A model generated the notes under the pieces. The model searched no databases. It had not been told where the DNA came from and was given only the letters and a program-made list of their open reading frames with translations. From Ceratodon purpureus (lineage: Eukaryota; Streptophyta; Bryopsida; Pseudoditrichales; Ditrichaceae), in the NCBI GenBank assembly GCA_014871385.1, contig CM026421.1, forward strand, positions 23,987,383 to 24,051,382: a stretch of 64,000 nucleotides of DNA, read 5' to 3'. This document shows positions 1-64,000 of the stretch, in pieces (the stretch's first letter is position 1; each line of letters starts with the position of its first letter). The translations under genes were made by a program, and so were the position numbers.

Positions 1-2
1 TG

Positions 3-302
3 AAGGTTCCGTATCCAGGATATGGAGTAGTTTACACTATCCACACTCCTGGTTCCATTGCCAAGAATCAACTTTATGAGGTGACCATTGGAGATTTTCC
101 TGCCTGTACGTGCCTTGATTTTATTACTATGAAGACCACAGCCCTTGGTCGTGGGCAGAAAAAGTGGATCCTTTGCAAGCACCTCTACTGTCTTCTACAG
201 CGATACATGGGATGTACGTTGGACGATAAGTTCATTCACCGTCCAGCTTGGACATTCAATGAAGTTGGCATGCTTTTAGACAGGTGTTCAGGGGAGATCT
301 AA
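3..302 (+). CDS. SWIM zinc-finger protein, 3' end (partial)
   Basis: The frame is open from base 3 and ends at a TAA after about 99 codons; the 5' part lies outside the window. The peptide carries a CxC pair (Cys-Thr-Cys, about base 107) followed about 30 residues later by Cys-Lys-His, which is the CxC...CxH signature of the SWIM zinc finger. In plants this domain is common near the C-terminus of MULE/FAR1-type transposase-derived proteins and in some host DNA-binding proteins. Only the C-terminal domain is visible, so whether this is a mobile-element gene, a domesticated copy or another host gene cannot be decided. The stop lies 885 bp left of CACTA element 1, so it is not part of that element. 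Confidence 0.7.
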   Translation, partial: KVPYPGYGVVYTIHTPGSIAKNQLYEVTIGDFPACTCLDFITMKTTALGRGQKKWILCKHLYCLLQRYMGCTLDDKFIHRPAWTFNEVGMLLDRCSGEI

Positions 303-1187
303 TGGTTTTTTTTTTTGAGTAACTTTTTCTTGAGAGTACTCTAAGGATGCCTTACCGCTATAAGTATAGTGATAGAATGTCTTAGAGAATGATGCGTATG
401 TTTCATTCTCCATTCTAGTATTAATTGGCAAGTAGTTTGGATTTGATTGGATTTGTGCCAATTAAATAAGCATCCTTCACAGTTTTTTGTGAGCCTTATA
501 TTATCTATATATCTCCTTATTTACTGTTATCCTCTTATATTCTATGTACCTTCTTATTTTTTGTAAGCCATTTATAATCTATGTATCTTATTTTATGTCC
601 TGTAAATTCATACCTACTACCTTCTATGTGTACACTTGGAAATCTGGCCCTTGAAATATTGGATGAAAATCATTCGGCGCAAGTTTTCAGTCATCACTGA
701 TGCAAATTTTCATTAGGTCGTACTTACTATAATTAAATAAATTTCATGAGCCATGAGCGTAAAAAGTACGCTCATGGCTTACAGCTCATTGCTCACTGCT
801 CATGTCGTAGCCTCCCTCGGTAACAACCACAATTGTGAGCCAGGTTTATATAACACAAGTTGACTTTCACTCTTAATTTCTTTGATTAGGCAAATATTTG
901 TTGAAAAGCTTTGTTATCAAATGCCAGGCACCAAGTGCTGAATATGTCCTATATTTGGGTTCTCCTGGTCGGATTTCTCAAACATGGGCTTCACACGGAG
1001 GTTTTACTTGACCCAAAATAATTCTAGCTGCAAGGATTACTGTAAAAGCTGACATCAGTATCATAATTATTAAAGCTTAGGTCCCAAAACTATTGACATT
1101 TGTAGAGTCCATCAACTGTTCAAACCAAACACGTTCCATATAGAAGTTATCATCCACATTGGCACCAATTGTGTTAATCACCAACAA
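303..1187. other. Spacer left of CACTA element 1
   Basis: AT-rich non-coding sequence with a poly-T run just after the SWIM-gene stop and repeated short words (for example near 485-600, where stretches ending in 'ctatgta' recur). An imperfect palindrome around 745-785 is built on 'catgag...ctcatg'. No gene or RNA was recognised. Confidence 0.5.
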
Positions 1188-1199
1188 CACTAGTGGAAA
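1188..1199 (+). repeat. Left terminal sequence of CACTA element 1
   Basis: The sequence cactagtggaaa starts with the CACTA pentamer typical of the superfamily. The same 12 bases occur at both ends of the MITE at 16013-16154, so the two probably belong to one TIR family. Confidence 0.8.
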
Positions 1200-2104
1200 G
1201 AAGGGGGGAAACGACGCTGGGATTGACGCGTTCTGCGACTCTGGATGCGTCACGCGAGGCGCGTCGCTGGACTGTCGAGCATGCGTCGAAGTGTCCATGT
1301 GTCAGTCTGTGTACCGGGATCCGGGGAGTGACCAAATCTTTTCAGTCCGGGTACCTCGACGGGCGGGCAAGGTATGCAAAAACTTCTCCTGCCCAAAAAT
1401 TCAACGGAACCAACCTGGATGAGAGGCCAGTCGATGTATGCCAACGAGTTCGTCATCGTTGAATTTATCAATGTAAACTGATTTCTACCGTGGATAATCG
1501 CTGGAGGTACCCGATTGATATTCTTTTAATGACAGGTACCCGGTTCGGAGATACCCTGGTCTTCTTTGAAGTTTCAATGTCCGTTCTCATATATCCGCGC
1601 TGATATCCGTGGCACAACGGCTGACGACCGGTCCAGACACCCGTGTAGATTTAGGATATCATTGCTAGCGGTTCTCAATCCATATAATACACGGATAGGT
1701 TGTGTCATCCACAACTATCATCCAACGAAAATCATTGTTTCCAGTATAACTAAATTCGGTTGGAGGTGTAGGTGGAGACGTCTTACGTCATTCTTTCTTT
1801 CACATACAGTTACTTATAAAAATAGGTAGCTTTAATTACCGGGCTTTTTTTCACATCCAGTTATTCTTAAAAATAGGTAGCGATAATTGCCCGGCTTTAA
1901 TTGCGAGATCCCAATGTGAAATTACATAGCATTGACTTTACCGACAATTGAAATATTTTATCACGGGAATTCAAACAATCCAAAATGCTTGTATTTATTT
2001 AGATCAGCTTCACAGCAGAATTTGTCAATCGTCCTCACTACAGATCTAAGACGCCATTTTCTCCCCCGCATTGTAGTCGATGTTGAGTTCAGAGGATACA
2101 GACT
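1200..2104. repeat. Left subterminal region of element 1
   Basis: Non-coding. Around 1315-1560, GGTACC/GGGATCC-type words recur in both orientations, as expected for subterminal transposase-binding repeats. Further in, a roughly 49-bp direct repeat is present twice (about 1801-1849 and 1852-1899), each copy holding 'aaaaataggtagc' and ending in a 'cccgg/ccggg ctt' word. No supported gene; short open frames here are GC-rich chance frames. Confidence 0.55.
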
Positions 2105-5057
2105 TCAGGTCGAGGTGTTTGCAGGTCCGTCCACTTTGTATGGAATGAGAAACCGACTATCCCACATCAATAAAGCATGTCGTCCACGCTTTGGGGGAAG
2201 AGCACAATCAAGCGACTGTCTCTCATCCGTTGGCGCTGGGTGCAAAACTGCCACCGAGGGTTTGAACACTCGAAGAACATGAATATATTGAGTTCCGTCG
2301 GGACATCGGGGCACATCCTTGAGGAGTTTCGAATTCGGGCTTGGTCCAGTTCTCCCCGCCGCAACAACAACCTCTCCATGGTCAGGGTGGACTATCCACA
2401 CAGGCTTCTTTGCAGGAACTAGTGCGTTAGACTCTTTCGCCGGCTGAAATTCTGGGGGAACCTTAGAGCACTGTCCTGTCTTCCTTGCTCGAACCCCGCG
2501 GGTCACAACCCCCTCATCCTCCATAATCGGCACAACGCATGGTGTTACACGGACATCGCCCCGTTCTACTTCGCAGGACTTCGAAAGGGGATCGATTCTT
2601 GACAATTCCGCGTCTGGTCCACTGGAGATACCGTCCGTATGGCGGCTGCTCCCAGGTGAGGTTCCATTCGGAGCGCACTCAGAAATGGTGACCTCATCTT
2701 GAGTGTGTGGCTCCGTATTCAGTATGACGGTATCACCACTAACGGGTGAATTCGTTCGCTGTTGACATATACGGTGGTCTTCACGAAACTCTGTAGAGAC
2801 TACAAAATGGACACGTGAATGTTAGATAAACCTCTGACGGATTATTATTAAGTACAATGTACACGTTTTAGGAGCATCACATGCAATAGTGCAACAAGAG
2901 GGGTACATGACTCTACAACTACAATAAGAGTGGGGAATTTCACCTGGGACTGGCGCATCGGAATGTATCTCTTCAGTCGGGATAATTCCCTGTGCTGCAT
3001 CAGTTTCCACTGCCGCGGACATTGACAACGTAGGCGTCGGCACCAACGTCGGAATAGATGGTGTAATGACGTTTGGAATTCTGTTTTCCGTTACGGCCCC
3101 ATGCTTTATAAGTTGCAGTAGCTCTGTTAGGTTAGTTTGGAGGAAATCCATACGGGTTTCCATTCCAACTTTCCATGCGTCCGATACCTTCTCCACGGGG
3201 GTAGAGTGGTTGTAGCTGGGGGTGCCCTGTGAATCACAAGATTGAATTGATTAGGCTATTGTATCCTCGGGATTGGGAGTCGATGAGTCATGCCTACGTG
3301 TGCCTAAGTATTTCAAGTAGAATTTCCAAACCTGAGGCATGGAGGTGGAATTCACGACTTCGGGTGAGTGCGCATGTGATCCGTATGTCTCTGTTGCACC
3401 GTATTCGGTTGGAGCATCCATAATCCAATCGCTGCACAAGGGGGTACCATAGGGGTTCGCGTACTGCATCAGATCAAGGACTTGTGTTATGATGTTGATT
3501 GTAGAAGGTAAAAATTCGTTGAGTGCATATGGTGCACACCACAAATGGCTACACGTTTAGTGTGGAATAATGAGTAAAGATAACAAAGGGTCTATTCAAC
3601 AATACTGAGATGACATATTCAAATTTAAATCTTGAAAAAACCCATTAATAATGGAACAACTTACCTCCACTTGGTACGGATCAGGGGTGTTGAAATTATC
3701 GGATGCAGACTTCCTCCTAATGGGACGAGTCGGGGTAATCTCTGGGTCTTGATCACTGCAGAACGATACATCTTTTCCCACCTTAGAGCGAATTTTGGTC
3801 ATTGTCTCGCTCTTGGCTTTCCCCTCTGGACTCTCCCAAAACCGTCTTAGAGTTTCGAAGGCTTCATCTGGGCAATCTTCGTGTTGACCACCGAGAGTAT
3901 GGACATAATGTTTGTGCCATTTATACCTATCGTTGCTCAGAATCATGGACAAGTAGGATGACAATATATCTGGCCTCACTGGATATACGAAAGAGAAGCG
4001 GAGATCCAGCTCCCGCTGTATCGTTCTCAGTAACCATTTCCACTCCCCTGGTTCTTTTCGGTACTCCCGAATTGATCGGTCCACTGTTAGTTCAACGATA
4101 GACCGAACAGCAGCTTGCCACTTCCCGCGATTTCCAATAATCTCACCCTCGGGACTCGTTAGGATAGGGTACCTTATCTGTCGTCCTTCTGCGTGTGCAA
4201 TCCTTTGCATTGCGTATGCTTCGTTCTGCAAATTCCGGGCTGTGCGTTTAGCTAGTGCTTCTCGGTCTTTAGTCGCAGGGCTCCTCGGCCGCCGTTTACC
4301 ATTGCTTGTTTGTCCCCTGTTGTCCTGCGAAGTTGCTGCCTGGATGTGCACACTCGGTGGAGCAGTATGCGCTGGACGGGGCACTAGCTGGGGAAGACCA
4401 CGCTGGAACGGTGACTGACCATCCACTCTTGGTTGAGCAGCTATGTTACGAACAACCGGATCAGGGACTCGATGCTGGGTTAATTCAGGAGGCCACGCCG
4501 AATTGATCGGACCCTGCTACAGATGTGCCAAAGACGGTATTCGACTCAACACATACTTCAAAACAATGATAGGTGAAAATTCAACAAAGTATTGGACGCT
4601 ACACTGAAATTTCCCGAAAGAATCTACGCCATGAGGGTAATTGGACACAACTGTTACTGTGAAACCAATTTCAGGGCAAATGCTCTCGCTGGTTTGTAGA
4701 CGCTGTCTTGCATATATTCTATACACCGTCCCTTATCGGACCAGCAAAATGTATCATTCAACATAGAACCGCTAGGGAATCCTCTCCCAGAATTGAAGCA
4801 AACCCTAAACCCTAACTCTTATGACGACATTATGCGCCCAAAATCGGACTTACCTGCGGATTCGACTGTGCTCTTCCCCGGACGGAGGCAACGTTCGGGG
4901 CAGATCTCGCCGACGCCATCACACTCTTCCGAAGTGTTCTGAAGCAGAGCCCGTCTACGCCAAATTGGACAGTATTTGGGATCTCACGACGGAATGATAA
5001 GTACTCCCCGGACTCTGAATCGCCGGAACAGCTGCCGCATTCAGAAAGTGAATCCAT
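2105..5057 (-). CDS. TNP1-like CACTA accessory protein of element 1
   Basis: Multi-exon gene read on minus. Exons I support: 5057-4854 (68 aa), 4513-3665 (283 aa), one around 3465-3333, one from about 3230 to 2945, and a last one about 2605-2105; the first junctions are canonical GT-AG and phase 0. Exon 2 resembles the plant transposase (Ptta/En/Spm) domain of TNP1-type proteins: a Trp-rich helical region (EWKWLL, KWHKHY) ending in a Lys-Ser...Met-x-Lys-Ile motif. The fourth exon is a short amphipathic or coiled-coil stretch with a Pro-rich tail. The last exon resembles the C-terminal TNP1/DUF8039-like domain (VVVAAGRTG, then YIHVLRVF, then a Pro-rich strand). TNP1/TNPA proteins bind subterminal repeats and aid TNP2-mediated excision. 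The exact exon set downstream of 3665 is less certain. Confidence 0.8.
4801..4815. promoter_or_regulatory. Telo-box-like repeat in intron 1 of TNP1-like gene
   Basis: The plus strand reads aaccctaaaccctaa, two telomere-type heptamers, about 40 bp inside the first intron of the minus-strand TNP1-like gene. Teloboxes (AAACCCTAA) are known plant regulatory elements near transcription starts. A similar sequence lies at the matching place in element 2 (37298-37310). Confidence 0.6.
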
Positions 5058-5387
5058 TGCGAACGTTTAGGGATCACGAATTTTTCGACCGGTGTAGCGG
5101 AGCAGGTGCCCTACGTCGTCACATGCTCGCAAATAGCAGAAAGCTCGATTTGGAGGGTAAATGCCAGAGACTCACTCTATGGCGTTCAGCTCGTACACCT
5201 ATTTCATCCTCGTGAATGCTACTCTGTACTACGCACGATGTCCAGAATACCTTGAATAGGATGCTGCTCCGATTTAGGGTAAAAAGGAATGCAGCTCTTT
5301 TTCATCGCGACGCATTCGTTGAGTACCACTGAGCGCCGCGGGAGGAAACAATATGGGAGTTGCGATTGATAAGCTACACTCAGGGAA

Positions 5388-6200
5388 ATGAACAGCCTTT
5401 CAGAAGAGGTTCTCTACAATCTCCTTCTGGGTATGGAGTGTTGCAGGAACATAGAGTATGAGTCCCTTCTCTGTGAGGATCAAGATTGTGATGACAGATG
5501 GTGGTTCCTTAGAGAAGGGTATGAGGGCAGGAATTCACTGGACGGGGGCAATGACGAGGTTGTTGAGAGGGACATCACCACCGAGAGTGCATTGGTGGGT
5601 CTACAAGCTCAAGAGGGGTGTAACGTCGATAGTTGTCATCTTCTCTCGGGTTGTCTAGGTAAGACTGAGAGTGCCTTGGTAGACGATATTTGCGCAAAGT
5701 ATGGGGGCACATCCCATCTTAGGTCCGAGTTAATGAATCTTGTACTGGTGGCTCTCTCAATTCAGTCGCAAGTTCATATCGCAAGCGCTACACTATCCGG
5801 TACTGAAGAGTGCACAGGCCCTATGGTAGATCGCAGATCCGCCACGGAGTTTAGTTTTGTCGCTCTTCTGTTCTTGTCGATTATCCTCCTTACAATTGGT
5901 TGTAATGGTCGAGCTTTGTATCGAGTGGTTAACTCTATGTGCAGACGAGCATTAGTTGAAAAGTTTGATGTTCCGCTGAGAGAAAGTGATGCGGCAGTTG
6001 CAGACGAGACTGTAGGGATGGACTCTTGGTCGCCTATGTTTCAGGTGCCAAGATCCAGTGAAATCACAGAGGAAAACGCTTTCTCTTCGGAAGACAGAGA
6101 GACAAATCCGGATGAAGGATCTGGAGGATTGTGGATGGAATGGTATGATAATTTGAGCGAGGAGACGGAGCACAATATCGATTGCTATTCCCCAAAGTAG
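5388..6200 (+). CDS. Unrecognised single-pass membrane-like protein in element 1
   Basis: Uninterrupted 270-aa frame with ATG start and TAG stop, between the divergent TNP1-like gene and the Trp-pair gene. I do not recognise the family. The N-terminal 110 residues are acidic and Cys-containing. Residues about 154-172 form one strong hydrophobic segment (FSFVALLFLSIILLTIGC) followed by Arg/Lys-bearing residues, as in a transmembrane helix with a basic cytosolic edge. A milder hydrophobic stretch precedes it at about 114-130. The C-terminal 80 residues are acidic, Ser/Glu-rich. No signal peptide is evident. A membrane protein is unusual cargo for a CACTA element. It could be an exon of a larger gene or a chance frame, but 813 bp open is long for chance. 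Confidence 0.5.
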   Translation: MNSLSEEVLYNLLLGMECCRNIEYESLLCEDQDCDDRWWFLREGYEGRNSLDGGNDEVVERDITTESALVGLQAQEGCNVDSCHLLSGCLGKTESALVDDICAKYGGTSHLRSELMNLVLVALSIQSQVHIASATLSGTEECTGPMVDRRSATEFSFVALLFLSIILLTIGCNGRALYRVVNSMCRRALVEKFDVPLRESDAAVADETVGMDSWSPMFQVPRSSEITEENAFSSEDRETNPDEGSGGLWMEWYDNLSEETEHNIDCYSPK

Positions 6201-6991
6201 AGAGCAGTTTCAATTGAGTGAATCAAATTGCAATGTATCGTGGTTTTATGTTAATTCACAAATTCGTCCATTTCACAACAATTTCATATGCATTCTGGAT
6301 CAGGGTGTCGATGAATCCGTTTATGGACGATGCCATTCTAGGGTGTCTGGCAGAGACGGACTTAACAAGGTGCATAGTAGGAAAGAATCTACTGTTATTG
6401 AATACTTATGATCATCAATATTGACAATTACCTAGAGGCTTACAATTCCTACCGGACGTTTATGCGAGAGCAAAATCGCAACAAACGTGGAAAGCAAACT
6501 AATGCACTGTGTGGTATTCGAAAGAGAATGCTATTAATTCCGAACCGAGTATAACACCAATCCCACTAGGAATCTATTCTATAAACGACGTAAGAGAAGC
6601 GAAAGGAATTCAGTTAAAAACATACCCTCCTTTTTAAAAGGAATGCAACGATACAATGTATCCATAGCATTTACCAGCAAACTGTCAGAGCATCTACGAC
6701 ATGTAGCTGCCTAAAAAAAAATTGTAATTCCACCTATAGCATTTATGTTCAGTTAAAAGGCATGGAAAGGGAGGTCAGCTATTACCAATTGATGTCCAGG
6801 CTCTGAAAAGGCACAGCAGACGGACTTGATCCTAATCACCTGCGATCACTGTGGTCAATCCATAGCCATACATACCCGGGATTAGAAATTGAAATGGACG
6901 GTGATTCTTTCCACATGAATCACGTCGCTCATTTTTGGTACTACATAGTTGTCTTCATTAAATTCTCTCGGACGACAGAGGAAACACATGT
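6201..6991. other. Non-coding spacer inside element 1
   Basis: AT-rich sequence between the membrane-protein ORF and the coiled-coil gene. It contains short open frames only (65-68 codons near 6214-6424) and no recognised element. Confidence 0.4.
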
Positions 6992-8340
6992 CTAATTTGG
7001 GTCAGACGACTCTTTTTGCAGGAATTCAGTGACGGCGTTCATGAGAGCATCCTCCCGTTTTAGAACCTCTGTGGCTTTTTCTTTCCTTTTTAGCAGTGCT
7101 TCGTACGCCTCCACTTGATCTTCCACCCGTGCGCGAGCTACTTGGAGTTGAGATTCCGTGAATTTAAGTTTCTTTGTCAGCCGCTCAAGCTCCACTGTAG
7201 CGGAATTCAGGATTGCATGGCTGAGTTTTGCGAGAGACTGAGTGTTCGTAACCGAGTCTGCTTGTGGCTTCACAGACAAGAGCTCCGCCAACTGAATTGA
7301 AGTAGATTTGTCTATCTGAGCAGATTTGTTATAGTGGTCTTCTGCACGTCGATGGTGTCGGAGCATGGCTTCATGCTTTTCGCGGGCTATGATGACCTTG
7401 TCTTGCTCCTCTGTGAGCGTCTTCTTTATGGCCTCTATATCGGCAATCGATGCAGCAAAATCAGCACGAACCTTCCGCTTGTTCCGTTTTACGGCTGCGA
7501 CTATGTCCTCATTGATCACGTACAGGCCCTTCACCACTGGAGAATTTGCAGCGCAAACACATGCGGGTTGCTGGAAATTTTGAGCACTTACCCTCTGTGC
7601 TTCGATCGCGTTTCTCGTGCCCCGATCCTCTGTATTAGCATCTACCTCTGCTTTAACGCCTGTGTGCTGCATATGAACAGGGGAGTCAGATCGAAGTACT
7701 CAAACATTGCATGCTCGAACAGGGGAGTGCATGCAAAGGGCCTTACCAAAAAGAACAGTATGATATTTCAGAGGAATACTCCTTCGCTCTTCAAAGTAAA
7801 TTCAAAGCATTAGAAACTTACGGTTGCGGGCGATCCTGAGGAATCTGTATTAGTGATGGCTGCCTGTGGCATCACTTTCTTGTGGACCCATGGCAGAGGA
7901 GCGTTGCAGCTGGCGTAGCGCGTCAACGGAGTAAAGGGACTCTTCTTGTGTCTAGGAAAACACCTACTGAGAGCAAACGATAACCAGTTCACAGACCCCC
8001 CGGTGGCCTCTACAGCAAGACCGCGTGCGAAGTGGTATGGTAGGACTCGGCGCAGTAGTGTGCGTTGATGCACTCGTTCGAACAACTCCGTGACGTAAAG
8101 GTGATATGGTTCTCCGTCCTCGTCGCGGAATTCGTATCCTCGGCACGGAGCTCCAACGCCCTCCGTGAACTCTACGGCAGGACCCCAGCGATTGATTACG
8201 TCCTTTCGTCCGAAGATGTCTCGGGTTGCAGGATCCCCCGGCAAGAAACCGTCTCCGTTTAGGAGCATGCACAAACGAAACCACTCCGCCCACTGCTCTT
8301 TAGATCGCTCCATGTTGGACAACTGCTGGACCACAGACAC
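6992..8340 (-). CDS. Trp-pair domain plus coiled-coil protein in element 1
   Basis: Two exons on minus joined in frame: 8340-7822 (173 aa, donor GTAAGT) and 7666-6992 (224 aa, acceptor CAG), giving about 397 aa. Exon 1 starts with an amphipathic stretch bearing Trp17 and Trp20 and a second Trp at 52 followed by Gly61/Gly63. This spacing resembles the accessory proteins at 33801, 56217 and 59344, although it is the weakest match. Exon 2 is almost entirely charged heptad-like coiled coil (about residues 200-380), as in a self-associating protein. A possible extra intron inside exon 2 (donor AG|GTAAGTGC near 7590) leaves the frame open either way. Position and orientation relative to TNP1-like and TNP2 match the element 2 gene at 33801-34262. 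Function unknown. Confidence 0.6.
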
Positions 8341-8803
8341 AATCTCACATTGACACGAAATGGTGAACTATCTGAACTGCGGTGTTTGAGCAATGCCTTT
8401 ATGCACATTGGGAATTGGTAACCTGATTGTGCAACAACAGCAACGGTGACGTGTAGCTTTTAATTACCTTGGCCACATTGCATTATTGTCTACGGATCGA
8501 AGAGACATAATATTAGAGTCGTATTTAATTTTGATTTGCTCTCTTTATTGCGGCCCCCCTGTGAGATCAGGAGTGATACGAACAGTAATTGAAATAGATG
8601 GTAGCTCATGATCACACAGAACTAATCCTAATTCCGCGGTATCCTTGAACCGGGGTGTTTCAAATAGACACCAGCAAAGTCCTACTAAACGCCCATCTGT
8701 GTACGATTGGCAGTTGCGGCAATTTTCTACAGTCTTCCTCTCTCGTCTACCTTCGGATAATATGCATTTTGATCAGTAAAGGGAACATAGGACTCCATCT
8801 CAC
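8341..8803. other. Spacer inside element 1
   Basis: Short non-coding interval between two minus-strand genes; probable promoter of the Trp-pair gene. Nothing specific recognised. Confidence 0.4.
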
Positions 8804-9457
8804 TTAAACTCCCGATTCAATATCATCCTCGCTACTAGATCCATACGAAGAAGCGCGAACTGTTGTACTGCTCGACTCTTCTTCATCCGTGCTGTCGTCG
8901 GGCGAAGTGTATCCAGCAGCAACGCGCTCCTCAAGATTGTCGAGGACTACATCACTTACTTCTCGTTTTCGAATACAGGGACCAGAGACCGTCATCTCAC
9001 AAACCTCGGTGCACCTATGACAGAACCACGCACCCCATTTCACATTTTTTGCTGGATTGCAACGGCACATTCTCCTGCGAGTCCTTATTCTATCGTCTAC
9101 ACCGAGGTATCTCCCCTTTTTCCATGCCTTGCATTTACAGTGTTGGGGTTTACGCAACCACGTTAACTGGTAACACCGACCGCAAAGACAGAAACACTCG
9201 TCATGTATACCATGAAGATTGTCCTCGAACTCTAAAGTCAAACAATCTATCAGCCATGGCGAAATTCTTAACCGGTTCGATTTCCACTCACACCGCCAGT
9301 CAGAAGTACCGTTGGCCTCGATAGCGTCGGCCATGTCCATATCCCTACAGAAGCTAATCACAGCGTTGCTGAATTGGAGGTGGTTGACACAATGCACGAT
9401 ATATAGCTTCGAGGTATCTAACGTATAGAATCTATTTACGGGTTTCCAGTGCCACAT
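8804..9457 (-). CDS. Unrecognised Cys-rich (zinc-binding-like) protein in element 1
   Basis: Open frame of 217 codons on minus; an internal Met about 40 codons in (MDMADAIE) may be the true start. The central 70 residues are Cys-rich: a C-x-C-x2-C cluster, then C-x-C, then C-x-C about 25 residues later, then C-x2-C (FCHRC), with many Arg/Lys between. This suggests a treble-clef or RING/PHD-like zinc fold, but the spacing matches no family I can name. The last 50 residues are acidic and Ser-rich, as in nuclear regulatory tails. It sits just upstream of the divergent TNP2 gene. It could be a transposon-encoded DNA-binding accessory or a captured host fragment. Confidence 0.5.
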   Translation of the reverse strand: MWHWKPVNRFYTLDTSKLYIVHCVNHLQFSNAVISFCRDMDMADAIEANGTSDWRCEWKSNRLRISPWLIDCLTLEFEDNLHGIHDECFCLCGRCYQLTWLRKPQHCKCKAWKKGRYLGVDDRIRTRRRMCRCNPAKNVKWGAWFCHRCTEVCEMTVSGPCIRKREVSDVVLDNLEERVAAGYTSPDDSTDEEESSSTTVRASSYGSSSEDDIESGV

Positions 9458-10359
9458 AGCACATTGTACCGTTCAGGGATTCTCGCCACGCCGAGTGAGT
9501 TAGCTTAGTAAATCAGATTTTTCCTTACATTAGCAGCCTCCATAGCCTGAACGCTTTATACCCTAATATGGACTAATGCGACTAATGAAAGTAAACTCCA
9601 GAATTATCCACGCGTTGATGAATTGTGTCGTTCGTGGCATATCTTATCGGATGGGCGCGGCTTTGGCTTGGAATTTCACACACAACGGTCCCTACTATTT
9701 GGTGATTCTGAACGCTCCATAGAGGCATTCATGTGCACTCAGGCATTGTGAGATTAACTCATTGTCCCGCAGCGATACCAGGCGCTCAACATGATAGGCA
9801 ACGGAAGACGGGGTTTCTTCTCAGATAATGTGGTAGCAGTTGTACGATCCAGGCGACTCCTTGTATAATGGTACATTGTGGCTGGATACGAATTTCGTCT
9901 TAGGTTTTTGGGTTTAACGCTGCTAGTACGAGTCACTGTTGCTAATTGTAAGTATTTTTCCTGTTTTCGTGTCGTCGCTTACGTCCATGTGCATTGTGGT
10001 TGCAGACCGAATTGTTATGAACCAGCATGATCGCGTACCATGCACTGCCGGACCTGCGGATACATAAGCAACTATATCTCACCGGAGTTATGGTGACAAT
10101 ATACGAACAGAGTGTTTTTTAGAGAAAGGCGCGCGTCGCTATCACGAGGTAACCCTAATCCCCACCATGAATTTTCCTCATTTTCCTTGACCGCCATAGT
10201 CCGTCATCCGGAAGAAATAATGTTCTCTCCGCGAGTTGCATTACAGAATTAAGTGTCCTCGTACTGTCCAGAGGTTTAGGTCCACTGATTCGTATTTAAC
10301 GCTATGGGAGACTGATACTTTTATTCCTCGAACAGAGAAGTGTAAGCAGGTCGAGAGAC
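9458..10359. other. Putative divergent promoter region upstream of TNP2 (element 1)
   Basis: About 900 bp of non-coding sequence between the minus-strand Cys-rich gene and the plus-strand TNP2 gene. It should contain both promoters by position. No repeats or clear TATA element can be assigned with confidence. Confidence 0.4.
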
Positions 10360-13300
10360 ATGGCCAATTTAGGGAGACCACCGTGCACGGACGAAGAGCG
10401 AATAGCTAATCGGGACGCAAAGCTCCTTAGGCGGGAAAGAGAGTGGGCGGAGACAAACAATTTAGGTCTCGTGCGCTGCAAATGTAACATTTGTGTGGCT
10501 TCGCCGGCGTCCAAGCGATCTCCTGCAATGTGTGTGAAACATCTCCATGACTTCGGTCGTCACCCTTACTTCAGGGGACGTACGCAGGTACAGTAGAAAC
10601 TGCTTTTTCTTTTGATTATTGTAAAAAATATGAGAACGTTCATCAAATTCATAACGCCCACACCGAAAATTAAAACAGCATGCCCCGCTTATGTGACTGT
10701 ACTCCATTTTTGTGATGTCACATTGATCAATTGCAACTGCTCTGCACTAGCTTAAAGTGGTAATATATGGTAGACAATGCATAATTCCCAAGTACCGTCG
10801 ACTAATATACATTCGGTTTCTAATGTGCAGGGAATACCATCGGACGATTCCGATGACGAATGGGACTTACACATCCGGGACGAGTACGGTAGAACCGGTA
10901 GAGCAAGGCTATTACGGGAGGCATCGGCTGTTACAGACGCCAATCTGGACATGAACGGACTTGTACACCACGCCTTCAACAGGTACGAGGAGGTTACACG
11001 GATCGCAGAAGAGCAAGAAGGACCTCTTGATAACGCGGCACACACGGAGGGTGCACCGCCAACTGCGGGATTGAACGAGGATGCAGTCATGGAGAACGAG
11101 GAACCAGTAGCCCCAGTACAGAATGCGGATGCGGATGCGGTTCATCAAATACTAGAGGAGAGCTCTCATACGCTACTGTACGCAGGGTCTCGCATGAGCA
11201 GCCTCGGCTCTACGATGATTCTGCTGCAAGCTTGTCGAACACACAAGTGCACCAGTGTCTTCATCACAGAGTTGTTTACCTTGCTCAAGAACGCTATTCT
11301 TCCGGAGATTAACACTCTCCCACCTAGCGAATATGCGGCCACTAAACTCTTACGCAATCTTGGACTTCAACATCAGGACATACATGTTTGTCCGAACAAT
11401 TGCATGCTTTTCCGCGGGGACGACGAACAGAGAGATACGTGTAGCAAGCCGGGATGCAGGGCTCCAAGATACAAGCGGGTGGGAAATTCGAAAGTCCCTT
11501 GCAAAGTTCTGCGATATTTTCCTACAATTCCGCATCTACAGCGGATATATAGCACCCCGAAGCTTGCTCAGTTGCAGACATGGCATGCCTTGAACCGAAG
11601 CCAAGACGGAAAGATGAGACACGCAGCCGATTCTCCACAGTGGGCATTCATAGACAGGTTAGACGAGACATTCTCATCTGAGGACCGCAACATCAGGCTG
11701 GGCCTAGCAACTGACGGCCTGAATCCGTTCAGCGTCAAGAGGTCAACATGGTCGACATGGCCTGTTGTCCTCATAAACTACAATGTCCCTCCTTGGTTGA
11801 GTACCAAGAAAGGATTCCTCATCCTCAGCATGATCATACCCGGTCCTCACTCCGTCACAGGTTCCTGTTTCGACATATTCCTTGAGCCCTTGCTGGACGA
11901 GCTCTTAGCTTTGTGGCAGCCATGCGGTGTCCCTACAGTGGATGCCTCTCGTTACCAAGAGCAGGAGTCGTTCAATTTACGGGCCGTGCTAATGTGGTCG
12001 CTCCATGACTTCCCCGCCTACGGCGTGGTGTCAGGGTGCGTAACAAAAGGTTACGTTGGATGTCCCTGCTGCGGGGAGAACACAGTCTCCCGGCGATCTA
12101 TTGCCCTTCGAAAAAATATTTACTCGTGCTTCCAATACCGGAAGTGGTTGTCCAGCAACCATCCCCTTCGAAGAGACACTGCGAACTTTGGTGGATTTGA
12201 AGAACATTCTCCTGCACCAAGTCGACCCACTGGGGCGAGCACTATCCGTCATGGTCGGATTCGGGAGACCTTCTTGTACAATGGAGGCACGCCGAAAACC
12301 TCCGACCCTGCAAGAAAGTACGGGGTCAACCGGGTCTCAATACTGTACCGTCTTCCCTATTGGAAGGTAACATCTGAAACGTAATCCCTTGCTCATACGT
12401 TGGTTACTCTGAAACGAGGTGTATGTGCTCAATGTTTTGACAGCCTACACGTAGCTCCAGTTTCCAAGCAGGCACTAACTCCTCGCACATGATATTGACG
12501 TTAATGCAGGACCTACCTATCCGTCACCTCGTGGACGTGATGCACACCGAGCGTAACATTTCAGCAAACATCGTGAAGCACATCTTTGGTGACAACGATT
12601 CGGAAGAGGTGAGGAAGGACATGGAGCAAGCAGGAGTCATGCAAAACCTTTGGCTACAACCCCGACCTAACTCGGACTCATACATACAGCCACGGGCTCC
12701 GTATGTTTTTACCAACTCCGAACGGAGATCCTTCCTTCGAGTGGTTGCAACGACTGCAACTCCAACCGGTTTCTCATCATCACTACAAAAGCACGCCGGT
12801 AAAGATCGCTTAGACGGTCTTAAATCCCACGACCATCACGTCCTCCTGCAGCAGGTGATGCCTGCTGCGATACGTGGTAGTCTTCAACCGGGGCCGCGAA
12901 ACGCAGTGATCAGAATGGGAATCGTGTTCCAGCGCATATGTTCCAAGGTAGTTGACCCTCTCGAGATTCCAGAGCTTATGGATTTTACAGCAGAGACCCT
13001 ATGCCTTTTTGAACAGCATTTTCCGCCCAGTTTCTTTGATATCATGACGCACCTCACAGTGCATCTGGTTGAAGAATTAAAGCAATGTGGACCCGTACAT
13101 ACTCGTTGGTGTTATCCTGTGGAACGTTTTATGGGAGTTCTAGCTGGCTACGTCAGAAACATGGCCCGACCCGAAGCGAGCATGGCCTCAGGATATAGGG
13201 ACGATGAGGCTCTTTCCTTTGTTACTGAGTACTTTGCAGATTTTCCTCATAGTCGTCGGAGGATTTGGGATTCAGAGGAAGAGTTGCGTGACTCTGGCGA

Positions 13301-14385
13301 GCTAGTGATGGGAAAATTCAAGACAATCACTCTTTCCGAAGATGATATCCATGACATCCACGAGTATGTAATCACTCACTCGGAATACACCGCCGAATTG
13401 CTAGAGTAAGTTCCCAAGTCACTTGTTTGCATCTCAGTACCTAAGAAGCCTGCTGTTTTGACATCATGCGTATCCCAAGTCCACCCTAAACGACATTAAC
13501 TAATGCGCAAAGTGAACCTGCAGGGAGTACCTAACTCTAAAAGAAGCCCGGGACTCTCACCGTCAGGCTTACAGATCTGAGCACCAACGACGAAATCCGG
13601 GACGCCCGGTACGTTACCCAGAACAGTTGTCCCAGATGGTTCCATTCGCAGAATGGCTGCGACTGCACGTGCAGCAGCTGCGAGCAGCAGAATTTCCGCT
13701 CGACGAAAAGTTAATGCAGTTGTCGACCACCCCTACCGGAGTAGTGGAGTCATATGCCTACATGTGGGCATATGGTGCACTATTTCGATGCGTCGAAGAT
13801 GAATCAGAGAGAGCCTACACTACTTACGACTCAGGTATTTGCACATCGGTCAGTGAAAGGGCAATGGATAGCATTGAGGTAGGGGTCCTCAAGGGCATTT
13901 TCCGAGTGTCATTCTCAGGTTGGAACATCGTGGTTATGAAAGTGGAATGGGTCAGTCAAGATGCTTTGAGGAAGGATAGAATGGGATTTTGGACGTGTAA
14001 GCTGGACGTTCGAGGAGGAAGAAGGAGCATGAATCCGTTCATATTACCAATTAATGCTGAGCAGATTTTCTTCATGGAAGACGTATTAAATTCGCAATGG
14101 AAGATTGTATTAAGGCACGAACCGAGGGCCCGACGTATAGTCGGTAACTCTGTTTCAGCATTCGGGCTTGTTCCAAGCGATAGCGACTTTGAGAATATGG
14201 CTGGCGCAAGTGCAGAGGACTGCAATGTAACAGGTACTTAGGATCAGGGAGAGCAACCGAGACAAGTGCCAATCGCTCGGGTGCAAGAGTTGGATGCTCA
14301 CTTGACGCGGGAAGAAGCCGACTCGCATTATGATGACAACGAATACGAAGACGACAATGACCGGGATCTCATAATTGGAATGTGA
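10360..14385 (+). CDS. TNP2 transposase of CACTA element 1, with in-frame TAG
   Basis: Four exons with GT-AG junctions and consistent phase: 10360-10587, 10831-12366, 12510-13405 and 13524-14238, giving 1125 aa. Exon 1 holds a C-x-C-x2-C...KHL-x2-FGRHP motif shared with the element 2 transposase. Exon 2 is the Transposase_21 (tnp2) core: ATDGLNPF near residue 371, HDFPAYG near 468, then CPCC. Exon 3 has DVMHTERN and a DUF4218-like region (RWCYPVERF near 781). Exon 4 has a DUF4216-like region (MWAYGALF near 968). TNP2 cuts the ends of CACTA elements. A TAG at 14239-14241 ends the frame, but the same frame stays open for 47 more acidic residues to TGA at 14383-14385, like the acidic tail of the element 2 protein, so the TAG is probably a nonsense mutation. 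Loss of the tail alone might be tolerated. Confidence 0.93.
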
Positions 14386-15212
14386 TGCATGTAGGTCAGC
14401 GAGTCATTCCTGAATATGTTACGTCTTAGCCTAGCTTTGGGACAGTGCAAATAGATTTGTCGTATGAAGCTCCGACGAGATTAATTAGATCAGTTTTACA
14501 ACTGAACGTTAGCTCGGCGAAGAACACTCCATGCGGTATATTGTATTTTGGGAGCCATGAGATAGCCCTACAATTAAGTATGGATTCTCATTCATGATAC
14601 ACCCACGTCATTGAGATTTGCAATGGAGTTTTCCGAGATGAGTCACTTCTGATCTACACTGAAGGAATGAATGATCCATTACCGACATCCAACAACTCAA
14701 ATTCATCGATACGAGTACAGTCATTCCGACGTCACGAATTACTAGACTCAATCCGAAGCGGTTTCTACAGTGAAATGTGATTTTCCACTAACAGGTTGGC
14801 AAAATGATGTTTAGGCAACGAACAGAGACCCTCTGTTGCTCCGTTCCTGTTAGCGATTCTACTCTATCCGCATGTACAAGTGCCCTGTCCAGGTGTCAAA
14901 AACTTCGCGGAAAAAGACTAACCCGGGCAGCGTGAAAAGTTGCCATCGATGTCGAAATACTGGAGACCCTTTCATATCGGGTCCCACCCGGCACTACCAA
15001 CCCTGCGCGCCACGTAGTCTACAGTCGAACAGAATGCTATATGGGATTTCATTGGCCGGTTCACGTGATTGGCTGCTGGCCCGATGCTGGACGACGTACA
15101 CAGCTCCCACCGTCGCAGAGCTCACGTCGCCCCAGACATGGTGTCCTCCAGACATCATGATTCGACAGAAACGTAAACACAAAGCCGTGTTGTACATGCA
15201 CACATGTGATAT
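14386..15212. other. Putative right subterminal region of element 1
   Basis: Non-coding DNA downstream of TNP2. From about 14870 the sequence becomes GC-rich with CCCGG/GGGTCCC-type words resembling the left subterminal region, then changes abruptly to AT-rich DNA near 15213. No reverse-complement TIR was found. Confidence 0.45.
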
Positions 15213-16012
15213 TTAATTAGAAAATAAAAAACTCTGTACAATTTTGAAACATCTTCTCCATCTATTGTAGTGGTGGAAGACTTGAAGATGAGGGCCAGGC
15301 AAAAGATACGGTACTTGGGAAGACAATAAGTTTGTGCACAACATTTGGCAATCAGAAGCCCAAGGGTTCAGCCGTATCTTCTTTTTGCATTGCTTGCATG
15401 TGAAATCACTCATCTCAATGTGTACTACAGTCATGTACAGGAAGTCTTCACACCCGAGTGACAAATTCTAGGGGAATAACACTTTTTCATTATTTGAAGT
15501 TCATTTTGTTGTGTGGTTAGAAATTACTAATGGTTGTAATGTTGTCACAGAAATTCCGGATTCTAAATTTGGCATATGTAATTCAATAGATAGGAACCAT
15601 GTAAATAAACCTATAAAGATGGATAATTGACCTAATTTATGAAATAATAATTCACTCACAGTGTGTCATATTAAGTTGTCAAAGAAATGATTAAAATGGT
15701 TGTACCTTATTTAGCTTTACAAATGTATTAGTATGTATGAAAAATAATTATTTTCGTAACAGTAGAACTTGTTTTATTTTGCAATCCAATGGGTTTGACA
15801 TTAAATTTTATGTGTAGTTGCAAGAATAGAAAACATTGTAATGTTGTTCAAGGTTATGAAGTCTTTCTGTAAACAAATGTAGAGTCAGGCACAAAATGCT
15901 TACAAATTTTGTCATGGTGAAGTCCATGCACTTTTGCAATTGCCGTATTTTCAATACAAGGAAACGTGAGGTTAAGAAATTCCCTACTTCATCTAATATT
16001 TAGGGAGGGTCA
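15213..16012. other. AT-rich intergenic sequence
   Basis: AT-rich DNA with no gene recognised. Two short frames on minus near 15213-15464 have no recognisable content. Confidence 0.4.
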
Positions 16013-16154
16013 CACTAGTGGAAAAGGTGTACGAGTACACCAAAGGAGAACACCAAAGAGTGTCCAATTGCACCAAATTTTTTCAAATTTTTGGTGTAAT
16101 TGGACACTCCTTGGTGCTCTCCTTTGGTGTACTCGTACACCTTTTCCACTAGTG
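16013..16154. mobile_element. CACTA-type MITE (142-bp near-perfect hairpin)
   Basis: The sequence starts cactagtggaaaaggtgtac and ends in the exact reverse complement. The inverted arms run almost to the centre (about 65 bp per arm, with scattered mismatches), so the whole element can fold back on itself. The termini share cactagtggaaa with the left end of CACTA element 1, suggesting mobilisation by that family. Flanking trinucleotides are TCA (left) and TTA (right), which is not a perfect duplication. It has no coding capacity. It lies in AT-rich intergenic DNA about 1.8 kb beyond the ATE1 stop codon. Confidence 0.9.
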
Positions 16155-17919
16155 TTAAATTAACATGCCAACATGGAACACTAATCACATTAATAAGAAT
16201 TGCACTCCTAACCTTTACATGGCCCAAAAACGTCATCTAGAACTTTGGACACCGCACAAAAACAGATACCACATTATACATACGAAAAGATTAAGGTAAA
16301 GGTGGATATTCCCATGAGGGTTCTAATTCCGTGGCCAATCAGTGCACCAATATCTAAGCAGACAGCACCTAACTACCACACTCAGCACATTGTATAACAA
16401 CCTATCATGTTCTCCATGCAAGAATCTTTGTATTGCATATACCTACTCACGGAAATAGTGGTCTACAATGTTGCACTTCAAATATTCATGAAAATTTGAT
16501 AAATTTCAAAAAAAATATTAAAAAATCAGATTTGTGAATTTCGACCTAACTTCTATTTGTATAAATTTTATCCCCATAGTTTTCTCAATCCCAAATATGC
16601 TGAATGGCTTAAACTGATGGGAATACCCATCTCTACCTTAGTTCAAGTTACCAACATGCACCACCAATCTCCCTCACCATCCGCCACTACACATTTGTCT
16701 AAACACCATATTTCTCTAGAACTTTTGCGTCTTTTGTGGATAATGTGTACAAATACACTTTAAGCATGTTTTATTTCATGCACTATAATCCTCATAAGCT
16801 CACATTCATGTTAAAATACACTCTTCTGGCATTCCAACACAATTTGAAATACCAAAACCCATTCATTTTTTAAGGAAATTCTTGCATTCCAAAATTGGTC
16901 AAATCTTTCACTGCACCAGCATCTGACCGGAATTGTAAGCTTTCTGTACCTGACTGTACAAATGGCTGCATCTGTCCTTCCAGATACAAGCAGAACTACT
17001 TGTTCCTTGCTATTGACTCAACTCCAACCCACATCGTTGTCAATCACATTCAAGGTACTGAGAAGAGGGTCCCAAATGTAAAATGGACCGTACCAAACAG
17101 TAGATCACATTCTTAATGTCAGACTTTACCAAAAAAAGGGCACAGCCTTTCTGAAAACTGTAAACATGAACAGGTGAAAAGAACACCAATCGGTCGTCTA
17201 ACGAGGAATTTAGAAGCAAAATCGTTGGAGGATGGTACACTTGGGTATAAATTGTCAGAAGCGCTGCTCTCGCTTCTGTTCAGTAACCTGTTAGTCCGAA
17301 TTTACGGTAGGCAGAAAAAGAATGCTTTCCAGATCAAATTATTGAGTTCTGAGATGTACACCTGGACCAACGTAAGGCTGGAATCGCTCAGTAAATGTGT
17401 TATATGATTTGGGATTTTGGTAGCGGCTAAACAGTTGGTCGACTTTTATAGTACCAAAGTATTAGTAACTGCTTGCCACTTCTTACATCTCATGAAGTTA
17501 CAGAGTCTCTTTTCCTGAAAGAATAAAAAGAGAGGAAATGTGGAGTTAGCACGGACAGCTTAGAAAACTATCAGACATCATCATATCCACAATCCATAGA
17601 CTAGCAGAGCCTTCACAAGAGGTTGAGACAGTGTCCTTTCTCAGAAGTGCTACCTGTCATGGAATGGGATAGGTAGCCCTCATCTATCGCCGTGCTCAGC
17701 TCAAAACCGCAAAATCCAAACGATAAAGACACAATCAAAGCATTTGAACATGTGATCAAGGGAAATGAAAGACTAACAGCTCAGCAAACAAAGCAAGAGA
17801 ATAAATGCGTCAATATCTGACAAAACCCCCACACCGATGTGATCACCTACATGGATCCAGTTTGAGTCGATAAGTCCAGTATGACAGATAGTTGCGGTTC
17901 CCCGGCGATATAATGCTTG
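16155..17919. other. Intergenic region downstream of ATE1
   Basis: AT-rich, non-coding. A 73-codon frame at 16895-17116 shows no recognisable domain. The part adjoining 17919 should hold the ATE1 3' UTR (that gene reads leftward). Confidence 0.4.
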
Positions 17920-20900
17920 TCAAATTGTTGAGACAAAAACCATGCGAGATGCTAGATCTGGACCTACACCCTCCACGTACAAGGTGAGCTCCTTGGTCAA
18001 TATTTCCATGTCTGCGGCTGGTATCTCAATCAACTCCTTCAAGCGCTGCCAATTCCAACAAAAATCTTCAGTTCTTGAAACTTGTTGGTCCAATAGTACC
18101 ATAAATAAGTTCCAGTAATCAAGCATGATCGTCCTCCAGCATTATCAATAGCATAAAAAATCACCGCATCTGGTCTGAACTGCAATAAATAAATCTCAAC
18201 AATACATCCATCAACCATAACGAAGTATTGAAGAAACTACAGTAATAATTGCAACTATTTGGCGTGTTAATACCTCAAATGTAAGGCACTTCTTGTCCAA
18301 CAGCAAAACCACTTGTTCTATACTCACGGAATGGCTCTTATCCTTTTCCAAAGTCTCGTCCCCTTCAACTGAATCAGGAACAGGCAGATCATTCTCAATT
18401 TTTGAGAGTTCTCCATCTAGAGTCAAGCACTCAAGATCATCTTTTGATTCGTCACTTTTCATTTCCACGTCATCCTCAGATGATTTCTCCATATTCTCTA
18501 TATCTCCATATTTCTCAGCAGAGTTCTCCGTAGATGGGACAGTTTGCAAAGGAAAATGGGAAAGACACGTGTATTTAGCAGAGACAAGATCTGGCAATGC
18601 TTTTTCATAAGGCACCCATCTGTAAATATAATCACAGAACATCAAACTTGATAAGACAAGCGATCAATTATGAAAGGGCAATCGTTACGAGCCTCTACAA
18701 CTTTTAGTCTCTCAATCTACTCAAAAGAAGCATCGGGAATATCATGATATATGTAAGATACTTGAAAAGTCATCGTTATACAAAACATGCAGTTGAGACG
18801 ACTTACATGTACTTTGAGGGGCAGAGAAGCTCTGAAGGTGCATATGCAGCCTTATACCGCATCTTTGGACAAGTGTGAATGTAATTACCAAGATAGTAAT
18901 ATGACAGCGATGGGCGCACCTTGCTGATTCCCCGGACCCATTCAATCTCACGTAGAGCAGAATACTTGCCCAAAGATAAGAAGGCCAAATCAGGATCCCA
19001 GAAAAAATAATAACTTGAAAGGCAATGAGGTAATACGTCAAGGACTCCAACAGCCACTAGCTTCCCGTCTATGCGATACTGCTGGTGAAAAGTGCCAAAT
19101 CCACAGCTTGGAGTCAAGCCATCATTCCCAGGTGCTACATGAATCAGTGGCGAATCCACAAGAAACCTACGATAACTACTTTCTCCTAAGTCCTCGGGTT
19201 CGTCGTTGTGTACAGCCATCTGGTCCATTCCAGCAAGCAGTTTGGTAAATGGAACTCTCGAGCTTGTGACATACCAATCTAATGAAAATATAATACATCA
19301 AATACAGTACATGAGACTTCAGGACCACAATATTATACAAGGTAAGCCTACGTATGAAATGAGAACAGCTTGCATGCGATTTGACAGTGGTAAAAAATTC
19401 AGTAAAAAATGCAAGTAATCTTATTGAGCAAAGGCAGAGGTCTACAGGGAACCCAAACCTGATACTTTCTGTAAAGCGCAAACTCTTCGGGGTCAAATGC
19501 TGACCGCTTGATTTGTGTTGTCATATGCCGTGGTTTTAGAAGAGGTAGAGAAGGTGGAAGAGTTGGAGGACGAACGAGACCCGTTTCTTCTGATCCTTTC
19601 TCTCTTGGTGTACCTAGAAGACAGTAATATATTAAGGGCAACAAATTCGAAATTTAATCACGTAGCAAAGACATTAAAATCTTGATGAGAAGAAACAAAA
19701 AGGAACATCATCAGAGGTGAGCTGCAAAATAATACAACGAACACCATAGCATGGTAACTGAAGAAGGTAATGGTGTATCCACCTATCGAAAGGGCACAAG
19801 CTGCAAGCATCTGCAAATGATTGACATGACTCAAGTGCAAGTCTGATCGTGAAAAAGCTACAAATAATATATCCCGCACAGAGATCACCTGAACCTACCT
19901 TCTGTAATGGGTGACATGACAAAGCCACCATTTCCAGATGAAGGTGAGTTGCTCACAGCTCTACATCCAATTGTGAGAAAATTAAGATGGCCTTTGCAAG
20001 CTTGTAGAATATACCCACTAAGACCGTCAATTTCTCGCAGTTGAGAAACCAATATTTCAGCGACAAGAGATGAAGAAATTTCTTGTTTTGATGATAAGTG
20101 CTGCAATCTGTTCACATCACTTCCCGGCTCTTCTTCCGCTTCCGTGGTTGGTTTAATTGGTCTTCTTTTTATCGCTGCAGCAATAGCAAAAGCTATGCTA
20201 GAGGTATACTCAAATTGTCCTTCAATCGGTTTCAACTTGTCACGGATTTTCTGTGACATTTTTCGCACCGTTATTTGTGGAAGGGCCAAGCCTCGAGGGA
20301 AAGATCCAGTTTCAACACATTTAGTAATAGCATCCTTGATTGACGCAGTAAGTTGTACTTCTACTTCCGCTTCTGCTTCTGAAGTCTTTTTCTTCTTTGC
20401 AGTAGAGGGAGAGTCGAATTCAGGTGCATCGTGAGCAATGCCTTTCTTCCTTGTAAGTATTATCGCCTCTCCATCTAACTCCTTGTTATGAGTTTCTGTT
20501 GCATTGCTTGAACCAGCATGGCTGTTTTCATGAAGCCGGGATCCATGACAAGAACCCTCCAGGTACCTGTTCACAGAAAGCACCATGTTGATCGCATAGC
20601 GAGTGAGCATGTAGAATATATACTGGAGAAAGAATTAGAATATCTTAAAGGATGACAATATCCTTGGAAAGTAACAAAAATGTTCCAAGCTAGAATTTTA
20701 AATTTTACATTCAATACGTTAGTCCACAGATGGGTAAGGTTCTAATGAAGACACTAAAAGCAAGTATTTTGATTCTTGCCTCTGCATACGACGCATAACA
20801 CGAGCCTGATCCTTTGAAATGCGAAACGCATTAACATTAAGTCGGATGCTGAGCGGAGGACAGCACGATTGGTGCATGTTGTTCTTGTAAAGAACCATTC

Positions 20901-21673
20901 CCGATCGCCTCCATCCCCTATTCAGCAGTTCTGTCGTGCAAAATTTCAAGAGTGGTTGAATTCAATGACATATATATATATATATTGAACATACTATTGT
21001 CCAACAAAGATGTTGATTATGCACGATTATAGGGTGCATTAAGTTATAGAGGAAGAAAGCCAAAGATCACTGCTTCTCAACGCAAACAAATCTCAGTTAT
21101 TCATTTCATCTCTTAATCTGCATCATATGGTAAAACTTTTACTCTATTCGGACTCGATGCAATAAAAATCCGAGCTATACAAGTGAAGATGACAAATAGG
21201 CTGAGGTAAACCTTGGTAATCGTCCACAGTGAGTGTATGTGCCCACAGACCTGCAAAAAGTACGGAATGTCTATTATCGCCAAAAAGCTTCGTAAAACTT
21301 AACAGAAATGATGAGACCCACAAGGTGAGGCACAATTTCGAAGGAGTAAACTACTGTCAGTAGAAGCACTCAATCTCTTGTCATCTGAATGATCAAAACG
21401 GGGTAAGCAATTCAAGGGTTTATGGTTTAGGGTTGAAGGCCACATTCTAGAATTGACGCTTGTGCGCAAAAAAAACTTTAACCAGATATTCATGAACAGG
21501 TGCAATACCACAATCAGAATATTGCTAAGGAATTTACAGAAAACACGGGAAATAGAGCATCACGTACGTTGCGCAACACTGGTTGAGGATGGAGACTTGC
21601 AGTAGCCACACGGACTGCTGTGAACGCCTTGCTCCTCGACAATACTCATCACCCTCCTCCTCATCGTACTCAT
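17920..21673 (-). CDS. ATE1: Arginyl-tRNA--protein transferase (ATE1)
   Basis: Eight exons on minus: 21673-21568, 21250-21212, 20930-20780, 20566-19899, 19613-19459, 19219-18807, 18619-18274 and 18045-17920. Phases agree at every junction, giving 667 aa, about the length of other plant ATE proteins. The enzyme moves arginine from Arg-tRNA to N-terminal Asp/Glu (or oxidised Cys) of proteins, feeding the Arg/N-degron pathway. Visible signatures are the N-terminal C-x2-C (Cys22, Cys25) and Cys71-Cys72 pair, AHTLTVDDYQ, GWRRSG, then KRSAFDPEEFALYRKYQ, SSYRRFLVDSP, FHQQYRIDGKLVAVGVLDVLP, FWDPDLAFLSLGKYSALREI, MRYKAAYAPSELLCP, and a C-terminal VGPDLASRMVF. The middle (exon 4) and the Glu/Asp-rich exon 7 are poorly conserved linkers. 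Intron 3 uses a GC-AG donor (cagag|gcaag), the only choice that keeps the conserved MQRYLEG. The gene appears intact. Confidence 0.96.
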
Positions 21674-23511
21674 GGCTGCTTCAAATCCTTCTACGCCCTG
21701 GAGTGGCTCACGCTCCTTCTAGAACACAAGATCCGTTGCCTGCCCACATCATAAAAAAAAACCCATCAAATGACAACCGACACCCGACAGATGCATTGCA
21801 CGGTGCAAATGCTCACCCTTCTAAACTCTCACAAACGACCACCACAAGCTTGTCATCACTGACGATCCGCAGAATTACAATTCCGAACTCATCAAGACAT
21901 CTGTGCTGCATTCATACAACCCCCACTCTACCGACAGTTTCTCCACTTCTCGAGAACAGCAAGAGCTTCTTCACACATATCGATGACATCGGCAAGACTC
22001 AATTACCTGCTTCGACTACTCTATTGACCCAAATGACCCCAGAAGCAGGCTCTCCAACAATTTCCTTCCCGTAAACCATCGAAACTTGAACAAAAATTAG
22101 GGTTTGAAATGCAGATATCACAACACACGTAAATTCCAAACCAGTGTAACCCACCTGGCAATACAACAGTCTGATCCCCTTCCAACAATCAAACCCAAAG
22201 TGAGACCCAAATTTCAATGCCACAAGGACCCATCCAACCAAATCACTCCATGCCCTACTTGTCTCTGCACAAGCATGATACAACACGCAAGTGCACTGAT
22301 TTCATACATTGAAGAGTCACTGTTCCTTACCGACACTGTCAATCACCGAGCGCCGTGAAGATCAATTGCAATCTGAAGCTGACTCCTCCCTCTGGCAATC
22401 ATAAAATTGAGCGATGGGAGTAGAAATGTCTATCCGGACTCGACCTTATGGGTCCAAAACTTGAGCACACACTTGACAACAAAGTGCAAGCCAGATCACC
22501 ATATCTAAGTTTGTAGGACTCTGTACAGTGTGAAGGAAAATTGGCACCACTTTCCTGCTTTTCAAATTTGTGAGTGGGCAGCACAATCTCCAACAAACTA
22601 GGTACCGTGAAGTTAAGTAACAGTAAGTGTGCTGTTAACAATTGCTAACTTGCACTCTGATCGAATATGCTGTAAAGCGTAAACTTACACAGACTTGATA
22701 GTTCTGGAATTTGCAATGTCTGCAACATATGTGTAGGTTGGGACTGCAGTTTCCGACATGGAGGTAACCTACGTACTGTATGAAATCACCACATGGCACG
22801 AGCCAGTGACTTGCATTCACAGGTTACTGTGACAATACCCAAGTGCGTGTCTGTAAAAATACAAGGCTGTAAATGCAGTGTACTCAATTTATTTTTATCT
22901 GACAATACTGCGAGCTCTTCCACAACTGACAGTGGGCGGCACTAAGCTAAAGGGTGGAAGTAAATTACTACACGTCACTAATGGATAACATGTAAATTTT
23001 GGTTCATTCACGGTTCATCATTTAAGTGCACAATGGACAACCTTGCCCACGGAATATGACAAGCAACCAACATAGTCATGATATGCAGAGTGTTTTTGTG
23101 AAATGGAATACAGCTTCTGTACATTCGCATCATCACGATTCACCAAGTCCTCAATTTTCCGCAGATGTAAACCAATTATCAATGGATCAAGATTGCAAAT
23201 TTTCAAACACCAAATACCGATAGCCTTGTTTTTGAAAACCATAATTGCAACTTCATTTTCCGAAACGGTATTAAACATTTGATCATACCATCGTCAAATT
23301 ACTTTCATTTCGTATGTACAGAACTACTGCCAAGCCGGAGCTTCCTTGCTTCTATGTATACTGGAAAGCTCATGAGCAACCACCGGAGCCAAATCTCCAG
23401 GAATGATGTCTCTTGTTGGTAAACGATGTACCACCTAAACACTCAACTAAGACGATCGAATCATGTACAGCAGACTGCTAAAATTTGTCCAATTGTAGAC
23501 AATTGTCTTAC
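21674..23511. other. Intergenic region between ATE1 and ELIP
   Basis: It holds the ATE1 promoter side (near 21674) and the 3' flank of ELIP (near 23511). An open frame at 21583-22074 on plus overlaps ATE1 exon 1 antisense and has no recognisable content. No RNA or repeat was recognised. Confidence 0.45.
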
Positions 23512-24410
23512 TTACATGCCGAAGACGGCAGAGTGGGTGAAGGCCTCCGTGATGACCAGACCCAGGAACCCCAGCATCGCAATGCGCCCGTTCCATCTCT
23601 CAGCCCTCGCCGTGAACGGCCCGAAGCTGCGCGCATCCGTGGACTCGCCGCTCATGATCGGCACCAGCGATGCGTATGTAAACAGCTGCACTGCTCCCAA
23701 AAAGTAGAACAGACCCGGCTGGCCGGCGTTCGTCACCTGCTCGAACACCGTCTGGCCCGTCATCCTCTCCACCACCACGGCCCACACGAACCCCAGCATT
23801 GCCTGCACAAACATTCGAGCACATTTAGGTCAGAGATCACTTGCGCCCACGGCACCCGTGCGAGCAAATCATAGACCAGGACGGATTGTACACGGAACAG
23901 GAGCGAGTGATTATAGACGTATTACGAACTAGTCTCGCGAGTTGAAAGTGCAAGACATGCATTGAAGTTGCCATGGCCGTGACATGAAACACTCACCAGT
24001 CGGCAGTTGATGGTCTCGGGTGCGGCGCCATCGAATGCGAACACGCTGAAGAAGTTCTTGCTGCCGGTCTCCGGCCTCCTCTCCACCTCCGGGCGCGGGT
24101 AGAAGGACCCGGACGTCGGCTCCGTGCCGAACACCGACTTCTTCTCGGACTCGTTGGTCTCCTGGTTGCGCAGAATGTCGTCCTTGGTGATGGTGGTCTT
24201 GGTCTGCTTGTCCACCACGGCCTTGGCATCGGCCAGAGGACCCTCACCCTTGCCGGCGTCGCAACGCACCCTTCCGGCGAGGGAGGTCATGAGCCTGGGC
24301 GTGGTGGCGAGTCGGGCTCCACCCAACTTGTTGAACTTGGAGTTGATGGGCAAGGCTTGGAGGCCTCCAAGCTTGGCACATGCAACCTGAGACATCACCA
24401 TGGCGGCCAT
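23512..24410 (-). CDS. Early light-induced protein (ELIP), chloroplast
   Basis: Two exons on minus, 24410-23997 and 23802-23512, joined in phase 0, give 234 aa. The start at 24410 (MAAMVMSQ) is preferred over an upstream ATG because it begins a Ser/Ala/Lys-rich region typical of a chloroplast transit peptide. The mature protein has three predicted thylakoid helices: helix 1 carries the chlorophyll-binding signature ETINCRLAMLGF (spanning the splice junction), helix 2 is GLFYFLGAVQLFTY, and helix 3 carries AERWNGRIAMLGF. The Glu-x2-Asn-x-Arg pairs of helices 1 and 3 are the pigment-binding and inter-helix charge pairs of the LHC superfamily. ELIPs accumulate under high light, cold or desiccation and protect against free chlorophyll and photo-oxidation. 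The exons are GC-rich relative to the flanks. The gene appears complete. Confidence 0.95.
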
Positions 24411-25790
24411 TGTTGTTCGAATGTAACACAGAAGCTTCACAAAACAGAGCAGTAACTATGAACACAAGAAAATACTGTTATGTGTAGAGGCAATATACAA
24501 GCTGATGCAATGAATCTGCTGGTTGTGTTTGATGAAATGGGCATCGAATACATGCATCATATAGTGGTGATCACCCTCACAGTGGAGACCCGAGTGAATG
24601 CCAAGTAGGATGAGGAGAATGAAGTGGCGTGGCAACGCTTGTGTGACAAGGAGGGAGCTTTTGCAAAGAATGGCGCTGCGATTGTACACGAGGCTACCTG
24701 CAGTGAGTAAAGTGCACCAAGGTGCACACAACTAACGAGAATGGCACGTGGTCGACAAAATGGTCGCGCACCTTTTCTTCGTTGCATGGCCACCGAGTGT
24801 TGCAGTCGGTCAGGTGGTCACTAGCCTTATGCGAATCATATGATGAGCAACGAAGCAGCTCTTTGGAAAGCGATCGCCATGTGGGAGTAGTGTATATTGC
24901 TCGTACATCCTCTACGATGAACCTAACCTATGCGATGTTGATCTGTGTTCAGAACGTCACCAAAAGTTGTAAGAAATCTCCCAGGTTTGACCCACCCACA
25001 ATTTGTACACTCATTTCCATCCACCCATACTGACGTTTGTCGAGCTAATGTGGTCGGTCTATGCCGGATTTGACATACCAATGTTTGGAATGGATGCTTT
25101 GATGAGGAAGGTGTAGAGCCCACTTCAAGTTAGTCTTGAAGAGGATGAACTTCTCGAAAGTAGGGCCAGTGAACTTGAATAAGGGAATGGTAACTCCACC
25201 AATTCAGGAACATATCCAGAGAGTGTGGCTTTTTGTCTTTCATCTTCCCTCTTCCACTCAACCATCACAAAAACCCCATCCCAGTCCAAAACCCCAAATT
25301 CACCAAGAATGTTCACCAGTATTCTGCTTGAGATATCCGTCGAGGTTAGACACTGCAAGGTTCTTGAAGCTGAAGTACGTCATCCGCAGTTGTCCAGCAA
25401 CATTTTAAAACACAATTATTTTAAAAGCAGATAGATTCCAATAATTCGGCAAGTATGATGTGACCTAGCAATCATAGACAAAAACGACAGGACACAGAGA
25501 TTCAAGGAAATCACTTCATGCCTGTCATTCAACTGAGAGTCGAATACAACAGATACTCAATTTGAATCAAGGAAATAAACCTATCAGGTGATCATTCACA
25601 GGAAGAACTAAACGTAACAAAAATGTAACCTCGATTGTGCAATTGGACACCTGATAGTGGATACTGAACTCAAAATGCATGATTATGTATTCTTGAAAAT
25701 CAAAATTAAAATCTCCAAAAAGGAAGAAATATGTTCAAAACATTTCGTCAGCTGAAAAACAACTTGCTGTCCAATTTCTATCTGTAATAT
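24411..25790. other. Intergenic region upstream of ELIP
   Basis: It contains the ELIP promoter by position (near 24411). The remainder to 25790 is AT-rich with no gene, RNA or mobile element recognised. Confidence 0.4.
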
Positions 25791-25913
25791 CACTACTAGA
25801 ATCACCCCCCCGAAGCCACGTTTGAAAACAACGTTTTCTCCGTTTAGCCACGTTTTCTGAAATATGGGTCGGGGAGGTCTGCGAAGCAACATTTTTCGAG
25901 TGGAAGCAACGTC
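25791..25913 (+). mobile_element. Possible terminal fragment of another CACTA-type element
   Basis: It begins cactactagaatcacccccc, close to the CACTACTAGAAA-type terminus common in plant CACTA elements and MITEs, followed by repeated 'ccacgttt/cacgtttt' words. It ends exactly where CACTA element 2 is inserted. The other end was not found to the right of element 2, so the fragment may be truncated or the resemblance fortuitous. Confidence 0.45.
25911..25913. repeat. Target-site duplication GTC, left of element 2
   Basis: GTC immediately precedes the CACTA terminus at 25914 and is matched by GTC at 43959-43961. CACTA elements create 3-bp duplications. Confidence 0.9.
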
Positions 25914-25929
25914 CACTAGAGCAGAACAG
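25914..25929 (+). repeat. Left TIR of CACTA element 2
   Basis: cactagagcagaacag: 16 bases identical to the inverted right terminus; similarity fades after that (cattctgtcc against tgtccagagt on the other arm). Confidence 0.95.
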
Positions 25930-26882
25930 CATTCTGTCCTGCGTTAAACTGCGTCAACAGTGACGTAAACCTGGACTTATGGAAATTAGTGTGGAAAAGT
26001 GATCCAAATAAACATACTGCGCGTTAAACGTTTTAACATGCATGCGTCACTTTTGACGTCGTTTTAACGGGTTCTGTCAAAGAGTGTCAACTTGAATTTT
26101 GAAGTGACGCTTCAGCGTTAAAGATAACAATGGGAGACAAGGACGCGTCAACTTTGACAGAGCTCTGCTTTGTGGAAAGTAATTTTTCCGGGGAGTTTTT
26201 TACCTCAGGGTAGTTTAGTGATGGATGAATTTAGTCTCATCCCACGTCAGCACGTTTCTTTTAACGTGGAGGGCGTTTAGGGTGACATGAGAGACGTTCA
26301 ACTGCGTTATTAAAGACGTTGGTCTAGAGTTTAGGTTCTGCTGACGTGGCGGCTAGGTTGTCTATAGGCTACATCGTAGGGGGTGTCAACAGTGACGCTC
26401 GCGTTTAGGATGACATAAAAACACGTCACACTGCGTTTCAAGAAACATATGGACGTGGTTGACGTGTCCACTATGCATGTAAGGTAGGGATGACGTGGCG
26501 GCTAGGTTTTCACGGGGTCTATGTCCTAGGGGGAGTCAATAGTGACGTGCACGTTTTGAGTGACACAAAAACGCGTCTAATTGACGCGCGCGTTAAATTA
26601 GACGTCGGATGCATTGCTGAATGTTTTGATGTGGAAGTGTCACTATTGACATGGTTTTAACGTGAACGTGACACACTGTACGTAGGTTTAACGTGATAGC
26701 GTCACTATGAACAAATTCGTAACTATTACAGTACTTTTGACGTTCACATGTCAATCTTAACGTAGCTTTAGCATGCATTCCGTTGTGAACGTTACTAAAA
26801 ACGACAAGTGCTGTTCATTACACGTGGAACTGCGTTACGTTAAACATCATTTACAGTCATTTGACATCAAATCTGTGAAGGG
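25930..26882. repeat. Left subterminal motif array of element 2
   Basis: Densely packed short motifs: GCGTTAA, TGACGTxx, GTCAAC and CACGTCA words in both orientations, often paired as GCGTT followed a few bases later by TGAC. Subterminal repeats of this sort bind the TNP1/TNPA protein in the En/Spm system. The array runs up to the stop codon of TNP2, so it also forms the 3' flank of that gene. Confidence 0.85.
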
Positions 26883-29800
26883 TCAATGCTCACTATCTGA
26901 TGAATCGCCGAGGAGGTGGTCCGCTTCCTCATCGTCAGTGTCCGCTGCTAGGGGACCAACCATGTGCCTTTCTACAAAGGACCCGTTTACTATGAACTCC
27001 TCCGAGTCTGAAGATTCGGGCCTGCTGGTGCCAATGTTATTGGCACGTGATGACAAAAGGCCGGTGATCTGTGCATCTGCGTCGTCCTCTTCTTGTGCAA
27101 AGGCGCGACCTCCACGGCTGCCTCGAACATCAACCTTGCAGACCACCTTCCACGGCCCGTCGTCGGTCGCAAAAAACACTTGCTGCACATGAATGGGAAA
27201 AGCAAATGATTGGGGACCAAGAGGTGCTCTGTACTGATCTGCGAAGTTCACGGAAAGGAACCCGTGTTCATCCCGCTTCATTGTAGGAGCAGCACCTCCT
27301 AGTCTTCCTTTAACCCAGGAACATACAAGAACTACGACGCACGTACGCCTGTAGTCCAATTCGAGTATTTCTTCAACATGGCCCACGTACTCCTCTGTCT
27401 CTGCTCCTCCATCATCTGTGAAGGATGCATGCACTCCACTGTCCATGGTGGTGTTTGAAGCTTCGACTGAGCGGCAACGAAAGTGCATGCCATAAGCCTT
27501 CATTGACCGATACGCGGTTGCAATAAATGATGGAGGCCTCGACAAATCGAACGTGGTCTGGTCGACGCGCCTGGAGCCAGTGGCACGGTCGGTGGCAACC
27601 GCGGCAGTCAGCCAATCTGAAAAGGCTGGCAATGCCCGCAGCTCAGAAGGCGTATTAGAGGGCCTCCGTCCCCTTCGAGGAGGTCTTCCACGATGGCGCT
27701 GGCGGCGTAGAGACGACCTAGACTCCTGTTCCCCCTCGTATGCTCTGAAGTGCGCAATTATGAAGACATGGAACATCCGTTGCGTTAGATTTAAGGGAAA
27801 CAGTGTACGCAGTGACACAGTTTAACGGATGTTAACATGATTTCCGGTGACGTTAACGTAAAATCGTGTTTCTAAAGACATTACATCATGTTTATGGACG
27901 TCGACACATGAAGGGGAAAAAAAACAGGGAAGGGTCACAGCTATAGTTTAGGGTGGCACCGTCTGTAGTGTTGAAGTGAGGCGGCGTTCGTGATTACAAA
28001 GTTGTGAATCCATCCACGAAGAGTGCGGGACAGCAGTCGCCTTACTCCCTTGCCCTCCACCATTTCATCGTGCATTGCCTGCTCTTCATTTGCGTCCCAC
28101 ACTCTGCGGGACGTAGCGCCGTAACGTTCCATATACTCTGAGCAGAATCCAAGTGTTTCTTCCATAGAGTATGCCTCTGCCATGCAACCCTCGGGCCGAG
28201 CGTACGAACGCACATAATCCTTCAGTGTCTTCATGTATCTCTCCATTGGATACATCCAACGACTCTGAACTGGGCCGCATAGAAATAGCTCCTCCATGAG
28301 ATGCACAAGAAGGTGCGCCATGATGACCATTGAACCTAGAGGAAACTCGCGCTCAATCATACAGAGTGTCTCGTTTGCGTCTGCAACCCACTCCTGTTCT
28401 TTGGCCGGGTTGATTGTGCGACTGCACAAACGCCTAAATACCCTGCTGACTCTCATGATGCAGGTCCGGACTTCGCGATTCATATCGACATTCCTCAGTG
28501 ACACGGGTAGTATCTGCAAATGCCAAAAAGAGAGTTCAATAGAATGTCAGAAAGTACGGAATTAATATTCTGTTTACATACTACAGAAAGGTACAAGACG
28601 CCTCATTGTTTTCAAGGGACATGAATCTGCATACGTGCTTTGTCTTCAACCTGGGTTACCCCTTGTTTCCAGTAACGTGGAATTGCGTGGAGTGCAAGTT
28701 TAAAATAACAGGCAACAACATGTTCTGACGTCAAAGGTACGTTACTCACATTTCAAGTAACGTTACACTGCGTTTCCGAGGAAATTAGCATAACACGAAG
28801 GAACGTGCTAAAGTGTTAACTAAAACATTCCATTGACAGGAAGTAACATATTGCATGTATCTCTATAGCTGATACACATTCAGTAGGTCAACTTAAACAT
28901 AGTAGCAACGAAGAATTGAAATTTGCTTACCTGTTGCATTAGGATGTGAAAGTCATGGGATTTAAGAAATCTCAATCTTCCTTCAGACACCCTTTTGTGA
29001 ATGGCGCCTGCATAATTCTGTGGCACCTTCGTCGATCCTATTACGGCTAGCATGTCAGTCTTCGCTTGTGGTGGGAGAACATAAGGTGCGTGTGGCATGA
29101 ATAGCCGGCCGTCTCTGCCGTCAGTCTGTCTCAACCATAAGTTAGACCTCACTCCCATATCTTTGAAGTCCATGCGTCCTCGAGGAAAGTCAGTCTCCCC
29201 AAACAGAGTCTTTATTATATTTTCACAAAGGTTTTTCTCGCAATGCATGACGTCCAGGGTATGCCTGATCAGCAAGTCCTGCACCACATTGACGGCTACG
29301 GTCAAAATTCGAAAATTCTACATGTTTCTGTGGGATGACAGAAAGGGACGTTTTCGAGTGACATAGGTTGACAGGTTTTAACGTTGTTCAGTGTTTAAAG
29401 TGACGGTACTCTATGTCACAGGTTCATCATTTAAAGACATCGTGGTGACACGGGATAACAGAGTTTCACGTTACAAAGCATCTCTTGCACTTAAACGTAT
29501 CGACGATTGGAGCAAAAATAAAAAGTGATGAGCGGCATGGCACAAACCTTCCAATATGGAAGGGAGAAAAGCGCGGAAATTCTCTTCACTCCGTGCCTCC
29601 TCACAGGATCGCCTGGACCATCTGCCCGGCCACCGGAGGCAATGTACGCCTCCCTTTCTTGTGCAAATTGCAGGACATCGTTGCCTGTCATCCTTGAACA
29701 TGAACAACCTCTCTCTTCAAGACCGTTGAATCGCATATCGGTACGGAATGCATGGTCCTCCGGAAGACGCTGGCGTGCACCTACGTACACTATCTTCTGG

Positions 29801-31568
29801 CCGTTAGGACCCCTCGCACTTCTGGAAACAATGTTCGGACCACAAACTGGGCAAGCCCTATAGCCCTTTGTTTGTTGTCCTGAAATCAATCCGTAAGCGG
29901 GAAAATCTGAAATTGTCCATAATAAGAGGCCACGGAGTGTGAAGGGCCTCTCCGCTGGATCTGCTGAAGCGTCCACGGCTGGTACGCCTCCCCAGAGGGC
30001 ATGCAATTCTTCCAAGAGTGGCGCAATGAAAACATCTATGTTCTTGTCCGTCGGTGACTCCTTGCCCGAAATTAAAATGCTCAGCATGATGAAAAAGCGT
30101 TTTGTGAGTAACCACGGCGGTAGATTGTAAATTATTAAGAGAACAGGCCACGTTGAATGTGACGTACTACGAACCGAAAAAGGGTTCAGTCCATCAAGTG
30201 ACAGTGCCATGCGCACGTTCCGATTCTCAGCTTGAAACGTGGGATCTATGACTCCAATGTGTCTCCAAGCGGGACTGTCGATTACGGAGTCCATTACGGG
30301 CTCGCCATCCCCGTTTGTGGTCACCCCACGCTCTGAATGCCATTTCAGAAGCTTTGCAATTGCAGGAGAGCCAAACATGCGCCTCAGCCTCGGAATAAGG
30401 GGAAAGTGCCTTACAACCTTCGTCGGTGCTGTCTTCGTACCTTCATACAGATACAGAGAACACTACATCACGTTACAGATGACACAAATTGTGTGACACA
30501 TGACACAAACAATGCGTCTAAGATGACATGAATGCATTCTTAATGGTGACATAAAGTGCGTTTCAAATGACATAAACTGAGTTACTCATGACATTGCCAC
30601 GTTTCCAATGACGTATACTGACTTACAGATGTAGAAAACTAAGTCACAGATAACATAAGGTGCGTTACGGATAACACATAGTGAAATTCCGTATGACATA
30701 CACTACGTTCCAAGTGACACATAGTACCTTCTCTGTATCTGCTTTTCCCGCAGCGGGGGCATGATTCGCAGTCCGCGTGCTCTCCACGAAATAGAACGCA
30801 ACCTGCAGGACAAGCATGTATAACATTGTACGCTAGTCCGAGTGCTTGCAGCATTATCTTTGCCTTGTAGTGCTTCGCAGGCAAGACGTTTCCCTTTGGA
30901 AGAAGCTCCGCCGACAGATAATGAAGCAGCTCAGTTACAAATGCGTTGCTCACCCCATGCGTCGTGCACAGTGTCATGATGACAACCACTGCTGAGATTA
31001 GGCTTACAGAACTACCTGCATACACTGGATGTGAGGCCTCCGAATATAGTAACTCCAATGCCTCGACTGTGCTATCTGCGAAGTCTGCTTCATCAGTGTC
31101 ATCGTTGGGCCTATTCTCAGAATCTTGCGCAATCTCCTGTAATTCTTCAGCGGTTCGCAGAGCGTCCTCAAACTGCTTATGAACATCGTGGTGGCCAGGC
31201 GGATCATCACTTGTGTCTTCGGGTTGAAGATGCTCAAAAACCTCTTCATTGCGGCCATCAGTATTGTCTACCGTCCACTCCTCATCGCTGTGGTACCACG
31301 CTCCATCCTCCGGGTACCCCTCTGGGGGATCTCCTCCAATCATAGAGCGGTACAGAAATGGGTCGCGTCCATAAGATTTCAGATGCTTAGTTATTGCTCG
31401 CACAGGCAAGCGTCGGCCTCCGTGACAGTACGTGCATGGGCATGACCACCTCGTTATAGGAACCTCCGTGCTTGCAGCGAATTGAAGTTCGTGATGGTGA
31501 ATTATCTCCTCAGTCGATCTCCACTTGCGTTTTCCAGTGTTGAACGCCATTTCTGCACAGGAGGCCAT
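26883..31568 (-). CDS. TNP2 transposase of CACTA element 2, intact
   Basis: Five exons on minus: 31568-30728, 30440-29548, 29278-28931, 28513-27960 and 27744-26883. All junctions are GT-AG with matching phase; the sum is 3498 nt, 1165 aa, without a stop. Exon 1 has the C-x-C-x2-C...KHLKSYGRDP motif and an acidic linker, then CPAGCVLFRGE and CPRCGKSRY. Exon 2 is the Transposase_21 core (LDGLNPFSV, ISDFPAYGLISG, ACPVCG). Exon 3 has DVMHCEKN. Exon 4 is DUF4218-like (SRWMYPMERYMKTL). Exon 5 is DUF4216-like with an acidic Ser/Asp C-terminus. It is clearly homologous to the element 1 transposase but strongly diverged, with introns at the 30727-30441 and 28930-28514 positions where element 1 is continuous. 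MAFNTGKRK, six codons in, is an alternative start. Predicted role: cutting and rejoining CACTA ends in the nucleus. Confidence 0.95.
30441..30727. repeat. Motif array filling intron 1 of TNP2 (element 2)
   Basis: Nearly the whole intron consists of loosely periodic copies, about 20-24 bp apart, of a word like atgacataaa-tgcgtttca (for example 'gtgacataaagtgcgtttca' and 'atgacataaactgagttact'). It is the same bipartite GCGTT/TGAC motif as in the subterminal arrays. Confidence 0.8.
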
Positions 31569-31967
31569 GTGATAGATTAGGACGCGGACTCCATGCAGCT
31601 AATGATGTAATTTACGCATGTGCACTTCACCGTAAGGTCCGTTTAAAGTGATAGTAGAACGCGTTTTAGAATGCGTTATATGCCGTTTCACGTGACATAC
31701 ACGATGACGCGCAAAGACGCTACAGAATCATATATCGCGTTTCATGTGACGTGACATGACGTCTCTGTAGATGTTACATTATGTCACAACACATTTTCTA
31801 TGACGGAAGCAGCGAGACACATCTGACGTAGTGAGAACATATATCCAAAGCACTGTTGCCATTTTCAGGGGCTCCGTAGACGACGGTACGTTTGTTGCCA
31901 GTAATGCATATCACAGGCTGCCGATTTGATAGCCCTACTTCCGCTCATGAATCCAGCACTGTTTGGA
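31569..31967. repeat. Motif-rich spacer upstream of TNP2 (element 2)
   Basis: Non-coding; 31620-31830 is dense in GCGTTT, TGACGT and TTACGTGAC-type words. By position it holds the TNP2 promoter. Confidence 0.6.
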
Positions 31968-32456
31968 TCAGTCAACGGAGTAGTCTAATTTGTCCCAGCC
32001 TTCGTGATCTTCAAGGGTGATTGCTATATCAGTCTCCTGTGTCGCTGAAGATGTTGGTATCGGTGAACGCTTGGGCAACTGCGACACGTACATCTTCCCG
32101 TCCCCGATGGCGCCTAGGTATGGATTGGCTATGCGTTTCATTGCCCTTGAAGCAACCGGTCTGGTCATTTTCGGCTTCCAACTCCGACTTGCAATCCTAG
32201 GAATGTTCCGGGACCTGCGAAGCTCACAATACGGGCCCAGACGCAAAGGATTCAAGGTTCGTATGTTTTCAGCCTCAGTGATCACAGCCTCCGTCCTTTC
32301 AGGGGGGGTCAAATACTTGTCTAGATTTGAGAGGATAAGGATTACTTCACACTCTTCCGCAGTCGGAGTCCAAACTTCGTGTTCCTCATCAGAGAACCCC
32401 CAACTGCTTGTATCTTGCGGACTTTGACGGCAGCGGTCCGTTTTCTGGTCACCCAT
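31968..32456 (-). CDS. Unrecognised 162-aa protein in element 2
   Basis: Complete frame on minus (ATG to TGA), directly upstream of the TNP2 gene and in the same direction. I do not recognise the family. The N-terminal third is acidic and Trp-containing (WGFSDEEHEVWTP), followed by a helical segment with a Leu/Ile-rich stretch (ECEVILILSNLDKYL), then a basic middle (about residues 80-115, Arg/Lys-rich, including RSRNIPRIASRSWKPK) that could be a nuclear-localisation or nucleic-acid-binding region, and an acidic end. It is flanked on both sides by the GCGTT/TGAC motif DNA, which supports its being an isolated coding island. It could be an exon of a longer gene. Confidence 0.5.
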   Translation of the reverse strand: MGDQKTDRCRQSPQDTSSWGFSDEEHEVWTPTAEECEVILILSNLDKYLTPPERTEAVITEAENIRTLNPLRLGPYCELRRSRNIPRIASRSWKPKMTRPVASRAMKRIANPYLGAIGDGKMYVSQLPKRSPIPTSSATQETDIAITLEDHEGWDKLDYSVD

Positions 32457-33060
32457 AACCTGAAAGGTTTATGTCGCGTTTCACGTGACGGCATGTGATG
32501 TCTTGATAGCATTACATTACGTTAGATTGCGTTTCCAGTGATGGAAAATAATGACGCATGCAAGACGTACTAAGACTATTCAACGAAAGCAGTGGCATGA
32601 GGTAATACTGGTCACATCTTCATCAAATAAAGTTCGTACTAAGTGGAGATTGGGGTTGCTACCTGGGTTTATGGAGGCCTGTTCGCTGTGTGTGTCCAAG
32701 AATCCAGTCTCAATGACCCGAATCCACGTGTCAAACCGAACTGTATTCACATGTCGGACACCATAATTCAAAGCTCATGGCAAATTTGGCAAAAATAGGT
32801 ACGAGGTTTAATGCTTGCAATCGGACTCGTTCAACCATCGCCACCACGGTAGTCCATTTCAATGGCAATCAAGTCCTACTTTGAGTTAGATTTTCTGGAC
32901 TAAAGCGTTAACTATCACGTTACGTCCCGTTCTGCATGACGTTGCGATAAGGTTCTATCACGTCAGGAGTGACGGTAGATTACGTTAAAGGAGACGCAGA
33001 GTTTAGTAACCTGTGACAGTAGATGACTTCATATCGCGTTTATTCAAATTGAGTGGACAC
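32457..33060. repeat. Motif-rich spacer in element 2
   Basis: Clusters of GCGTTTCacgTGACG and TTACGT words at 32470-32530 and 32890-33050, with ordinary sequence between them. Confidence 0.6.
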
Positions 33061-33800
33061 CGCAACACAGAATGAGAAAATCATTAAGTAGGATTGTCAC
33101 CTGTGTCTTAGATTCACACCGCGACGGGTCTCACATGCTCCAGACGTCTTCCTCCTCCTCCTCCTCCTCTGGTTTCCAGCTCACCTATTTAACTGTACAC
33201 AAAACAGTTCGACAGAGCTATATGACTAAGTCTCATGTTCTAATCTAGGTATTAGGATTGCACATTCCACATGTGCGAACGACTTTGTGATCATACAAAG
33301 TCTTTGTACAAAGAGTATCTGGAATCAAGTGAATAGATTGCATGTACGCATGGTACCGGCTATCAAGTCACTAGATTGCATGTACGTTCAGATTTCGGGC
33401 AAGTAATCCTAGCCCTGTGCAGCTGTACTAGCTAGTTCAGTACTCATCAGTAGTTAGTACTGCTTCTGTTTGTGACTCCCATACTTCCAATTCAATCACC
33501 TCCGACGCATGCAAGAGTGTTTTCACGCAAATGAGAGATATGCAATGCCAGTACAATATCCATCAAGGGAAAACCGGTAGGTCCTCCATGAGGTCGCCTT
33601 TTTCAGTACTGAATTTGACAGCCACATCTCCTTCCTTCTAACTCTTGTAATGAGAGGGTCTTACCTATGATCGGGGTGTGCAAAAACATCTGACTCCGCA
33701 GATTCCTCAGTCACCAGAGAGGCCGTTTTTTTAATCTCAGACACTGTTGGCATTCTGTCCTCCTGGCTCCGAGCTTAGCGTCCTCTGCTTCTGCTAGGAA
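33061..33800. other. Upstream region of the Trp-pair ORF (element 2)
   Basis: Non-coding; contains a (CTC)n microsatellite near 33150-33172 and a short direct repeat (two 'agattgcatgtacg' words near 33336-33385). Unlike its neighbours it lacks the GCGTT/TGAC motif. Confidence 0.4.
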
Positions 33801-34262
33801 ATGGACAAGCATGTTTTTTTTAGTTGGTTGGCCGAGGTTCATTTGCGAAAGCAAACACAAGGCATTGAGCTCCCGAATCTCCCAGCCCTTGCGTCGTTTG
33901 TTACATTTTCTAACGAATTCTGTTGGAGTGATCCTTGTTACCAGGAGGTGGAGTCACTGGGAAAGGCGACCGGCATCCATTTCGTAGACTTCTTACAGCA
34001 GTATCATGACTCCAAGAGTACCCGCGGATCAGCACCTGCACATCCAATTCTCCTGGACAATGTCACCGAAGACACCGGAGAATCTAAGCCCTGGTCGTAC
34101 TCATTCAGAACCTCCGACTGTTCTTCTCTCGAGACCCACTTGGACGCTGCCACCTCTGTTTACCTGAGTGCCAGCGAGTGTTCTTCTCTGGAGACCCACT
34201 TCGACGCTACCACCTCTGTTTTCTTGAGTGCCAGCGAGGGATCAGTTACCGCACTGAACTAG
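33801..34262 (+). CDS. Trp-pair accessory protein of element 2
   Basis: Complete 153-aa frame, ATG to TAG. Residues 6-68 contain Trp9 and Trp42 (the latter in WSDPCYQE), then Gly58-Ile59 and a Phe-rich end, followed by APAHPILLD at about 79-86. The same pattern, with Trp-Trp spacing 33, WSD-x-CY-x-E, Gly-Leu 16 residues on and a [AL]-x-PI[IL]L strand, occurs in the protein at 59344-60045. The C-terminal half has a perfect-register 20-residue tandem duplication (two copies of CSSLETH...SASE, encoded by a 60-bp direct repeat at about 34118-34237). No known family is recognised. It lies between TNP1-like and TNP2, in TNP1 orientation, exactly as the related gene does in element 1. Role unknown; a small adaptor or DNA-binding partner is a guess. 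Confidence 0.65.
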   Translation: MDKHVFFSWLAEVHLRKQTQGIELPNLPALASFVTFSNEFCWSDPCYQEVESLGKATGIHFVDFLQQYHDSKSTRGSAPAHPILLDNVTEDTGESKPWSYSFRTSDCSSLETHLDAATSVYLSASECSSLETHFDATTSVFLSASEGSVTALN

Positions 34263-35350
34263 GTGTCAGATGCTACTGGCGCACGATGTAGCACTGTGTA
34301 GCGGATCAGACCTTGGTGATATTTTACTACACATTGGCTTTAGTTTCTCAGACTCCTGGACAACCCCGCCCTGAATTGACATTCTGTTGCGTTTTTTGGG
34401 TCAGAGATGTGTCTTCTCTTCATCTTAGTCCCTTGTGTTGACTTTCTGGGATTTGCCCTCTACAGCTAGCAAACTTAGGCATAGACGGATATATGAGTTA
34501 TTCAGTAAACATATTTCAGCGACTTCCGGCTTAATATGACTATGGCTTTATCTAATTTTTTGCGTCACAGTTCATGAGAAATTCATTCACCTGTTTGTGC
34601 TTGTTTATCACTATGTTGTACAACTACGTTACATCGCGTTAACAGTGACGTCGACCAGGTGCCATCGCGTTAATAGTGACGTAACATCAGTCACCGTTGA
34701 CAGTATGTCACGTTTAAGATGACAAGCGAGTTATAGTTAGAATACGTTTAAAAGGACGTTACAATACGCGAATAAAGTGATCTGTATGCTCGAGCAGTCA
34801 GAGCGACAGTGTGATTGATGAAATGATAATTCTCACCTGTTTCGAAGCCTCCAGAAATAAAAGTATCTTCACGTCACGTCTGCTCCTGCATTACAGTAAG
34901 AGTAATGAGTGTTTAGTTAGACGTTTTCTTTTGAAATTCTCTTCGGCAACCTTACATTCAGATATATTTCGCGTTAATTACATCGCTTCTAGAACTACTG
35001 TTTGAAAGTATAAACAGGCATTGAAAATAATTAATTTCTGGGACTTCCTGTTTAATTTGAGTTCCGCTGAGGCTCATTTTTGGCGTGAACTGTCTTCATT
35101 TTTTCACTCAAGCTGCTTTGCTCGTTTATCCCTTTGCTGTATACCTACCTTACCTCGCGTTTAAATCATGCTCATGGAACGTCTTCCATGACAGACGACC
35201 ACGTTCTGTCACGTTAATAATGACGTAACACCCATTAGGCTTGACTGTATGTCACGTTACAAATGACATGCGAGTAACAGTTATATTCCGTTAAAAAGGG
35301 CAGTACTTGCCGCTCTGTGTCATCAGTAACCGGGAACAGTCATAGCTTTC
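34263..35350. repeat. Motif-rich spacer in element 2
   Basis: Two clusters (34620-34800 and 35150-35300) of GCGTTAACAGTGACGT-type words. The two clusters resemble each other in order (tgttgtacaact/ctgtatacctac, then TTACxTCGCGTT, then 'tatgtcacgtt...atgacatgcgagt'), which suggests an old duplication of about 530 bp. Confidence 0.65.
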
Positions 35351-35728
35351 GTGAGAACACTAGAATTTGCTACGATAACAGTAGTCATACTTCTGAGTAT
35401 GATTCACTTTAACAGTGGAGATACACCTTTTTCTCCGGCGCGTACCTGGCATGTTTGTTTAGGCAAAGCTCCTCTTCTTGATTTGCAGATTGTAGAGAAA
35501 GAGGGCTTCTTCCGCTTCCAGAACCTGCTAAACAATTTGAAAGTTAGAAGGCATGGTATAATCTCAACACACCTTAGTATTCACCGTCTGTATAGAAGCA
35601 GCATGTCTAAAAGAATTCCATTGGAAGAACGTAGCTTGAGAGACATTTTCGAGTTTATGCTTGCAATAACTGAAAGCGATCCGTGGTCAGTTGAAGATTC
35701 TCACCTCTATCAAAGCTTGATGAAATAA
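35351..35728 (+). CDS. Unrecognised small ORF with hydrophobic N-terminus (element 2)
   Basis: 125-codon frame ending in TAA. Residues 6-18 are hydrophobic (FATITVVILLSM) and could be a signal peptide or anchor. The rest is mixed, with a basic stretch (RLYRSSMSKR) and an acidic helix near the end. The initiator may be a non-ATG artefact of how the frame is opened (the first codon is GTG), so a later ATG or an upstream exon is possible. No family recognised. It is a coding-like island between two motif-rich stretches in element 2. Confidence 0.35.
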   Translation: MRTLEFATITVVILLSMIHFNSGDTPFSPARTWHVCLGKAPLLDLQIVEKEGFFRFQNLLNNLKVRRHGIISTHLSIHRLYRSSMSKRIPLEERSLRDIFEFMLAITESDPWSVEDSHLYQSLMK

Positions 35729-36973
35729 ATAACGTCACCACTGACGCTCTAATTTCTTCCCTTTATAGCGACCCAGGAACTTATCCACGACATGGAGCAC
35801 CGTGCGTTAACATTAGGATCCTTCAACTCGTAAACATGAGATGAGTTACCTACATCACGTCACCACTGACATTACATTGCGTCACAGCGGACAGTATATG
35901 ACGTCACAGGAAACATTACAACACGTCTTCAGTTACATTTCATCACGTTACATATGACATTGGATTACATTGTATGACGTTAAAAATGACAGAAGATCAC
36001 GTCTTCGTCGTCGAGCATTCCTGGATTTAAGCCCTGTCACACCTCCTTCAATGGCGTTTCATAGCCACATCTCGTGCACGCTCTAATTTCTTCCCATTTC
36101 TGCGACGGAGGTACATACATATGATAAGGTGAACATGAGGATACTTAAATACTTGTACACCTCTTTCTTAAACTTTACATGCATTTTTATGGAACTTCTG
36201 GTCCTGCATTACTAACTACACAGAGGCTGTTACCATGACCATATCTATCAACTTACGTATGGAAAATGTGACATCCTGAAAACAGTAGAGGTAGTAAATT
36301 CGACATGCCTACTAGAATACCCTACTAATCCTCGTTATGAAAAGCCCCTGGATTATCGGACACGTAGGCGCAGGGCATTGGACGATAAAACATCTCCAGA
36401 ACATTGTAACAGTGACCATGAACTTCAATCCGTTGAGGCAGAGTCGGGAAGCTTTCACATTGACTAACAATAGCGTAGGTAGCTTTTTTCTAACCGATTA
36501 CATTGACTAATTAATTAATTTTGGTTACTCACATGTAGGCTATGAAAAGCAAAAACTCTGTCCACGCAACAATTACCAGCCATTATCAAAGAGCTCCGGA
36601 TATGTTAAATGGTACATGAACACCCGTCACAGATGACATTAAATCTCGTCACGAGTGACATTAATTTATGACATAGTTGACATCATATCTCGTTGCAACA
36701 GGTTAAAGATGACAAAATATTTTGTTAACATCCTGGTACAGTGGACAGTATACCATGTTACAGATAACAGGACTTCGCGTCTCTCTAGACAGTATACTCC
36801 GTTAGGAAAGACGTGTGAAAACATGAACGCACAATCCATTGACAGCACGGAAGTAAGGGATAATTACCCGATCACCGCCGGGTAGTTGGACATGCGCACG
36901 CCCTTAGGGTCAGCAATTGGAGATCACTTATGGCAGCCGGCGTAACAAACATCATGAAGGATCCATACTCGAA
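35729..36973. repeat. Motif-rich spacer and promoter side of TNP1-like gene (element 2)
   Basis: The GCGTT/TGAC family is dense at 35860-36010 (repeated CACGTCaccacTGACAT words) and 36625-36800. Between them (36015-36600) is ordinary AT-rich sequence. The part near 36900 should contain the promoter of the TNP1-like gene. No other gene recognised. Confidence 0.55.
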
Positions 36974-39900
36974 ATGGCGGCGGACAAGTTAACTCCTGCA
37001 TACGAGGTCCTTCGTGATGCGATCGTGGACGCCAACAGGAGAGAGGTGGCGCTCCGATTGAAGAACGCAGGTTTTGACCCTGACTTCTGTGGAGACTTGG
37101 TGCCTTCGCGTGGATGCTCGTCAATCAGGTCGTCTGCTGCTCCAACCGCACCAGGAAATCGGAGTAGACGCCGATCGTCCTCAGTGGAATCGGACTTCCA
37201 ACCGAGGCGGAGCACGCGCCTACGCCGTCCTCTGTCGCACCGGGAGGAAGCGGAGGCAGCTCTGACGAAGCCGACTGCACACGCGAAGACAGTGAGTAAA
37301 CCCTAAACCCTACCTGCTGTTCAATCCGAGAGCGCAGCATTCCATTTCCATGTTCTGTCCTCAATAGAATTGCGGTTTGTTAGTGTATGCTCACTTAGTG
37401 GATGGCAATTAACGCATTCTGTTGTTGAGGGTACACATTATGTTGTTGAGGGTATAATTCTTGTCAGGTTTTCTGGACAGGGCTGTCATTTCACATAGTT
37501 AGGTGGGCGGCTTTCACCAATTAGGGTTGCATTTCATTCGCATTTGTCAGAATCCGAAGGAGGGAGGCGAGGTTTTTGCAGAGTGGAGGCAGCGTGGTTC
37601 GAAGCTCGTTTCTCGAAGGAATACGCTGTCGGTGGCGGCGCTTCGATCGGCGATTGGAGGAGAATTCTACTGGCTGTCGGAGATGGAAGACGACCACGAT
37701 GATCCTAGAGCGAAGACCCGCGCCCGCAGCCGCAGCATCATCACCAAGCCCCGGCGCGTGGAGACGAATTGGATGGACCGCGAGATTGGAGGATGCCCAC
37801 CTCGGTCCAAGGCAGGGAGTGCAGGCGGTGGGAGGGCGTCTCCGGGGCCAGCTCACCGAAAACCCGCAGGGGTTCTGAAGAGAACCCGCGGCATGGAGAG
37901 GGGAGCATCGCAAGACGCCGAGGAAGACCTAACTCCTCCAAGGCGATGGCGTCCTACGTCGGATATCTCCTCTCCTGTGGGGCGTTCTTCGGGCTCCCGC
38001 ACCCCCCTTGCGTCGGGGAGGGTGGCCATGCGCACAACTCGGAGCGACTCCCACAGCTCGCATAGAGTTCAGTCCGAGGAGGCTGGATACGAAGACGACA
38101 TGGAGGAGGAGTTTGAGGAAGAAGACATGATGGAAGAGGAGGAAGACATGGAGGGGTACGAGGAGGAAGACGACGGGTCACCGAAGGAGCCGATGCGAAT
38201 TAAATTGGATCGGTATGGCGTGCCAGTCGGATCCCACGAACCACTCCTTAATGCGGCCCTACAGAAGTTTGCACGCGCCCTGGATCCGACTGCAGCACCC
38301 GGTTGGAAGGGACAACAGAAGGCGGCTAAGGCGTCTCTGATCGAGCGAGTGAGGACAGAGTTCGAATTCTACGGTGAGAGCACTGAACTGAGTGAGAAGT
38401 GGTTCAACCAGAGGATGTCCAGGGCAGTGACTCGGGTGAAGTTCGCTATCAACAAGCTGATCAGGTTTGGGCATTCGAAGCCACCAGACATCGCCACAGA
38501 CCACTGGGATAAGCTGGTGGAGATGCGGGATGACCCAGCAGTCCAAGAGAAGTCGCAGATGATGTCGAGCATCTCACTTGGGCGGCCTTCGAAGCATGGC
38601 CATGCATGGAGCCAATCAATAGCGGCAGTGTCCGCGCTGGTAAGCTCGTTTCTAACTCTCTGTCCTGCGTTAGTAACTATGTTGTGATTCTTGTGACAGC
38701 ATTTTGCGTTTACTTGTAGTGACACTGTGTTTCCCGATTTCGTTTTTGTTAAAGGTGACGTCTATCATCGTTTACTGTGACATATGTTTATGTTTACTGT
38801 GACGTTAAGTTTGACATTTTCTCACTGCCGAAACCCTCTTCAAATGTGTTCTTTGTTTTTTTTTTTTTTTCCTTCAATGTCCGTGCGGTTTTCTACTCCG
38901 CAGATCCCGCTGCAGCATTCCCATGTACTGTCCTCCTCTCGTTTTTATTGTGAATCCATGTCACCGGGTCTAGGTAGGAGTATCTGGACATGGCTGTCGG
39001 TAATGTGTTTTTTTGGCATTTTCTGGGCTTCTTCCGTGACTTCTAACCTGCTTGCACTCCACTGTCCGCACTGGTTTACGTTTCCTTTCAATACTCTGTC
39101 TTTTATTTACTTGTAGTGACACTTTGTTTTCCAATGATTTTGTTGTTAAAGGTGACGTCTATCATCGTTTACTGTGACATATGTTTATGTTTTCTGTGAC
39201 GTTAAGTTTGACATTTTGTCACTGCCGAAACCCTCTTCAAATGTTTTTGTTTTTTTTTTTTTTTTTTTCCTTCAATGTCTGTGCGTTTTTCTACTCCGCA
39301 GATTCCGCTGTAGCATTCCCATGTACTGTCCTTTTCTCGTTTTGGGCGTGAATCCATGTCACCGGGTCTAGGTGGGAGTATGTGGACATTCTTGTCGGTA
39401 ATGTGTTGTTTTGGCATTTCTTGCGTTTTTTGGGCTTCTTCCGTGACTTCTAACCTGCCTCGCACTCCACTGTCCGCACTGGTAAGTGCTCCTTTCAATA
39501 TGCCGTCTTTTATTTACTTGTAGTGACACTTTGTTTTCCAATGATTTTTTTGTTAAAGGTGACGTCTGTTATCGTTTACTGTGACAGTAGTTTATGTTCA
39601 CTGTGACGTTAAGTTTGACATTTTCTCACTGCCGAAACCTTCTTCAAATGTTTTTCCTTTTTTTTTTTTTTTTTTCCTTCAATGTCTGTGCGTTTTTCTA
39701 CTCCGCAGATTCCGCTGTAGCATTCCCATGTAATGTCCTCCTCTCGTTTTTATTGTGATCCATGTCACCGGGTCTAGGTAGGAGTATCTGGACATGGCTG
39801 TCGGTAATGTGTTTTTTTGCCAATTTTTGGGCTTCTTCCGTGACTTCTAACCTGCTTGCACTCCACTGTCCGCACTGGTAAGTGCTCCTTTCAATATGCC

Positions 39901-42761
39901 TTCTTTTATTTACTTGTAGTGACACTTTGTTTTCCACTGATTTTTTTGTTAAAGGTGACGTCTGTTATCGTTTACTGTGACAGTAGTTTATGTTCACTGT
40001 GACGTTAAGTTTGACATTTTCTCACTGCCGAAACCTTCTTCAAATGTTTTTTCCTTTTTTTTTTTTTTTTTTTTCCTTCAATGTCTGTGCGTTTTTCTAC
40101 TCCGCAGATTCCGCTGTAGCATTCCCATGTAATGTCCTCCTCTCGTTTTTATTGTGATCCATGTCACCGGGTCTAGGTAGGAGTATCTGGACATGGCTGT
40201 CGGTAATGTGTTTTTTTGCCATTTTTTGGGCTTCTTCCGTGACTTCTAACCTGCTTGCACTCCACTGTCCGCGCTGGTAAGTGTTCCTAAACCTGAATCA
40301 CTACCCTGTCATCACTTCTAGTTAAGTTGTGCTTTAGAAGAACAGCGATTCTAGTTTACTTTGCCCTGTCATTGCGTTTCACCGGAGACATACGCGTTTG
40401 GAGTCTCATTCATGTGCGTGTCACCAGTGACGCTTCTTTGCGTTGCTTATAATGTTTCTTGTGACAAGACCTCGCGTTTCAAGTGTCATGAGTTTGCGTT
40501 TATCCAGGACGGGAGGTAACATGTTTGTGTCTTAGTAAACGTATTTGATCCGTTCAATGTTACATGTGACGCACTACGAACTTTACTATTGCGGTTTTCT
40601 AGGAGCTCTGAAATTGACAAAGTGGGAAACTTCTGTGGCAGAGTATTAGACTTGGACGGCAGCCCTCAGAAGCGGAAGTTGCTGCAGAGGTGAAGGCAAT
40701 GCGACAGAAAGACTTGGAGGAACGCATAGCTGCAAGGAAGAAGAAATCTGAAGGTACACAAGATGCGAGGATGGAAAAGCTTGAAGCTCTGTTTGCGGCC
40801 CAGGAGTCCAGGCTGAAGAAAGTCGAGGACATGATGACGGAGTTACATGCCAACATGACCCGGGTGTCTACTCCTCCACTCGTGGAGACTGTGCCGCCCA
40901 AACAGAAGGCCTCCAAGAAATCTGGAGCCAGACCCCGCCCTAACCGTCCCAGCAGCAAGGCAGCAGAGGAAGTCGTGCCGCCTCCAAACACTTCGAAGGC
41001 TCCCCCGATGCCGCCGCCGACCCAGGATGACATCACAGCAATGGAGGACGCTGCCGACCCCAACACTATGATGACATCAGAGGAGAAAGTAGCCACCAAG
41101 TCGGATGTCATATCAGCATGTCTTCAGACAACGCAGGATGTGGGGGCTGTCCCGACAACGGAGACGATCCACAGCACGGATGCACCCGAGGACATGGTAG
41201 AAGATGGGCGAACGGTCGGTGCCACCGCGGAAGAGAGGGGCCGAGAGGAGCATGTGGAGGCGGAGGAGTCGGAGACGGACGACGACGAACATTCTCCAGC
41301 TCAACATCGACGTGACAGCACTTCCGGAGCAGCTGCACCTTCGGGGGAGAAGGTCTCCTCACCAGAGTCGGACGAGCAGGAGGTCGTTAACACAATTGCA
41401 GCCCTTTCCACCGAGAAGCCGGCTCCAGATGATGTAGGCACCTGACGTTGCAAACGACTACGTAGATCACACTTTACTTTCCATATTAACTCTGTTTCAA
41501 CTAAGTTAGAAGCTGCGTCATCGTTTTGAACAACTCCCCTTAGCCCGTCTTCTTTGACAAACATTTGCGTTAAAAATGACATGACATTGCGTTTCTTGTG
41601 ACGTAGCACCGCGTCTTTAATGACTTGAGTCTTTGTTTCTTGTGACGTAGAATCGCGTCTTTACTGACAGGAATTTGCGTTTCTATTGACATACGCGCAC
41701 GTATCAAGTGACGGTACAAAAACGTAACCATTCGTAAAAGTTAACGTACCTGTGTTCTCGTATGTACATTGTTGGCGTTCCAGAGGACATTCACGAAAGG
41801 AATGGCGGTGGAGTTGCTGAGTAGCGCCTATGACGACGCTTTCGCCACTTTGGTTGGCTGTGGAGTGCTGCACGGAATGCCAGGGGAGTCGGTCCACTGC
41901 CAGAGAATAGAGGATGACGAATTCTCCGTGCAGGTGACTACAAGCATTAAGGACGACCACGACCTCCAGTGCCCACTAGAAGACGAAGACGTCCTCACCA
42001 TGAATCAGGCCATCGGGTACTTCATTCGGTGGCCCGCGACCGACCTAAGGCAAGCACCCAGTGACCGGGTAGCGATGGCAGTGGGGACAGTGGGGGCCGT
42101 CGAAGGGATAGTAGCGGCAGTGGGGGCTGCTGCTGAAGACCCTTCCCCCGCAATTCTAGACCATTTTCGTGTTTCAACACGGGCGGCCTCGAAGAAGATG
42201 AAGTCCCCGCCCCCGGAAAAGAAGGCGCAGTCCAAGCGACCGCAGAGTAAGGACGAATCTGCAAACATCAAAAAAAGAGTTGCCTCTGAGGCAACACAGG
42301 TAAGTGGTCACCCTCGTCCTTTCTCGCACACCTTAGAGGGGCATTTGAAAAGTGAATTCACCATCGTTTTCCATATAGACTGCCCTTTGTATTCGGTTGA
42401 GTTGCAGGTCTCTCCTGGTAAAGCACGGTGTCGCAGGGTTCCCCTAAGATCCGAACTGCTCAGTAGATCCCGTTTGGAGGCGTTGACGCAGGCTGTTGCT
42501 TTCCTCTACCCTCGTGATGATGAGTCAATTGTGTATACAGGGAGAAGCTGGGGGTTTGGAGAAGTCAACGGTTGAGAAACCCACAGGACCTGTGAAGTGC
42601 TACAAGAAGGTACGACAGATCTACCCTCTTTTAAAATCCTCAGCCCATCCGATTTCTCAGGAGACCCTCTAATGCTATGTTTTCTAACTGTTCTGTATAT
42701 GATGTGGATTGTGCAGATTAAGAAGAATCCAGCACGAGAAACCAGCATCACCAACAAATAG
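36974..42761 (+). CDS. TNP1-like CACTA accessory protein of element 2, intact
   Basis: Six exons, all phase 0: 36974-37291, 37551-38639, 40642-41433, 41784-42299, 42541-42609 and 42717-42761; total 942 aa with no stop. Exon 1 is a short helical/basic domain. Exon 2 has a long acidic run (about residues 225-262, Glu/Asp/Met) followed by a Ptta/En/Spm-type domain (GWKGQQKAAK, EKWFNQRMSRA, HWDKLVEMRDD, EKSQMMSSISLG). Exon 3 begins with a coiled coil (EKLEALFAAQESRLKKVEDM) and continues Pro/Glu-rich. Exon 4 carries the C-terminal TNP1/DUF8039-like domain (VGCGVLHG, SVHCQRIEDDEFSVQV, AIGYFIRWP) and a Lys-rich tail that may be a nuclear signal. The domain order equals the element 1 protein. Such proteins bind subterminal repeats to bring the ends together. 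Intron 2 is 2 kb and contains a tandem array. Confidence 0.88.
37298..37310. promoter_or_regulatory. Telo-box-like repeat in intron 1 of TNP1-like gene (element 2)
   Basis: aaaccctaaaccc begins six bases after the intron 1 donor. It occupies the same place in the gene as the sequence at 4801-4815 of element 1, though in the opposite orientation relative to the gene. Confidence 0.6.
38640..40285 (+). repeat. Four-copy ~400-bp tandem array in intron 2 of the TNP1-like gene
   Basis: Units aligned on 'ggtgacgtct' begin at 38754, 39151, 39558 and 39954 (spacing 397, 407, 396). Each unit holds GCGTT/TGACGTTA words, a poly-T tract of 14-20 bases, an acceptor-like 'ctactccgcag', a conserved roughly 180-bp stretch, and finally 'tgtccgc(a/g)ctg|gtaag', a copy of the 3' end of exon 2 with its splice donor. 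Copies 3 and 4 are the most similar. The duplication therefore included the exon boundary. Confidence 0.9.
40286..40641. repeat. Motif cluster at the end of intron 2
   Basis: Dense GCGTTTC-x(4-6)-TGAC words between 40370 and 40580, ending at the acceptor 'tgtggcag' before 40642. Confidence 0.7.
41434..41783. repeat. Motif cluster in intron 3 of the TNP1-like gene
   Basis: At 41565-41720 the pattern GCGTTTCttGTGACgta / GCGTCTTtaaTGACtt repeats about every 22-25 bp, filling most of the intron. Confidence 0.75.
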
Positions 42762-43942
42762 ACTGTAGCCATTTTTCAGTAGGAAGGTGCTCGCTGTCCA
42801 AGCGTTCCGGTAGCCGTTTTGCGTAATGCTATTGAATGAGTGTCCATTGGAACCTAGCGTACATACTATTGGAACTACTGTGCAGGATCTGTACTCATCA
42901 GTGACATTTCAGTCGCGTTTCGCAATAAACGTGATTGACTTTGTTATATTGCGTTTCAAGTGACGTTCCTGTTTGCGTGAGTGTACGTTATATATGACCT
43001 TCCAGCTGCGTCTTGCAAAACCAGTTTTTGCGTCACTTTTGACGTTGTCGTTCACCCTTACGAGTGTTACCCTTCGTCACATTGAACGCTGTCCATGCGT
43101 CAACATGAACATCGCATTCTGTTTCATTTAACAGAAACTTGAAAATGGATGCGTGAAATGGTTGACATTGCATGTGTAACAGTACATCTAAAGCCGTCTT
43201 AAGAAACGCGTTATTCCCAGTCCATGTGTTTAGCAGCGTCAACTTGGACACTATATTCTGTTTCTTTTGACACGAATTTCTAATTGGGTGCATGAACTGC
43301 TTGTTTTCTCTTTTATAATTCTATGTCTACAGACGTCCCTGTAAACGCGTTAAAGTACTTCGAATATGTTTATCTGCGTCAACCTTGACATAATGCTGTA
43401 TTTCTTGTGACACACGATTCGAATTGGGTGCATGATATGCTTGTTTTCTCAAACATAATCCAATGCCTGCAAACGTCTACGTAAACGCGTTCAAATAGGC
43501 ATTGACTGCGTTAAACTGCGTCACATTACGTCAAAGATAACATCCAGTCTCCACCCAAAAAACCCGTCACACTGCGTTTACGTTAACAGAGAATGCCGGA
43601 AATCGAAGATCAAGCCACGTGTCACAATCTCGGCCATCGAAAACTTTAGCCAGACTTCTGATTTCCGTGCCACGTCAGCCAATTTTTCATCCATCAGAGA
43701 CGCGGGAAATATCCACGTCACCGTCGAAGTTACTTACCCTGGGTAACTTCCATAATCTGTGTTCTGCGTCACTTTTAACATAGCGTCAACTCCTGTTAAA
43801 CGGGTTAACATAAGGTTGACGCAGCACGTCAAACCAATGCGACGTCCGTGACCTTTTTGCCATTTTTGCGTCACAAAAACTGTCCACGTTAAACTGCGTT
43901 AAACCGCGTTAAAAACCGCGTTAAACGACGTCACTCTGGACA
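42762..43942. repeat. Right subterminal motif array of element 2
   Basis: Non-coding, with TGCGTCAxxTTGACxT and GCGTTAAA words throughout; the last 80 bp contain four closely spaced GCGTTAAA copies before the TIR. At 43150-43500 three diverged copies of a roughly 150-bp unit (tgcgtcaaCxTTGACAC ... ttgggtgcatga-tgctt) can be seen. It corresponds to the left array at 25930-26882. Confidence 0.85.
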
Positions 43943-43958
43943 CTGTTCTGCTCTAGTG
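43943..43958 (-). repeat. Right TIR of CACTA element 2
   Basis: ctgttctgctctagtg, the exact reverse complement of the left 16 bases. Confidence 0.95.
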
Positions 43959-43961
43959 GTC
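43959..43961. repeat. Target-site duplication GTC, right of element 2
   Basis: GTC follows the terminal TAGTG and matches 25911-25913. Confidence 0.9.
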
Positions 43962-44940
43962 TGATCCTGGGAACGGAGTTCTCCTCGCGAACCCGTGTAC
44001 GCGTGGACAGGTTCACATGTACGCTTCGCAGTTTTGTTCTATGTGGGATCCACCTCACTGCGTCACAGGCCCACCACGACCTCTTGAGTGGTACCAGTCT
44101 CACAGTTCAACTCGAGAGTTGGTCATCACATAAGTGTGAACACCATGATTCGATCGGGATATTTTCTCGAACAGTTTTATTAAATATTATCCGAGTTTGT
44201 ATATCAGTAGTTTCAAACCCATTATATTAGTTTAGGTTTTTATTTTTAGTTTCTGACACCATCAAGTTGGGATCCTTGTATGTTCTTGAATTTCATTGCT
44301 AATGTAGATAAGGGAAGATAAGTAATTTGGACAAAACATACCGTCACTACACATTGACATGCGAATGACCAATGTATTTTGCCCAATTCAAATACATGTA
44401 ACTCAGACCCACATAATTCTTGGTAACTTCATGTGATTAAAAAAATGATAATTGACAACTGAACCTACTTGTGATAAATTTAAACATGTGCAGAGTACAT
44501 TCCAGCACAATATTTTTTCACTTCAGATGTTGAGCTTAGTCTTACTGTTATCTCTTTTTACTTTATTTTTATTTTTATTTTTTTATGTTCTATTTATTAA
44601 AACATCTGTATTATTTATTTATCTTTTGCTTTTTTTGACATTAAGATGTCCAGTCTGAATAGGTGTATAACACATTCTAGCATTGTATTGTTTTGTGTGT
44701 TTTTTTTAAAAAAAAATGTGTTCATTTGTTTGTTTTCTATTTCTCTCCTTCTCAGTAAATTTCGTTTCTTAAGTTCTCATACCATTATTCTATATATAGA
44801 TATTTTCCATTTGGATATGTAGATTTTTCAAAATCATAAATTATAAATTATAAAATCTTCCATTGCTTTTCTGGTTTAATTCTAAACTTTGTAATATTAC
44901 CATACACTTCAATGTTGAATCTTCATATGATTGTTTTAAA
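43962..44940. other. AT-rich region right of element 2
   Basis: The first 100 bp are moderately GC-rich and may be the continuation of the insertion target. Beyond 44170 the DNA is very AT-rich with T-runs. No gene recognised. Confidence 0.4.
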
Positions 44941-45050
44941 ATATGTATATTTGTATATACACATATACACATACACATACATACATATATATATATACAT
45001 ACATATATATATATACATACATATATATATATACATACATATATATATAT

Positions 45051-45130
<80 letters not shown>
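44941..45130. repeat. (TA)n / (CATA)n microsatellite
   Basis: About four copies of a 20-bp unit 'catacatatatatatatata' followed by an uninterrupted TA run of roughly 65 bp. Apparent frames rich in Tyr/Ile here are low-complexity artefacts. Confidence 0.95.
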
Positions 45131-45135
<5 letters not shown>

Positions 45136-47000
45136 CTTGTTCCTTCTTATGGGTTTATACATGTCTAAATTGAACATGTGATTAGTACATTTCAGCATTA
45201 TAGTATTTCGTAGTTTTTGTGCCCTTGCAAATATTATTTACAGTAACTCTTATTTGTTAATTTTTTTTTCCCATAAAGGTATGTACTGCTTGAAACATGT
45301 TGATCAATTTCTGATGATATTTCTTCTCTAATTTTTCTTATTTTAGGAAATGTTATTGTCTTCTCATTTCTATGTATTTGCTTCTAGGAGATTTAAAAAA
45401 TAATACTGAAAGATAGTAAAAAATTTAATTGTCAGTATCCCTCTATTTTTAACATAGTTTGCATGCCCCAGATGTATGTTTTACATAAAGCATAACAATG
45501 AATATTTTGACTACTAAGCATATTATTGACATTAATAAATTTACAGTATGATGTATGCCATGTTCTTAATAACAGTAGACTTTAAGATGTGCAATTCACT
45601 GATTGAATTGTTCATTTCAGTACTGCAAAACTTGGTATATCATAGATACATCGATATCCTGTTTGTGGAGTTCACACATGAAGAGATTATTATAAATATT
45701 TATAAACTACTTTTATTGTAAAAATTAGAATATAAAGGAATATTCTTATAAAAGACACAAACTTTCCTTTCTTATAATTTTGACTATGCATATTAAGTAT
45801 GTCTTGGATATCAAAGCTTGAACAAATTCCAGGTCATGTTACGTACTTTCTAAGAAAACGGAAAAACTTAATTGAATTTAGGAAATTAGAAAACTGCTTA
45901 TTTTTATTAAATTGTTTTAAACTTTTTTTTCTTATACTCAATTCATGAAAAAAACCGGAAATAATTTCCTGTCCACTTCCTTACTTTCTATACCGTGATT
46001 TTCATTGTTTATTAATATCAATACTTATACTTTTTTATTTTTTATTTGGATGTTTTAATATTTGAATTATTACTATGTTTTTTTTTTCATTTATTTATTT
46101 TTGAAGTTATAATTGTAGGGAAGCAAATTCTCTTTATATGTCAGTACTCATCTAGTTTTTTATCATGGTAGATGAATTCCTTAATTTTGTTTATTCTAGT
46201 TGTATGTGTGTGGGAAGTAAGGTAAGCCATATTGTTAAACTATTTAACATATTACTGACTATGTTTCCGGATTTCTATTATCCTATTACATTCAGTTCAA
46301 TGCTTTAATACCAAATTCATTTTACTTCTTATAGATTCTACAATAAATGTTTGTTGAAATTCGTTAAAACCTTATTTTTGATTAGTCAGTTCATGGCCTA
46401 GAAACATAACTAATACCCGATCTATGAATTCTCTTGCTTTAGGTATGTACCTTGAAAAATTCACAGTGCTTACGCATTTCAATATGATTCCAAGCAATAA
46501 TTTCACTATAATCTTATAATTTTATTTGTTTGCGATTTTAAGCGTTTGTAAAATAATTTCCGGGTATTCTATAAACAAATCCGGCCTAGGGTATAGTGTA
46601 TAACCTTGCATATCCAGTGTGATTTCATCCTTTTCTTATTTCATTTCATTTATTGGAACATAGAAAACAAATATTCAGGTGGTATCAATTTTGTTGTAAC
46701 TGTTAATCTTTATTTATATTTAGCATTCAACAACCACCACAAAAATATATAAAAATCTATGATTGACTAGTCTACGTGAGCATGCTTAATGTGAGAACTT
46801 GATTTACTATTTCATATGCAAATAAATTTATATAAAAATTATATATCCTATTGAAATTCCATAAATTATATTTGTAAAGAAAAATTAATCCAATTCATTA
46901 TCCTTTTAACAAAAAATTATTTTAGTAAGAATTGTAGGATAAATGAAATTTAATCCACTAGTTTAAAATCACATAGGGATGATAGAGTTCAAAGTTAGAG
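45131..47000. other. AT-rich non-coding region
   Basis: Strongly AT-rich, without long open frames, tandem repeats or recognisable mobile-element ends. Confidence 0.45.
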
Positions 47001-50000
47001 CTGGATTAGTGACGATTAAGGTGATTACTATGTGATTAGAAAGTTGTCAAAGAGGTGATTAGTTGGGGGGTTAGGGGTACAGTGCTGATGGCTGAATAAT
47101 AATGAGGGAGGGAGTGGGGTTTCAGAGCGTTGGATGGAAGTTGGGGGAGTAATAATTAGGGAGGTAGTGGGTTGTTACACTACGTTTGATGGCAGTTGGG
47201 GGGCGCGGGAAGAGGGCGGGGAGCCAGGTTTGAATGCAGTGACCTGTACGTGTGTGCTTCTTGGTGGGTATGTTTCGTTACTCTAACAAGAGCTCTGGAT
47301 TGTTGTGTATGCTTCTTGGTCGTTACTCTTGGTGTATGCTTCTTGGCTGTTACTCAGGCGCTCTGGATTGTTTTGGCGCTGAAAGGAGTCAAGTCCTTCT
47401 GGTTTCTTAGATGTGAGAGAACCTCCGTGAAGGCGTGCCTGTGGTATTTGTCTGTGTACTTGTTCTTGAGTTTCCGGTTTCTGTTAGCTCGTTCGTTCAA
47501 GTTCTCAGGCTTAGTGCTGGGACTTCGCAGACCAACGCAATGGTGGACTGTATGCTTGCGTAGAGAGAAGGCGCACGTTCTGCGCCGTTGTTCAGTTGTT
47601 CTTTCTGCATTGTTCTTGGTTAGTTTCTACGTAATGCTGATACTCTTCTAGGTTTGAATGCTTTCTAGACTTCTGATGTGGAAGGATATATGCTTCGTGA
47701 AGCCGTGGAAATGGTTACTATCTCAATTTCTTTTGTAGATGTATCTTGCAGAGACTGTCCTGTTTTCTACGGAATTAGTTGGAGATGTAAACGTCTGCGG
47801 TGTGTTAATTGCAGTTTGACAGCCCCCCGTCAAGTGCAAGTTTAAGCGACGTTTTCAGAGGCAATTTATTTGAAGTGCTTTGTCCTCCGGTTGCCACCAA
47901 TGTAACCCTCTTTCATCTTTTGATATGTTCCAAGCCTTTTTAGCTGTGACTGCGGTTCTTCTCTAGATCTATTTCCTCTTATGGGTTTTTCTATCTGGCT
48001 TAGACCCATCGATTGACTCCTGTCCTCTGTTTGGGAAGATGGTATTTGAGGTTTTCTGCTTCAATGATATTGCCTCTGTCTTAACCTTTCGTTGCATTCT
48101 CGAGCTCCTCTCAAGTGCATCTCAACTGATTGATAAGGATTGCGGGAATTAGTGGCCCTGCCTCGATGCTATTGTCGCTGTGTCTGAGGTAGCTTTTGTG
48201 GCGAGGTTTAGGATTATTTGCGACAACATCACCAGTTTGCGTTTTTTCTCAGTGGATCATCCGCATTGTACATAACCACTCTGTTTTTCAATGTAGATTG
48301 TCGATGGGCGATTTGCAAGCATGATCATGTGATTTGTCGAATGGTTTCAGCTTCTTTCTTCGTTTAGTTTCAGCTCTGATGACCATCACAGCTATGGTAG
48401 CATTAAAACGAACTTCTGATTCTCCGCCTGGCTTGGTTGAAACGTTGATCTGCTTAAGACGTCGGTGACTGAGGTTGAATGGATTCTTATCAACATGGGA
48501 AGCTGGGGTTTACTTGATGCTGCTTCAGGATTGTGCATGTGATTCTCTTTTCTGTTGAAGGGTGAGGGATGCCAATCCAATGCTTCAGGGTATTAGCATC
48601 CAATACAAGAATTCTCCTACCATAGATAAGGTTTGGTCCGTCTTCATTTCCATTCTGTCCAAGTTTATCGTTGATGCCATAGAAGTAACTTGAATTTAGG
48701 TTCCCTCTCTGCAGATACTTTGGGAGCAAGACTATTCGTGAGTAATCTTTGAATTAGGTTAATTAATCTTCTCGTTTTGGTACCAGGGTGCATCTGAGGC
48801 GTGGCAAATTCCAGTGGCATTCATCAGCGTCACCAATCTGCGAATTGTGGGGAATGCAGCTGAGCTCACAAGCGCCATCATTTTTGTAGAGAAAGATAAT
48901 CTGGTGAGATCTCTTCCTAGGCTTTGTAGACTATGTATTGCGATTCGAAGTGATTACAAGCTGAGGCGGTACTGAATTTGCTTCTGGTGAAAGCTGCATG
49001 GAACAAGTTATGGTTGTGCATTTTCGTTTGCTTGCACTGTTGGTGCTCTCAGTAATTTTATTTTGCACATGGTAGAAACCCCGTTGAAGGATCGCAGTTA
49101 CCAAACACCACTTCTTATTTGAAGTTGCGTTGCTGAACAGGTCGTTCTATTCTCACCGCTCCGAAATTTGCTAAAATTCTGGTCTGGTCATTATGCTTCT
49201 CTAATATTTGGATGTTTGCATTTTACTGTAAATGTATTGAGCTGTATGACAGCGAATCTCTTTCCTGCAAAATATTCTAAGTTTGGTGTAACTTGTTATG
49301 ACATCGCGCAGATCATAATACTCAAGCATTCAAGGAAGTTGCTATTGTTCGACATCTTCGATTTGGAGAGAACGCATTTGGATTTCTAACTTCAACTCTT
49401 ATTCTTCAGGTAAGGACCGTCTATGTTCTTCACAAAGGATTTGCTACTGTACTAATATCTGCTGTATTTGAAAATAGATGTCTGCTCTGTTCAGTTTTAG
49501 GTTGACAGATAAGCTATCTTGTCTGTGTTTGCTCAAATTTAACCATGTTGTGGCAGCTCATTCATTTGCAAAGTCATGGTGCCAACATAGTTTATGGCCC
49601 AGAACCTTAGTTTACGCATAGGTCTTTCACATTTATCGTTGTGGCTCAAAAATGTAATATGTTGCATTAAGAAACATACACAAAAGTGTAATATGTAATA
49701 TCTTTGCAGTGAACATACACCCAGACTAGTGAAGGACTTTCAGGATGTCAAGGTCAAAAACAAGACTTGTAACACATCTTAGTATTTGGCTAAATTTTCA
49801 TCGTCACGAATTAACCTCCATACGTGTCGTTTGGAGAATCCATTGTCCGATAAAATGCTACTTAGAGAGGGCTAAACGATCAATGCATTCTATGTCAACC
49901 AACACAATTGAGTTAAATTTGGTTGTATTTTATCATTCAGGTGGGGAAAGTTGCTGTTGGACTGACTCACTCCGCCTGCCTTGAGGTCAGTTCTAACACC

Positions 50001-52220
50001 AATTGCCCTTCAGTGACCAAATCTTGTATGTATATGTATACATATATTATATATATGTATGTATATATTCTGTACTTTGATTTAAGTTCTATGCACTACA
50101 ATCTGCATTTAGACATTCCCTAGAGCAATGTGAAATTCTAAAAAGATAATTATCTATGCTCTGAATATTTTGGTTTAGCATTGCTAAGTGAAAAGCGAGG
50201 AAAGGTATACAAAGCGGTATTGATACAGTGGATGGGACACAAAGCAAGGATCAATGTTTACGTTTGGTAAAGGACGGCAGTGTCAACTAGTAAGTTCACC
50301 ATCGTTTACCCTTGTACTTTAAAGTGGTTCTATGGCTCCTTAAAATTTTATGTTCTTTGAGCGTCGTTGCGATGTACAGCAGACCAACGAGATTGGTCAG
50401 AAGTGCATGTTTTTGTATGATGAAAGTTTTCTGCTCGTTTGCAGGTGAAGGTTTTCGCTAGGTGAAGGTACGGCAGGTGAAGTTTTTCGGCTCGTTTTCG
50501 ACTGGTCTCTTCTTGCCAACCAGCGATGTTGAAGTAAGCTCCTTGACATATACTGAGTCGCTGCTTCTCTATGTGGAAACTCTCAAGTGCTACATGAGTC
50601 TTACGGTTTAACACATAAACTGTGTCGGGACTAGCTCAATCGACTTCAGCTAGTCGTTTTGAAAAAATTTCTACCATTTTGAAACTGTGAAATGTAGGAA
50701 CGATGAGATATTGACTACGTAAATTGAAGTGGTTAACTCTTTCTTGCTACTTGTCCATGGCAGGTGGTGGATTTAAATTCTGGTTGCCAAGCTCTACAGG
50801 ATGGATTGAAAGCTTTGGCGAAGGCCTTAACAAGGGGCCATGTGGGCAATAGCATTCACGTTGGCCTAAGCCGTACTTAAAGCAGTTGTATCGATCTATG
50901 CATTTATAAGGGCTACGGTGGAATCATGCTTATCATGTCAGTACGATATGCGTTGGAAAGTGAATTGGTACCCGTTCCTCTGTGCTCGTTCTGTGCTCGT
51001 TCTATGCTCTGTATTCGCTGGAGCTTAAAATAGCCAACTTCCATGAGCATTGAGTGAGTCAGCAGCAATTATCAACATAAATGGTTATTAATGAGGACAT
51101 TCGAACTCGATGCTAGGTCGTGGAGATGTAACAATGCGATCTTCTATTACGTTGAATTGCATTGCTCGTTCGGTTCATTAGACGTTCAGGACTGTGGAAA
51201 GGATAAAAATCTATCCCCGTGCCTTGACGAAATAATTTTCGCACTCTTTCAGAAGTTGGCTGTATTCGATGACAGGAGAAGTAGTTTCAAATTGACATTT
51301 GTTGAAAGTCTTGCTCCTTTCTATTCCCGGCTCTTAATTACTTGTATCTTGTAATATGTTGTTTTGGAACCTGTTGCTCAGAAGTGCATGTTGTTGCATG
51401 ATGTCTGTGAAACGTGCTTACCGTGATTCATTTGTGATTTGGGAACAGGTTCCCGTGGGGATTTTGTTGTGCTTAGTTAAGTACTGTAATTGGCATTCAA
51501 CCTGCTCCCTGGACTGCACTTCACAACATTGTGAATCAAATCAAGCCAGATTCCAAATGAGCAAGTTTCGAGGTCAGAATAAGCATCTGTGGATCTACAG
51601 TGTGGACATGTTGAGGCCGCAGGCTGGATTGCTATGTTTCACCTTCATGGATGTTTGTTTTTTTAAGCATTAATCATACTCTGTTCTGAATGGCTTCGAG
51701 TATGTGATGTGCTTTGATGATATCTGCGTGAAGACCTCGGAAAAAGATGAGTTGTTGGTGCATTGAGTTTGTTGAGCACTAGACGATCTGGATTCAAATA
51801 ATAAAGGGAATGGGTTCAAACTGATGTTGGGAAGTTTTAGTATTATTTGTCTTTTGCAATAAAATAATCTAGTGCTGGTGGGTTCTCTAGTTGGCTAACT
51901 ATGGGGACTTTAATTGGCTAACTAAAAACTGTTTGTGCCTTTGGCGATCAATTGTGTTTTCTAGGAATTCAGGTGGCTACAATTCGGGATTGGCATCTCT
52001 AAATCATCCATATTTGCAAGCTCTCTAGACTTTGGCTGTAGAAGAGTGGGTTGCTCAGCAAGTGATCTTTATACCATCTTGCTCAGGTTGACCAATTATA
52101 ATAGTATTGTGTGGTCATAGTGGTAGAAACAAATTAGAATGTCTTCTTCTTTGCATTTCAGTTTTATCTCTATTGCATTTGTAAGTTCTATTTTGGAGTT
52201 GCTCACCTCTATATCATTTT
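47001..52220. other. Region with possible but unidentified spliced gene
   Basis: Base composition rises to near-balanced at 47050-48900, and several short segments look exon-like with flanking splice sites. Examples are 48789-48903 (acceptor AG before, GTGAGA after, open in one frame), 49941-49985 (open, AG before, GTCAG after) and 50764-50880 (open to a TAA). None gives a protein family I can name, and the joins are not verifiable by eye. A TA-rich microsatellite lies near 50030-50075. I see no RNA gene or transposon terminus. Confidence 0.3.
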
Positions 52221-52321
52221 ATGTAAATGTAAATGTAAATGTAAATGTAAATGTAAATGTAAATGTAAATGTAAATATAAATGTAAATGTAAATGTAAAT
52301 GTGAATGTGAATGTGAATGTA
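52221..52321 (+). repeat. (ATGTAA)n hexanucleotide repeat
   Basis: About 16 tandem copies of atgtaa with a few variants (atataa, gtgaatgt at the end). Translated in one frame it gives an Asn-Val repeat, which is not evidence for a protein. Confidence 0.95.
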
Positions 52322-52395
52322 GTGAGATATTTAGTGCATTGTAAATCTTTTTTTTGTTCTAATTTAAGCATTGTAATTTAATAAAATTCATTGTA

Positions 52396-52860
52396 GGACT
52401 CGGTTGGTGGTTTATCTTCCTAAAAAGGTTGATAAGCCGGATTCCTGATGTCCTTTAAATAATTTAAATAATCATTTTAAATTTATAGAACTCGCATGGT
52501 GGATTGTTTTCCCGAAAGGGTTGACTCTCTGGATTGCTGATGTTCTATTTAACTCCATATTTAATAAAATCTAAAATATTATGGAGAACTTGGTTGGTGG
52601 CTTCTCTTCTCAAAAAGTTGATAAGTTGGATTCCTGATGTTTTTCCTTAAATTATGAAATATTAATTTAATAAAAATAACTTGGCATAGGGAACTCAGAT
52701 GGTGATTTATCTTCCCAAAAAAGGTTGATAAGTTGGATTCTTGATGTTCTCTAAAAAATTAAAAATATTATTTGAACTTCCTATGAGAATACATTTATTG
52801 AATTTTCTTCTTCAAAGGGTTGATTGCGTGGATTTCGTAAAAGTTTAATTAAATGTATAT
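52396..52860 (+). repeat. Five diverged copies of a ~95-bp tandem repeat
   Basis: Copies begin near 52396, 52488, 52583, 52690 and 52786. Each contains a core like 'ggtggtttatcttcc..aaaaggttgataag-tggattc-tgatgtt' followed by an A/T-rich tail with 'aaattta/aatattat'. The array stops about 70 bp before the ATG of the zinc-finger/oxygenase gene, in its presumed promoter or 5' UTR. Confidence 0.85.
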
Positions 52861-52928
52861 AATAAATGTTTTTTCTTTTCCAATCCTGTTTTTGATTTTA
52901 ATAAGATTTTAAATTTGTTTGATACAGG

Positions 52929-54299
52929 ATGGCAGACCAAAAAAGAGGAAATAGAAGACCAACTAAACGACCATCAAAACGGCCTCGGGAGAATGTTAGC
53001 TTACCAAGTGGTCAAGATTTCACATTGGAGGAAGATGAAGATTTCTTCTGTTCCGCATGTTCCAAAACAGTTGCTCGCCAAGGACTTGAAGAACACTTCA
53101 AGGGGAGAATTCATAAGAACATGGAGAAGTTGGAGCTATTCTACCCTTTTCTATTGAAGCAGGGTCTCAGTTGGATGGAAGGGAGAAAGAGTTTCAGATG
53201 TGACAAGGAGTGTTGTCAAAGGGGGAATTTGCCAGCAAATTATGAACAGCTTGAGCATCATGTGTTCAAAAAACACTTGTCTACTGTTCAACCTTTCTAT
53301 CCTCCTCCATCGCCATTAGGTTACAGGGGTTCTCAGGTACCGAAGATTATTCATGGCAATCAAGGAGCAAAGCAGACCAAGAAGTTCTGGAAGAACTTTG
53401 ATTTACCTTCAGCGATTCCAGATTTTAAGAAGCTTACAGGGCCGACCACTATCCTTTCTAATGGTGGAAATGAATTTCTTCTTCAAATTGTGAATGGAGA
53501 ATTCAATGAGAGTGATGTTAAGGAGATGACTTCCTTGGCATTATACCTTGAGAAAAAAGGTAATTGTGTGAGGAAGGATGATAAGAAAGAAGAAATAAAA
53601 GGTGGCACTAAAATGATGTGCTCCGGTTTCCGCTATGGCCAAGGTTATATTGGAAGGTAAGTTTCATTAAACAAAGACTACTTTTATGTATATTTTTTTA
53701 ACATTTTATGTATTTATGGATTAAGTCTTTTTAATTATTTTACATAAATCTAATTTTTTGTAAATATTTTTGCAGATTTAAGCAGAATGATCCTCTCTGC
53801 TACTCTTATGGTGATAAGCTAGCTTCTATGCTTTACCACCATTTGAAGTCTTTATTTCCTCTAGTCTTGGAGCAGTTGGAGATGATTTGGGCCAAAGAGA
53901 ATCTACCAACAGGTGTTGGTAGAGTTGGTGAATCTCCTTTCACAGCAATCAGTGTTACGAAGGATTATTCCTGTAACCCCCATACGGACGAAGGAGATTA
54001 GAATTATGGCTTTTTTATATGGTTGGGAGCCAATGGTAAGTATTCCACAATTCTTAAAACTTTATAATTTATCTTTATTATCTTATTTTGTTTTTTTTTA
54101 TAAATTTTAATTGTAATTGTATTTTTTGAATGTAGGTACTCAAGATGATGCTGGAAATGAAACAAGGTTTTATTTTCCGGCTCTTGGTTACTATTTTGAG
54201 CCTGCTATCGGAGATATTCTTCTGTGCAAGAGCAATGAGATAGTCCATTGTTCCAAGACTATAGGATCAACAGGACAACTGGGTATTGCTTTGTTTTAG
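52929..54299 (+). pseudogene. C2H2 zinc-finger / 2OG-Fe(II) oxygenase-like gene with in-frame TAG
   Basis: Three exons (52929-53656, 53776-54035, 54136-54299) with GT-AG junctions and matching phases; 383 codons. The N-terminus is Arg/Lys-rich. A C2H2-type finger follows (Cys41, Cys44, His56, His62) and a second Cys/His cluster (Cys91, Cys95/96, His110/111, His116). The C-terminal part resembles a double-stranded beta-helix dioxygenase: His-Thr-Asp at codons 312-314 as the HxD iron ligand pair, then GFFIWLG, FYFPALGYYFEP, GDILLC, and a distal His at codon 367. Iron-ligand spacing is typical of 2OG-Fe(II) enzymes, including TET/JBP-like groups. The usual Arg/Lys after the distal His is not evident. 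Codon 318 is TAG (53999-54001), four codons after the HxD Asp. With everything else open, this is a single nonsense change. Substrate unknown. Confidence 0.7.
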
Positions 54300-56216
54300 A
54301 GTTGTACATTTTTTCAGGGTTACCATCTATTGGAGCAGAAACTCCATGACGGTATTAATGACCGTCTTACTAGTAGTTGGCTAGCTTCTGAGAGATTTTA
54401 TGCTACGGATTAGATTCTAGTTCTTATCATAGAGAAATGAACAATGTTGAATATTTTGTTTTCTTTATATGATTTTGGATTTATATGTGGACTATAAACT
54501 TTCCATTTCATGTATACAATGGTATTTTTCTTTTACATAGATTATTATTTAAACATTTTGCATTTTATGAATACAAGGTTTTTTTTACTTCAAATGAATG
54601 TAAACTCTCATATTATATGAACCTTTATTATATGTTTAGCATAGTAGATTTGTAAAGTTCATCGTTTCTCTCCATATTTCTGAGCACTCTTTAAAGTAAT
54701 TTTTTATTAATGATATGCAATTGAACAGAATGTTTAAAATACTTCTATTATATCAAATGTACAGCTTTAGTATGCTCTAGACAACATTTATTACTTAAAT
54801 TGTTTTTTTATAGAAATTGACTATAATATAAATGGCTAACAAAAGTGAAATAAAATTGTTATAAATGGATACATATTGCACTTACTTACTATGTTCAACA
54901 ATTATTTATTTATAGATATATATAGAAATATTTATATTTTCAAATTAAAAACTTGAACATATTATATATATATTTTAAAGTCACATTATAAGATAACATA
55001 TTGTACCAAATGTCTCTAAACTCAATAGATTTGTAAGATGAATTTAGAAGGATTTGAAAATCCTTTTATAAACTAAAATGTATTAAAGATGTATTCAAAA
55101 GGAATTCAAAAGATCTTTAAAAAGTATTCAGAAATTAATCAAGAAGTCTTATAAAAGTCTTGGAAAGGTCTATAGAAGGTTCTTATCATGTCTTCATATG
55201 CTCTTGAAAACATCTTGTACACGTTATTATATAACATTTAATTTCCAAAGTTCTATAACTATGTTTTATTTAAAAATGCTTTGAAACTATCATTCTTAAT
55301 GTAGAATTATAAATGACTAAAAATCGTCGTTTCTCTTTAAATATTGAGCTTAATTTTATTGGTAACTCTTTTCAATTTAAAAATTGTATCATCTCAAAAT
55401 TATTCTAAAGTTTGTTGATGTTACTTTATTAATTTATGAAGATTTCCAATCTAAATAGGTGCGTAAAATATACATTTTATTTTAAGAACGAGTTTTAAGT
55501 TAGTTTACCTCTTCTCTCTATATTAGTGCTTTTTTTTATAAATTTTAATTGTAATTGTATATATGTAAATATATATATATATATGTAAATATATATATAT
55601 ATATATCATTTTATAATTATTTGTCAAATCTTTTAAAATTTATCTTTATTATATATATATATATAAATACTTGTTCTTCCTTATGGGTTTATGAATGTAT
55701 AAATTGAACATTCAAATACCGTATTTCAGAAATATATTATTCCAAGATTATTGTGTTATTTAAATTGTGATATGTAAATATTTAATTTCCATTAAGGGTT
55801 GTCTTGGTTGAACATTTACAAGGCATGATGGGAGGCCTTACTGTTTTCACATTGTCATTATTTTTAAAACAACATACAATGGACAAATTGGACTAATTGT
55901 TGGGGGTTGGAAATCTTATCATCATTTATTCAGCGACCCGGAACTAGCCATTCCCAGGAAATATAACTAAGATGTCACCATTGTCATTAGTTAAATGTCA
56001 CAGAATTGTATAAACACTCTCAATGCATAGTTCTTACCAATCACTTCGAACTCATTTCTTACTCGATGACTTCCTGACTATATATCTAGCTCCGTGCCCA
56101 TGTTCGAGTCTCTCTTCCACTCCGATCAGTGTTGTATTTCACTGTGATTCTTGCGCACTCCCTCTCTGTCTCCCTCGCATTTTCAGTAGTTTGTCTCTTG
56201 TGTTTCTCACCACACC
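54300..56216. other. AT-rich region with TA microsatellites
   Basis: Non-coding, very AT-rich. (TA)n tracts interrupted by 'tgtaaa' at about 55556-55610 and another at 55650-55665. The last 200 bp before 56217 are less AT-rich and probably hold the promoter/5' UTR of the next gene. Confidence 0.5.
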
Positions 56217-56951
56217 ATGGATCCCGTTGATAAAGAAACATCCCAGAAGAGGAAACGAAGTCCCTCACGTGATGAGCCGCGCGACCTCCCTCTCTTCCCT
56301 TTCTGCATCTCGCACGACGATTGTGAACAATCTCACCTCCCCATTTGGAAGAATGCTGCGATTCGAAGAGGGGGTCGGTACCAGCACCTAAAGAACGCCC
56401 CTAAGCAAATCTGTTGTTTGAAGGACTGGATTTCTAGGGCTCTCGAATTCGAGAAGGACACTGGGTTGCGCTGTCCCGACTTCAGCGTTGTTATGAAAAT
56501 GGCGGAAAATCCGAAGTGGATGGGGAAGTGGTCAACTCACGCATTGCTCTGTTTTCAGGCGGCTGCGAATGCCAGCGGGATTATGCACCCACCTTCAATG
56601 CACGACGAAGAATCTGAGGTGAAGAATGTGGATATCAGTCAGAGCCCTGGGAAAGAGCGCCCGCGTCGACAGTCGCCAGAGACCGCTGTTGCCACCGGAG
56701 CGTTCGTAGAGGTTCCTCATCCGGCGAAGAAGAGAGCTGAAAATTCCTCGCGCAAGAAGAAAAGCGCTGCCACCACTCCGGCGTCACCAGGGGTAGTGGA
56801 TGAACTTGGCCCGTCACGCTCCCGCCATGGACAGTCCGGCCACCGCCTCTCCAAGAACGTGCGGAAGGTGCTGGTGAACTTGGAGGAAGCTTGTGTAAAA
56901 GGTTGTACAAACGCACGCACTGGTGATGGGGTGATGCACGAGCCTCACTGA
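56217..56951 (+). CDS. Trp-pair accessory-like protein (56-kb copy)
   Basis: 244-codon frame, ATG to TGA. After a basic, possibly nuclear-targeting N-terminus (KRKRSPSR) there is a helical region with Trp71, Trp101 and Trp105, and Gly121-Ile122, giving the same Trp-(33)-Trp-(15)-Gly-Ile pattern as the proteins at 33801 and 59344. The second half is Ser/Pro/Lys-rich and probably disordered (RKKKSAAT). A further open stretch at 57000-57284 may be a spliced 3' exon: acceptor-like CAG before 57091, and FIDDEFNEAFDQIVL reads well. No known family. It lies in AT-rich DNA with no TNP1/TNP2 genes visible nearby, so it could be a transposon remnant or a host relative. Confidence 0.6.
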   Translation: MDPVDKETSQKRKRSPSRDEPRDLPLFPFCISHDDCEQSHLPIWKNAAIRRGGRYQHLKNAPKQICCLKDWISRALEFEKDTGLRCPDFSVVMKMAENPKWMGKWSTHALLCFQAAANASGIMHPPSMHDEESEVKNVDISQSPGKERPRRQSPETAVATGAFVEVPHPAKKRAENSSRKKKSAATTPASPGVVDELGPSRSRHGQSGHRLSKNVRKVLVNLEEACVKGCTNARTGDGVMHEPH

Positions 56952-56999
56952 GCAAGACGTGGTTCAAGCCATTCCCCCGAGCCAACTGCTCCGTGCTAT

Positions 57000-57284
57000 G
57001 TGCAAGTGCCGAGGACAGCTCCGAAAACACCCGCAACTCCTCAGGCGAAACAGGTGACATTTCCAACCGCACCACTCGTTTGTGTGCAGTACATGGAGTT
57101 TATTGACGACGAATTTAATGAGGCGTTCGACCAGATCGTCCTTGTGTCTTCAGGAACGGAGAACAGCAGATCAGACGGAGGGCGGAGTGCATCAAAGAAA
57201 AATTTCCTATCTAAGCATGGTTGTTCCGGCCCCTCAGGCCGTGACACGTCGCCCAAAGTTGTAGGAACTTCGAAGCAAGTGTGA
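57000..57284 (+). CDS. Possible 3' exon of the 56-kb Trp-pair gene
   Basis: A 94-codon open stretch ending in TGA, 48 bp after the stop of the upstream frame. The first part is Pro/Thr-rich, then an acidic helix, then a Ser/Lys-rich tail. Likely joined to the preceding frame by splicing, but the junction cannot be fixed by eye. Confidence 0.4.
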   Translation: MQVPRTAPKTPATPQAKQVTFPTAPLVCVQYMEFIDDEFNEAFDQIVLVSSGTENSRSDGGRSASKKNFLSKHGCSGPSGRDTSPKVVGTSKQV

Positions 57285-58734
57285 ACCAGTAAATCCTGTG
57301 AGTTTATATTTCCAAAATTATAGTTTGATTTCAATGCTCCCTGTACATGTTTTTTATCCGAATCAATCCTATGAGTCTAATGCTGTTAATTCATCATACT
57401 AAAAATTGTCATTCATTATAACCATACAGTTTCACGTGATCATTTTCTTAGTCCTCTTGTAAATTTACAGGTTTAGCGCTATCAATCAATCAATACTGGG
57501 GCTAAACTCGCAAGTAATCAAAGTGACTTCTTCTGAGAGCAAGATACGACAACGGTTTGGATTCAATGACATTTGTGAGCTACATTTCAACTCGGTAGTT
57601 TCCCCTCTCTATCTACTTCAAGAATGTTAAAAATTACAGGTCCGGTAGTGGCAATCGATCAGTATTGGTGTTGATTTTGGAAGTAATCGGAGGCACCTGT
57701 TTTGAACCCAAGACAAGACGACGGTTAGATGAGTGGCATTGTGAGCATAGGTCTCAGATCGAGGAAAAACTATAAATTTTTCCAACAAACAGTGTTCATC
57801 AACTTTTCCAACACCTACTCCACTGCTATCTATGACTTGAACAATCTATAGAATAGGAACAGAATCATAAACTACTTGATGATGTCGGATATCTGTTTTC
57901 TCTTTTCATTGTCACTAAAAAACAATGCATCCTAATCATTCTTATCCGTAATGTTGTTGTGTTTTTATTATTTCTTGTATGTTATAATTATCTTTTTATT
58001 ATTGTTCAGTAATTTACAAAATCCTAGGGCATTTGTTTTTCAATTGAATGGAAAATTGAAGGCTTGGAGGATAAACTGGGATAATGAAATGCCACAAACA
58101 TGATTCTGTGGGCAATCTTTTAAACAATGTATATACTTCAGTGTGAACTGGTTACATATATGGTTAACATCTTTTATTTTTTATTTTTTTTTGAGATTAT
58201 ATGTTCCACAGTTTAGAATCGGATGCTGTCAATTAACATGTATGTTTGTTTGAGAGTGGGGGGCTTCGATAGGTTCTGTGAATTAACGGTCAGCATTGAT
58301 GGATAGGGCTTTGTGCAAGTATGCATTTTAAAAAACGTCATCTTCAGTATCTCAATTGAATTTTTATTTTTTATTGTAACCATAAAACTAAGATTACAAA
58401 GTAGTTACCGGTTCATCAATGTTGATAGATGTGAAATAATGACTGCTGTTGAAGAACAATACAATGTATCAGTCCAATATCCAAAAAAATGACTTGCAAT
58501 GGATCTTCTTTGGTCTCGGTACACTCTCGAAATTTAAAACCTGACTTTATAAAAATTACTATTCACGAGAGAGTGCATTTGGAAAAACGTTATCTTCATT
58601 TATTTTATGTTTAAGTCAATGGTAAAAATCAAAATATGAAGAAGGACATGTTACTACTGGGTTTTCTTAGAACTACTTGTCTCGAGAAGGATCAAAGTAG
58701 GAAAAACAACCAGTTCAAATGAAAGTTGACATGA
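57285..58734. other. AT-rich spacer
   Basis: Non-coding. Two related segments near 57475-57600 and 57645-57745 (both with 'atcaatcaatactgg/atcgatcagtattgg...aagtaatc') look like an old tandem duplication of about 170 bp. Confidence 0.45.
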
Positions 58735-59126
58735 ATTTCCATCCGGGGAGAGCAATGTTCGGAGAGTTCGAAAAATAGAGAAACCAAAAAACAGTCATAT
58801 GGAAACAAAACTCTACCAATGATTTGTTCATATAGAATAACCTGTATTAAGCTTGAAGAGTTCAAGTGTCAATTCAAACTACTCAAATGATCCAAGAAGT
58901 CTAAATTCAACCAGAATACCTAATAGTTGGGAGGAAAATCCATCCAGGGAGAGCAAAGCTCTGAGAGTTCGAAAAGTATGGAAAATCAAAAATAGTCATA
59001 TACAATGAAACTCAACCAAGTTCCGTGAGTCACTTCTCTGGAGTAACCTGTACGAAGCCTGAGTCGTTCAAGACTGAGCTCAACCTGCATTTATGATCGA
59101 GAAGGTCTAAATTTAACCAAAGACCT
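58735..59126 (+). repeat. ~195-bp tandem duplication
   Basis: Copy 1 (about 58735-58933) and copy 2 (about 58934-59126) share the order 'ccatcc-ggggagagca...gagagttcgaaaa', 'cagtcatat', 'aataacctgta' and 'agaagtctaaattcaacc'. The last 79 bp of copy 1 recur at 61954-62032. Confidence 0.8.
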
Positions 59127-59343
59127 ATTAGTTACAAAAAAGGTCTTTTGGAACAACTTATACTGACACAAGTTCACTGGATCAATGAAAAGGTCGAAGC
59201 TAGAGTTAATAAACACTGCTATAGTACTACTTAGTGGATCAGTAGTTCCTCAAATGTTTTTTTGAAAAAACAAAAAACTGAGACCAACTCTAAGTTTAAC
59301 TTCTAAAGGCGTGTCGATGAAGTCTGGAAACTAAGTGCCAAGT

Positions 59344-60045
59344 TCAGTCGGAGTATCCTACCTCTTGACGGGTAGGAACTGGGATACCTGCAATGGTTTC
59401 GCCCAAGTATGGCATATTACGCCATACGTAACGTTGAAATTTGGAATCCGTGATCTCCACTGATGGGGTGTCGTCCCTGTCTGGTGCTTCTCCTAAATTT
59501 GTATTGGTCGGAGAAGATAGCGGATGGTTGCCGTTGTCATCTTCGCCCTTGAAGCCGAGGTTGACGCTAGATTCGGAAGCAGACGGTGTCTCTCCCACTG
59601 CCGAAGACACCACGACTTTGGAGCTCGCCTCTTCATGACCAGTCAATGGTTTAGCCGCCCGTGAGGGACCTGCATTGTGCGCAACGACGGGGAACTTCGC
59701 CTCCGCATCCTCTTCCTGTTCAAGTATGATTGGGAGAGCAAGGCAGCAGCCTTCTACTGGAGTGTGTCGGGGAAGCTTACGGGCGTACTCACTGAAAGGC
59801 AATCCCGCTACCTCCCCCAACAGAGTCATCTCACGGTAGCAATCATCGGACCAGAGGTCCTTCTGGGCGCTGGCGATGAGTCGGCCGAAGGCAGGAGTCT
59901 CTGGGAAATTGCGAGTCCGGGGACCCTGGATCCAGAAGACATTCGCCATCCACCCGAGGAGGGCGCTCTTAACAGTGTGATTCCCCCCGGACCAGTCCGC
60001 TTGTGCCTTCCTCTTGCGTTGTTTTGGAGAGTTAACGACCGCCAT
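59344..60045 (-). CDS. Trp-pair accessory protein (59-kb copy)
   Basis: Minus-strand frame; the start at 60045 (MAVVNSPKQRKRK) is chosen over an upstream ATG at 60162 because it opens with a nuclear-localisation-like basic cluster. 233 aa, ending in TGA. Trp32 and Trp65 (in WSDDCYRE), then Gly81-Leu82 and LALPIILE at about 102-109, align with the element 2 protein (WSDPCYQE, APAHPILLD): the same Trp-Trp spacing of 33 and Trp-Gly spacing of 16. The rest is Ser/Glu-rich and poorly ordered, with a short conserved-looking C-terminus (FQRYVWRNMPYLG). It is 15 kb outside element 2, so the family is not confined to that element. Possible remnant of another CACTA element or a host homologue. Confidence 0.65.
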   Translation of the reverse strand: MAVVNSPKQRKRKAQADWSGGNHTVKSALLGWMANVFWIQGPRTRNFPETPAFGRLIASAQKDLWSDDCYREMTLLGEVAGLPFSEYARKLPRHTPVEGCCLALPIILEQEEDAEAKFPVVAHNAGPSRAAKPLTGHEEASSKVVVSSAVGETPSASESSVNLGFKGEDDNGNHPLSSPTNTNLGEAPDRDDTPSVEITDSKFQRYVWRNMPYLGETIAGIPVPTRQEVGYSD

Positions 60046-60162
60046 TGTCGGTGCTGGATGAGGTGAAGTACACACGACGGCTCCAATCACAGATAGACCT
60101 GCGTCTGCAAAAACAACAAACACACAACGTTGCCTCGAGAAAGAGACACACAAGAGAATCAC

Positions 60163-63100
60163 TGACTCTGGAACTCCTCCTCCGCATAATTGTAACTACA
60201 GGTGTTTGAAGACTTGGAAATTGAGGGAAATCGTGAGTGGATCGAGTCATGATTGGGAAATCCAATTGCAAGGACTCTCTTTTGCAAAATTACTGCTGGA
60301 TGAAAAGACAAACTTGGAACCCCAACACTTTTGAGTATCAGAAATGATGATTCTAGTGGAGCTGATGGCGAGTCTTTGATCAAAGAGGTGTTAATGCACA
60401 AGACATAATCATCATAGAAAACAAATGTTGTAGCAGTGAGTGATTGGATATGTCCACTTGGCAACTCTGGAAGGACCTACAAGTCACCGGAGATAGGAAT
60501 CCTAGCTACACACGGCTTTAGGTATTGCTTCAACTGTGTCGATTGTGTACTGAGGAACCATCAGTGAAATCCAGTCATTAAGGAATGTAATTATCGTGAT
60601 GCCTAATGAACTGAAGTACCTATACTAAATAGAACCAAAAAGAGAAACAACTAGTGTCTTGAGAAACGTTTCATTATTTGGTGAAAATGAAGATGATTAT
60701 GCGGAGTTTGATACCAAAATATTCAATTATATTTAATATAAAAAATAGTAATAAATATATATGATAAATAATATAAAAATTGTGATGGATGCAAAAACAT
60801 CCAAAATACTGAATAATTATAAGTGTAGTGATCAAAAACATTTGGTGTTTGATATCATAGAATTGCTTTGACTGTGTTGCAAGCGTTGTATGAATCTTCA
60901 TTATATTTTCTTCATCATGTTCACTGTGTAAGTCCCGTGACCTATTTTAATTGGACATCAAACGAAACTATTTATCTGGCATGTAGTGGATCTAAAGAGC
61001 ATATTTGTTTTAGCCTCAACACAAAAATTTAATTTGAAGTATTGCAGTAAAGAGTGCGATAAATTTCATTGCAATTCCATAGTTTATAAGCTTATGGCAA
61101 GTGAAAAATTTAAAATAAAACTTAGCGAGAAATGATATTTGTCTAAGTTGCTACACTGTACATTACTAAGTTTTATTTTTATTATCATTATTTTTATTTT
61201 TTATTTTTGTTTATTTCCCTCTAAATGATTTTATTTAAAGAACAATTAAACACGATAAACAAATGTAGCTTATAGAAGACGATGAAAATTAAGAAGCTAA
61301 ATGCAAAAGATGGCTAATTCATTTTTCACTTGTAGATGTTCCATTACGTTATAAAGTTGCAATTGACATGGTCAGAGAAATAAATGAATGTTCATATTAA
61401 AAGTAATATGGAATGGGGTAAAAAAAATTCAAATAAAATAACAAATAATGTTTAGGAAACAATTCATAGGGGGACTGATAACGTTTCCACCCTTTTATGT
61501 TATTTTATATTTTAATTTTGCATTATGGTGAGACTGTGTAGGTTGAGATTCTAGACATACTTTAAAAACTCGCTGAAAAACAAATTCTGATCGAAGATGT
61601 TACGCACATTTAGTCGTTGCGAGCTGAGTAAGGAGATATCTAGTAAGGAGGCAATAAGTTAGTAATCAGATAAAAGGGGATTTAAGGTAAGCAGGTGAAT
61701 GAGAAAACGGCCAAGGACACACACAGTAGGGAAGACGGAAAAAAAATGAGTGTTTGAAACCGAATGTATTGAGGATTTAGTAGTGAAGATTTAAGTAAGA
61801 GTATTGAAATTGTAAATAAGGATGTTAGATAAAAAAGTATTGAGGAACTGAGGGAAATGCCAAGTACAGAGAAGGAAGTTGAGACTCAAGAGGAGAGATA
61901 CTCTACATGGAATAAAAAGATAATTGCCCAATAGAAACAATAGTGAGGAGTATGAAGAGTTCAAGTGTCAATTCAAACTACTCAAATGATCTAAGAAGTC
62001 TAAATTCAACCAGAATACCTAATAGTTGGGAGAAATTTTAGGGTCCAGTCCAAAACGGGCCGCTTAAAACTAGGTTTTCTTTTTAAAAAAAATCTTGAAA
62101 CATGTTCATAATCAAACCACCACTCAAATTCCAAAGAGACCCATCTCAAAAAATATACCAATTTTACAAGGGCAACCTCTAAAAATTACAAAGACAAACT
62201 TCAATGTTTTCAGTAATTTTTGAATTACTTCTTTCAAAATTTGTCAAAATTTGAGATTTTGGATTTTTTCAAAAATAATTTCGCTCAACAATCAAAAACT
62301 TATAAAGGCACCTAACCACCGTTTATTTTTTTCCAAAACCAAGTATACGTAACATCATGCATGTTTTACTACATCAACGTTTTCAGACCTGCTTCTAGAA
62401 AACAATTTTTATGATAGCCAAAAAAAGGAATGAGTCTCTCAAATTTTCCATGGAGGTACTGAACATGATTACCTGCATGGAAAAAAATATGGGAAAAATG
62501 TTTGTGCTAACAATCTTCAACTCCCCCTTTTTACCATTTTGACTATGTCATTCGGCCAATGCCCAGAAAAAGTTTTGCTGCAACTTTGAATATTATAATC
62601 TCTAAGATGGTAAGCATCCAAAGGCTGAAAATTTTATCAGTGCTTCTAAAGAAGGTAAAGTACAAGATCTTATAATTGGATGTCAAAAAAAGAAAAATCA
62701 TTAGGTTCAAATTGTCGTTTCTACAAGGTGGTCAATAATCAATGTTTTGGAGGTTTTGAGACCCAAAACATGCTTGGGCACTCAGGGGTTAAACTCCCAT
62801 GGTCGGGAACAAAAAAATATTAAACAGAAATAAAATAAAAAAAATCAATCGTTATAGAGCTCTGTTACCCAATTCGATCTTAAAGGAATGGAAGTTCCCT
62901 TTTTTTAATTGTAACAGTTTTTATAGTTGAATTTTTTATCTGTACCGATTTCTGTATCAGTACCAGTTTCTATACTTGTTGAATTAATTTTTTCCATTCT
63001 GATTGCGAACATAGATTCTACATTGCAAGTTTGCTTACGCATACAATTGGGCATTAGAAAATGGAAATTAAAATAAATTGGGGGAATACAATAACCGGAT

Positions 63101-63390
63101 TTGATCCTCTAGAATTGTCATCCGTATTCTAAAAACTAAAAAAATAAATAAAAATAAATAAGTACAGTTCTCCACAACTCTTAAAGTTTCGAGACCGGGA
63201 CTTTAACTAAACTGGAGTTACGCAAATAGACACTCTATTTGTGAGTTCGCATGCAATCAACTGTTGCGAACTGTTGTTGGTTGCATGCCGCAAGATCATC
63301 GACTACACATTCCAGGTAACAATCATATATACTACCTCTTGTATTGTGAACAGTCTATATGCATAGGTTGAAAATGCGATTTCTGTTGCA
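60163..63390. other. AT-rich region without recognised genes
   Basis: Over 3 kb of AT-rich DNA. It contains the 79-bp dispersed repeat copy at 61954-62032 and many A/T runs. No transposon termini, RNA gene or supported coding sequence. The last part (63150-63390) should hold the promoter of the coiled-coil gene. Confidence 0.45.
61954..62032 (+). repeat. Second copy of a 79-bp dispersed repeat
   Basis: Matches 58855-58933 over 79 bp with a single difference (ccaag against ctaag). The sequences flanking the two copies differ. Confidence 0.9.
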
Positions 63391-63867
63391 ATGGCTGATT
63401 CTAAGCTTGACGCTCTTGTGCACGCTGCCAGAGAGTTTCAAGACGCACAATGGTCGAGGTCGGTATCAGAGCAGGAGATGAGGAATCTCCGGGAGGAGCT
63501 TAATGCGGTTGGGGTTGTACGGATGCGGCAGCAATTCCTAGAGGCACGGAACAGGTATCATCGGGAGCTAGATGTGCTTGCGGAATTGTTGAGCAGACTC
63601 AGGAACCCTCGTTTTGCATACTCTCTTGATGACACGGAGAGAGCGATTACGGAGCAGGTACATGAAGTCACCTCCGCTAGGTTGAGAAAGGTTGCTGCGA
63701 ACCAGCAGGCATTCCGTGCACGGGAGCGAAGAGATGTTCTCCAAGAGATGATAGTCCTACAATCTGCTAGGTTGGAGCAAGACAAGTCTGTAGAAAGAGA
63801 AGCTTTGGCAAAGTGTCATTTGCCTGTGGTAGAGTTCGTAAAAGCTATAGTGGATTCACTTTCTTAA
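63391..63867 (+). CDS. Small coiled-coil protein
   Basis: Complete 158-aa frame, ATG to TAA. Nearly all of it is charged helix with heptad-like hydrophobics (SEQEMRNLREELNAV, ARNRYHRELDVLAELL, RARERRDVLQEMIVL), ending LPVVEFVKAIVDSLS. Architecture and the Val-x-Glu-Phe-[LV] C-terminal end recall the coiled-coil half of the element 1 gene (6992-7666, ending AVTEFLQK), but coiled coils look alike by composition, so homology is unproven. No family recognised. It may be part of the same transposon-derived neighbourhood as the 56- and 59-kb genes. Confidence 0.55.
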   Translation: MADSKLDALVHAAREFQDAQWSRSVSEQEMRNLREELNAVGVVRMRQQFLEARNRYHRELDVLAELLSRLRNPRFAYSLDDTERAITEQVHEVTSARLRKVAANQQAFRARERRDVLQEMIVLQSARLEQDKSVEREALAKCHLPVVEFVKAIVDSLS

Positions 63868-64000
63868 ACCACATGTGATTTCCGGTAGTATTACCGTACA
63901 TGAATCAAGTTTTCACCTTGCGACCAGAAACTCTGACTTTCCGGTATTCTACATCTATTTGACTATTTCATTCAGATCGTGTGCCATTTTCTTTTTCTTG
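63868..64000. other. 3' flank at window end
   Basis: Non-coding sequence after the coiled-coil gene stop; nothing recognised before the window ends. Confidence 0.4.

Follow-up and report, generated by a model that had tools for sequence, protein, structure and literature searches.

A family of small accessory genes at fixed positions beside the transposase in CACTA transposons of the moss Ceratodon purpureus

Introduction

According to part of one published account, the usual description of a CACTA element has two genes (PMC8978399). The 64,000-nucleotide stretch of the Ceratodon purpureus genome analysed here, which we call the window, holds such an element with a further small open reading frame inside it, and this raises the questions of whether that frame is a gene, whether it has relatives, and what it might do for the element. 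An earlier note on this DNA had drawn attention to open reading frames at three places, encoding the proteins that we call P0001, P0002 and P0003, and all three are present as it described them (Table 1). It had also placed a weaker version of the same protein in a second element, element 1 (6992-8340), and had proposed a conserved accessory component of this CACTA lineage. We show that the proposal holds for the family of P0001 and P0002, which combines fixed placement beside the transposase with purifying selection, and that the other two proteins belong elsewhere.

Results and discussion

A complete CACTA element with a mosaic history

The window lies on contig C1 of a genome assembly of 362.5 Mb in 151 contigs. 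The element that carries the small gene, element 2, belongs to the CACTA superfamily: terminal inverted repeats (TIRs), a 3-bp target-site duplication, TNP2 domains and subterminal repeats are all present, the repeat GCGTTAAA occurring seven times in the two 600-bp ends against three times in the 16.8-kb interior, with both strands counted. Like the CACTA (En/Spm) elements it has CACTA ends, the 3-bp duplication and a TNP2 with Transposase_21, DUF4218 and DUF4216; the extra small gene is a feature of the moss element. Ten further genomic copies were fetched, and the left end could be aligned in six of them and both ends in four (C5, C7, C6d and C2a), each of these four with its own matching 3-bp duplication (TCT, AGA, ACT and TTA). 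The remaining six comprise two copies read at the left end alone and four read at neither, including C2b, a mere 1.4-kb fragment.

The small gene and the open reading frame for the N-terminal part of TNP2 stand head to head, their starts about 2.2 kb apart. That N-terminal part was assigned by its match to the TNP2 of element 1, the Transpos_assoc hit lying below the cut-off. On the other side of the small gene is a right-hand module, in which a Pfam scan of the frames 37503-38687 and 40690-41445 returned no family above chance. Between the frames of this module, at 38686-40288, a unit of some 400 bp is present in four tandem copies.

Table 1. Features of the window, with positions counted from its first nucleotide
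Feature	Position	Strand	Remarks
Element-1 protein	7810..8340	-	Member of an unrelated accessory family that has a fixed place of its own near TNP2
Target-site duplication GTC, left copy	25911..25913	.	Identical 3-bp flank
Complete CACTA element (element 2)	25914..43958	.	18,045 bp; carries the small gene at 33801-34262
Left TIR, CACTAGAGCAGAAC	25914..25927	+	Perfect 14-bp match to the right end
DUF4216 part of TNP2	26883..27818	-	E = 1.3e-4, under the curated cut-off
DUF4218 part of TNP2	27941..28519	-	Pfam E = 1.5e-30
TNP2 in pieces	29491..31568	-	Transposase_21 at 29491-30378, E = 3e-65; N-terminal part at 30639-31568
P0001, small accessory protein	33801..34262	+	153 aa plus stop
Predicted four-helix domain of P0001	33801..34025	+	Helices 3-20, 28-36, 44-57 and 61-74; AlphaFold2
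P-I-L-L-D, SUMO-interacting-like motif	34044..34058	+	Acidic residues next; fixed offset in the family; putative label
60-bp tandem duplication within the disordered tail	34115..34234	+	Single in several related copies
Right-hand module	37503..42575	+	Frames 37503-38687, 40690-41445 and 41769-42575; called TNP1-like from position only
Right TIR	43945..43958	-	Exact complement of the left TIR
Target-site duplication GTC, right copy	43959..43961	.	Identical 3-bp flank
P0003	56217..56951	+	Different conserved family; possible remote relative of the small family
P0002, second family member	59344..60045	-	233 aa counted from the first ATG

Five copies (C2a, C6b, C6d, C11 and C7) were compared with the window element along its length. 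Four of them, C2a, C6b, C6d and C11, are 91-96% identical to it from 25.9 kb to about 34-35 kb, over TNP2 and most or all of the small gene, and 69-82% identical beyond that point save for the final 45 bp. The exception is C2a at 33.9-34.9 kb (83%), where identity falls already within the small gene, near 34.17 kb. The C7 copy stays at 93-100% along the whole element, one 85% bin excepted. Judged by these identities, modules have been exchanged in element 2, and from the break near 34-35 kb it follows that the small gene travels with TNP2 and that the right-hand module has a separate history.

P0001 and P0002 are members of one family

By sequence comparison the homology of P0001 and P0002 is beyond doubt. 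Both have W-x32-W-x15-G-[IL], WSD-x-CY-x-E, and PI[IL]L at +40 from the second Trp; the equal spacings of the latter two had been pointed out in the earlier note, and BLASTP bears the relationship out (E = 3e-12 over 94 aa, 27% identity). P0002 reaches z = 25.8 against a profile built without its own subtype (100 shuffles), and a profile-profile comparison of 22 P1-type with 11 P2-type sequences gave a probability of 99.9% and E = 1.4e-34. The pattern W-x(32,33)-W-x15-G-[IL] is found in exactly three of the 208 window ORFs of at least 60 aa, and the average over 500 shuffles is 0.06. The count is post hoc because the motif was derived from the same three proteins.

No convincing TIR pair was seen around P0002. 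A TNP2-type sequence lies about 6.4 kb upstream of it on the same strand, past the right window edge (L056), and the two are putative members of one element. Near the P2-type gene there is a protein of coiled-coil look both in the window (63391-63867) and at L055:678-1418, and a frame with SEF-x-P-x-ENLDTI recurs at L055:2793-3617 and L056:2-580.

A large and selected family in the moss genome

With P0001 as query the best 150 of 657 genome candidates were scored, and each of them is a match (E between 2e-100 and 8e-18); with P0002, 142 of 729 candidates were scored and again every one matches. The two lists have eight places in common, so the subfamilies grade into one another. In an alignment of 25 hand-chosen family sequences (A1) the residues W9, P25, P28, E49 and G54 are invariant and K3, A29, Y47, L53 and G58 nearly so (P0001 numbering). 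Counted over these best-scoring parts of longer candidate lists, contig C6, which makes up 30.5% of the genome, holds 98 of the 150 P0001-list places (binomial P 2e-18) and 54 of the 142 P0002-list places (P 0.056). C6 (110.5 Mb) is probably the sex chromosome, as suggested by its size and by another Ceratodon record, in which a contig of 112 Mb carries the tag UG.

Over the 66 codons of the core, dN/dS between subfamilies, where dS can be estimated, is 0.14 for L046/L047, 0.04 for L036/L037, 0.08 for L036/L038 and for L033/L041, 0.15 for L041/L039 and 0.19 for L035/L044, reaching 0.21 for L004/L046. These come from the 45 closest pairs, many other pairs being saturated, and the values are rough because most dS exceed 1.5; pairs that are very close and hold few changes reach as much as 0.77 (L006/L007). 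On these substitution ratios we regard P0001 as a real gene under purifying selection, and the same ratios rule out a chance open reading frame. Fusion to a longer protein was also considered and rejected: open frames of 725 and 645 aa (L048 and L049) merely extend upstream of the domain, through presumed non-coding sequence.

Tandem pairs of different family members were seen on the same strand at four places (C4:2579387, C6:17352783, C6:23863418 and C13:9452494), the P2-like gene upstream of the P1-like one and 3.7-4.1 kb from it; at L054:4877-6796 a P2-like and a P1-like gene follow each other about 1 kb apart.

Few relatives elsewhere

A search of 5.8 billion proteins with family queries, one of the protein searches scoring only the 7994 candidates with most shared words, returned 11 distinct proteins (P0004-P0014). 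Two of them are named and both are from Ceratodon purpureus (one is KC19_4G147300); the other nine come from short contigs. The family's absence elsewhere may reflect the masking of transposons during annotation. The earlier note had recognised no known domain, and Pfam agrees, giving for P0001, P0002 and the 25 alignment members chance-level rows alone (E 0.32 and 0.089). A sequence-profile search of the PDB gave 11 rows up to E 1, topped by an antibody chain at E 1.3e-4, a match that we read as chance because no stretch of it passes alone. None of the papers listed in literature searches describes the family in its title or in the part of its abstract that was shown.

Fixed positions beside TNP2

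The small gene sits at fixed positions relative to TNP2 in a set of elements. When the best 150 of 1940 Transposase_21 candidates were compared with 284 family places, 25 of them had a family place no more than 20 kb away; over 200 uniform random placements the number averaged 4.4 and never exceeded 13. Random placement ignores the clustering of transposons, and it is therefore the recurring distances, rather than the count, that chiefly speak against chance. In 23 of the 25 pairs the two genes are on opposite strands; nine pairs are head to head with TNP2 2.5-2.8 kb upstream, eleven are tail to tail with TNP2 6.2-6.8 kb downstream, and the rest are two at -14.5 kb and three singletons. The other 259 family places had no TNP2 near them among the 150 Transposase_21 places scored. 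Of three 10-kb stretches around family members, that in L053 gave a DUF4216 match, and L054 and L055 gave no match to TNP2, DUF4218 or DUF4216.

A predicted helical domain, a SUMO-interacting-like motif and an acidic tail

The N-terminal ~75 residues of P0001 are predicted to form a four-helix domain with a weak resemblance to helix-turn-helix proteins. The AlphaFold2 model has pLDDT values of 75-91 in blocks of ten over residues 1-70 and a pTM of 0.44 for the whole, and the helices agree between two models, both built from one set of eight sequences. The structural neighbours listed for them are all weak; helix-turn-helix proteins of the XRE type occupy rows 1-5 of 38 for the first model and all 10 rows for the second, and Foldseek against the PDB gave 82 rows at E <= 10 and none at E <= 0.001.

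Beyond this domain, the motif P-I-x-[LIV]-[DE] occupies one fixed offset in 19 of 29 family members, against a mean of 0.12 and a maximum of 2 in 1000 shuffles; it is absent from L036-L038, P0008 and P0009 and weakened in L006-L008. A SUMO-interacting motif (SIM), as part of a published account describes it, has a four-residue hydrophobic core, with a contribution from acidic or phosphorylatable residues (PMC12751080). The family has both, a hydrophobic core and an acidic flank at a conserved place, and is a putative SUMO binder by this sequence criterion. The tail that follows is predicted to be disordered, usually acidic and rich in Ser and Thr, with a net charge of -6 to -13 in 10 of the 12 family proteins compared.

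What the protein may do for the element

Our preferred reading, held tentatively and at somewhat less than even confidence, is that this is an accessory protein of moss CACTA transposons whose helical domain sits on DNA or transposase and whose SUMO motif helps the expression of TNP2 or transposition. The helical domain, to go by its weak fold resemblance, would bind the transposase or the DNA of the element, and SUMO or SUMOylated host proteins would be the partners of the conserved P-I-x-[LIV]-[DE]-acidic motif. The protein could then bring SUMO-linked chromatin or repair factors of the host to the element, or counteract local SUMO-dependent silencing, and the outcome would be higher TNP2 expression or transposition.

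It is also possible, if on the unlikely side, that the protein is a CACTA accessory without any link to SUMO, the acidic tail simply activating transcription and the helical domain binding DNA, so that it would be an element-specific activator of the promoter of a head-to-head TNP2. The nine head-to-head places, the charge of the tails and the weak helix-turn-helix neighbours would all suit such an activator. However, the eleven tail-to-tail layouts have no common promoter, and the fixed offset of P-I-x-[LIV]-[DE] is tighter than activation regions require.

The SUMO-linked reading can be taken further, to a dedicated, DNA-tethered SUMO adaptor, made of a helix-turn-helix-like domain and a SUMO-interacting motif and encoded beside the transposase, that captures SUMOylated silencing or repair factors, with subfamilies born of an arms race, a build-up on the sex chromosome, and a counterpart in the Ulp1-type protease of some angiosperm CACTA elements; we think this fuller version unlikely. 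Peptidase_C48 is the Ulp1-type SUMO protease family. In the part of the account consulted, seed-plant CACTA elements have the extra domains Transposase_24 and Peptidase_C48 (PMC8978399), neither of which was found in the window proteins scanned with Pfam. Elements with Peptidase_C48 in ORF2 resemble the moss element, as far as that part goes, in having accessory coding sequence beside TNP2 (PMC8978399), but theirs encodes a protease, whereas the moss gene encodes a small, predictedly helical protein with a SIM-like motif and no Pfam match to C48. C48 being a SUMO protease, both kinds of element may touch the SUMO pathway.

VANDAL elements are a different transposon superfamily from CACTA, and their VANC proteins in Arabidopsis serve here as a comparison of how such proteins work. 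VANC proteins are likewise accessories encoded by transposons and diversifying with them, and part of the published work reports measured binding motifs and demethylation for them (PMC5735166), whereas the moss family is known from sequence and predicted structure. Relief of silencing or recruitment of repair by the moss protein is suggested by this analogy.

Distinctly unlikely, in our judgement, is a passenger without any role in transposition, such as a captured host gene riding on CACTA elements. Plant transposons are well known to capture genes, and the extra genes do differ between CACTA lineages, but purifying selection in diverged copies and the same placement in many elements suggest usefulness to the element, and the protein searches gave no host gene outside Ceratodon. 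There is little chance, too, that the small frame is an exon of a TNP1-like gene rather than a gene of its own. It does lie on the same strand as the frame at 37503-38687, about 3.2 kb upstream, but the tail end S-A-[SN]-[EQ]-G-S with a stop five residues on is common to P0001, L006-L008 and P0006, P0007 is recorded as a complete protein of 206 aa, and the left module, with the small gene, differs in history from the right one.

What is new here is a helper gene family without recognised relatives, in a transposon group that is already well known. A third gene family, under selection in one moss genome and kept there at set distances from the transposase, suggests that CACTA elements have a wider accessory toolkit, with parts more open to replacement, than had been assumed. 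Should the SUMO reading be true, it would point to the SUMO pathway as a target that independent CACTA lineages have in common, and it would offer an experimental way into the question of how DNA transposons deal with silencing in a moss whose sex chromosome is very large.

Two other families in the window

The earlier note had counted P0003 with P0001 and P0002, and had suggested a profile comparison among these three and the element-1 protein. P0003 does have the Trp-Trp-Gly pattern, but kinship does not follow from it: as a single sequence it gives BLASTP E-values of 1.1 and 0.20, an hhalign probability of 0.1% and z = 0.07. It belongs to a conserved family of its own, for which the best 150 of 388 genome candidates were scored and all match, with W-x15-P and a WTxxALLxFQAVANASGVMHPP-like stretch as its features. 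Aligned as a family (15 sequences) against the small family it reaches P = 0.011, or 0.006 with an enlarged small-family profile; its score of 20.4 tops all 200 column shuffles (best 19.8), and the alignment, 59-60 columns long, is in register at W, P, W and G-[IV]. A remote cousinship is suggested by these profiles and unproven. Near TNP2 the P0003 family is found at one of 150 places, against 1.3 expected, and near the small family at 6 of 284, against a chance mean of 3.7 and maximum of 8.

The element-1 proteins do not match at all, contrary to the weaker version of the pattern reported for them. The frames at 7810-8340 and 6992-7672 give hhalign probabilities of 0.5% and 0.1% against the small family (z = 0.17 and 0.72), and a profile of the 7810-8340 family, from seven members, does no better than shuffles, 43 of 200 of which reach its score. 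The claim that this protein occupies the same slot is right in so far as it is a fixed neighbour of TNP2, and wrong as to the family. Its own family (881 genome candidates, 151 matches) lies within 12 kb of 28 of 150 TNP2 places, where 1.5 would be expected; in 27 of these cases it is on the TNP2 strand, 4.2-7.1 kb downstream. In lists of the best 150, a single TNP2 place has neighbours from the small family and the element-1 family alike. Different families beside TNP2 imply that different CACTA lineages carry different, unrelated accessory genes. That all four proteins first noted form one family is thus scarcely credible, the register and P-values of the P0003 family being set against an element-1 protein that fails every test and a P0003 that fails as a single sequence and whose family shows neither an excess near TNP2 nor more than a few places near the small family.

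Members of the 7810-8340 family share an ELFERVHQ-like stretch and LPxHFARGL. An inverted repeat with 71-nt arms at 16012-16155 ends in CACTAGTGGAAA, and the same start is found at 1188; these may be ends or relatives of element 1. A dense array of palindromic repeats lies at 44912-45194 in a very A+T-rich stretch, with related copies near 52.2 and 55.5 kb.
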